A stretch of 33,919 nt of DNA. It comes from Candidatus Aminicenantota bacterium (GTDB taxonomy: Bacteria > Acidobacteriota > Aminicenantia > Aminicenantales > Saccharicenantaceae). How positions within the stretch are numbered: position 1 is the first letter of the stretch; each line of letters begins with the position of its first letter. Position numbers and translations under genes: made by a program. Where the stretch lies: the NCBI GenBank assembly GCA_016867635.1, contig VGJC01000007.1:1-33919 (forward strand), read 5' to 3'. Of the stretch, positions 1-33,919 are shown one piece after another. The notes beneath the pieces were generated by a model. The model ran no database searches. It was not told where the DNA came from and worked only from the letters and a program-made list of their open reading frames with translations.

Positions 1-527
1 GCCGGGCAGATGTACATGCAGGCGCCGCAGAGACGGCACTCTTCCGAGCGCATGTCGAACGGCGTCGAGATCTTCCTTTTGTAGCCGCGCTGCTGGAAGC
101 CGATGGCCCGGGCGTCCATCTGCTCGGCGCACATCCGGACGCAGAGCCCGCAGAGGATGCATTCCTCGTTCTTGGGTTTGAAGCGGACCCGCGTGACCCC
201 GAACTTCGAGGCCAGGTCCTGGAGCTGCTTGGAGCCCGGGGCGACGGAGAGCATGAGCTCGATCATCATCCGCCGGGCGTCCATGACCCGCTTCGTGTCG
301 GTCCGGACGACGAGGCCGGGCTCGGCGGGGTAGGTGCATGATGTCACGAGCTTCGACCGCCCCGGCTCGCCGATCTCGACGAGACAGAGCCGGCACCCCC
401 CGTAGGGCGTCAGGCCCTCGTGGTGGCAGAGGGTCGGGATCTCGAGGCCGTAGAACTTGGCGGTCTCGAGGACCGTCCAGCCCTCCTCGGCCTTGACCTG
501 CAGACCGTTGAGGATGAGTTCGATCAT
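1..527 (-). CDS. NuoG/HoxU/HydA-type iron-sulfur protein, N-terminal part (runs off the window)
   Basis: About 175 residues are visible; the 3' end lies beyond base 1. The protein opens with a plant-type [2Fe-2S] fold (C34, C45, C48 and C63, in CHHEG and GGCRLC contexts), followed by two four-Cys ferredoxin motifs (CILCGLCVRMC and CRLCGACMYIC). This is the order of the NuoG, HoxU and HydA N-termini, but the His-Cys3 [4Fe-4S] motif normally between the [2Fe-2S] domain and the ferredoxin motifs is absent: HoxU elsewhere in this window has it and this protein does not. It should carry electrons between the flavoprotein encoded upstream and another site. The start ATG overlaps the flavoprotein stop (ATGA), so the two are translationally coupled. 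Because the C-terminus is missing, I cannot tell a short HoxU-like linker from the N-terminus of an [FeFe]-hydrogenase or formate dehydrogenase catalytic subunit. Confidence 0.85.
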   Translation of the reverse strand, partial: MIELILNGLQVKAEEGWTVLETAKFYGLEIPTLCHHEGLTPYGGCRLCLVEIGEPGRSKLVTSCTYPAEPGLVVRTDTKRVMDARRMMIELMLSVAPGSKQLQDLASKFGVTRVRFKPKNEECILCGLCVRMCAEQMDARAIGFQQRGYKRKISTPFDMRSEECRLCGACMYICP

Positions 528-3500
528 ATGTCACGTCCTATGGCTTTCTTGCCGTCCTCGGTCTCGAGGTCGCACCTCAGGCAGCGGCGGGCCTCCTTGA
601 CGGCCACGTCCTTGGGGAAGCCGAGCTCGATCTCCTCGTGGCCGGACTTCCTCTTCGAGACCGGAAGGTGGGGCATCTTGGCCCGCTTGGCGTTTTGGAC
701 CTCGTCGTCCGAGAGCTTGACCGGCTCCACGTACATGGAGGGCCGCGTGAGCTCGTGGGTCCGGGGCAGGATGCGGCCCTCGAGGTAGTTCTCGATGGAC
801 CGGGCGGCCAGCTTGCCGGCGGCGATGGCGTCGACGACGCTGCTCGGGCCCGTGACGACGTCCCCTCCGGCGAACACCCCGGGCCGGGTCGTGGCCAGGG
901 TCGCCGGATCGACGATGATCGTCCCCCATTTGTCGGACAGGGTCAGGCCGTCGCTGTCCCGGAGGTAAGGCGTGTAGGCCCGTTCGCTGATGGCCAGGAT
1001 GAGCGTGTCGGCCGGGACCTGGAACTCCGAACCGGGCACGGGGACGGGCTTGCGCCGGCCGCTTTCGTCCTTGTCCCCGAGCTTCATTTCGAGGCATTCG
1101 ATGCCGACGACCCGGCCGTCGCTCGTCCGGACCCGGGTCGGGGCCGTGAGGAACCGAATCTTGATGCCCTCTTCGAGGGCCGCCTCGACCTCTTCCGCAT
1201 AGGCCGGCATCTCGTCCTTCGTCCGGCGGTAGAGGACCGTGACCTCCTTGACGCGCTTGTCGCGGAAGGCGACCCGGGCCGCGTCGATGGCCGAGTTGCC
1301 GCCTCCGACGACGGCCACTTTAGCCCCGAGCGGGACGGGGATCCCGAGGTGATGATCCTTTAAATATTCGAGGGCCTGGAGGACGCCCTCGGCCTCTTCG
1401 CCGGGCACTCCGATCTCGATGGGCTTGTGGGCCCCGGTCGCCAGAAAGACGGCCTTGTACCCCTGATGGTAGAGGTCGTCGAGACTGAAGTCTTTGCCCA
1501 TGGTCATGTTCGTCTTGATGTTGACGCCGCAGTCGATGAGATACTGGAGGTCGTCCTCGAGGATGTCCTTGGGCAGGCGATGGTCGGGGATGGTCACCCG
1601 GAGCATGCCGCCGGCGACGGGCAGGGATTCGAAGATCCTCGTCGGATAGCCCTTGCGGACCAGCTCGTAGGCCGCCGCCAGACCGGCCGGGCCGGCCCCG
1701 ACGATGGCCACCTTGTCCTCCTTGGTGACCGGGAACTTCTCCGGCTTGTCCATGCCCTTGGCCTTCGCCCAGTCCATGACGGAGCGCTTGAGGGCCCGGA
1801 TGGCGATGGGCTCGCCGATCTCGCCGGCCCGGCAGGCCGACTCGCAGGCCCGGCTGCAGACCCGGCCGCAGACCGACGGCAGAGGGTTGTCCTTGCGGAT
1901 GATGCGGAAGGCCTCTTCGAACTGCCGGCGGGCGACGAGAGAGATATAGGTGGCGGCTTCCTGGCCGAGGGGGCAGACGTACTGGCAGGGCGCGGAGACG
2001 ATCTCCTTGCAGACCATGGCCGGGCATCTTTTCTCGATGACGTGCTTCTCGTACTCCGATCGGAAGTATTTCAGGGTCGACAGGACGGGGTTGGCCGCCG
2101 TCTGGCCCAAGCCGCACATCGAGGCGTCCTTGACGGCCGCGGCCAGATCCTCGAGGACGGCGATGTCTTCCAGGGCCGCCCGCCCGTCCGTGACGTTCTT
2201 GAGGATCTCGTGCATCCGCTGGGTCCCTTCCCGGCAGGAGACGCACTTGCCGCACGACTCGTCGCGCAGGAAGTTCAGGAAGTACTTGGCAAGGTCGACC
2301 ATGCAGGTCTTCTCGTCCATGACGATCATGCCGCCCGAGCCCATGATCGACCCGGCCTGGGCCAGGCTCTGGTAGTCGATGGGCAGGTCCAGCATCTCCT
2401 TGGGAATGCAGCCGCCCGATGGTCCGCCGGTCTGGACGGCCTTGAACTTGCCGTTGCCCGGGATGCCGCCTCCGACGTCGAAGATGATCTCGCGCAGGGT
2501 CATGCCCATCGGGACCTCGACGAGGCCCGTGTTGTTGATCTTGCCGACCAGCGAGAAGATCTTGGTGCCCTTGCTGTTGTCGGTGCCGATCTTGGAGAAC
2601 CATTCGGCGCCTTTGTCGACGATGAGAGGCACGGTCCCCCAGGTCTCGACGTTATTGATGTTCGTCGGTTTCCGCCACAGGCCCTTTTGGGCCGGGAACG
2701 GCGGCCGTTGGCGGGGCTCGCCCACCCGGCCTTCGATGGAGGCGATGAGGGCCGTTTCCTCCCCGCACACGAACGCTCCGGCGCCCTTGGCGATGTGGAT
2801 GTCGAAGTCGAAGCCGGTCCCGAGGATGTTCTTCCCCAGGAGCCCGATCTTATAGAGCTCGTCGATGGCCAGGGTGACGTGCTTGACGGCCAGCGGGTAT
2901 TCGTCGCGGACGTAGAGATAACCGTCCCGGGCCCCGATGGCGTAGGCCCCGATCATCATCCCTTCGAGGACCCGATGCGGATTGCCCTCGAGGAGGCTGC
3001 GGTCCATGTAGGCCCCGGGGTCGCCCTCGTCGGCGTTGCAGATGACGTATTTGACGTCGCCCTTGGCCTTGCGGGCCAGCTCCCATTTCGTCCCGGTCGG
3101 GAAGCCGGCGCCGCCCCGGCCGCGAAGGCCGGAGGCCTTGACCTCGCCGACGACCTCGTCGGGGGTCATCTTCGTCAGGGCCTTGAGGAAGGGCCGGTAG
3201 CCGCCGATCGAGAAATAATCGTCGATCGACGTCGGATCGATGAGGGGATTGTCGCCGAGGACGATCCTCTTCTGCTTGCCGTAGAAGGGAATGGCCGATT
3301 CCTTGTCGGCCCGCTTCCCCGTCTCGGGATCGACGTAGAGAAGCTCGGGGAGGACCTTCTTCTTGCGGACGGTCTCGGTGATGATGGCCTTCGCCTTGCG
3401 GGGCTCGACCTTCTGGTAGAAAAGGCCATGGGGATGGATGAGGATGTTGGGCTCGGCCTCGCAAAAGCCGTGGCAGCCGGTGATCTTGAGATGGACGCGC

Positions 3501-3700
3501 TTCTCGAGCTTCTGGGCCTTGATGGCCCTCCGGAGCGATTCGATGACCTTCATCGAGCCCCGGGCCCGGCCGCAGGTCCCCGCGGAGACGGTCAGCGAGG
3601 GCCGGGTGTCGGCCTTGCGGGCCCGGACGAGTTCGTCGATGCGGGCCTTGAGGTCCTTCGCGGTTTCAAGCCTGTCGGTTTTCTTCATGGGAGGTCTCAT
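524..3700 (-). CDS. NuoF/HydB-GltD/NfnB fusion flavoprotein (predicted NADH/NADPH electron-bifurcating subunit)
   Basis: A 1058-residue fusion. Residues about 30-115 are a thioredoxin-like [2Fe-2S] domain (C43, C76, C80 visible; the usual first Cys is a Val). Residues about 135-550 are a 51-kDa NADH/FMN module: GRGGAGFPTG at 194-203, NADEGDPGAYMDR at 222-234, GAGAFVCGEE at 306-315, then an SLBB region and the [4Fe-4S] ligands C483, C486, C489 and C529. Residues 557-640 form a GltD-type Cys-rich domain (C559, C564, C572, C576, C611, C615, C619, C623). The rest is a two-dinucleotide oxidoreductase: VGAGPAGLAAA at 667-677 for FAD and VGGGNSAIDAA at 798-808 for NAD(P)H. HydB-type and NfnB-type subunits are both known from bifurcating enzymes; here they are one chain, so a complex linking NADH, NADPH and ferredoxin is inferred. 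I start at 3700, where ATG overlaps the nuoE stop; ATG at 3688 is possible. No clear ribosome site precedes either. Confidence 0.88.
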   Translation of the reverse strand: MRPPMKKTDRLETAKDLKARIDELVRARKADTRPSLTVSAGTCGRARGSMKVIESLRRAIKAQKLEKRVHLKITGCHGFCEAEPNILIHPHGLFYQKVEPRKAKAIITETVRKKKVLPELLYVDPETGKRADKESAIPFYGKQKRIVLGDNPLIDPTSIDDYFSIGGYRPFLKALTKMTPDEVVGEVKASGLRGRGGAGFPTGTKWELARKAKGDVKYVICNADEGDPGAYMDRSLLEGNPHRVLEGMMIGAYAIGARDGYLYVRDEYPLAVKHVTLAIDELYKIGLLGKNILGTGFDFDIHIAKGAGAFVCGEETALIASIEGRVGEPRQRPPFPAQKGLWRKPTNINNVETWGTVPLIVDKGAEWFSKIGTDNSKGTKIFSLVGKINNTGLVEVPMGMTLREIIFDVGGGIPGNGKFKAVQTGGPSGGCIPKEMLDLPIDYQSLAQAGSIMGSGGMIVMDEKTCMVDLAKYFLNFLRDESCGKCVSCREGTQRMHEILKNVTDGRAALEDIAVLEDLAAAVKDASMCGLGQTAANPVLSTLKYFRSEYEKHVIEKRCPAMVCKEIVSAPCQYVCPLGQEAATYISLVARRQFEEAFRIIRKDNPLPSVCGRVCSRACESACRAGEIGEPIAIRALKRSVMDWAKAKGMDKPEKFPVTKEDKVAIVGAGPAGLAAAYELVRKGYPTRIFESLPVAGGMLRVTIPDHRLPKDILEDDLQYLIDCGVNIKTNMTMGKDFSLDDLYHQGYKAVFLATGAHKPIEIGVPGEEAEGVLQALEYLKDHHLGIPVPLGAKVAVVGGGNSAIDAARVAFRDKRVKEVTVLYRRTKDEMPAYAEEVEAALEEGIKIRFLTAPTRVRTSDGRVVGIECLEMKLGDKDESGRRKPVPVPGSEFQVPADTLILAISERAYTPYLRDSDGLTLSDKWGTIIVDPATLATTRPGVFAGGDVVTGPSSVVDAIAAGKLAARSIENYLEGRILPRTHELTRPSMYVEPVKLSDDEVQNAKRAKMPHLPVSKRKSGHEEIELGFPKDVAVKEARRCLRCDLETEDGKKAIGRDI

Positions 3701-4164
3701 TTCTTGTACTTGCCGAGGATCGGGCCGACCTGCCGGACGGACGTGTGGGCGTGATAATCCTTGTCGACCACGACGACGGGCCCGATGGCGCAGCACCCGA
3801 GGCAGGCCACGGTCTCCAAGGTGAACGTGTTGTCCTTGGTCGTCTCGCCGGGCCGGACCTTGAGCCGCCGCTCGAACTCGTCGAGGATCTTGGGCCCGCC
3901 GCGGACGTGGCAGGCCGTGCCCAGGCAGACCGTGCAGGTATGTTTCCCCCGCGGCGTCAGGCTGAAGGCCCGGTAGAACGTGGCCACTCCGACGACGTCG
4001 GACAGGGGGATCTTCAAGACCTTGGCGACATAGCGCAGGGCTTCCTGGGGGAGGTAGTTGTGCTCGTTCTGGATGTCCTGGAGGATGGCGATCAGGCTGT
4101 CCTTCTTGCCGTCATGCTTGTCGATATACGACTGGATCTTCTCTTTATCGACGACCAAGTTCAT
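3697..4164 (-). CDS. NuoE-like [2Fe-2S] subunit (HydC-type)
   Basis: A 155-residue thioredoxin-like [2Fe-2S] protein of the NuoE/HydC family. The ligands are C80, C85, C121 and C125, in CLGTAC and CLGCC contexts, preceded by the usual helical N-terminal domain with VGVATFYRAF. It would pair with the NADH/FMN module encoded directly downstream, whose start codon overlaps its stop. The start is uncertain. A strong GGGAGGA ribosome site lies directly against the ATG at 4164, too close for good initiation, but has ideal spacing (about 7 bases) to an in-frame TTG two codons later (4158). The true start may therefore be TTG, giving 153 residues. It is first in its operon, about 165 bases after a predicted promoter. 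Confidence 0.92.
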   Translation of the reverse strand: MNLVVDKEKIQSYIDKHDGKKDSLIAILQDIQNEHNYLPQEALRYVAKVLKIPLSDVVGVATFYRAFSLTPRGKHTCTVCLGTACHVRGGPKILDEFERRLKVRPGETTKDNTFTLETVACLGCCAIGPVVVVDKDYHAHTSVRQVGPILGKYKK

Positions 4165-4336
4165 TCCTCCCGTTCGAAGTTGAGGTCTTTCCGCAGGGGA
4201 CCGGGGGCGACAGGGGCATGGTCGGGAGCGACGGAGGTGACGGGGGCGGAGGCGATGGTTCGGCCGTCGGCCGGCCCTGCTTGCCGGAAGAAGCTGCCTA
4301 GGGTAATGAGGCCATCTCCAATGGAATAAGAGCGGA

Positions 4337-4366
4337 TTTATAGCAGAACGCGTCCGGGATTGTCAA
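4337..4366 (-). promoter_or_regulatory. Promoter of the nuoE/flavoprotein operon
   Basis: On the minus strand TTGACA (4366-4361) and TATAAA (4342-4337) are 18 bases apart. The predicted start of transcription is near 4330, giving a leader of about 165 bases. The motif CGTCCGGGA occurs twice, at 4351-4359 and 4371-4379, exactly 20 bases apart: one copy inside the spacer and one just upstream of the -35 box, a plausible regulator site. Confidence 0.6.
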
Positions 4367-4403
4367 GCGCCGTCCGGGACCTCGGCACCGGGCCCGATTC
4401 GCT

Positions 4404-4425
4404 CCCGGCGGCCGCGGCGGCCGGG
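4404..4425 (-). terminator. GC-only hairpin after the CBS gene
   Basis: A CCCGGC/GCCGGG stem (4404-4409 with 4420-4425) encloses the self-complementary GCCGCGGC. It starts a few bases after the CBS-protein stop, at the end of the hydrogenase operon. There is no following T-run, so it is only a weak terminator candidate. Confidence 0.3.
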
Positions 4426-4429
4426 CCGT

Positions 4430-4867
4430 TCACATGTACTTGCCGATGGCGTAATCCTGAAGGCGCTCGATCGTGAACTGCTGATCGGCGATGAGCGATT
4501 TGACCACGTCGCCGATGGAGACGAGACCCACCAGGCCCTCCTCGCTCATCACGGGAAGATGCCGGATGCGCTTTTCGGTCATGAGGGCCATGCATTCCTC
4601 ATTGGTGGTCTCCGGCCGGACGCAATAGATGGGCGACGCCATGACCTCCCGGACCGGCGTATGGAGCGAGGACTTCCCCTCCAGGACGACCTTCCGTGCG
4701 TAGTCCCGCTCCGAGAAGATGCCGATCACTTTCCCGGCCTCCACGACCGGAAGAGCACCGATGTCCTTGTCGGCCAGGATCTTCAGAGCGTCATAGACTG
4801 TGGCGTCCGGGCTCGTGCTCCAGACGACATGGCCTTTCATTTTCAGCATGCTCCTGACGGTGTTCAT
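4430..4867 (-). CDS. Tandem CBS-domain protein
   Basis: A 145-residue protein made of just two CBS domains (about residues 8-65 and 73-130). Each ends with the family pattern GIFSERDYARK or GLVSIGDVVK. CBS pairs bind adenine nucleotides (AMP, ADP, ATP, SAM or NAD in different families) and work as stand-alone sensors or regulators of a partner. No enzyme or DNA-binding domain is attached. It is the last gene of the group-4 hydrogenase operon, 12 bases after the ferredoxin subunit, with a strong AAGGAGGG ribosome site. A role in tuning that complex to energy charge is inference from position only; unlinked CBS-pair proteins are common and many lack known functions. Confidence 0.9.
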   Translation of the reverse strand: MNTVRSMLKMKGHVVWSTSPDATVYDALKILADKDIGALPVVEAGKVIGIFSERDYARKVVLEGKSSLHTPVREVMASPIYCVRPETTNEECMALMTEKRIRHLPVMSEEGLVGLVSIGDVVKSLIADQQFTIERLQDYAIGKYM

Positions 4868-4879
4868 TGATGACCCTCC

Positions 4880-5506
4880 TTATAGGCCTGGGGAGCCGGT
4901 GCCGGAGAAATCGTCGATCGTGACGATCCTCTGGCGGCACCGGGCGCAGGCCTCCTTGATCTGGTCCTCGCGCCGGAGCCGGGATTTCGGCTTCGACGGC
5001 TCGACCTCGGCCAGCAGCCGCTCGGCGGCCAGGAGAAGAGTGGGATGGGCGAAGGCCTTGGCCCCCAGCCGCTCCTTGATCCAGAGGAGATGTTCCCGAC
5101 AGGCGATGACCTGGCCGCAGCACTCGCAGAGCACGAGCTCTTTCTCGACCGTTTCGAACGCCGCCGGGGCGGCGACGTCCTTGACGGCGAGCGAGTATTC
5201 GTCCGTGTTGAGGATGCCTTTGCCCGTGATGCATTGTTCCGCGCACTGACCGCACTGAATGCACGAGCCGAAATCGACACGCAGCCGGCGCACCTTGCCC
5301 GGGACGTCGTCGTCGGCCTCGATGGCTTGAGAGGGACACACTTGGGCGCAGGTCCCGCAGCCGACACAGTGATCCTTGTCGTATCGGGGCAGGCCGCGGT
5401 AGGCCGGGAAAGACGCGCTCGGCCCGGCCGGATATTTCGTCGTGTAGGGGGCGGAGAAAAACGACCTCAGCGCCTCGCCGATCTCCCGGACCTTAGGAAG
5501 ACGCAT
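4880..5506 (-). CDS. Ferredoxin-like subunit of the group-4 hydrogenase (MbhN/EchF/HyfH-type) with extra C-terminal Cys pairs
   Basis: A 208-residue NuoI-like protein. Two [4Fe-4S] motifs, C47/C50/C53/C57 and C82/C85/C88/C92, follow a short N-terminal segment (SFFSAPYTTKYP) typical of the membrane-docked ferredoxin subunit of energy-converting hydrogenases. It should pass electrons from the soluble donor to the NiFe small subunit. Beyond the ferredoxin core there is an extension with CxxC at C127/C130 and again at C187/C190, about 57 residues apart, consistent with a zinc-ribbon or rubredoxin-like knob; the helical segment between them is Leu/Ala-rich. It overlaps mrpG upstream by 14 bases and has a GAGGAGGG ribosome site. 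Good family assignment; the role of the extension is unknown. Confidence 0.87.
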   Translation of the reverse strand: MRLPKVREIGEALRSFFSAPYTTKYPAGPSASFPAYRGLPRYDKDHCVGCGTCAQVCPSQAIEADDDVPGKVRRLRVDFGSCIQCGQCAEQCITGKGILNTDEYSLAVKDVAAPAAFETVEKELVLCECCGQVIACREHLLWIKERLGAKAFAHPTLLLAAERLLAEVEPSKPKSRLRREDQIKEACARCRQRIVTIDDFSGTGSPGL

Positions 5507-5852
5507 GGCGGCCCTCCTCTTTCAACTCATGATCGGCTTCATAGAGATCGGCCACGCTTTCCGGGCAGAGGGGAACGCGGCTCCGGTGGGCGGCCCGGGC
5601 GATGGCGTGGGCGGAGATCGGCGCCGTGAGGAAGATGAAAGCGATGGCCAGAAGGACCTTGAAGCCGAAGCTGGTCAACCCCTTCAGGACGAAGACGCCG
5701 AAGAGCAGGCCTGCGGAGCCGAAGGTCACGCACTTTGTGGCGGCCTGAAGGCGGGTGTAGACGTCAGGCAAGCGGAGCAGGCCGAGAACGCCGAGGAAAT
5801 TGAAAAGCATCCCGATCCATATGAAGGCCATGCCGATCATGTGCCTAATCAT
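5493..5852 (-). CDS. Mrp antiporter-type subunit G (MrpG/MnhG/MbhC-like)
   Basis: A 119-residue membrane protein with three hydrophobic helices and the MnhG signature (FLGVLGLLRLPDVYTRLQAA at about 18-37). A hydrophilic, charged C-terminal tail of about 30 residues follows. In Mrp antiporters and Mbh hydrogenases this is one of the small subunits of the cation-translocating module. The start at 5852 overlaps the mrpF stop and has a GGGGAGG ribosome site; Met5 and Met8 are less well placed. It sits in the order mrpE-F-G as in Mrp operons. Confidence 0.9.
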   Translation of the reverse strand: MIRHMIGMAFIWIGMLFNFLGVLGLLRLPDVYTRLQAATKCVTFGSAGLLFGVFVLKGLTSFGFKVLLAIAFIFLTAPISAHAIARAAHRSRVPLCPESVADLYEADHELKEEGRHASS

Positions 5853-6183
5853 CGAGACGCCTCCCCTCGAGGACCTTGGCGAAGGCCAGGGCGGCGACGA
5901 AGCTCAGGAGCGCCCAGATGAGGGCGATGTCCATGAAGAACCCTTGCTCGTAATAGAGGCCGAGAAGGGCCAGCACGCCGATGATGAGGACGCCCAGGAT
6001 GTCCAGGGCGATCACCCGGTCGGCCGGGCTGGGCCCGCGGATGACCCGGTAGAGGACGACGAGGGCGCTGAACAGGCTGACGTTGATGAGCTTGACCAGG
6101 AGCGGCCCTTCGAACACGAAGAAGTTGAGGCCGGCCAGGGCGCCGATGACGATCGCTCCGGCCAGCCAGCGCAGGATTCTCAT
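5845..6183 (-). CDS. Mrp antiporter-type subunit F (MrpF/MnhF/MbhB-like)
   Basis: A 112-residue protein with three transmembrane helices. The MnhF core YRVIRGPSPADRVIALDILG (about residues 45-64) is intact, including the Pro-Ser-x-x-Asp-Arg segment and the helix aspartate. The N-terminus carries one more hydrophobic helix than the shortest MrpF proteins. In Mbh and Mrp structures this subunit helps line the sodium path. The start overlaps the mrpE stop (ATGA), with GGAGA upstream. Confidence 0.9.
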   Translation of the reverse strand: MRILRWLAGAIVIGALAGLNFFVFEGPLLVKLINVSLFSALVVLYRVIRGPSPADRVIALDILGVLIIGVLALLGLYYEQGFFMDIALIWALLSFVAALAFAKVLEGRRLDD

Positions 6184-6683
6184 TCGAAAATCTCCTTCAG
6201 GGTCCGTTCGAAACGCCCGCCGATCCTCCTGGTGTTCTCCTCGATGTCGGTCCCGTCGACGGAGAGGCAGTGGATATAGAGTTCTCCGCCCTCGGGATGG
6301 ATGTCCACGGTGAACGTCCCCGGCGTGAGGGTGATGGAGTTGGCCAGGATGGTCAGGGCCGTGTCCCTCGTGAGACCGGTCCGGATCTTGACGATGCCGG
6401 GCCGGATCGGGCGAAGGGGATGGAGGACGATCATGGCGACCTGAACGTTGGCCTTGATCATCTCCCACAGGAACCGGAGAAAATAAAGGAGCGAGAAACC
6501 GGCCCGCCGAAGGAACCCGCGGCGGGGAAACCCGGTCAGGAAATGCCCGGCGACGAAGGTCACCACGAAGGCGACCACGATTCCCGCGGCCATCTCCTGG
6601 ACGCCGGCGCCCGCCGTCAAGGCCATCCAAGCTAAAAAAGCCAGGGCGAAAACGAGGATCCGGCTTTGCGTTCGGGCTTTCAT
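6180..6683 (-). CDS. Mrp antiporter-type subunit E (MrpE/MnhE/MbhA-like)
   Basis: A 167-residue protein. Two or three N-terminal transmembrane helices (about 10-30, 32-48, 62-90) are followed by a cytoplasmic domain. The family motif with LANSITLTPGTFTVDI is at about 112-127, and YIHCLSVDG at 135-143. Lengths and motifs match MnhE. It starts 4 bases after the upstream mrpD-like gene, with GGAGAA ahead of the ATG. It completes, with F and G, the small-subunit set of the cation-translocating module. Confidence 0.9.
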   Translation of the reverse strand: MKARTQSRILVFALAFLAWMALTAGAGVQEMAAGIVVAFVVTFVAGHFLTGFPRRGFLRRAGFSLLYFLRFLWEMIKANVQVAMIVLHPLRPIRPGIVKIRTGLTRDTALTILANSITLTPGTFTVDIHPEGGELYIHCLSVDGTDIEENTRRIGGRFERTLKEIFE

Positions 6684-6687
6684 GTTC

Positions 6688-8163
6688 TCATTTCTCCAAA
6701 ACGATCTGGGCGTGCCCGGTTTTTTCCATGATGACCTTGACCACCGGGTCGATCGTCGTTTCCCGGATCCCCGGGACGATGAGCAGGCTCGTGACCAGGC
6801 ACAGCGCGGCGAGCAGGATCATGGCCGTTTTCATCCCCCCGTCGACCTCCCCGATCAGCCTCTCGACGGGACGCCCGCCCCTCAGCCCGAACTTCTGGAC
6901 CTTCAGGAAAGAGGCCAGCGTGAGCAGGCTGCCGACGACGGCCACGAAGGCGAAGAGAGGCTGGCCGGCCTGGACCGCGGCGATGATGATCACCAGCTTG
7001 CTGAAGAAGCCGTTGAAGGGCGGGACGCCGGAGATCGACAGGGAAGCGATCAGGGACGTTCCCGAGGTGACGGGGAGAAGCTTGGAAACGTTGCCCATTT
7101 CCCTCAGGTCCCGTGTCCCCAACGCGGTTTCCAGGGCTCCCGCGTTGTAGAAGAGGAGCGACTTGAAAACGGCGTGATTGAGCATGTGATAAACGGCCCC
7201 GATCATCCCCAGGGTCGTGTCGAGCCCCATGGCCAGCAGGATGTAACCGATCTGGCTGATGCTGTGATAGGCCAGGAGCCGCTTGATGTCCCATTGGCCG
7301 ATGGCCAGGAGGACGCCGAGAATGATGGACACGGCCCCCAGCACGAGGAAGATCTGAAGGAACAGAGGGGGAGCCCCCAGCACGTTGTAGAAGAAGCGGA
7401 TGAGCACGTAGACGCCCAGGGCTTTGATCAAGACGCCGCTGAGCATGGCCGATATCGGCGCCGGGGCGGACGAGTGGGCGTCGGGAAGCCAGGCGTGGAA
7501 GGGCATGGCCGCCGTCTTGAGGCCGAAGCCGGCCATGAACAGGCCTCCCACCCAGAGGACGAGGATCGGGCTCTGCCGCTCGAGGCCCCGGGAGATCGTG
7601 GCCAAGCCCAGGGACGAAGTGGCGCTATAGGCGACGGCGATGCCGATCAGGATGAGCGAGGCCGAGACCGAGGCCATCACGGCGTACTTGAAGGCCGCCT
7701 CGAACTCGTGGGCCCGGCCCCCGTAGGCGACCAGGGCCAGGGCGGCCAGGATGGCGATCTCCATGAAGACGAAGAGGTTGAAAAGGTCGCCCGTCACGAC
7801 GACGCCGTTCATGCCGGCGACCAGGACCATGAACAGGGAATAATATTTAGCGTCCCCGCCGAGACGATCGATGTATCTCGGCGAAAAGACGAGCGAGGTC
7901 AGGGCGATGAGGCTGACCATCACCAGCATGAAGGAGCTGAAAGCGTCCTGAACCAGGTTGATGCCGACGGGAAGCTTCCAGCCGCTCATCCTGTAGACCA
8001 GGGTCTCTCCGCTCCGGCCGAAGAAGGCGTATCCCGAAAGGACGACGAGGGCGAACGTGGAGGCCAGGGAGAGAAGCACGGCCGGACCGGTCTTGCGCTT
8101 CGACACCAGGGGGATGAGGAAAGCCGCGGCCAGGGGGATGATGACGAAATACGGCGTGATCAT
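6688..8163 (-). CDS. Mrp antiporter-type subunit D (MrpD/NuoN-like), with intact ion-pathway residues
   Basis: A 491-residue polytopic protein (about 14 helices) of the proton-conducting NuoL/M/N-MrpD family. The helix-5 glutamate is present in LFVFMEIAIL (about residue 117), the broken-helix lysine region reads GLKTAAMPFHAWLPDAH, and the later HMLNHAVFKSLLF and GVPPFNGFFSK motifs are intact. This is the more standard of the two antiporter-like subunits in the operon. In Mrp and Mbs-type complexes an MrpD subunit next to MrpA-like parts supports cation or proton exchange. It lies in the order B-C-D-E-F-G, as in classical Mrp operons, and overlaps mrpC by four bases. Whether it moves H+ outward or exchanges H+ for Na+ cannot be read from the sequence. 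Confidence 0.92.
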   Translation of the reverse strand: MITPYFVIIPLAAAFLIPLVSKRKTGPAVLLSLASTFALVVLSGYAFFGRSGETLVYRMSGWKLPVGINLVQDAFSSFMLVMVSLIALTSLVFSPRYIDRLGGDAKYYSLFMVLVAGMNGVVVTGDLFNLFVFMEIAILAALALVAYGGRAHEFEAAFKYAVMASVSASLILIGIAVAYSATSSLGLATISRGLERQSPILVLWVGGLFMAGFGLKTAAMPFHAWLPDAHSSAPAPISAMLSGVLIKALGVYVLIRFFYNVLGAPPLFLQIFLVLGAVSIILGVLLAIGQWDIKRLLAYHSISQIGYILLAMGLDTTLGMIGAVYHMLNHAVFKSLLFYNAGALETALGTRDLREMGNVSKLLPVTSGTSLIASLSISGVPPFNGFFSKLVIIIAAVQAGQPLFAFVAVVGSLLTLASFLKVQKFGLRGGRPVERLIGEVDGGMKTAMILLAALCLVTSLLIVPGIRETTIDPVVKVIMEKTGHAQIVLEK

Positions 8164-8498
8164 CCGGAGAGCCTCCTGATCTTGGTGATGTCGTAGGTCC
8201 GGTATTTCTGGAACAGGCGAACGGCCAGGGCCGCGAGCAGGGAGATGATCCCGAGTTCGATGACGATCGCCGTCAGGACCATGGCCTGCGGCAGGGGATC
8301 GACCATGGCCGCCGCCTCCCGGCCTTTTTCGAGGATGGGGTACGAGGCTTCCCGGCGGTAACCGAAGAGGACCAGCATCATGTTGCAGGCATAGCCCATG
8401 ATCCCCGACGAGAGGATGATCTTGACCAGGTCCCGCTTGGTCAGGATGCCGTACAGGCCGACCAGGAAGAGGGCGAAACAGAGAACGTAAAGCGTCAT
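8160..8498 (-). CDS. Mrp antiporter-type subunit C (MrpC/NuoK/MbhG-like)
   Basis: A 112-residue NuoK-like protein with three transmembrane helices. Typical features are the N-terminal helix with LFLVGLYGILTKRDLVKII, the helix with GYACNMMLVLFGY and the conserved DPLPQAMVLTAIVIELGI (about 71-88), with the Asp-Pro-x-Pro-Gln-Ala loop and the helix glutamate of this family. The ATG at 8498 overlaps the mrpB stop (ATGA). An in-frame upstream reading also exists but lies wholly inside mrpB, so the short form is chosen. Confidence 0.92.
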   Translation of the reverse strand: MTLYVLCFALFLVGLYGILTKRDLVKIILSSGIMGYACNMMLVLFGYRREASYPILEKGREAAAMVDPLPQAMVLTAIVIELGIISLLAALAVRLFQKYRTYDITKIRRLSG

Positions 8499-8947
8499 TC
8501 GTCGTCTCCTTGACTCGGATCGAATTCCGCCAGGGCCAGGACGACGAGGAAGAGAGACAGGCCGACCTTGAGGCCGATGACGATGTTCAGCGGAAGGATG
8601 ACGCCCGAGCTCAACAGGGCGAAGAGCTTCCCTTTGGAAAGGAAGTTGGCCAGGAAAGCGCCTCCCCAGGCCATGCCGGCCAGGCCGAAGCCCAGGAACA
8701 GGAGCGGGGCCGAGTATTCGAGATCCCGGAGGGTTCCCAGGCGCAGCCAATTCAGGGAGAAACCGCGGCCGTAGGCCAGGAGAACGCCCAGGAACCCGAG
8801 CGCCAGGACGACCCCGCCGCCGAAACCCCCTCCCGGGCTCAGGTGGCCGTGAAGGATGATATAGATGCCGTAAAGAAAGATCATCCAGAGGATGAGCCGA
8901 TTCACGGTTTTGACGATGACGGTCAGACCCGGCTTGACGTCCCTCAT
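8495..8947 (-). CDS. Mrp antiporter-type subunit B (MrpB/MnhB/MbhF-like)
   Basis: A 150-residue protein with four transmembrane helices and the clear MnhB signature LHGHLSPGGGFGGGVVLA (about 32-49). The last helix ends in a short acidic tail. MrpB-type subunits pack against the MrpA C-terminal-like part encoded just upstream and against MrpC. Start and stop overlap both neighbours by four bases; GGGAGG precedes the ATG. Confidence 0.93.
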   Translation of the reverse strand: MRDVKPGLTVIVKTVNRLILWMIFLYGIYIILHGHLSPGGGFGGGVVLALGFLGVLLAYGRGFSLNWLRLGTLRDLEYSAPLLFLGFGLAGMAWGGAFLANFLSKGKLFALLSSGVILPLNIVIGLKVGLSLFLVVLALAEFDPSQGDDE

Positions 8948-9489
8948 CGGTCGCCTCCCTTGCCGCTCCGGGCCCGGGTCCGCAGGACGGTCAGCGTTCC
9001 CAGGATGGCCGTGAGCAGGACCGTGATCTCGCCCAGCGTATCGAAGGCCCGGTAATCGAGGATGACCGCGGTCACGACGTTGGCCGCGCCCGTTTCGGCG
9101 GCGGCATGCTCCAGATAGTGCCGGGAGACCTCCATCAGGGGCCGGCCGAAGGCGGGGAGAAGACGAAAAACCTTGAGGCTGAGGGCCAGGATAGCGGCCA
9201 GGCCGATCAGGGTGAAGCCGAAGATCCAGCGGCTCGCGCGGGCCGGCTCCAGGGCGTGGAACTCCTTGCGGACGAAGGCGCAGACAAGGATGATCAAGGC
9301 GAAGATCTCGAAAAGGAACTGGACGACGGCCAGGTCCGGGGCCTGGAGGAAGAGAAAGGCGATGGAGAGGGCCAGGCCGACGACCCCGACGGCGACGATG
9401 GAGGACAGGATGTCCCGGATCTCCAGGGCCACGATCGACCCCAGGATCATGAACCCCAAGAGAAAGATCAGCCAGGTCTCGACGGGCAT
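8944..9489 (-). CDS. MrpA C-terminal-like subunit (fused MbhD-MbhE)
   Basis: A 181-residue membrane protein joining two pieces that are separate genes in Pyrococcus Mbh. Residues 1-85 are the DUF4040-like part, three helices with LQAPDLAVVQFLFEI. Residues about 95-175 are the MbhE-like part, with ILDYRAFDTLGEITVLL, where the Asp-x-Arg-Ala-Phe-Asp-Thr-x-Gly-Glu motif is diagnostic of the MrpA C-terminus. Together they link the hydrogenase-side antiporter subunit to the Mrp small subunits. It has a strong AAGGAGGAG ribosome site and lies 24 bases after the large antiporter-like gene. Confidence 0.88.
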   Translation of the reverse strand: MPVETWLIFLLGFMILGSIVALEIRDILSSIVAVGVVGLALSIAFLFLQAPDLAVVQFLFEIFALIILVCAFVRKEFHALEPARASRWIFGFTLIGLAAILALSLKVFRLLPAFGRPLMEVSRHYLEHAAAETGAANVVTAVILDYRAFDTLGEITVLLTAILGTLTVLRTRARSGKGGDR

Positions 9490-9513
9490 GCGCTCCTCCT
9501 TGTCATGGTCGTT

Positions 9514-11319
9514 CTATCCCGCCAGGATCATGAACAGCAGGACTCCGAACAGGATGAAAAGGACATAGACCTGGAGCTGTCCGGCGTGCGCTCTCTGAAG
9601 GAGATGGGACAGGCCGAAGGTGGCCTTGGAGCCGAGGTCGTAAACGTCGAAGGCCTTGTTTTCGGCCTGCCGATAGAGCGTCGCAAGCGGCCTCATCTCC
9701 GTGATCTCTTTGTAGAAATCAGTGCCCGTGACCCGGAAGGCCTCGGACGGGACGTGGCCGCCGATATAGGCGCCGTCGCGGCGGGTCTTCGCGGTCAGGA
9801 GATAGACGGCCAAGCCGGCCAGAAAGCCGATGACGAAAAGGGTCAGGATGAGATTCGGACGATAGAAGCCGGGATAGGTGAAGGCCTCGAATCCGGCCTC
9901 CCGGGCCGCCGGAAAGACGAAAAGACGGAGCGGCACGGCTTGAGCGAACAGGCCGAAGACGACGCAGAGCAGGGCCAGAAGCCCCGTGGCCAGCCACTGA
10001 TTGGCCGGGGCTTCCCGGAGGCCTTCGAACCGCTCGGGCCGCCGGCCCAGGAAAACGGCATGGAGGAATTTCATGAAGCTGGCCAGGGTCAGGGCACTGC
10101 CGAAGACGGCCATGATCAGGCAGACGAGAAGCCAGACGGCGTAGGCCGGAGCGAGCCCGCCCGCTTGTTCCAGCAGCCCCTGGTAGATCATCCACTTGGA
10201 GAAGAAGCCGTTGAAAGGCGGGAGGCCGGAGATCGAGAGAGCGCCGACGAGAGCCATGGCGAACGTCGCCGGCATGGCCTTGGCCAGGCCTCCCAGCTCG
10301 TCGAGATCGTGGCTCCCGGCCCGCTTCTCGGCCGAACCGAGGGCCAGGAAGAGATTGGACTTGTAAAGGACGTTGTTGAGGAGATGGAAAAGGCCCCCGG
10401 CGAAGGCCAGGGCGTGGCCGCTGGCGACGCCCATGATCATGTAGCCGACCTGGCTGACGGCGTGATATCCGAGCAGGCGCCGGCCGTTGTGCTGGACCAT
10501 GGCCATCATCACGGCGACGATGACGGTCAAGGCACCGAGGGTGACGACGATCATCCGGGTGAAGAGACCGACCTCGAAATAGCCGCCCATCATCCGGGCC
10601 AGAAGATAGATGCCGAGCAGCTTGTCCAGCGAGGCCGGCAGGAAGGCCGCGCTCTCGACCGGGGCGTCCCGGCTGAAATCCGGCACCCAGGTGTGGAGAG
10701 GGAAGCCGCCCGCCTTGGCGAAGGCGGCGATGAGCAGGAAGACGAAGGCCAGAGCCTCGGCCGGGCCGGCGAGGGGGATGCGGGCGTCGAACAGGGACCA
10801 TCCCGACGACATCGCCGCAAGGGCCAGGCCCATGATCAGGAAAACGTCGCTTCCGCCGACCAGGATGAACGTCTTTTTCGCCGTCGCCGACGCGCTTTCG
10901 CCCTGCCCGAGTAGGGCGAACCCATAGAGGGCGAGCCCCGACAGGCCCCAGAAAACGAGGAACCCGACTCCATGGGAGCTCAAAACGGTCCCGTTGGCGC
11001 AGGCCAGCGTCAAGGGATAGAGGACCAGGAAGGTTCTCTCCGTCCCGGGATCCAGCCCCTTGAGGCAGAAAAGAAAGATGATCAGGCCGATGATGTGGAT
11101 GAAGGCCAGGGAAAAGAAGGACAGATCGTCGAGGGACAAGGCGGTCGTGCCGAACAAGGCGACAGACGGTGGAGGGGCGCCGAAGAACCCCCGGACAAGG
11201 ACGCCTCCCAGGATGATCCCGATGACGGTCATCGCTTTGCGCAGGGCGATGGGAAGGAAGAGGTTGAGCAGGGCGACGGCCAGCGGGGCGGCGATGACCA
11301 AGACGAGCGGGCTATCCAT
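9514..11319 (-). CDS. Large antiporter-like subunit (NuoL/HyfB/MbhH-type) lacking the helix-5 glutamate
   Basis: A 601-residue polytopic protein of the NuoL/M/N family with a C-terminal extension (about 500-601) ending in a further transmembrane helix, as in NuoL/HyfB-type subunits with a lateral connection. The later ion-path residues are present: AKAGGFPLHTWVPD (K202, H209), GYHAVSQVGYM (H286), NNVLYKSNLF (K320) and LPPFNGFFSK (K375). The helix-5 position that is normally Glu in NuoL/M and MrpD (Trp/Phe-Glu) is Gly125 in LVFWGLSGLALYG, so the usual proton-entry carboxylate is missing. It follows the NiFe large subunit with an 8-base overlap and GGAGGGAG before the ATG, so it is probably the subunit nearest the hydrogenase arm. 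Confidence 0.9.
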   Translation of the reverse strand: MDSPLVLVIAAPLAVALLNLFLPIALRKAMTVIGIILGGVLVRGFFGAPPPSVALFGTTALSLDDLSFFSLAFIHIIGLIIFLFCLKGLDPGTERTFLVLYPLTLACANGTVLSSHGVGFLVFWGLSGLALYGFALLGQGESASATAKKTFILVGGSDVFLIMGLALAAMSSGWSLFDARIPLAGPAEALAFVFLLIAAFAKAGGFPLHTWVPDFSRDAPVESAAFLPASLDKLLGIYLLARMMGGYFEVGLFTRMIVVTLGALTVIVAVMMAMVQHNGRRLLGYHAVSQVGYMIMGVASGHALAFAGGLFHLLNNVLYKSNLFLALGSAEKRAGSHDLDELGGLAKAMPATFAMALVGALSISGLPPFNGFFSKWMIYQGLLEQAGGLAPAYAVWLLVCLIMAVFGSALTLASFMKFLHAVFLGRRPERFEGLREAPANQWLATGLLALLCVVFGLFAQAVPLRLFVFPAAREAGFEAFTYPGFYRPNLILTLFVIGFLAGLAVYLLTAKTRRDGAYIGGHVPSEAFRVTGTDFYKEITEMRPLATLYRQAENKAFDVYDLGSKATFGLSHLLQRAHAGQLQVYVLFILFGVLLFMILAG

Positions 11320-12496
11320 GGAGCTCCCTCCTCAACCGGTCGGTTTTCTCCCGCGATAGCCGGATGAGATCGGTGGCGACGCGGGCCCCGCGCCCATCCA
11401 CGACATGGATGGCCCTCTCCGTGCAGCAGTAGCAGGGGTCGATGGCGGCCAGCGTGATCAGCGCGTCGGCCAGCGGGATCCCTTTGCATGATGCCGCGCA
11501 GGTGGGGATGTTCATATAGCTCGGGGCCCGGACCTTGTGGCGGACGGGGCGGTTCGAGCCGTCCGTCCGGACGTAGTGGAAGACCTCGCCCCGGGGGGCT
11601 TCGTAGCGGCCGATGCCCTCGCCGGCCGAGATCTCCTTGACGTCGTTGAGGATCGTTCCCGGCGCTGTCCTGAGCTTCTCCAGGCACTGCCGGACGATCT
11701 TGATGGACTCCACGGTCTCCAGGACCCGGACCACGAGCTTGCCGTAGACGTCGCCGCTGTCGAGGACGATCGATTTGAAGTCGACCAGGCCGTAGGCGTC
11801 CCTGGGCTCGTCCTTGCGCACGTCGATAGACACGCCCGAGGCCCGGGCCGTCGGTCCGACGGTGCAGTAGTCGACGGCCGCTTGACGGCTCAGGATGCCC
11901 ACGCCCTTGAGGCGCGTCTTGAGCACGGGATCGTCGGCCGCCGCCTTGGCGATCATGTCCATCTTCCGCTCGATCATGTCCAGGGTCTCGAGGAGGGGCG
12001 GGACGGCTTCGGGCGCGACGTCGCGGGCCACCCCGCCGACGCGCATCATGCCGTAGTGGTTCCGGTTGCCGGTGATCGTCTCGAAGATGTCGAGCACCGG
12101 CTCCCGGTACCTCCAGGCCCACATCCAGAGGGTGTCGTAGCCGATGAAGTGTCCGGCCAGTCCCAGCCAGAGGAGATGGCTGTGAATGCGCTCGAGCTCG
12201 CCGACGAGGGTCCGGATGTAGGCGGCCCGGACCGGGACCTCCACGTTGTCCACGTCCTCGACGGCGTGGACGAAGGCGATGGGGTGGGACGTCGAGCAGA
12301 TGCCGCAGATGCGCTCAACGAGGAAGATGGACTGGGTGAAGGTCTTGCCCTCGGAGATGTATTCGTGGCCGCGGTGCATGTACCCGATGTCGATATCGAT
12401 GCCCGTGACCGTCTCTCCGTCCACGTGGATCTTGAAGAACTCGGCCTCCTCGAGCAGAGGATGGAACGGGCCGACGGGGATCGTCGTCTTGGTCAT
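11312..12496 (-). CDS. Group-4 [NiFe]-hydrogenase large subunit (EchE/MbhL/HyfG-like)
   Basis: A 394-residue catalytic subunit. All four cysteines needed for the Ni-Fe site are present: C64 and C67 in ERICGICSTSH, and C355 and C358 in DPCYCCTER. Their presence argues against a complex-I NuoD or an Mbx/Mbs subunit that has lost them. The region around the second pair is odd in having an extra cysteine (C357) where group-4 enzymes usually show Ser. About 33 residues follow Arg361, so C-terminal processing may occur. It should reduce protons (or oxidise H2) at the cytoplasmic face of the membrane complex. The ATG at 12496 overlaps the NuoC-like stop and has a GGAGGAGG site; longer readings into that gene are rejected. 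Confidence 0.95.
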   Translation of the reverse strand: MTKTTIPVGPFHPLLEEAEFFKIHVDGETVTGIDIDIGYMHRGHEYISEGKTFTQSIFLVERICGICSTSHPIAFVHAVEDVDNVEVPVRAAYIRTLVGELERIHSHLLWLGLAGHFIGYDTLWMWAWRYREPVLDIFETITGNRNHYGMMRVGGVARDVAPEAVPPLLETLDMIERKMDMIAKAAADDPVLKTRLKGVGILSRQAAVDYCTVGPTARASGVSIDVRKDEPRDAYGLVDFKSIVLDSGDVYGKLVVRVLETVESIKIVRQCLEKLRTAPGTILNDVKEISAGEGIGRYEAPRGEVFHYVRTDGSNRPVRHKVRAPSYMNIPTCAASCKGIPLADALITLAAIDPCYCCTERAIHVVDGRGARVATDLIRLSREKTDRLRRELHG

Positions 12497-12924
12497 TTCG
12501 TCCTCCTCCGTCGCAGGGGCAGGTGAGGGGCTTTCGGGTGGTCCCTGGTCAGAAGTCTCTCCGGTTGAGGATGGCCGACGAAGGTGATGCCGAGAAGCTC
12601 GGACATTTCCCGTTCGATCCACTCCGCGCCTATGACCACGGGCGCGATCGAAGGCGCCTTCGGGTCTTTCAGGTCGGCGATGACCAGGCGCGGGCAGAAA
12701 TAGCGCCCCGTGGCGTCGTGGGAGAAATGGTAGAGGACCTCGAGCCCGCGGTACATCTCCATGGCCGTGGCCGTCGACAGGCGGCAGCCCATCGTCCGGA
12801 ACAGATAGCGCACCACCTCGAGCAAGTTCTCGTCGGCCACTTCGAAATACAGGCGTCCCTTCTTTTCGGTCGTCCGGCCGATCTTGCCGGCCAGGGGTCG
12901 GAGAAATCCCTCTTGGTCAGGCAT
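12493..12924 (-). CDS. NuoC-like (30-kDa) hydrogenase subunit (MbhK/EchD-type)
   Basis: A 143-residue homologue of the 30-kDa complex-I subunit. It has the recognisable core YHFSHDATGRYFCPRLVIAD followed by the short loop and helix (AEWIEREMSELLGITFVGHP) that ends NuoC proteins before LLTRDHPKAPHLPL. It has no cofactor and scaffolds the small and large NiFe subunits. It starts 8 bases inside the small-subunit gene and ends overlapping the large-subunit start. Confidence 0.88.
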   Translation of the reverse strand: MPDQEGFLRPLAGKIGRTTEKKGRLYFEVADENLLEVVRYLFRTMGCRLSTATAMEMYRGLEVLYHFSHDATGRYFCPRLVIADLKDPKAPSIAPVVIGAEWIEREMSELLGITFVGHPQPERLLTRDHPKAPHLPLRRRRTK

Positions 12925-13336
12925 TGAGCACTCCCACGAGCTTCACGATCGCATCGATCATCGCCTCCGGCTTGGGCGGACACCCCGTGACATAGAGGTC
13001 GAAGGGGATGACATCCTCCCGGCGGGGGACGGTGTTGTAGCTCTCCTTAAAGCAGCATCCCGAGATCGGGCACGTCCCGACGCCGACAACGAAAACGGGC
13101 TTGGGGGCCTGCTCGTAGACGCGGCGGACCCGGGGAGCGACCTTCTCGTTGATGACCCCCGTGACCAGGAGGACATCGGCGTGCCTGACCGAGCCGACCA
13201 GCTTGATCCCGAAGCGCTCGACATCGTACCGTGGCGTCAGGAGGTCCAGGATCTCGATGTCGCAGTTGTTGCACGGCGAGGCGCTGACGTGAAAGACCCA
13301 AAGCGATTTGGCCAGACGTTTGTTGTACCAGCCCAT
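12917..13336 (-). CDS. Group-4 [NiFe]-hydrogenase small subunit (NuoB/EchC/MbhJ-like)
   Basis: A 139-residue small subunit carrying the single proximal [4Fe-4S] cluster. The ligands are C22 and C25 (SPCNNCDIE), C89 (GTCPISG) and C119 (TGCPPKPE), as in NuoB and group-4 small subunits; C94 and C95 are additional. It takes electrons from the ferredoxin subunit and delivers them to the Ni-Fe site. The ATG at 13336 has GGGAG upstream; the longer reading through the NuoH-like gene is rejected because it would overlap that gene by almost 500 bases. Confidence 0.93.
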   Translation of the reverse strand: MGWYNKRLAKSLWVFHVSASPCNNCDIEILDLLTPRYDVERFGIKLVGSVRHADVLLVTGVINEKVAPRVRRVYEQAPKPVFVVGVGTCPISGCCFKESYNTVPRREDVIPFDLYVTGCPPKPEAMIDAIVKLVGVLNA

Positions 13337-13338
13337 GG

Positions 13339-14268
13339 TCAGACTCCCAGGACGGCCAGGACGACGGCCGCCAGTGCCAGCGGTGAAAGATATTTCCAGA
13401 AGAACGCGATGGCGGTGTCCGTCCGCACGCGGGGATTGGTGTTCTTGATGATGATCATCAGGACGAGGATCAGGAGGTATTTCAAAACGCCCCAGACGAC
13501 GCCCGGCCCCGTCAGTTGGAATCCTCCCCAGAAGAGCAGGATGAGCAGGAAGGGAAAGACGACGAACATCATGAACTGGTTGAGCTTCCAAAAGGCGAGC
13601 AGCGGCCCGCTGTATTCTATGAAAGGACCGGCCACGATCTCGGTCTCGGCTTCCGGGATATGGAAGGGCGGCAGGGCCATCTTGGCCTGGACGGCCAGGA
13701 GGGCCACGACGAAGGCCGCCGCCCCCGAGACCGAGCCGACGAGCATCCCGTGTTCGGCCTGCCGGGCCAGGATATCGGCCAGTTGCGGCCGGTAGCCGGC
13801 GTGGACGATGGGGACGAGACACGCCAGGATGAACGGCAGCTCGTCCGCCAGGAGGAGCTTGACCTCCCGGCCGGCGCCGAGGCCGGCGTAGACGTTGCCG
13901 GCGGCCGCGCCGCCGAGAACGATGGTCACCGAATACAACATGAGGAGGTACATGACGACGATGAGGTCGCCCCCGGTGTCCCTCCCGAAGAACAGGGCGG
14001 TCCCGACGAACGTGGCGACGAGGGATATGACGGCGAACCCGGCCAGCGGCGCGGCGACGAAGAGCCAGGGGACGCCTTCCTTGACCAGCATGGCCTCCTT
14101 GCCCAGAAGCTTGAAGAAGTCGTTGAAGTTCTGGAAGAGGGGCGGGCCGACGCGGTACTGGAAGCGGGCCGAGACCTTGCGGTCCAACCAGCCGGCTATG
14201 AGCCCCAGGCCGGCCGTGAACACGATGCCGGGAAAGACGAGGAAATCGAACAGGATCGAGGCCTTCAT
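13339..14268 (-). CDS. NuoH-like membrane subunit (EchB/MbhM/HyfC-type)
   Basis: A 309-residue membrane protein with about eight helices, anchoring the hydrogenase arm to the membrane module. The NuoH signature is intact: AGWLDRKVSARFQYRVGPP near residues 25-43 and PPFHIPEAETEIVAGPFIEY at about 197-216, keeping the conserved acidic residues of the quinone-site/E-channel region. It starts four bases inside the polyferredoxin gene with GGAGGG before the ATG, and is followed after two bases by the small-subunit gene. Confidence 0.93.
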   Translation of the reverse strand: MKASILFDFLVFPGIVFTAGLGLIAGWLDRKVSARFQYRVGPPLFQNFNDFFKLLGKEAMLVKEGVPWLFVAAPLAGFAVISLVATFVGTALFFGRDTGGDLIVVMYLLMLYSVTIVLGGAAAGNVYAGLGAGREVKLLLADELPFILACLVPIVHAGYRPQLADILARQAEHGMLVGSVSGAAAFVVALLAVQAKMALPPFHIPEAETEIVAGPFIEYSGPLLAFWKLNQFMMFVVFPFLLILLFWGGFQLTGPGVVWGVLKYLLILVLMIIIKNTNPRVRTDTAIAFFWKYLSPLALAAVVLAVLGV

Positions 14269-14774
14269 GGCCGGCCCTCCTTGCGCCGCCAGCTCGGGCT
14301 CCGGACGGCCAGGTGCTCTCCGGCGAAATAGATATGGTTGGCGGGGTCTTCAGCCGGCAGGTCCCTCATCAGGAACGTTCCGGGCGGAGCGGTCCTGACG
14401 CAGAGGGGAAGATAGTCCGGGTCATCGGCGAGCTGGTTCAGGCAGAGGTCGCACTTGGCCGTGACGTAGTTGATGACCTCGGGAAAGATGGTCCCGAACG
14501 GGCAGGCCAGGACACAGCTCTTGCATCCCACGCAGCGCATGTTGTAGCGCTTGACGGCCCCGTCGGCCTGCCTCTCCAGGGCCTCCTTGGGGCAGGCGGT
14601 GACGCAGAACGCCTCTTTGCATTGGCGGCAGTAGGCGGCGAACTCGGCCACCTCGAGCAGGGAGAAGGCGCCCGGATTGTCCCTGTGGAACAGGTATTCG
14701 CACTCGATCCGGTCGGCCGGCGTGCCGGAGGACAGCAGGGCCGGGACGTCGATGAACAGCCTTTTCAATCCCAT
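14265..14774 (-). CDS. HydN/HycB-like polyferredoxin
   Basis: A 169-residue Fe-S protein with C49/C52/C57/C61, C81/C84/C87/C91 and a third group C108/C111/C125. In HycB/HydN/CooF relatives the third group ends in a fourth cysteine (CVxxCP), but here the sequence reads CVRTAPPGT, with Ala129 in that place. C25 may substitute, or that cluster may be lost or altered. The likely role is to wire the diaphorase proteins encoded upstream to the hydrogenase core downstream. A GGAGGG site decides the ATG at 14774 over a much longer reading that runs through the diaphorase gene. Confidence 0.87.
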   Translation of the reverse strand: MGLKRLFIDVPALLSSGTPADRIECEYLFHRDNPGAFSLLEVAEFAAYCRQCKEAFCVTACPKEALERQADGAVKRYNMRCVGCKSCVLACPFGTIFPEVINYVTAKCDLCLNQLADDPDYLPLCVRTAPPGTFLMRDLPAEDPANHIYFAGEHLAVRSPSWRRKEGRP

Positions 14775-15589
14775 ATTCCCTCCTCGTCCTTGATCCGGGC
14801 GTAGGTGAAGACGGGGCCGTCCTTGCAGACGTAGTATTCGCCCATCATGCAGTGGCGGCACTGGCCGAACCCACAGTACATCTTTTTCTCCATGGACAGG
14901 TAGATCCGGTCTTCGCGGAAGCCGAGCCGGAGGAGGTCGCGGGTCCCGAACTTCATCATCACCGGCGGCCCGCAGACGACGGCCGGCGTTTCCCGGGGAT
15001 CGACGTCCAGCTTCTTCAGGAGACCGGTCACGAGGCAGACCTCCTCCTCCCAGGTCTCGCCGGGAGGGACGGCGTCGACGGCCCGGACGAGCTTGACCTG
15101 CGGATGTTTGTGCCATTCGGCGAAGGCGTCCTTGAAGGGGCAATCCTGGGGCGTCTTGGCGCCGGCGTAGAACGTGACGCTTTTGTATTTCCCGATCTCG
15201 TCGAGGAGCGTCAGGAAGAGGGAACGCAGGGGAGCCAGCCCGCAGCCTCCGCCCAGAAGAAGCAGGTCGCGGCCCTCGAATTCCTCCAGAGGATAAGAGG
15301 AGCCGAACGGCCCGCGCAGGCCGACCCGGTCCCCCGGTTTCGCCCTGTGAATGTGCTCGGTCACGAACCCGGCCTTCATGATGGTGACGTCCATGATGTC
15401 GGTGATGAAGTGAGAGGAGGAGGGCGTGAAGGGCGCCTCCCCGACGCCCGGCAGGCTCAGCTCGATGAATTGCCCCGTCCGGAAAGGCAGGGGGCGGTCC
15501 GGTTTCAAGCGCAGGGTCCGGATGAGAGGGGTCTCGTCGATCGTGTCGGTGATGACGGCCGGGACGGCTTCGTAGGGATTGGGTCTCAT
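14765..15589 (-). CDS. HydG/AsrB-like FAD, [2Fe-2S] NAD(P)H oxidoreductase subunit
   Basis: A 274-residue ferredoxin-NADP reductase-like protein. Residues about 1-100 form the FAD barrel (FRTGQFIELSLPG at 36-48). The NAD(P)-binding fold follows (LLLLGGGCGLAPLRSL near 109-124 and CGPPVMM near 203-209). A C-terminal [2Fe-2S] site has C239, C244, C247 and C255. This is the arrangement of the gamma subunit of archaeal sulfhydrogenases, AsrB of anaerobic sulfite reductase, and PyrK. It should exchange electrons between NAD(P)H and the HydB/AsrA-like protein encoded upstream. No sulfite reductase catalytic subunit (AsrC) is nearby, and the next genes are hydrogenase genes, so a diaphorase for the membrane hydrogenase is the better reading. 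It has GAGGAGG before the ATG and overlaps the polyferredoxin gene by ten bases. Confidence 0.9.
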   Translation of the reverse strand: MRPNPYEAVPAVITDTIDETPLIRTLRLKPDRPLPFRTGQFIELSLPGVGEAPFTPSSSHFITDIMDVTIMKAGFVTEHIHRAKPGDRVGLRGPFGSSYPLEEFEGRDLLLLGGGCGLAPLRSLFLTLLDEIGKYKSVTFYAGAKTPQDCPFKDAFAEWHKHPQVKLVRAVDAVPPGETWEEEVCLVTGLLKKLDVDPRETPAVVCGPPVMMKFGTRDLLRLGFREDRIYLSMEKKMYCGFGQCRHCMMGEYYVCKDGPVFTYARIKDEEGIWD

Positions 15590-15599
15590 GGCGACCTCC

Positions 15600-16649
15600 T
15601 CATCCGGCCTCAGCGGAACGTTCTCCGGAAGGCATCTCCATGAGGCGCCGGACGACGCTCCGGAATTCGATCCCTCCGGGACAGGCCTCGGTGCAGCGGC
15701 CGCAACCAGTGCAACCGAGGGCCCCGAACTCGCCTTTCATGATGACGAGCTTGCAAAGGTAACGGTGCCGGAAACGGTCATCCACGCGGGGGCGCGGGGA
15801 TACGCCGGCGGCGACCCGAGCATAGCCATGGAGCTGGCAGGAGTCGTAACTGCGAACTTTGAGGAAAGCCCCACCTCGGCCTTCTTCGTTCAGGATGAGG
15901 CAGTAGCAGGTCGGACAGATGTGAGTGCAGGCCCCGCAGCCGACGCATTCCCGAGCTTCTTCCTGCCATGCTTGGGGAGGGCTGGAGCGCAGGCGTCCGT
16001 AGTCCTTGGGGCGTTGAAAAGCCTCGTTCTGCGCTTGGACCCTGGCCGTCATCTCGGCCCTCCGGGTCTCGGCGGCCGGCGGCATTTGGGTACAGGCAGC
16101 GTCGACCCGGGCATGACGACCAATGAGTTCGAGCAAGGCCCGGCCTTTCTCCGTGGCGGCGCTGAGGTAGTAGTCCTGACCGAAGCGGGCCGCATTGGCA
16201 TCGAACCCCGTCTCCGCGAACGGCTTGCCGCCCGTCAGCGTACAGTGGCATGTCGGGCCGACGTCGGTACAGTCGAAGCTGAGGATGGTGGTCCGCTCGC
16301 GCCACGAGGCATAGGCCGGGTCCGTGAAATCCCCATTGATGAGAGCCCGGTCGAGGACCTCGAAGCCCTTGACGTCGCAGGCCTTGACCCCGGCCAGAAG
16401 AGCGGGGGAGGAACTCCCGGCGAACGGTGCAACTCCCTCCCTCACTCTATAGGCCAGGAGCTTGGGAGGATCCACGGACCGGTATCCGTCGAGGGCCAAC
16501 CGTAGATCCCCCCTCAACGGGGCCAGCGAGGAAAAGGATGCGCCCCCGTCGCCCGGCTTGATGGGAACATGGATCTTCCGGTAGGGGCCGATGGGCTCGT
16601 CCCGGCAGCGCCTAAGAAACGATTCCAGCTCGTCCGATGGTATCAGCAC
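15600..16649 (-). CDS. HydB/AsrA-like iron-sulfur protein
   Basis: A 349-residue protein of the sulfhydrogenase beta/anaerobic sulfite reductase A family. The N-terminal part has GVKACDVKGFEVLDR (about 87-101) and FDCTDVGPTCHC (about 125-136). The C-terminal part has two [4Fe-4S] motifs, C235/C238/C241/C245 and C313/C316/C319/C323; C248 and C250 are additional cysteines. Such proteins carry electrons between a HydG/AsrB-like flavoprotein and a catalytic subunit. It is the first gene of the 17-gene operon. The start is GTG with an AAAGGGGG ribosome site. Pairing with a group-4 membrane hydrogenase, instead of the cytosolic group-3b enzyme, is the unusual point. Confidence 0.88.
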   Translation of the reverse strand: MLIPSDELESFLRRCRDEPIGPYRKIHVPIKPGDGGASFSSLAPLRGDLRLALDGYRSVDPPKLLAYRVREGVAPFAGSSSPALLAGVKACDVKGFEVLDRALINGDFTDPAYASWRERTTILSFDCTDVGPTCHCTLTGGKPFAETGFDANAARFGQDYYLSAATEKGRALLELIGRHARVDAACTQMPPAAETRRAEMTARVQAQNEAFQRPKDYGRLRSSPPQAWQEEARECVGCGACTHICPTCYCLILNEEGRGGAFLKVRSYDSCQLHGYARVAAGVSPRPRVDDRFRHRYLCKLVIMKGEFGALGCTGCGRCTEACPGGIEFRSVVRRLMEMPSGERSAEAG

Positions 16650-16660
16650 GCGTACCCCCT

Positions 16661-16732
16661 TTATCCAGAACGTGCGGAAAAATGGCGGACTTGTCCATGA
16701 CGATCACGATGTACCGCCGCGAATGCGGCCAT
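16661..16732 (-). CDS. Possible 23-residue leader peptide ahead of the membrane hydrogenase operon
   Basis: The transcript leader contains an ATG reading frame of 23 codons, beginning MAAFAAVHRDRH and ending with TAA, which touches the ribosome site (AAAGGGGG) of the first structural gene. A GGGGAAAG stretch lies about 9 bases before its ATG. No homology is recognised, and a random short frame is possible in this GC-rich DNA. The peptide has no run of one amino acid that would suggest classical attenuation. Confidence 0.25.
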   Translation of the reverse strand: MAAFAAVHRDRHGQVRHFSARSG

Positions 16733-16763
16733 AATAAATCACTTTCCCCGATATATGGCCCCC

Positions 16764-16793
16764 TTTATATACCGAGTATTTTGGCCTTGTCAA
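16764..16793 (-). promoter_or_regulatory. Promoter of the membrane hydrogenase operon
   Basis: TTGACA (16793-16788) is followed after 16 bases by TATATA (16771-16766), or after 18 by TATAAA (16769-16764). This is one of the AT-richest spots in the region. Transcription should start near 16758, giving a leader of about 110 bases before the GTG start. The leader holds a GCCGC-ATTC-GCGGC hairpin and a GGCGG...CCGCC pair followed by ATTTTT. Confidence 0.7.
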
Positions 16794-16796
16794 TAG

Positions 16797-16854
16797 AAAA
16801 AACGCCGTTCTTGCGTATTGGAGGCGGCGCGACGCGGAACAGGCGAGCGGCGTT
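16797..16854 (-). terminator. Terminator-like structure after hypA
   Basis: On the minus strand AACGCCG (16854-16848) can pair with CGGCGTT (16807-16801), followed at once by further T residues, making a run of six T (16802-16797). It lies directly after hypA and just before the -35 box of the next operon. The loop is long (about 40 bases), so the efficiency is uncertain. Confidence 0.45.
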
Positions 16855-16861
16855 CTCCCGG

Positions 16862-17227
16862 TTAGGAAGACGAGGGCGGCTCGTCCGCTTCGAGCTCGAT
16901 CCTCTCGACGACGAGGTCCCGGCCCTCGAGGAGCTCGACGTCCCGGCCGCCGCACACGAGGCAGGCGAAGGACCCCTCGACGTCGAGCCTCTCACCGCCG
17001 CAGCTCCGGCAGCGGAGACGCACGGGGACCTCCTCGATCTCCAGCCGGGCGCCGTCGGCGATCGTTCCTTTCTTATAGGTCTCGAAGGCCGACTCGAGGA
17101 GCTCGGGGACGGCGCCGGAGAGCTTGCCGACCTTCAGGCGGACCACGGTGATCCGGGCGGCCCGGTGTTCGCGGGCCTTCTCTTCGAGGGTCTCGAAGAG
17201 GGCGGCGACGAGGGACAGCTCATGCAT
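16862..17227 (-). CDS. hypA: Hydrogenase nickel incorporation protein HypA
   Basis: A 121-residue nickel metallochaperone for [NiFe]-hydrogenase assembly. It has the N-terminal MHELSL with His2 as Ni ligand, and a zinc site made of C73/C76 and C89/C92. The length is normal. It passes nickel to the hydrogenase precursor together with HypB, whose gene overlaps it by eight bases. It ends the hox operon and could serve both hydrogenases in the window. Confidence 0.95.
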   Translation of the reverse strand: MHELSLVAALFETLEEKAREHRAARITVVRLKVGKLSGAVPELLESAFETYKKGTIADGARLEIEEVPVRLRCRSCGGERLDVEGSFACLVCGGRDVELLEGRDLVVERIELEADEPPSSS

Positions 17228-17891
17228 GGCCCGATCTCAGGCGCGCGAGGGCCTCGACGAAGTAGGCCGCCAGCTCGTCCATCCCCTCGCCGCGGAGCGC
17301 GGACACCCGGAAGACCCTGAGCTCGGGCTTGATGGACAGGGCCTCCGCCGCCGCCTTGGCCGGGTCGAACGGCAGATGGGGGATGAGGTCGGTCTTGGTC
17401 AAGACGAGGGCGTCGGCCGTCAGGAAGGCCTGCGGGTATTTTTTCGGCTTGTCGTCGCCTTCGGGAGAGCTGAGCAGGACGCAGCGCAGCTCCTCGCCCA
17501 GGTCGAAGCTCGCCGGGCACACGAGATTCCCGACGTTCTCGATGAACAGGAGATCGAGGTCGGCCGGGACCTCGCCGAGGACCTTGCCGACCATCCGGGC
17601 TTCGAGATGACAGGCCCCGCCCGTCGTGATCTGCCAGGCCGGCACACCCCGGGCCCGGATGCGCTCGGCGTCGCGCTCGGTCTCGATGTCGCCTTCGATG
17701 ACGGCCATCCGGCGACGGCCCCGGAACCGGTCGGCGAGAGCTTCGAGGAGGGTTGTTTTCCCGGAGCCCGGGGAGCTCAGAAGATTGACGCTCAGGATGC
17801 CGCGCGCCCGGAGCTCCTTGCGGATCTCCGCGGCGACCTGCTTGTTCGTGCCCAGCAGGTCCCGCATGACGATGACCTCTTTTCGGGTCAT
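17220..17891 (-). CDS. hypB: Hydrogenase maturation GTPase HypB
   Basis: A 223-residue SIMIBI-class GTPase. The P-loop is SSPGSGKTTLLEAL (about 39-52), with VIEGDIETERDA at 64-75, FIENVGNLVCPA at 116-127 and the guanine-specificity motif TKTD at 165-168. The conserved metal-binding Cys/His pair is in GGACHLEA (C94, H95). There is no His-rich nickel-storage stretch and no CxxCGC motif at the N-terminus, so it is the short HypB form. The start at 17891 overlaps the protease stop (ATGA) with GGGAG upstream; Met9 is an alternative. Confidence 0.95.
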   Translation of the reverse strand: MTRKEVIVMRDLLGTNKQVAAEIRKELRARGILSVNLLSSPGSGKTTLLEALADRFRGRRRMAVIEGDIETERDAERIRARGVPAWQITTGGACHLEARMVGKVLGEVPADLDLLFIENVGNLVCPASFDLGEELRCVLLSSPEGDDKPKKYPQAFLTADALVLTKTDLIPHLPFDPAKAAAEALSIKPELRVFRVSALRGEGMDELAAYFVEALARLRSGHA

Positions 17892-18322
17892 GCCGTTCGC
17901 TCCCGCAGGAATTCCGTCAGGAAAGCGAGGGCCCGCTCGAGGTCGGCCTTGGCCCGGGCCGACAGCTTCTCCCCCAAGCTCCAGGCATGGCCCCGGATGG
18001 CGAGCATGTAGGCCCTGGGAGCGCGGCCGTACAGGCTTTCGGCGAGGGCCAGGACGGCTCCCGGCCCGAGCGCGTGGGTCATCGCCGGCGCCGTCCCCTC
18101 GGGCTTGAGCTCTTCGAACGAGAACGGCTTGCGCAGGCCGCGGGCGGCGTCGACGAACACGACGAGGTCGTGACTGGCGCAGGTCAGAGCGTCCTCGAGG
18201 TTCAGCTGGTAGTTGGCGTCCGCCGTGACGCCGGGAAGCCGGAGCGCTTCCAAGCGGGCCACGGCCTCGGCCCCCAGACCGTCATCGCGCCGTCCCGGGT
18301 TCCCGATGCCGAGAACGAGCAC
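17888..18322 (-). CDS. Hydrogenase maturation protease (HoxW/HycI/HyaD family)
   Basis: A 144-residue endopeptidase that removes the C-terminal peptide of the NiFe large subunit after nickel insertion. It begins MLVLGIGNPGRRDDGLG; the nickel-sensing residues expected for the family are D14 (DDG), D58 (FVDAA) and H83 (THALGPG). It lies 26 bases after hoxH, so HoxH (which carries a 24-residue tail) is its likely substrate. The start is not clear: GTG at 18322 gives a normal N-terminus, with AAAGG about 14 bases upstream. An ATT at 18349 has a better spaced AAGG but would be a very rare start codon. Confidence 0.88.
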   Translation of the reverse strand: MLVLGIGNPGRRDDGLGAEAVARLEALRLPGVTADANYQLNLEDALTCASHDLVVFVDAARGLRKPFSFEELKPEGTAPAMTHALGPGAVLALAESLYGRAPRAYMLAIRGHAWSLGEKLSARAKADLERALAFLTEFLRERTA

Positions 18323-18348
18323 GGACGACGGACGGGCCTTTGTCGGAA

Positions 18349-19797
18349 TTAGCGGACCTTCCTTTGCAGGACGTTGTCGTCGCCGTCGAGCAGCGTGACC
18401 TCGAGGGGCATCCGGCCGACGGCGTGTGTCGCGCAGCTCAGGCACGGGTCGTAGGCCCTGATGGCCACTTCGACCCGGTTCAGCATGCCCTCGGTGATCT
18501 CCGGGTTCCCGGCCAGGACTTTTTCGGCCACCCAGTGGACGGCCCGGTTCATGGGCTCGTTGTTGTTGGTCGTCGAGACGATGAGGTTGGCCATCGTGAT
18601 CTGGTCGTTGTCGTTGACCTGGTAGTGGTGGAAGAGCGTCCCTCTCGGGGCTTCGACGAGCCCCACGCCCTCGCGGGCCTTTTTTCCCTTCTTGACCAGC
18701 TTCTGGCCCTGGAGGTCCTTGTCGAGGAGCAGCTCCTTGATGACCTCGGCGGAATGGAGGAGCTCGATGAGCCGGGCCCAGTGGGTGTGGAGGCTCATGT
18801 TGTTGGGCTTTCCGGCCGTATAGGCCTTGTAGACCTCGAACTCCTTCTGGGCCAGCGGCGAGGGGATGTAGTCGCAGGTGTTGAGCCGGGCCAGCGGGCC
18901 GACCCGGTACCAGCCGTTCGTCTTGCCCAGGGACCGGATGTAGGGGAACTTCATGTAGCTCCAGGAGCGGATCTCCTCGCCGATGTGGTCGAGGTAGTCC
19001 TTGTAGTCCACGTCGTCGAGGACCTTGTGGCCGTCGGCGTCGACGGCCCGCAGGACGCCGTGGTAGAAGTCGAGGGCCCCGTCCTTGCGGACCAGGCTGA
19101 GATGGTGGGACGGGAAGGCGGCGAAGCCGTCGACGAGGTCCTTGTTCTTTTTCTGGTAGTCCTTGAAGAGCTCGACGGCGGCCAGGGACCAGTCGATCAT
19201 CCGGTCGACGTTGAGAGGGTCCGGCCCCTTGAGCAGGACGTCCCGCTCCTCGGGGCTGAGGTTCTTGTTGATGCCGCCGGGGATGGCCCCCGTGCCGTGG
19301 ATCTTCTTGCCGGACGTGGCCAGGATGACCTCCTGCCCGAACTTGCGGAGCAGGACGGCCTGGACGGCCAGGTCCTTGTCGAGGCCGATGATGCCGATGA
19401 CGTTCCGGACGGCCGGATCGGCGTCCATGCCCAGCAGGAAATCGGGCGAGCAGAGGTGGAAGAAATGGAGGGCGTGCGACTGGAGCATTTGTCCGTAATG
19501 CATGAGCCGGCGCATCTTCTCCGCGGTCGGCGGCAGGCCGTCGGGCCCGACGCCGACGATGACGTCCATGGCCTTGGCCGCGGCCAGATGGTGGCTGACC
19601 GGGCAGATGCCGCACAGCCTCTGGACGAGGACTGGGGCCTCCCAATAGGGGCGCCCCTGGACGAAGCGCTCGAAGCCGCGGAACTCGACGATGTGGAAAC
19701 GGGACTGGGTCACCCGGCCGCTGTCGTCCAGCCGGATAGTGACCTTGCCGTGGCCTTCGACCCTGGTGACGGGTTCGATGGTGATCTTTCTTGCCAT
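18349..19797 (-). CDS. hoxH: Cytosolic NAD-coupled [NiFe]-hydrogenase large subunit HoxH
   Basis: A 482-residue catalytic subunit of a group-3 (3d-like) enzyme. Ni ligands are C62/C65 in QRLCGICPVSHH and C452/C455 in DPCLSCATH. A 24-residue peptide follows His458 and should be removed by the protease encoded next. TRVEGHGK near the N-terminus is the usual L0 signature. It interconverts H2 and protons with NAD(H) together with HoxF, U and Y. The start has GTGAGAG upstream and lies 13 bases after hoxY. Confidence 0.94.
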   Translation of the reverse strand: MARKITIEPVTRVEGHGKVTIRLDDSGRVTQSRFHIVEFRGFERFVQGRPYWEAPVLVQRLCGICPVSHHLAAAKAMDVIVGVGPDGLPPTAEKMRRLMHYGQMLQSHALHFFHLCSPDFLLGMDADPAVRNVIGIIGLDKDLAVQAVLLRKFGQEVILATSGKKIHGTGAIPGGINKNLSPEERDVLLKGPDPLNVDRMIDWSLAAVELFKDYQKKNKDLVDGFAAFPSHHLSLVRKDGALDFYHGVLRAVDADGHKVLDDVDYKDYLDHIGEEIRSWSYMKFPYIRSLGKTNGWYRVGPLARLNTCDYIPSPLAQKEFEVYKAYTAGKPNNMSLHTHWARLIELLHSAEVIKELLLDKDLQGQKLVKKGKKAREGVGLVEAPRGTLFHHYQVNDNDQITMANLIVSTTNNNEPMNRAVHWVAEKVLAGNPEITEGMLNRVEVAIRAYDPCLSCATHAVGRMPLEVTLLDGDDNVLQRKVR

Positions 19798-19810
19798 AAT
19801 CTCTCACCCT

Positions 19811-20356
19811 TCAATCGTACTTGATCATGTCGTAGGTCAGGTTCAGGGGCCGGCCTTCGACCAGGGCCGTCAGGGCCTCCCAGATGAGGTCGGCCGACGG
19901 CGGGCAGCCCGGCAGGAAATGGTCGATCTTGACGATCTCGTGGAGGGGATAGACCCGATCGAGGATGATGGGGATATCCTCGTCATCGGGGATCATCCGG
20001 TCCTCGGGGGCGACCGTCGGGCTGTTCAGGTAGGCTTCTTCCAGGCATTCCTTGATCGGGATGCCGTTGCGCATGGCCGGCAGGCCGCCCATGATGGCGC
20101 ACTCGCCCACGGACACCAGGACCTTGCAGTTCTTCCGGAAGGAGCGCAGGACCTCGACGTTCTCGCTGTTGCAGCACCCCCCCTCGATCAGTCCGATGTC
20201 CACCGGCTTGGTGAACGTCTTGATGTCGTCGATGGGGGACTTGTTGAACTCGACCAATTCGACGAGCTTGAGGATCCGGTCGTCGATGTCGAGCAGCGAC
20301 ATGTGGCAGCCGAAGCAGCCGGCCAGGGACGCGGTGGCGATGACGGGTTTGCTCAT
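19811..20356 (-). CDS. hoxY: NAD-coupled hydrogenase small subunit HoxY
   Basis: A 181-residue small subunit with one [4Fe-4S] cluster near the Ni-Fe site. Cysteines are C14 and C17 (GCFGCHMS), the GGCCNSEN and GECAIMGG segments, and LPGCPPSAD. The length and single-cluster layout fit HoxY rather than the longer small subunits of membrane uptake enzymes. It is four bases from hoxU and has AAGGTGAGG before the ATG. Confidence 0.93.
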   Translation of the reverse strand: MSKPVIATASLAGCFGCHMSLLDIDDRILKLVELVEFNKSPIDDIKTFTKPVDIGLIEGGCCNSENVEVLRSFRKNCKVLVSVGECAIMGGLPAMRNGIPIKECLEEAYLNSPTVAPEDRMIPDDEDIPIILDRVYPLHEIVKIDHFLPGCPPSADLIWEALTALVEGRPLNLTYDMIKYD

Positions 20357-20360
20357 ATCC

Positions 20361-21065
20361 TCACCTTTCGGGGCCTTTCTCGATGTCGCTGCCGATGGGT
20401 TCGCGGTCGAACTTGCGCTCGCCGATCGGCACAGCGAAGCCGATCTCCTTCATCAAGATCGAGCCGACAGGACAGATGTCCATGGCCTTGCGGACCTCTT
20501 CATCCGTCAGCCCGGCGGCCAGCTTGGCGTCGACGTCGATCTTCCTCTTCTTCGACCGGTCCCGTTGAGCGAACACCTTGCGGCCGTCCTTGGTCTGGAC
20601 GGACCGGACGCAGCGGAGGCATTGGATGCAGCGGTTGTGCTCGAGGAGGATCTTCGGTGCGACGGCCTCGATGTGGCGGCCGGGGAATTGGAAAGGGAAA
20701 CGCGGGACCAGGATCTGATAGCGGTAGGCCAGGGCCTGGAGCTGACAGTTGCCGCTCTTTTCGCAGGTCGGGCACATGTGGTTGCCTTCGACGAACAACA
20801 TTTCGATGATGGCCCGCCGCATGTCCTCCAGGTCCGGGACCATGTTCTCGATGGCCATGCCGTCGGTGACGACCTGCGTGCAGGAGGCCATGTAGCGCCC
20901 GCCGGAACGGACCGTGCAGACGCGGCAGCTGCCGACAGGAGGGAGTCCTTCGTAATGGCACAGCGTCGGGATATAGACAGCGTTGGCCTTGGCGGCCTCG
21001 GCGATCGTCTGGCCGGGTTCGGCGGTGCAGGGCTTGCCGTCGATCGTGAAACGGAGCTTACTCAT
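20361..21065 (-). CDS. hoxU: NAD-coupled hydrogenase diaphorase Fe-S subunit HoxU
   Basis: A 234-residue NuoG-N-like protein linking HoxF to HoxY. The [2Fe-2S] ligands are C36, C47, C50 and C62. The His-Cys3 cluster is H96 or nearby with C98, C101 and C107 (CPTCEKSGNC). Another [4Fe-4S] cluster uses C146/C149/C152 and the Cys of DICPVGS. The clusters thus match HoxU, in contrast to the related protein at the window start, which lacks the His-Cys3 motif. It overlaps hoxF by eight bases. Confidence 0.93.
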   Translation of the reverse strand: MSKLRFTIDGKPCTAEPGQTIAEAAKANAVYIPTLCHYEGLPPVGSCRVCTVRSGGRYMASCTQVVTDGMAIENMVPDLEDMRRAIIEMLFVEGNHMCPTCEKSGNCQLQALAYRYQILVPRFPFQFPGRHIEAVAPKILLEHNRCIQCLRCVRSVQTKDGRKVFAQRDRSKKRKIDVDAKLAAGLTDEEVRKAMDICPVGSILMKEIGFAVPIGERKFDREPIGSDIEKGPER

Positions 21066-22863
21066 GGGCGACCTCCTCCAGAGCGGGCCGGCGGTTGGCC
21101 AGGCGGGCGGCTTCGAGCGTCGCCTCCGCCAGGTCAAAGGTCGGAAGGACATCCCGGGACTTGCTGACCGCGGCTTCATAGAGCTCGGGGAAATTCTGCA
21201 GGGAAGTCAAGATGGGGTTTGGAGAGGTCTGGCCGAGCCCGCAGCGGCTCATGGCCTTGATCATCTTCCCCCAGTTCTCGAGGTCTGCTAGGTCCTGCCT
21301 CGTGCCGCGGCCGGTCATGATCTTTTCCAGCTTCTCCTTCAACAAGATGTTGCCGACCCGACAGGGCGTGCACCAACCGCAGGATTCCTCGATGAAGAAC
21401 TCCATGAAGTTGTCGATGATCTCGAAGAGATCACGCCAGGGCCCGAAGATCATGATCGACCCACCTGTCGGGAGGTCCTCGAAAGCGACCCTCCGCCCGA
21501 AATCCCTCCGGGAGATCATCGCCCCCGACGGCCCGCCGATCTGGACGGCGAAGGCGTCCTTGGCGCCGACGATGTCCAGAAGCTCGCGAACGGTCAATCC
21601 GAACTCGAGTTCGTAGACCCCGGGACGCTCGCAATCGCCGGAGATGCTGAAGAGCTTCGTGCCCGACGAATTTGCCGAGCCCATCGAGTTGAACCATGAT
21701 GCGCCATGGATGATGATCTTGGCCGCGGCGCAGAGGGTTTCCACATTGTTGACCGTCGTGGGCTGCCCGAGGTAGCCGATCTGAACCGGGAATGGGGGCC
21801 TGTTCCTCGGTTCGCCCCGTTTGCCTTGGGCGGACTCGAGCAGCGCGGATTCCTCGCCGCAGATGTATGCGCCCCCGCCCAGCTTGATCGAGATGTCAAA
21901 ATCGAATCGAGACCCCGCGATGCTCTTGCCCAGGAGATTCTCCCGGCGGAGGCCGTCCAGGACCGACTCGAGAAGCGGACGGAGGTAGTCGTATTCGGCC
22001 CGCAGGTAGAGGACCCCTTCCTCCGCGCCCACGGCATAGCCGGCGACGGCCATGCCCTCGAAGACGAGGCGGGAAAGCTCGGTGAGGATGACCCGGTCCT
22101 TGAACGTCCCGGGCTCTCCCTCGTCGGCGTTGCAGACGACATAATGGGGAGGGTTCTTTTCCCTGCGGCAGAAGTCCCATTTGAGCCCGGTCGGGAAGCC
22201 GGCCCCGCCGCGGCCGAGCAGGTTGGCCCGCTTGATCTCTTCGATGACCGCCTCGGGAGTCATGGCGACGGCTTTCCGGACGGCCGCTCCGGGCTCGTGC
22301 GGGCCGAAGAGGACCGGGCCCCTTCTCCGAATGTTGTTGGCGACCATGGACCGGACAAGGTCCGATTGGTTGGCCCCGTCGCGGTACTTATCGACCAGGA
22401 CTTGGGCAGGTTTTCCCGCTCTGAGGGCGCGGACAAGATGCCCAACCTTTAAGGGCGTCAACTGCGTGAAAACGACGCCGTCGATGATGGCCGAGGGCTC
22501 CTGGTCGTTCATCCCGATGCAGGAGGTCGGGAAGAGCCCGATCGAGCCGTCCGGGGAGACCTCCCCGAACCGGCAGCCGGCCTCCTGCTCGAAGGCCTTG
22601 GCGACGGCCGCCCGGCCCTTCATCCGGGAGGTGATCGAATCGTTCAGGTAGACCGTCGACCGGCCCCTGGGCTCAAGGGAGAAGAAATGGTAGAAGGTGA
22701 CGGCGCCCCGGACCTCGGCTTTCGAGAGGCCCAGATGGGCGGCGATCCCGGAAACAGCCTCCTCGGGGACGTGGCCATGCCGCCCCTGGACGTCGCGAAT
22801 GATATCCAGGAGCGCCGAGGGGTCTTTGGGGCGGCCGTGGAGGATGCCCTTGTCATTTTTCAT
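21058..22863 (-). CDS. hoxF: NAD-coupled hydrogenase diaphorase subunit HoxF (NuoE-NuoF fusion)
   Basis: A 601-residue fusion. Residues about 15-165 are NuoE-like and 170-595 are NuoF-like, with GRGGAGFPTG, NADEGEPGTFKDR, GGAYICGEE and the [4Fe-4S] ligands in ESCGWCTPCR and RCGLGQT. It binds FMN and NAD(H). In the NuoE-like part the usual first cysteine pair is missing (the segment reads VYLNDSITSRM) and only one cysteine of the second pair remains (TSCIGMND), so a normal [2Fe-2S] cluster there is doubtful. The start at 22863 is set by CGGAG eight bases upstream; the longer frame continues into the promoter region. It is the first gene of hoxFUYH-protease-hypBA. Confidence 0.94.
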   Translation of the reverse strand: MKNDKGILHGRPKDPSALLDIIRDVQGRHGHVPEEAVSGIAAHLGLSKAEVRGAVTFYHFFSLEPRGRSTVYLNDSITSRMKGRAAVAKAFEQEAGCRFGEVSPDGSIGLFPTSCIGMNDQEPSAIIDGVVFTQLTPLKVGHLVRALRAGKPAQVLVDKYRDGANQSDLVRSMVANNIRRRGPVLFGPHEPGAAVRKAVAMTPEAVIEEIKRANLLGRGGAGFPTGLKWDFCRREKNPPHYVVCNADEGEPGTFKDRVILTELSRLVFEGMAVAGYAVGAEEGVLYLRAEYDYLRPLLESVLDGLRRENLLGKSIAGSRFDFDISIKLGGGAYICGEESALLESAQGKRGEPRNRPPFPVQIGYLGQPTTVNNVETLCAAAKIIIHGASWFNSMGSANSSGTKLFSISGDCERPGVYELEFGLTVRELLDIVGAKDAFAVQIGGPSGAMISRRDFGRRVAFEDLPTGGSIMIFGPWRDLFEIIDNFMEFFIEESCGWCTPCRVGNILLKEKLEKIMTGRGTRQDLADLENWGKMIKAMSRCGLGQTSPNPILTSLQNFPELYEAAVSKSRDVLPTFDLAEATLEAARLANRRPALEEVAHE

Positions 22864-22897
22864 GTTTGAACTCCGTTCTCGGAGATTTGAGCATAGT

Positions 22898-22926
22898 AGT
22901 TTAACACAAAAAAAAGGGGGGGGAAA
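22898..22926 (-). promoter_or_regulatory. Possible hox operon promoter containing a homopolymer
   Basis: On the minus strand a TAAACT box (22903-22898) preceded by TGT could be a -10. The matching -35 position (22926-22921) reads TTTCCC, a poor match. The 17-base spacer is almost entirely C then T runs (eight C and eight T including the edge of the -35). The promoter call is weak; the run itself is certain. Confidence 0.35.
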
Positions 22927-22966
22927 CATGTTTTCGGAAGGTTTTTGCGTGGCCCCCATAAAGGGC

Positions 22967-22996
22967 TTGCTTTTCTCCCGCGAATCAGATTAAAAT
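22967..22996 (+). promoter_or_regulatory. Promoter of the lipoprotein gene
   Basis: TTGCTT (22967-22972) and TAAAAT (22991-22996) are 18 bases apart. The leader would be about 37 bases and includes the ribosome site GGAAGGAGG. It diverges from the hox promoter within the same 176-base spacer. Confidence 0.5.
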
Positions 22997-23039
22997 CCAG
23001 ATAGGACGATTTTCGACAAAGCCCCGGAAGGAGGAAGGA

Positions 23040-23732
23040 ATGAGGAAAAAAGTATCTCTCGTGATCGGCCTCATGGTCGCGTTTCTCGTAGTGACGGCGT
23101 GCTCGCCGGCGCCCGAAAAGGGTCTTCTTTCCAAGTATTTCAACGCCATGACGCTCAGCGACAACCAGACGATGGCGTCCATGGCCCTCCAGCCGATCCA
23201 GATCGAGCTCGCTTCGTGGGAGATCCTGAACGTCGGTCCGGAGACCATCATCCCGGCCATCCTCGCCGACCTGAACGCGAAAGAGCTGGAGCTCAAGAAA
23301 GCGGTTGAAGGGAACATCGGGCCGACCGTCGAGGCCAAGGATCTCCTGGACATCGCCCAGGAGGACATGGACACCGCCCGGAGCTCCTCCGCCAGGGCCG
23401 CCGCCAAGAGGAAGGTCGATGAGCTCCAGACCAAGTACGACGCCCAGTACGCCAGGCACAAGGAGCTTCAGCAGGGCTACAACGACGCCAAGGCCGCCGC
23501 GGCCACCGAAGAAGATATGACCAAGTTCTCGCTGGGGGTCCGGGAGCTGGCCACGATCCGCGAGCTGACCGGCAACGTCCATTCCAAAGAGGTCGAGGTC
23601 GGCATCCGGAACAAGGCGGGGGCGACGCTGAAGTACCGCTTGTTCATGAAGCAGTACGCGCTGAGGGACGAGGTCAACAACCTGCGCCACAACGGCCGTT
23701 GGGTCATCATCCGGTTCGAGCCCATCGCCTGA
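23040..23732 (+). CDS. Predicted lipoprotein with a helical middle, unknown function
   Basis: A 230-residue protein. A basic, hydrophobic signal (MRKKVSLVIGLMVAFLVV) leads to the lipobox V18-T19-A20-C21, so it should be lipid-anchored and exported. Residues about 75-175 are rich in Ala, Glu, Lys, Gln and Asp with heptad-like spacing, suggesting long helices or a coiled coil. The C-terminal segment (about 185-230) looks like a small folded end with many hydrophobic and Arg residues. I do not recognise the family. The ribosome site GGAAGGAGGAAGGA is very strong, which suggests high expression. It stands alone, divergent from hox and followed by tRNA genes. Confidence 0.85.
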   Translation: MRKKVSLVIGLMVAFLVVTACSPAPEKGLLSKYFNAMTLSDNQTMASMALQPIQIELASWEILNVGPETIIPAILADLNAKELELKKAVEGNIGPTVEAKDLLDIAQEDMDTARSSSARAAAKRKVDELQTKYDAQYARHKELQQGYNDAKAAAATEEDMTKFSLGVRELATIRELTGNVHSKEVEVGIRNKAGATLKYRLFMKQYALRDEVNNLRHNGRWVIIRFEPIA

Positions 23733-23739
23733 ACCGGAG

Positions 23740-23754
23740 CCCCTTCCAAAGGGG
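23740..23754 (+). terminator. Short hairpin after the lipoprotein gene
   Basis: CCCCTT (23740-23745) pairs with AAGGGG (23749-23754) around a three-base loop, seven bases after the stop. The bases after it (GTGTTGACTCTTT) are only partly T-rich and contain the -35 box of the tRNA promoter, so termination is likely partial. Confidence 0.4.
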
Positions 23755-23757
23755 GTG

Positions 23758-23785
23758 TTGACTCTTTCTCGCCCTTCACTATAAT
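23758..23785 (+). promoter_or_regulatory. Promoter of the tRNA-Lys/tRNA-Glu pair
   Basis: TTGACT (23758-23763) and a perfect TATAAT (23780-23785) with 16 bases between. Predicted transcription start is near 23792, a few bases before tRNA-Lys. Confidence 0.75.
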
Positions 23786-23798
23786 AGTCCTTTCTGCC

Positions 23799-23870
23799 GG
23801 GCCGTTAGCTCAGAGGGAGAGCACCGGCCTTTTAAGTCGGGTGTCGCTGGTTCGAGTCCAGCACGGCTCA
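23799..23870 (+). tRNA. tRNA-Lys (UUU)
   Basis: A 72-base cloverleaf. The acceptor stem is GGGCCGT with ACGGCTC (one G-T pair), and the discriminator is A. The anticodon stem CCGGC/GTCGG holds the loop CTTTTAA, giving anticodon TTT. The T loop is TTCGAGT. CCA is not encoded. It lies seven bases before tRNA-Glu and shares its promoter. Confidence 0.95.
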
Positions 23871-23877
23871 TTTTCTC

Positions 23878-23950
23878 GCCCCTGTCGTCTAGAGGCCTAG
23901 GACACTGCCCTTTCAAGGCGGCAACACGGGTTCGAATCCCGTCGGGGGCG
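23878..23950 (+). tRNA. tRNA-Glu (UUC)
   Basis: A 73-base cloverleaf. The acceptor stem is GCCCCTG with CGGGGGC, and the discriminator is G. The anticodon stem CTGCC/GGCGG holds the loop CTTTCAA, giving anticodon TTC. The T arm is ACGGG-TTCGAAT-CCCGT. CCA is not encoded. A CGCCCGG/CCGGGCG hairpin follows at 23966-23988 and may end this transcript or the convergent one. Confidence 0.95.
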
Positions 23951-23965
23951 CTTTTCCCGGCTCTT

Positions 23966-23988
23966 CGCCCGGTTCGAGCCGCCGGGCG
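23966..23988. terminator. Hairpin between convergent transcripts
   Basis: CGCCCGG (23966-23972) pairs with CCGGGCG (23982-23988) around a nine-base loop. It lies after tRNA-Glu and before the convergent small membrane protein gene. No T-run follows on the plus strand, so it is called a bidirectional terminator candidate by position. Confidence 0.4.
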
Positions 23989-23999
23989 GACATCAGGTC

Positions 24000-24254
24000 T
24001 TATGGCGGGCCTTGCTCGCGGTCCTTTTCGGCCCGTCCCCCGGTCCCCTGGCCGCGTCTGAGCCGCGCCCGCCTGTACAACCAGAAAAGATAGACCGCCG
24101 GGACCTGGTAGAGGGCGATGATGACGGGGGACAGGATCAGCCAGTAAATGTTGAAGTCCCTGGCGAAAAGGAAGACGAACCCCCCGATCCCGGCCAGGCA
24201 GAGGAAGATGGACAGGCCCAGGTAAAGGCCGGGGGCGACGCCTCTCGCGGTCAT
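24000..24254 (-). CDS. Small two-helix membrane protein, unknown function
   Basis: An 84-residue protein with two transmembrane helices (about 9-31 and 36-61) and a basic, Arg/Lys-rich C-terminal tail from about residue 62 (YRRARLRRGQG). The longer reading frame runs through the tRNA-Val gene and is rejected; a strong AAGGAGG ribosome site nine bases ahead of the ATG at 24254 sets the start. It may be co-transcribed with tRNA-Val, which lies 78 bases upstream on the same strand. The charged tail should face the cytoplasm by the positive-inside rule. No family recognised. Confidence 0.7.
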   Translation of the reverse strand: MTARGVAPGLYLGLSIFLCLAGIGGFVFLFARDFNIYWLILSPVIIALYQVPAVYLFWLYRRARLRRGQGTGGRAEKDREQGPP

Positions 24255-24332
24255 CGGTCCGGACCTCCTTTCCCCGAAGGGCGCGCGTTCGATCCTCGGC
24301 GGCCCGGCCGGCGGCGCAGGGATGACAAGGAA

Positions 24333-24404
24333 TGGGCGGTGCAGGGGTCGAACCTGCGACCCTCGGTTTGTAAGACCGATACTCTGCCGCTGAGCTAACC
24401 GCCC
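24333..24404 (-). tRNA. tRNA-Val (UAC)
   Basis: A 72-base cloverleaf on the minus strand. The acceptor stem is GGGCGGT with ACCGCCC, and the discriminator is A. The anticodon stem TCGGT/ACCGA holds the loop CTTACAA, giving anticodon TAC. The T arm is GCAGG-TTCGACC-CCTGC. CCA is not encoded. Confidence 0.95.
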
Positions 24405-24439
24405 CCAGGGGCCGGCCGGCAAGCCTCCGGGCCGCCCTT

Positions 24440-24468
24440 AGGGTAGAGAAAAGGTCCGGCCCTGTCAA
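24440..24468 (-). promoter_or_regulatory. Promoter of tRNA-Val
   Basis: TTGACA (24468-24463) and TACCCT (24445-24440) are 17 bases apart on the minus strand, about 35 bases ahead of the tRNA. It lies back to back with the rplU promoter. Confidence 0.6.
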
Positions 24469-24484
24469 TCCCGGCCCGCCTGAT

Positions 24485-24513
24485 TTGACATGGGCCTGGT
24501 CCTGTGCTAAATT
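24485..24513 (+). promoter_or_regulatory. Promoter of rplU-rpmA
   Basis: TTGACA (24485-24490) is followed by TGTGCTAAATTT, giving a -10 of CTAAAT (16-base spacer) or TAAATT (17). The leader is about 35 bases and ends with GAGGAT ahead of the rplU ATG. Confidence 0.6.
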
Positions 24514-24552
24514 TGACGTCCAACTTTCTTACTCCAAAAGAGGATATTCCAA

Positions 24553-25020
24553 ATGTACGCAGTCATCCTGACAGGCGGAAAGCAGTATCGCGTCAAGGCC
24601 GGGGACATCCTGGCCGTTGAGAAGCTCGGTGTCGACCAGGGACGCAAGGTCCACTTCGACCGGGTCCTCTTGATCGAGGACGGGGAGAGCGTTCAGGTCG
24701 GGAGGCCCATGCTCGAGAACGCCGCGGTCGAGGCCGAGGTCGTCGAGAACTTCAAGGACGAGAAGGTCCTCGTTTTCAAGAAAAAAAAGCGAAAACAATA
24801 CCGCCGGACCCGCGGGCACAGGCAGCAGCTGACCAAGGTCCGCATCGACCGGATCCTGTCCGACAAGAGCGAGCTGCCGGCCATCCATCCCGTCGAAGAT
24901 GGACCCGAGGCAACGGTCAAGGCCGTCAAGCCGAAGACGGTCAGGCCGGCCAAAACCGCGCCCAAGCCGAAGGCCGCCAAGCCGGCGGCGGCCAAGACCA
25001 AGAAAGCGACCAAGGAGTAA
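24553..25020 (+). CDS. rplU: 50S ribosomal protein L21 with a C-terminal extension
   Basis: A 155-residue protein. Residues 1-102 are the L21 core, beginning MYAVILTGGKQYRVKAGD and containing KKKRKQYRRTRGHRQ near 77-91, the 23S rRNA-binding basic stretch. Typical bacterial L21 is about 103 residues; the extra 50 or so are a Lys/Ala/Pro-rich, low-complexity tail that is likely disordered and could bind RNA. It is the first gene of the rplU-rpmA-obgE-nadD-rsfS block, an order conserved in many bacteria. Confidence 0.96.
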   Translation: MYAVILTGGKQYRVKAGDILAVEKLGVDQGRKVHFDRVLLIEDGESVQVGRPMLENAAVEAEVVENFKDEKVLVFKKKKRKQYRRTRGHRQQLTKVRIDRILSDKSELPAIHPVEDGPEATVKAVKPKTVRPAKTAPKPKAAKPAAAKTKKATKE

Positions 25021-25023
25021 GCC

Positions 25024-25278
25024 ATGGCCCATAAAAAAGCGGGGGGAAGCGCTCGCAACGGCAGGGACAGTTGCGGAAAGAGACTGGGGGTCAAGCGCCA
25101 TGGCGGCCAGCTCGTCAACGCCGGTTCCATTCTCGTCCGCCAGAGAGGCACGCCCATCAAGGCCGGTCCGAACGTCGGACGGGCCAAGGACGACACCCTT
25201 TTCGCCCAGGTCACGGGCGTCGTCCGGTTTTCCGACAAGGGCCGGAAAGGAAAGGTCGTTTCCGTTCTGCCGGCTTGA
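25024..25278 (+). CDS. rpmA: 50S ribosomal protein L27
   Basis: An 84-residue protein of standard length. It begins [16 protein letters not shown] and ends in a typical [16 protein letters not shown]. The N-terminal tail that reaches the peptidyl transferase centre starts directly with Ala-His-Lys-Lys; there is no Firmicutes-type cleavable leader. It starts three bases after the rplU stop with AAGGAG. Confidence 0.97.
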
Positions 25279-25355
25279 GGAAGACATCAACGCCTCGAGT
25301 TCCCCCTCCCTGACAAAGCGTACCCAGACGCCTTCCCGCGAAAGGGGGAGGTCTC

Positions 25356-26387
25356 TTGTTCGTTGATCAGGTCCGGGTCACGGTTAAAGCCGGCAAGGGC
25401 GGCAACGGCTGCGTCAGTTTCCGGCGGGAGTACAGGGTGCCGAAAGGCGGCCCGGACGGGGGCCGGGGCGGCGACGGGGGAAGCGTCTATTTCGTCTCGG
25501 ACGCAAGCGTGAGCTCCCTGTCCTGGTTCCGCTTTCACCCCGACCTCAAGGCCAAGAACGGCGCTCACGGCGAGGGAAGCAACCGCCAGGGAAAGCGGGG
25601 GGCCGACCTCCGCCTCCGGGTCCCCGTCGGGACGGTCGTCAAGGAAAAGGACTCGGACGAGGCCCTCTTCGATTTCATCCGTCCCGGCCAGATCTTCGAG
25701 GCGGCCCGGCGCGGGCGGGGCGGCCGGGGGAACGCCTCTTTCGCCACCTCCACCCGTCAGGCCCCCCGGGAGGCGCGGCCGGGAACGCCGGGAGAGGTTA
25801 AAGAGCTGTCCTTGGAGCTCAAGCTGATCGCGGACGTCGGACTGGTCGGCTTTCCCAACGCCGGCAAATCGACCCTGATCTCCAAGATATCCGCGGCCCG
25901 GCCGCTCATCGCCGACTACCCGTTCACGACCCTGACCCCGAACCTCGGGGTGGTCGACATCGGGGAGTACAGGAGCTTCGTCGTGGCCGACATCCCCGGG
26001 CTCGTCGCGGGGGCCCATCTCGGCCAGGGCCTGGGAGTCCGCTTCCTGCGCCATATCGAGCGGACGAAAATGCTCGTCCATCTGGTCGACGTCTCCCCTT
26101 ATACCGGGCGCGACCCCGTCGAGGATTACCATGTCATCATGAAGGAGCTCCGGGCCTTCAACCCGGAGGTCGCCGCCCGCCCCCAGGTCCTGGCGGCCAA
26201 CAAGGTGGACCTGCTGGGGAAGGACAAGTCACGGCTGACGTCGATCAAGAAGCTGGCGGCCGGAAAGAAGATCCCCTTTTTCGCCGTCTCGGCGATCAAA
26301 GAGGAGGGACTCCGCCCGCTCGTCGAAGCCTTGGCCCGCGGCCTGGCCCGGCTGGGAGAGGGGAGCGGCGAAGGCGGCCCCGAATGA
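25356..26387 (+). CDS. obgE: GTPase ObgE/CgtA (ribosome assembly)
   Basis: A 343-residue Obg GTPase. Residues 1-158 are the Gly-rich Obg fold; the G domain follows with GFPNAGKSTLI (G1), the DIPGLVAGA switch-II segment (G3) and NKVDLL (G4). The variable C-terminal domain of some relatives is absent, leaving only a short acidic tail. It works in 50S assembly and stress signalling. The start is TTG at 25356, five bases after a strong GGGGGAGG site. That site lies in AGGGGGA, which can pair with TCCCCCT at 25301-25307. Confidence 0.95.
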   Translation: MFVDQVRVTVKAGKGGNGCVSFRREYRVPKGGPDGGRGGDGGSVYFVSDASVSSLSWFRFHPDLKAKNGAHGEGSNRQGKRGADLRLRVPVGTVVKEKDSDEALFDFIRPGQIFEAARRGRGGRGNASFATSTRQAPREARPGTPGEVKELSLELKLIADVGLVGFPNAGKSTLISKISAARPLIADYPFTTLTPNLGVVDIGEYRSFVVADIPGLVAGAHLGQGLGVRFLRHIERTKMLVHLVDVSPYTGRDPVEDYHVIMKELRAFNPEVAARPQVLAANKVDLLGKDKSRLTSIKKLAAGKKIPFFAVSAIKEEGLRPLVEALARGLARLGEGSGEGGPE

Positions 26388-27052
26388 AGGACAGGATCGG
26401 GCTTTTCGGCGGGACGTTCGATCCGATCCACAACGGGCACATCCGGGCGGCGGAGGAGGTCCAGCGCGCCTTCGGGCTCGGTCGGGTGCTGTTCGTCCCC
26501 TCGCATCTGCCTCCCCACAAGCAGGGCGGACCGGGGGCTTCCCCGGCCGATCGTCTGCGGATGGTCGAGCTCGCGTGCGAGGGACACCCCGGGTTCGTCG
26601 CCTCCCCGATCGAAGTGGAGGCCGGAGGGCGGTCCTATTCCTTCCTGACCCTGGCCCGGATCAGGGAGCTGTACTCTGAGGCCGAGGTCTTCTTCATCCT
26701 CGGGGTCGACGCCTTCCTGGAGATCGGCACCTGGCGCGAGCGCGAGCGTGTTCTCGCCGAGTGCCGGTTCATCGTCACCGGCAGGCCCGGCTTCGAGCTC
26801 GAAGCCGCGACAAGCGTCCTGGGGGGAAGGCTGCGGACGGACATCCTGCGGATCGCGGACCGCGGCCCCGTCGACGAGGACCTGCTCGCGCGGGCCAGGG
26901 TCTTCCTCCTGCCCATCGGCGCCCTGGACGTGTCTTCGACGGACGTCCGGGAGCGCCTCCGGAAAGGCCTGAGCCTGGCCGGGCTCGTCCCTTCGTCCGT
27001 CGAAGCTTATATCCGGGAACATCAACTCTATCTCGATCGGCGGGGACCATGA
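26384..27052 (+). CDS. nadD: Nicotinate-nucleotide adenylyltransferase NadD
   Basis: A 222-residue nucleotidyltransferase that makes deamido-NAD from nicotinate mononucleotide and ATP. It has the motif GLFGGTFDPIHNGHIRAA near the N-terminus and the C-terminal SSTDVRERL, the ISSTxxR equivalent. The start overlaps the obgE stop (ATGA). The later step to NAD is encoded by nadE about 4 kb downstream. Confidence 0.95.
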   Translation: MKDRIGLFGGTFDPIHNGHIRAAEEVQRAFGLGRVLFVPSHLPPHKQGGPGASPADRLRMVELACEGHPGFVASPIEVEAGGRSYSFLTLARIRELYSEAEVFFILGVDAFLEIGTWRERERVLAECRFIVTGRPGFELEAATSVLGGRLRTDILRIADRGPVDEDLLARARVFLLPIGALDVSSTDVRERLRKGLSLAGLVPSSVEAYIREHQLYLDRRGP

Positions 27053-27420
27053 CACAAGAAAAGAAGAAGCGCCTCACGAAACGGAGCCTGCCCGCGGAGG
27101 TCAAGCTGGCCGTCGAAGCGGGGCTGGCCAAGAAGGCCGAGGACGTCTGCCTCCTCGACCTGCGCGAGCTGTCCGCCTTCACCGACTTTTTCCTGATCAT
27201 GAACGGGAGCTCATCGCGGCAGAACGCGGCCGTCGCGGAAGGCATCGAAGTCCGGCTCAAGGCGGCCGGCGTCCGTCCTCTCGGGGTCGAAGGGCGGGAG
27301 TCGGCGGACTGGGTCCTGGTCGATTACGGCTGGTTCGTCGTCCACGTCTTCTCCCGCGGCGCCAGGGATCACTACGACCTCGAGAAGCTCTGGGGAGACG
27401 CGCCCCGCCTCGATTTCTAG
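27049..27420 (+). CDS. rsfS: Ribosome silencing factor RsfS
   Basis: A 123-residue protein of the RsfS/DUF143 family, which binds L14 and blocks subunit joining under starvation. Signatures: ED-V-LLDLRELSAFTDFFLI near 34-53, WVLVDYGWFVVHVFS near 87-101 and YDLEKLWGDAP at the end. It overlaps nadD by four bases. A GGGGACC stretch precedes the ATG, so translation is probably coupled. Confidence 0.94.
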   Translation: MTQEKKKRLTKRSLPAEVKLAVEAGLAKKAEDVCLLDLRELSAFTDFFLIMNGSSSRQNAAVAEGIEVRLKAAGVRPLGVEGRESADWVLVDYGWFVVHVFSRGARDHYDLEKLWGDAPRLDF

Positions 27421-27454
27421 CCGCCCGCGGCCCCGCGGAACGGGGAGAAAGATG

Positions 27455-27483
27455 TTGACAAGTCGGTTTCGAATCGGTATTGT
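27455..27483 (+). promoter_or_regulatory. Promoter of rlmH-dksA-comF
   Basis: TTGACA (27455-27460) and TATTGT (27478-27483) are exactly 17 bases apart. Transcription should begin near 27490, downstream of the ATG at 27487, which favours the later rlmH start at 27502. Confidence 0.6.
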
Positions 27484-27501
27484 TCTATGGCGTTTTCGGC
27501 G

Positions 27502-27969
27502 ATGCGCCTGAAATTCCTCTGGCCGGGCAGAACGAAAAGCCCGGAGCTGCGCGCCTTGCAGGACCTGTTCGTCGCCAGGATCGAGGCCCTGGCGGCGTGC
27601 CGCGTCGTCGAGACGCGCGAGGCCCGGGGGGTCGACGAGAGGCTGGCGGGGAAGATCAAGGAGATCGAAGCCCAGGGCCTCGAGAGGCACCTCGAAGGGG
27701 CCTACGTGATCTGCCTCGGGGATCAGGGAAAAGAAATGACGTCACAAGAGTTCGCGCGCTTCCTGCGCGGCCGGGAACGGGAAACGGGCCGGCCGCCGGC
27801 CTTCGTCGTCGGCGGCTTCCTGGGCCTGGCCGAGCGCATCGTGGACAAGGCCGATCTGGTCCTGTCGCTGTCGCGCCTGACCTTTTCCCACGAGCTGTGC
27901 CGGGTCGTCCTGCTCGAGCAGGTCTACAGAGCCTTGACCATCAACCGCGGCCGCCAATATGCCAAGTGA
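27502..27969 (+). CDS. rlmH: 23S rRNA pseudouridine-1915 N3-methyltransferase RlmH
   Basis: A 155-residue SPOUT methyltransferase, equal in length to the E. coli enzyme. The family core is present: YVICLGDQGKEMTSQEFA, then FVVGGFLGLAERI for the knotted SAM site, and the C-terminal ALTINRGRQYAK (usual end INRG-Y-). I prefer ATG at 27502 to ATG at 27487 because the predicted transcript starts between them and because RlmH normally begins like MRLKFLW. No obvious ribosome site precedes either, so it may use a very short leader. Confidence 0.92.
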   Translation: MRLKFLWPGRTKSPELRALQDLFVARIEALAACRVVETREARGVDERLAGKIKEIEAQGLERHLEGAYVICLGDQGKEMTSQEFARFLRGRERETGRPPAFVVGGFLGLAERIVDKADLVLSLSRLTFSHELCRVVLLEQVYRALTINRGRQYAK

Positions 27970-27975
27970 GGGAGA

Positions 27976-28359
27976 ATGCCCGTGTCCAAGAAAATGAACA
28001 AAAAAGAGCGAGAAGAATTCGTGAAAAAGCTGGCCGATAAAAAGGAGGCCATCATCCAGAAGCTCAGCGGGTTCATCAACGAGAGCAAGGAGATGGAGTC
28101 CAACGTCGCACAGGACCTCGTCGACAAGGCCGAGACCTCCTACACCAAGGAGTTCCTCCTGAGCCTCTCGGACGCCGAGCGGAGCCAGCTCCTGCTGATC
28201 GACGAGGCCATGAAGCGTCTCCGGCACGACGGGTTCGGGGTCTGCCAGATGTGCGGCAAGGACATCGGCCGGAAACGGATCGAGGCCATCCCCTGGACGC
28301 CTCTCTGCATCGAATGCCAGGAAAAGACGGAGGAAGAGCAGAAGTCCCAGGTGTCATGA
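27976..28359 (+). CDS. DksA/TraR-family zinc-finger protein
   Basis: A 127-residue protein. A helical coiled-coil N-terminal part (to about 75) is followed by a four-Cys zinc finger (C90, C93, C111, C114) in CQMCGKDIG and CIEC. DksA-like proteins bind in the RNA polymerase secondary channel and tune transcription with ppGpp. The coiled coil is shorter than in E. coli DksA and the tip lacks a clear DxxDxA, so it may be a TraR-like variant. The ATG at 27976 lies three bases after GAGGG; an in-frame GTG at 27982 has better spacing and may be the true start. Confidence 0.88.
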   Translation: MPVSKKMNKKEREEFVKKLADKKEAIIQKLSGFINESKEMESNVAQDLVDKAETSYTKEFLLSLSDAERSQLLLIDEAMKRLRHDGFGVCQMCGKDIGRKRIEAIPWTPLCIECQEKTEEEQKSQVS

Positions 28360-29093
28360 CCCTCGGGACGCGGGCGGCCGCCGCGGCCAAGCTCGTCGAG
28401 CTCCTCCTGTTCCCTTCATACTGCCGCCTGTGCGGCGATCTGCTCGACGAATCCGGGGAAAGGATCGTCTGCCGGGCATGCCTGGGCCGCCTGGCCCCCC
28501 GGCGGGGGCCGGTCTGCCCCTGCTGCGGAAGATTCCTCGAGGGCTCCGCGGAGGGCCACTATTGCCGGCGCTGCCTGGAGCGGCCTCCGGCCTTCACGCT
28601 CCATCGTTCTTGCGGAGCGTACGACGGGGCCCTAAAGGATATCATCCGGCTCCTGAAGTATCGCCGGTTCGCCGTTCTCGGCCGGCCCTTGGCGGCCTTC
28701 GCGGAGACGTGCCTGGCCCCGGAGGAGGGGCTTTGGCAGGAGGCGGCGGCACTCGTTCCCGTCCCTCTCCACCGGTCGCGCGAAAGGGAGCGCGGCTTCA
28801 ATCAGTCCCGGGCGATCGCCGCAGGCCTGGGCCGGAGCCGCGGGCTTCCCCTGCTCGACCGCTGTCTCGTGAAGGTCAGGAACGCCCCGCCGCAAGCCTC
28901 CCTGGAGGCCGGCGATCGGGAAAAGAACGTCCGCGACGCCTACGCCGTGAAGGGCCCGCGAAGGATCTCCGGCCAGACCATCATCCTCGTCGACGACGTT
29001 TTCACGACCGGCGCGACCCTCCGCGAGTGCAGCCGGGTCCTGGTCGAGGCCGGGGCCCGTGAGGTCAGGGCCCTGACCATCGCCCAGGCCTAG
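28356..29093 (+). CDS. ComF-family double zinc-finger phosphoribosyltransferase-like protein
   Basis: A 245-residue ComF-like protein. N-terminal zinc fingers use C23/C26/C39/C42 and C54/C57/C70/C73; a type-I phosphoribosyltransferase fold follows with ILVDDVFTTGAT near 213-224. In competent bacteria ComF supports DNA uptake; in others the role is unknown, and no other competence genes are in the window. It overlaps the dksA-like stop (ATGA). Confidence 0.9.
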   Translation: MTLGTRAAAAAKLVELLLFPSYCRLCGDLLDESGERIVCRACLGRLAPRRGPVCPCCGRFLEGSAEGHYCRRCLERPPAFTLHRSCGAYDGALKDIIRLLKYRRFAVLGRPLAAFAETCLAPEEGLWQEAAALVPVPLHRSRERERGFNQSRAIAAGLGRSRGLPLLDRCLVKVRNAPPQASLEAGDREKNVRDAYAVKGPRRISGQTIILVDDVFTTGATLRECSRVLVEAGAREVRALTIAQA

Positions 29094-29119
29094 GGTTCTT
29101 CTCCCCATTACGGGAATTT

Positions 29120-29225
29120 CCGCCATGAGGCGGCGATGGATGTCGTCCCGACGACCCCCGTAGCGGGGGGGGACCCGCCGCAGGCGGGGGGACCGCCGGG
29201 ACTGGTCCCCGGGGGGGCCGGGGGG
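29120..29225. repeat. Cluster of GC-rich hairpins between comF and hsp20
   Basis: Four stem-loops follow one another: CCGCC-ATGA-GGCGG (29120-29133), CCCCCG-TAG-CGGGGG (29155-29169), CCCGCC-GCA-GGCGGG (29174-29188) and GGGGACC/GGTCCCC around a nine-base loop (29088+... i.e. 29188-29194 with 29204-29210), then a G-rich run to 29225. It is almost free of A and T and lies between convergent genes, so it probably ends both transcripts, or it is a REP-like element. No T-run is present. Confidence 0.6.
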
Positions 29226-29273
29226 CTAGGGATGATATCCATCGCAAAGCCGAAAGGCGGACAGTCCCTTGAA

Positions 29274-29741
29274 TTACTTCTTGGTCTTGTCGATCGTGAC
29301 CGGCTTGAGGATCTTGACCTTACGCGGCTTCAGCTCGGCCTTCTTCGGCATGCGGACCCTCAGGACGCCGTTCTCGTGCTCGGCCTCGATCTTGTCCTGG
29401 TCGATGTAGGGGGGCAGGGCGAACGACCGGAAGAAGGAGCCGTAGGAGCGCTCGATCCGGTGGTAATTCTCTTCCTTGGCTTCCTTTTCGAACTTCCGCT
29501 CGCCCTTGATGATCAGGTTGTTGTCCTCGACCTTGATCTCGACGTCCTTCTCCTCGACCCCGGGGATCTCGGCGCAGAGGACGACCTCATTCTCGTTCTC
29601 GTAGATGTCCACCGACGGGGCCCAAGCCCTGGTCATGAGGTCTTTCTCCTCCTTGGAGCCCGACATGTCCTCGAAAAGCCTGTTCATCCGGTCCCTGAGG
29701 GTCACGAAGTCCCCGAAGGGATCCCATCTGATAATAGCCAT
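29274..29741 (-). CDS. Small heat-shock protein Hsp20
   Basis: A 155-residue alpha-crystallin-type chaperone. The N-terminus MAIIRWDPFGDF and the following RDRMNRLFEDM are typical of class-A bacterial Hsp20. The alpha-crystallin domain spans about 42-140, with VDIYENENEVV and GVLRVRMPK, and the basic tail contains KILKP. It holds unfolding proteins for refolding by ATP-driven chaperones. A GGGAGG site sits ahead of the ATG. It has its own strong promoter with repeats. Confidence 0.95.
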   Translation of the reverse strand: MAIIRWDPFGDFVTLRDRMNRLFEDMSGSKEEKDLMTRAWAPSVDIYENENEVVLCAEIPGVEEKDVEIKVEDNNLIIKGERKFEKEAKEENYHRIERSYGSFFRSFALPPYIDQDKIEAEHENGVLRVRMPKKAELKPRKVKILKPVTIDKTKK

Positions 29742-29776
29742 CTAATAACCTCCCGTATATATCTTAGTGAGATATC

Positions 29777-29805
29777 AATATAATATCTTAGTAAGCAATT
29801 GTCAA
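29777..29805 (-). promoter_or_regulatory. hsp20 promoter with flanking direct repeats
   Basis: TTGACA (29805-29800) and TATATT (29782-29777) are 17 bases apart on the minus strand. TATCTTAGT-AG occurs twice (plus-strand view, 29760-29771 and 29784-29795, differing at one base), 24 bases apart: one copy in the spacer and one at the predicted transcription start. Between them is AGATAT-7-ATATCT. No CIRCE or clear HAIR element is seen. Confidence 0.7.
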
Positions 29806-29822
29806 GTATTTTGCAAAAAAAA

Positions 29823-30521
29823 TTATTCGCCTTCGACAAGCACTGTGGCCTCGCCCTTGAGGGCTCTTTCCTCGAGCTTCCCCAGAAGCTCTCCGGCTCT
29901 TCCCCTGATGAATTCCTCATGGACCTTGGTCAGCTCCCTGGCGATCACCATCCGCCTGTCCCCCAGTTCCTCGAGGACGGCCGCCAGGAATTCCGCGATC
30001 CTCCGGGTCGGGAGGTAGAAGACCAGCGTGGCTTTCACGTCCCTGAGGCCCCGCAGGAGCTTTCGGACCCCTGGCTTCTTAGGCGGAGGGAAGCCCAGGA
30101 ACATGAAACGGTGTGTCGGGAGGCCGGAGGCCGAAAGGGCGCAGGCCGCCGCCGAGGGACCGGGGACAGGAACGACGGGGACGCCCTCTTTGAGGGCCTC
30201 GCGGATGAGGGGGAAGCCCGGGTCCGCGAGCCCCGGGGTCCCGGCGTCCGAGACGAGGGCCACGTCGATGCCCGCCTTGAGAAGGCCGATGATCTCGGGG
30301 AGCCTCCGCCCCTCGTGGGGATGGAAGTAGCTGATGAGCCGCTTCCTGAGGCCGTGCCTGTTCATGAGCTTGAGGGTCTGGCGGGTGTCCTCGCAGGCGA
30401 CGGCCCCCGCCTCTCCGAGGATGCGCAGGGCCCGGAGGGTGATGTCCTCGAGGTTGCCGATGGGGGTGGCGACGACGAACAGGGTGCCGGTCCTGCGGCC
30501 GGCGGCCGGACCGTCGGTCAC
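29823..30521 (-). CDS. rsmI: 16S rRNA 2'-O-ribose (C1402) methyltransferase RsmI
   Basis: A 232-residue tetrapyrrole-methylase-fold enzyme. Signatures are FVVATPIGNLEDITLRAL near residues 15-32, EDTRQT, and LVSDAGTPGLADPG near 89-102, the RsmI fingerprint. It is about 50 residues shorter than E. coli RsmI, lacking the C-terminal helical domain; such short forms occur. The start is GTG with GGGGGAAG upstream, just after nadE. A run of eight T follows the stop. Confidence 0.94.
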   Translation of the reverse strand: MTDGPAAGRRTGTLFVVATPIGNLEDITLRALRILGEAGAVACEDTRQTLKLMNRHGLRKRLISYFHPHEGRRLPEIIGLLKAGIDVALVSDAGTPGLADPGFPLIREALKEGVPVVPVPGPSAAACALSASGLPTHRFMFLGFPPPKKPGVRKLLRGLRDVKATLVFYLPTRRIAEFLAAVLEELGDRRMVIARELTKVHEEFIRGRAGELLGKLEERALKGEATVLVEGE

Positions 30522-30524
30522 GGT

Positions 30525-31343
30525 CTACTTCCCCCAGTCATATGGGTAGAGGTGATCGTGTCCCACGGAACGCGCGGAGAGCTTGGCGATCGGGGGCATC
30601 CGGCGCTTGAATTCCGAATCCCTGATGAGCCGCATCACGCGGTCCACGCGCCTGGGCGCGTGACCGGCGGCGATCATCTCCTTCCGGCTCCTCTTCAGGT
30701 CGACGAGCCCGAAGAGGATCGCGTCGAGCTCGGCGTAGGGCAGGCCGATCTCTCCTTCGTCGGTCTGCCCGGCCCAGAGGCCCGCCGTCGGGGGCTTCCC
30801 GCGGATGGCCGCCGGGATGCCGAGGTGGGCGGCCAGCTCGCGGACCTGGGTCTTATAGAGATCGCCCATGGGATTGATGGCGCAGGCCATGTCGCCGTGG
30901 ATCGTTCCGTAGCCGATGAGCAGCTCGGTCTTGTTGCTCGTCCCGAGGACGAAGGCCTTTTCGCGGGCCGAACGGTCGTAGAGGATGGACATCCGCTCCC
31001 GGGCCATCTTGTTGCCCCGCAGGACGCGGCTCGAGGTCGGATATCCGGAAAAATAGGCGTTCACCTGGGGGGCGATGTCGATCGTCTCGGACCGGATACG
31101 GAGGGCCCGGGCCAGCTTTTCGGCGTCGCGGACGTCTTCCGGGAAGCTCCGCCCGTAGGGCATGATCAGCGCCAGCACGTTCTTCGGGCCGAGGGCCCGG
31201 GCCGCCAGGGAAGCGCAGACGGCCGAGTCGAGGCCTCCGGAAAGGCCCAGGAGGCCCTTCGCGCAGCCGCACTTGGTCAGCTCCTCCCGGATGAAGCGGA
31301 CCAGGAGCTTCTCCACAAAGGAGGGATTAATCTTCGGGGGCAC
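30525..31343 (-). CDS. nadE: NAD synthetase NadE, ammonia-type synthetase domain
   Basis: A 272-residue synthetase that converts deamido-NAD to NAD. The ATP-pyrophosphatase loop SGGLDS is at 35-40. GTSNKTELLIGYGTIHGDMA (about 133-152) and PPTAGLWAGQTDEGEIG (about 184-200) are the NadE signatures. There is no glutaminase domain on the chain, but an amidase gene overlaps it upstream by 17 bases. The start is GTG with AAAGGAT seven bases before it. Confidence 0.93.
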   Translation of the reverse strand: MPPKINPSFVEKLLVRFIREELTKCGCAKGLLGLSGGLDSAVCASLAARALGPKNVLALIMPYGRSFPEDVRDAEKLARALRIRSETIDIAPQVNAYFSGYPTSSRVLRGNKMARERMSILYDRSAREKAFVLGTSNKTELLIGYGTIHGDMACAINPMGDLYKTQVRELAAHLGIPAAIRGKPPTAGLWAGQTDEGEIGLPYAELDAILFGLVDLKRSRKEMIAAGHAPRRVDRVMRLIRDSEFKRRMPPIAKLSARSVGHDHLYPYDWGK

Positions 31344-32181
31344 GGACGATCCTTTCGAGCGACCTGAGGATGACTTCCGGTTTTTCGTCGCGCTTGAAGA
31401 CCCACTTCCTGCGGGCCTCGCGCACGGCCGAGAGATCGACGCGCTGCACCAGGAGCTCGGGGTCCAGGTAAGCCGCCCGGGCCAGGAGGCGGCCGCCGGG
31501 TCCGTAGATGAAGGAGCCCCCGGCGAACGTCACGCCGTCCTCGATCCCGACCCGGTTGACGTAGATGACGAAGGCCGTCGAAAAATAGGACATGGCCTCG
31601 CCCATGAGCTCCCACATCCGGCTGGTCTCGAAGGCCTGTCCGCCGGCGACACCGCGTCCCGGGGCCGCCGAGACGCAGATGATCATGTCGGCGCCGCCGC
31701 TATACAGAGCGTAGTTCGCGCCGTAATGGAGGAAATCCCGGCAGATCAGCAGGCCGGCCCGCCCGAAAGGGGCGGCGAAAGTCCTGAAGTCCCGGCCGGC
31801 CGCGTAGAAGCGGGCCTCGTCGAACATCCCGTTGGTCGGCAGAAAGACCTTGCGGTGGATGTGGACGATGCGGGCGTCGTGGATGAAAGCGGCCGAGTTG
31901 TAAAAGATCCCCTTCTCCGAAGCGCGCTCCTCCATGAACCCGACGACGGCCGAGATCCCCCGGCAGCGGGACATGATCTTGCGGAACAGGGGGTCGGAGC
32001 GGGGGTCGAGGGCCACCTCCTCGGCCAGGTCCCGCAGCGTGTAACCCGTCAGGCTGAGCTCGGGGAAGACGACCAGATCGGCCTTGGCCCGCCGCGCTTC
32101 GGCAAGAGCGTCCAGGTGCCACGCGGCGTTGGCCTGGACGTCCCCGAGGCGCGCCGACGACTGGGCGAGGGCGATGTTCAT
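31327..32181 (-). CDS. Nitrilase-family amidohydrolase, candidate glutaminase partner of NadE
   Basis: A 284-residue carbon-nitrogen hydrolase with the Glu-Lys-Cys triad intact: E41 in VVFPELSLTGY, K111 in HIHRKVFLP and C147 in LLICRDF. The size and sequence resemble the N-terminal glutaminase domain of glutamine-dependent NAD synthetase. The 17-base overlap with nadE suggests a split two-subunit form of that enzyme. Other nitrilase-family substrates cannot be ruled out. The predicted promoter gives a transcript starting almost at the ATG. Confidence 0.85.
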   Translation of the reverse strand: MNIALAQSSARLGDVQANAAWHLDALAEARRAKADLVVFPELSLTGYTLRDLAEEVALDPRSDPLFRKIMSRCRGISAVVGFMEERASEKGIFYNSAAFIHDARIVHIHRKVFLPTNGMFDEARFYAAGRDFRTFAAPFGRAGLLICRDFLHYGANYALYSGGADMIICVSAAPGRGVAGGQAFETSRMWELMGEAMSYFSTAFVIYVNRVGIEDGVTFAGGSFIYGPGGRLLARAAYLDPELLVQRVDLSAVREARRKWVFKRDEKPEVILRSLERIVRAPED

Positions 32182-32188
32182 GGACCCA

Positions 32189-32218
32189 AACGTAGCATAA
32201 ACAGGGGCCCGTTTTCAA
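32189..32218 (-). promoter_or_regulatory. Promoter of the amidase-nadE-rsmI operon
   Basis: TTGAAA (32218-32213) and an extended -10 TGCTACGTT ending at 32189 are 18 bases apart on the minus strand. Transcription would start near 32182, at the ATG, so the message would be nearly leaderless. Confidence 0.45.
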
Positions 32219-32236
32219 ACGAGGCCCGGTCCGAGG

Positions 32237-32265
32237 TTGAAAAATGCCGCCCGATGGATTATCAT
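32237..32265 (+). promoter_or_regulatory. Promoter of the PATAN-J-TPR gene
   Basis: TTGAAA (32237-32242) and TATCAT (32260-32265) are exactly 17 bases apart. Transcription should start near 32272, so the coding sequence must begin after that point; ATG at 32294 fits. Confidence 0.6.
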
Positions 32266-32293
32266 TCCGAGAGTTCGACGGGATCTTGACGAC

Positions 32294-33748
32294 ATGAACC
32301 ATATCGCGGCCCATCTTCACGACATCCACTTCAACAAGAGGTCGGGGCGGCTGATCTTCAAGCGGGAGGACGTCGTCAAGTACTTTTTCTTCAAGGACGG
32401 GGCGCTCCTCCAGGTCAAGACCAACCGGCCCGAGGAGAGGCTGGGCGAGGTCCTTTTCAATCTCGAGCGGCTGCCCAAGGACACTCACGCCCGCATCGAG
32501 GACTACATCGAGCCCAACCAGAACATCGGCGAGGCCCTCCGCAATCGCGGGGTCATCTCCGAGTCCGACCTCGAGGACGCCCTGACCCAGCAGCTCCGGG
32601 AGGCGGCGCTCAACACGTTCCCTTACTTCGACGGCCAGCTGGCCTTCCAGGAGCGCGCGGATTTCGCCGGGGCGGGCGGGGCATCCAAGGTCGACATCCC
32701 GCTGCTCATCGAGTACGGGATCCGCCGGATGCAGCCCGACGCGGCCATGAGGTCTTGGCTGGCCGGGAAGGTCCCGTCCCTGAAGAGGACGACCTATGCC
32801 TACCTCCTGACCGCTGACGAAAAGGCCCTCCTGGACAAGTTCGACGGCCTGGCGCCGGCCGAGGCCGTCGCTCGCAAAGCGCCGCCGCCCCAGGATCTCT
32901 TCTGGAAAAGCCTCTTTCTCTTCTACTGTCTGGACATCGTCGACCTGAAGGGCGAGGGGAAGGCCACGGCTTCCGCGCCGGGCGATATCACCGCCGGGAA
33001 CGGCCCCTCCGGGCCGGAGATGGCGGCCTCGATCGACGAAGTCCTCACGCTCTACAATAATCGGGCGGCGAAGAATTTCTACCAGATCCTCAACGTTCCC
33101 CGGACGGCCTCGGAAGAGACCGTCAAGAAGGCCTATTTCCAGATGGCCCGCCGCTTCCATCCCGACCGCTTCGGCCAGGACGTGGCCAGGGAATACAAGA
33201 AGCAGATCGACGACGTCTTCGACGCCATCACCAACGCCTACCGGACCCTGAGCCACAAGGCCCTGCGGACCGCCTACGACGCCAAGTCCGCGCCGCCGCC
33301 CCAGGAAGATGCCCAGTCCGCGGCCCGCATGGCCGAGATCAAATTCCGCCAGGGCAAGACCCTTTACGGCCAGGAGCGATACAACGAGGCCGTTTCCTAC
33401 CTGAGGGAGGCCATCCGGGACAAGAAGGACAAGGGCGATTACTACCTGCTCCTGGCCATGGCCGAAGCGAAAGTGCCGGGGTACGTCAAAAAGGCCGAGG
33501 AGGATTTCCTGAAGGCCATCAGCATGGAGCCCTGGAACCCGGAGGCCTATGTGGGGCTCGGGATGCTCTATCGGGACGAAGGGCTCAAGGCCAAGGCCCT
33601 CAAGATGTTCGAGAAGGCCGTCCAGACCGACCCCGAGCACGTCGCGGCCCGCGAGGCTTTCGATGAGCTGAGCGGAGGGGGCAAGAAGAAAGGCCTCAAG
33701 GGGCTCTTCTCCCTGGACGTGTTCGGTTCCGGGAAGAAAAAGAAGTAG
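32294..33748 (+). CDS. PATAN (DUF4388)-J-domain-TPR protein
   Basis: A 484-residue multi-domain protein. Residues 5-125 resemble the PATAN/DUF4388 region (SGRLIFKREDVVKYFFFKDG) found in two-component and gliding/stress proteins of Myxococcota and related groups. A J-domain spans about 260-330 with HPD at 289-291, which should stimulate an Hsp70. TPR-like helices run from about 341-455 (YNEAVSYLREAI, NPEAYVGLGMLYR), and the tail ends Lys-rich. It could recruit DnaK to a signalling or surface complex; the partner is unknown. The start at 32294 is chosen because a predicted promoter overlaps the alternative TTG at 32237. The gene ends directly against the convergent ligA stop. Confidence 0.9.
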   Translation: MNHIAAHLHDIHFNKRSGRLIFKREDVVKYFFFKDGALLQVKTNRPEERLGEVLFNLERLPKDTHARIEDYIEPNQNIGEALRNRGVISESDLEDALTQQLREAALNTFPYFDGQLAFQERADFAGAGGASKVDIPLLIEYGIRRMQPDAAMRSWLAGKVPSLKRTTYAYLLTADEKALLDKFDGLAPAEAVARKAPPPQDLFWKSLFLFYCLDIVDLKGEGKATASAPGDITAGNGPSGPEMAASIDEVLTLYNNRAAKNFYQILNVPRTASEETVKKAYFQMARRFHPDRFGQDVAREYKKQIDDVFDAITNAYRTLSHKALRTAYDAKSAPPPQEDAQSAARMAEIKFRQGKTLYGQERYNEAVSYLREAIRDKKDKGDYYLLLAMAEAKVPGYVKKAEEDFLKAISMEPWNPEAYVGLGMLYRDEGLKAKALKMFEKAVQTDPEHVAAREAFDELSGGGKKKGLKGLFSLDVFGSGKKKK

Positions 33749-33919
33749 TCAGCGCTTCCGGCCGACGAGTTCCAGGAACTCCCCCTCGTCGATGATCCTG
33801 ACCCCCAGCTCGCGGGCTTTTTTCAGCTTGGAACCGGGCGCCTGGCCGATGACGATGCCGGTCGTTCTCCGGGTCACGGACGACCCGACCTCGGCCCCCA
33901 ATCCTTCGAGAAGCTCCCG
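33749..33919 (-). CDS. ligA: NAD-dependent DNA ligase LigA, C-terminal BRCT end (partial)
   Basis: The last 56 residues of a minus-strand gene running off the right edge. They read as a BRCT domain: LEGLGAEVGSSVTRRTTGIV, then PGSKLKKARELGVRIIDE and EFLELV to the stop, the usual end of bacterial LigA. The stop codon touches that of the convergent J-domain gene with no bases between. Other BRCT proteins are possible, but this arrangement is typical of LigA. Confidence 0.85.
   Translation of the reverse strand, partial: RELLEGLGAEVGSSVTRRTTGIVIGQAPGSKLKKARELGVRIIDEGEFLELVGRKR

Follow-up and report, generated by a model that had tools for sequence, protein, structure and literature searches.

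The window, that is, the whole stretch of DNA analysed here (33,919 nucleotides, contig VGJC01000007.1), belongs to an Aminicenantes MAG and carries a 17-gene operon on the minus strand (positions 16649-4430). The gene families, from HydB/AsrA-like to CBS, were called with Pfam and NCBIfam, and every gene named in the first-pass annotation of this DNA was found. The features are listed below in the direction of transcription.

16862..17891, minus strand: hypB (17891-17220) and hypA (17227-16862), for nickel insertion, assigned from the translated sequences alone; they adjoin the operon
16650..16861, minus strand: upstream region of the operon; Rex operator absent, unlike in several relatives
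15600..16649, minus strand: HydB/AsrA-like, 349 aa, first gene; Fe-S electron-transfer protein of the diaphorase pair
14765..15589, minus strand: HydG/AsrB-like, 274 aa, FAD/NAD(P)-binding reductase with [2Fe-2S] (PF00175, PF00970, PF10418)
14265..14774, minus strand: HycB/CooF/HydN-type ferredoxin, 169 aa (PF13247), overlapping hydG by 10 bp
13339..14268, minus strand: NuoH-like membrane anchor (PF00146, 210 bits)
12917..13336, minus strand: hydrogenase small subunit, NuoB-like, one [4Fe-4S] (PF01058)
12493..12924, minus strand: NuoC-like subunit (PF00329)
11312..12496, minus strand: [NiFe]-hydrogenase large subunit, group 4, NuoD-like (PF00346+PF00374)
9514..11319, minus strand: ND5/MrpA-N-like antiporter subunit, 601 aa (PF00361)
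8944..9489, minus strand: MbhD+MbhE, the MrpA C-terminal domain (PF13244, PF20501)
8495..8947, minus strand: MnhB/MrpB (PF04039)
8160..8498, minus strand: MnhC/MrpC, NuoK-like (PF00420)
6688..8163, minus strand: MnhD/MrpD antiporter subunit (PF00361, 220 bits)
6180..6683, minus strand: MnhE/MrpE (PF01899)
5845..6183, minus strand: MnhF/MrpF (PF04066)
5493..5852, minus strand: MnhG/MrpG (PF03334)
4880..5506, minus strand: NuoI/HycF-like ferredoxin with an extra C-terminal Cys quartet (Fer4 domains)
4430..4867, minus strand: CBS-domain protein (PF00571), last gene

The boundary given earlier, 16793, falls in the upstream region; the operon starts at 16649, and no longer HydB frame was found beyond this position. 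In the window, adjacent genes of the 16-gene set that precedes the CBS gene overlap or are separated by no more than 24 bp (10 bp between HydB and HydG, −10 bp between HydG and the ferredoxin, −4 bp between the ferredoxin and NuoH). These overlaps tie HydBG to the hydrogenase.

HydB matches the NCBIfam models of sulfhydrogenase HydB/ShyB and of AsrA. Its best solved relative is the beta subunit of P. furiosus SHI (9nez_B), and 15 of its cysteines are invariant in 61 sequences. The best solved relative of HydG is SHI gamma (9nez_C, 186 bits); the GGG.GLAP region and C239-C244-C247-C255 are conserved, and there is a single FAD domain of the PyrK/SHI type. All parts of an NAD(P)H module are present, namely the FAD and NAD(P) domains, the [2Fe-2S] motif and the Fe-S motifs of HydB. 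Position 145, which we examined for a preference between NADH and NADPH, is K or R. A family search found no AsrC sirohaem subunit in the operon, which is thus not that of an AsrABC sulfite reductase. We also considered HydBG as part of the upstream Hox hydrogenase and rejected this, as the Hox operon carries its own HoxFE and HoxU.

The third gene had been described as a polyferredoxin. A ferredoxin gene is indeed present; its product, however, has 169 aa and is HycB/CooF/HydN-like, with 12 (nearly) invariant cysteines, and is expected to hold three [4Fe-4S] clusters. Its solved relatives include HycB of FHL and HycB of HDCR. In the small subunit the four cluster cysteines are invariant. The large subunit has CGIC and DPCYCC motifs with intact Ni ligands, both CxxC pairs being invariant in 81 sequences, and keeps the C-terminal extension for processing; a maturation protease gene adjoins the operon in 37 loci. 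The best solved relative of the large subunit is MbhL (6cfw_L, 295 bits). The two CxxC Ni-ligand pairs, the NuoB-type small subunit and the NuoH and NuoC partners place the enzyme in [NiFe] group 4. In the NuoI/HycF-like subunit, the quartet C127, C130, C187, C190 is invariant in 47 sequences, and HycF (7z0s_F) is the top-scoring chain within the complex I superfamily. The region of FHL that matches this quartet is the HycF extension that touches HycB, near FdhF (PMC9474812), whereas the MbhN chain has only 139 aa. The quartet thereby suggests an interface for docking a dehydrogenase, a point that is likewise new.

The antiporter genes had been read as two antiporter-like subunits with Mrp B-C-E-F-G-type subunits. 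These are all present, and the set is in fact full (homologues of MrpA to MrpG), because the ND5-like subunit and MbhD/E make up a split MrpA and MnhD is also there. The best solved relative of the ND5-like subunit is subunit X of Mbs (6u8y_X), aligned to residue 589; the ND5-like subunit is without the usual TM5 glutamate, a point against the reading preferred below. MnhD has MbhH (6cfw_H) as its best solved relative, and its E135, K216, K247 and K389 are conserved in at least 53 of the 54 true orthologues.

We explored the gene order in relatives. The operon was found in bacteria of many phyla, and its first 16 genes have one order in all 32 complete relatives, an agreement that is far from chance. 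The CBS gene is at the same place in Aminicenantes relatives only (L038/L093). The union of HydBG, hydrogenase core and Mrp set proposed earlier is thus borne out as one conserved unit, with 16 of the 17 genes in fixed order, and for this reason the idea that the first three genes form a separate, unrelated transcript fails. Of the 54 loci with room for them, 52 have HydB and HydG ahead of the ferredoxin gene, usually overlapping or at most 30 bp apart. Both exceptions (L080 and L077) are Cloacimonadota. The operon of L080 sits behind another complex with a fused NuoI-GltD-type pyridine nucleotide oxidoreductase, and L077 has the same hit pattern. HydBG is therefore a near-constant part of the clade, which is a new observation. 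The cofactor cysteines are invariant in HydB, HydG, the ferredoxin and the small, large and NuoI subunits.

HydG of the clade is monophyletic (100/98) and separate from sulfhydrogenase HydG in the tree. In a mirror-tree comparison with the large subunit, the distances of HydB and HydG gave r of 0.89-0.91 and those of the core subunits 0.90-0.94, an agreement that partly reflects common descent. MnhD gave r = 0.39, probably because ND5 was picked as MnhD at 11 of the loci.

Rex is a sensor of NADH/NAD+. In 1.22 Mb, 10 sites match the Rex operator at 13/14 or better; 8 of them, in 8 loci, are no more than 220 bp upstream of hydB. The sites upstream of hydB have the form TTGTGAA-N4-TTCACAA. Operators at the operon start occur in several phyla other than that of the window, which is reported here for the first time, and a rex gene is adjacent to the operon in 4 loci. 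No Rex operator was found in the window (p = 0.98) and no rex hit in its own genome; the regulatory link to NADH thus rests on the relatives. The targets of Rex also include enzymes that bind no NADH.

HydDB describes group 4g as of 'undetermined role' and suggests ferredoxin coupling (PMC5037454). The hydrogenase of Ca. Saelkia tenebricola, the only one identified in that MAG, was classed as 4g and called Mrp-linked, and putative ferredoxin coupling was adopted for it and for Ca. Celaenobacter (PMC8542988). In 2019 a Saganbacteria region that combines Mrp subunits with cooF, asrA and asrB was described as 'enigmatic' (PMC6349859). The large-subunit clade (99% SH-aLRT) contains Ca. Saelkia tenebricola (L113) and also Ca. 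Celaenobacter antarcticus (L080), while MbhL falls outside it on a long branch, in a tree with few references. Since the clade holds a hydrogenase already assigned to 4g (PMC8542988) and the Saganbacteria cluster is known (PMC6349859), the earlier view that this is not a described type is only partly borne out. A search of the open literature, covering few subscription journals and no preprints, found no biochemical work on this hydrogenase type.

The operon can be compared with the nearest described systems. The Ca. Saelkia locus has the same operon, including HydBG and Mrp, whereas L080 is without HydBG; the accessible passages of PMC8542988 read 4g as ferredoxin to H2 and do not discuss the HydBG module. 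Saganbacteria RX5A shares the group 4 hydrogenase, Mrp-like subunits, cooF, asrA and asrB, and its closest sequences were from Zixibacteria and Omnitrophica; unlike our operon, it has an additional molybdopterin oxidoreductase (PMC6349859). The Mbh of P. furiosus (group 4d, 6CFW) has the NiFe core, NuoH, MbhD/E and the MrpB-G-type subunits, with MbhH as MrpD. However, it has one antiporter subunit instead of two, lacks HydBG and the HycB-like bridge, and its short MbhN is without the Cys quartet. Group 4d has a ferredoxin-accepting NuoI-like subunit as its only input, and the presence of HydBG and the HycB-like ferredoxin sets the operon apart from it. Formate hydrogenlyase and Fdh-Mrp-Mbh (4a, 4b) are alike in combining an input dehydrogenase, a HycB-type bridge, a HycF-type subunit and the NiFe core, and the formate-respiring Fdh-Mrp-Mbh (4b) has Mrp as well. 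Their input is FdhA instead of HydBG, and HycE falls in a clade separate from our large subunit. The operon has no formate dehydrogenase catalytic subunit, and FdhA-like/molybdopterin oxidoreductase genes are near only 3 of 80 relatives (L097, L102, L103); an FdhA encoded elsewhere might still act in trans. Sulfhydrogenase I (group 3b, 9NEZ) has homologous HydB and HydG, the closest among solved structures, but it is a soluble enzyme that lacks a membrane part and whose catalytic pair belongs to group 3, whereas the operon has a NuoD-like, group 4 large subunit and its product is a predicted membrane complex. The Mbs sulfane reductase of P. furiosus (6U8Y), whose subunit X was mentioned above, also has two antiporter-like subunits and lacks the NiFe site and HydBG.

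We propose that the operon encodes an NAD(P)H-linked membrane complex of the Mbh/formate-hydrogenlyase/complex I superfamily, reversible, Na+/H+-translocating and H2-evolving, with HydBG as its input; we give this reading a probability of roughly 0.6. NAD(P)H would be oxidised at the FAD of HydG, and electrons would pass through its [2Fe-2S] cluster and the [4Fe-4S] clusters of HydB to the HycB-like ferredoxin. From there the HycF/NuoI-like subunit and the small subunit would carry them on to the [NiFe] site for the reduction of protons to H2. The reaction would be coupled through the NuoH-like subunit to the full Mrp module, which would move Na+ and/or H+. HydBG would stand where formate- and CO-linked group-4 hydrogenases have their formate or CO dehydrogenase, and reduced ferredoxin may be a second donor. 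Thermodynamically, making H2 from NAD(P)H is borderline except at low H2, which speaks against this reading. Ions could be exported when NADPH is the donor and H2 is low; with NADH the reaction would tend to stay near equilibrium or to use up ion-motive force. The input of NAD(P)H and/or ferredoxin together with ion pumping, as the first-pass annotation proposed, is supported by inference, and the physical complex, its donor, direction and ion are likewise what we infer from the genes.

The enzyme might also be an ordinary ferredoxin-driven hydrogenase of the Mbh type (4g), with reduced ferredoxin as the physiological donor to the HycB/NuoI-like subunits and HydBG forming a side branch to NAD(P), e.g., a ferredoxin:NAD(P)+ outlet. 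The coupling suggested by HydDB (PMC5037454) and adopted for the two MAGs above agrees with this, as do the similarity of the large subunit and MnhD to Mbh among solved structures and the larger driving force from ferredoxin to H2. However, the Mbh of P. furiosus works without a HycB-type bridge or HydBG, HydBG is retained at nearly all loci with its cofactor cysteines intact, and the NuoI subunit bears the FHL-type quartet, so that we regard this explanation as unlikely. Two kinds of input subunit in one operon would also be expected if NAD(P)H and reduced ferredoxin were co-oxidised to H2 with ion transport. Such confurcation is very improbable: HydG has only its one FAD domain, the operon lacks a NuoF-, NfnB- or EtfAB-like bifurcating flavin subunit, and the NuoE and NuoF/GltD genes close by are separated from the operon by a gap of 265 bp and do not accompany it in relatives.

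In principle, group-4 enzymes and modules of the HydBG type can work in both directions, and two antiporter-like subunits could admit several ions per electron pair. H2 and ion-motive force might thus reduce NAD(P)+ and/or ferredoxin in vivo. We think this improbable as the working direction, as most hosts are MAGs from lineages regarded as anaerobic fermenters, and the same genome also encodes an [FeFe]-hydrogenase and a Hox-type operon of group 3d, a better fit for simple NAD+ reduction. Finally, HydBG might be a co-transcribed soluble oxidoreductase (AsrAB-like or sulfhydrogenase-like) with another partner. Such pairs occur elsewhere in group 3b-like operons, one of them beside the operon in L098, and the same genome has a related compact group-4 hydrogenase in which HydBG follows a molybdopterin oxidoreductase gene, so that HydBG could act in trans for a different enzyme. 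This is hardly credible for the present operon, which carries neither AsrC nor a group-3b catalytic gene, in which hydG overlaps the ferredoxin gene, and whose linkage is kept across many phyla.

If the NAD(P)H-linked reading is right, the operon points to a concrete donor in an official hydrogenase subgroup (4g) that has no known role and whose enzyme is at present taken to run on ferredoxin. Many uncultured fermenters, Neomarinimicrobiota, Cloacimonadota, Omnitrophota and Ignavibacteriota among them, could then produce H2 directly from NAD(P)H and at the same time trade energy with an ion gradient, and models of their redox balance and energy conservation would change. HydBG would be one more module in the modular evolution already known for complex I-like enzymes. 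More tentatively, and with somewhat less than even confidence, we suggest a widespread class of Na+/H+-pumping respiratory hydrogenases with NAD(P)H as donor, Rex-controlled in some phyla, in which HydBG is a third input module beside formate and CO dehydrogenases; in the membrane, this class would correspond to the soluble sulfhydrogenase.

Downstream of the CBS gene, positions 4164-1 carry genes for NuoE, a NuoF-GltD fusion and a NuoG-like protein. We considered them as a formate dehydrogenase or [FeFe]-hydrogenase module of the complex and rejected this: in relatives the cluster continues into a protein that resembles, by eye, the glutamate-synthase type, it does not stay with the operon elsewhere, and the [FeFe]-hydrogenase lies on contig C1 of the genome.

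Seventeen genes, all on the minus strand, follow one another between 16649 and 4430, and they were assigned with Pfam and NCBIfam. Across the 16 genes from HydB to the NuoI-like protein the packing is tight (spacing −14 to +24 bp); the ferredoxin gene shares 10 bp with hydG and 4 bp with nuoH. The large subunit has both CxxC pairs intact (CGIC and DPCYCC) and bears a C-terminal extension, which is what would be expected of a processed [NiFe]-hydrogenase. The host genome comprises 2.66 Mb in 298 contigs, of which the window is contig C7.

We scanned the large subunit against 84,980 species genomes and confirmed at least 552 relatives. The best 80 of these were compared as loci (L-numbers below; large-subunit identity 59–85%). 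They were picked by similarity to the window's large subunit, close relatives included, so the counts describe the clade and not the whole of group 4g. These 80 loci span roughly twenty phylum-level lineages, named as in the records. Among the matches listed, Candidatus Aminicenantes bacterium RBG_16_66_30 (L093) is the closest named relative, with a large-subunit identity of 85%. Only two of 60 related genomes, G006 and G011 (91% fragment), hold the window's large subunit; nearly all the others have a different one, at about 45% identity or less.

The first-pass annotation had placed HydB and HydG (HydBG), a group-4 core and an Mrp module in one operon. Sequenced genomes bear this out: the complete 16-gene set, HydB to the NuoI-like protein, occurs in 32 loci, with identical order in 32/32. 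HydB and HydG are present in 52 of the 54 loci in which 5.5 kb or more of sequence precedes the large subunit, and a hydrogenase maturation protease gene lies near the operon in 37 loci. The two loci without HydBG (L077 and L080) both belong to Cloacimonadota. A detailed reading of L080 showed, directly upstream of the ferredoxin gene, a hydrogenase-related complex that includes a fused NuoI-GltD-type oxidoreductase. This upstream complex lacks the Ni ligands and includes a CBS protein, and the hit pattern of L077 is identical.

Cysteine conservation was scored over 47–81 sequences per subunit. HydB has 15 invariant Cys, and HydG has C206 besides the four Cys of its [2Fe-2S] motif. The ferredoxin has 12 (one of them at 99%) and the small subunit has four. 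Both CxxC pairs of the large subunit are invariant, as are eight Cys of the NuoI-like protein and, beyond these, an additional quartet. In E. coli formate hydrogenlyase (FHL), the corresponding HycF quartet lies within a C-terminal extension contacting HycB near formate dehydrogenase (PMC9474812). Among complex I superfamily chains HycF scored highest against the NuoI-like subunit (53 bits), polyferredoxins outscoring it through repeated domains. MbhN is a 139-aa chain, and its alignment with the NuoI-like subunit reaches only residue 110. Because of the matching quartet, the HycF score and the short MbhN, the electron-input end appears to resemble FHL rather than Mbh. We infer that HydBG occupies the place of a dehydrogenase at this end.

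The ND5-like subunit (9514-11319), MnhD, MbhDE and MnhB, C, E, F and G amount to a complete Mrp set in which two subunits are antiporter-like. For MnhD the closest match is MbhH, and E135, K216, K247 and K389 are retained. The ND5-like subunit is closest to Mbs subunit X, with an alignment extending into the C-terminal region, and keeps K149, K202, K233, E331 and K375. Its TM5 glutamate position is Gly in 64 of 67 clade sequences, and it may use a different pumping route.

The best reading of the predicted complex is a reversible, ion-translocating, H2-evolving enzyme that is NAD(P)H-linked and probably also ferredoxin-linked. Under standard conditions, H2 formation from NAD(P)H is an uphill step; with NADPH it turns favourable once H2 is low. 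With NADPH or ferredoxin as donor, the Mrp-coupled enzyme could export ions; NADH oxidation could instead be driven by spending ion-motive force. No RnfC was found above the cut-off in the window's genome, which is only about 93% complete; its absence, if real, would leave few other ferredoxin-NAD(H) membrane links.

We scanned 1.22 Mb of loci for Rex-type operators (at least 13/14 matches) and found 10. Eight of them fall in the 220-bp stretches preceding hydB, which account for about 1% of the sequence. These near-perfect sites (TTGTGA-N6-TCACAA) are in L097, L102, L103, L112, L113, L115, L120 and L121, and a ninth operator is upstream of rex in L117. The hosts of strong sites are Bacillota-like, Omnitrophota and Nitrospirota loci; weaker sites occur in Elusimicrobiota and Aerophobota. 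A rex gene stands just ahead of hydB in L117 (Pfam-confirmed) and in L097, L102 and L103 (by similarity cluster). In these lineages the clustering of predicted operators marks hydB as the putative first gene of the transcript and would link the operon to the NADH/NAD+ ratio. The operator scan found no such site in the window, and its genome gave no match to rex.

The same genome has a second HydBG-linked group-4 hydrogenase cluster, a compact one, on contig C15 (L041 = G000:C15:5001-25000, 3414-13346). It contains FdhA-like, HydB, HydG, HycI, one antiporter, NuoCD, NuoH, NuoI and small-subunit genes. The seven homologous loci that were retrieved (L128-L134), all from related genomes, share the order FdhA-like, HydB, HydG, antiporter, NuoCD, NuoH, NuoI, small subunit, and the protease gene was seen in only some of them. 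With HydBG in both the 16-gene operon and the compact cluster, the module has, judged from the genes, been joined to two or more kinds of group-4 hydrogenase. In L098, from a Verrucomicrobia MAG, a HydB-HydG-small-large cluster (665-5190), group 3b-like by look, directly precedes the group-4 operon.

In the large-subunit tree, a branch (99%) separates the 81 clade members from MbhL, HycE, Nqo4 and Aminicenantes paralogues, references that are few and long-branched. The window lies within a 35-row set, chiefly Neomarinimicrobiota, Ignavibacteriota and KSB1 (96% SH-aLRT), and this placement makes lateral transfer plausible. The HydG sequences of the clade likewise stand apart (100/98), both from those of sulfhydrogenases and from that of the compact paralogue. 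Distances agreed with those of the large subunit for HydB (r 0.89) and HydG (r 0.91), as for core subunits (0.90–0.94). This fits long joint inheritance with the hydrogenase, though in part it reflects common descent.

The cluster had initially been taken for a type not yet described. Its parts list is not wholly new, because comparable 4g and Saganbacteria clusters have been published. HydDB gives group 4g an 'undetermined role' with putative ferredoxin coupling (PMC5037454). Ca. Saelkia tenebricola (L113) and Ca. Celaenobacter antarcticus (L080) are assigned to 4g, Mrp-linked, in PMC8542988. The Saganbacteria RX5A region has Mrp subunits, cooF, asrA and asrB with a molybdopterin oxidoreductase (PMC6349859). 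No experimental work on the enzyme was found in the literature searched, mostly outside subscription journals and without preprints. Added here, as read from the loci, are the near-constancy of HydBG within a broad clade, the lack of an accompanying formate dehydrogenase gene in most loci, and the predicted FHL-type docking mark and Rex link.

The other genes around the operon in the window are as follows.
22959-18349, minus strand: HoxFE-HoxU-HoxY-HoxH operon, group 3d NAD-linked hydrogenase by look, directly upstream, then hypB-hypA
4164-1, minus strand: NuoE, a 1054-aa NuoF-GltD fusion and, truncated by the contig end, a NuoG-like fragment
29741-29274, minus strand: Hsp20-like small heat-shock gene, by eye an ordinary neighbour
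32181-30525, minus strand: amidase and NAD synthase, two separate genes, by eye ordinary neighbours

HypB and Hox-type genes likewise adjoin the group-4 operon in two Neomarinimicrobiota loci (L069 and L073). The cluster at 4164-1 has a 93% copy on G000:C219, and in relatives it continues, by look, toward a glutamate-synthase-type FMN protein.
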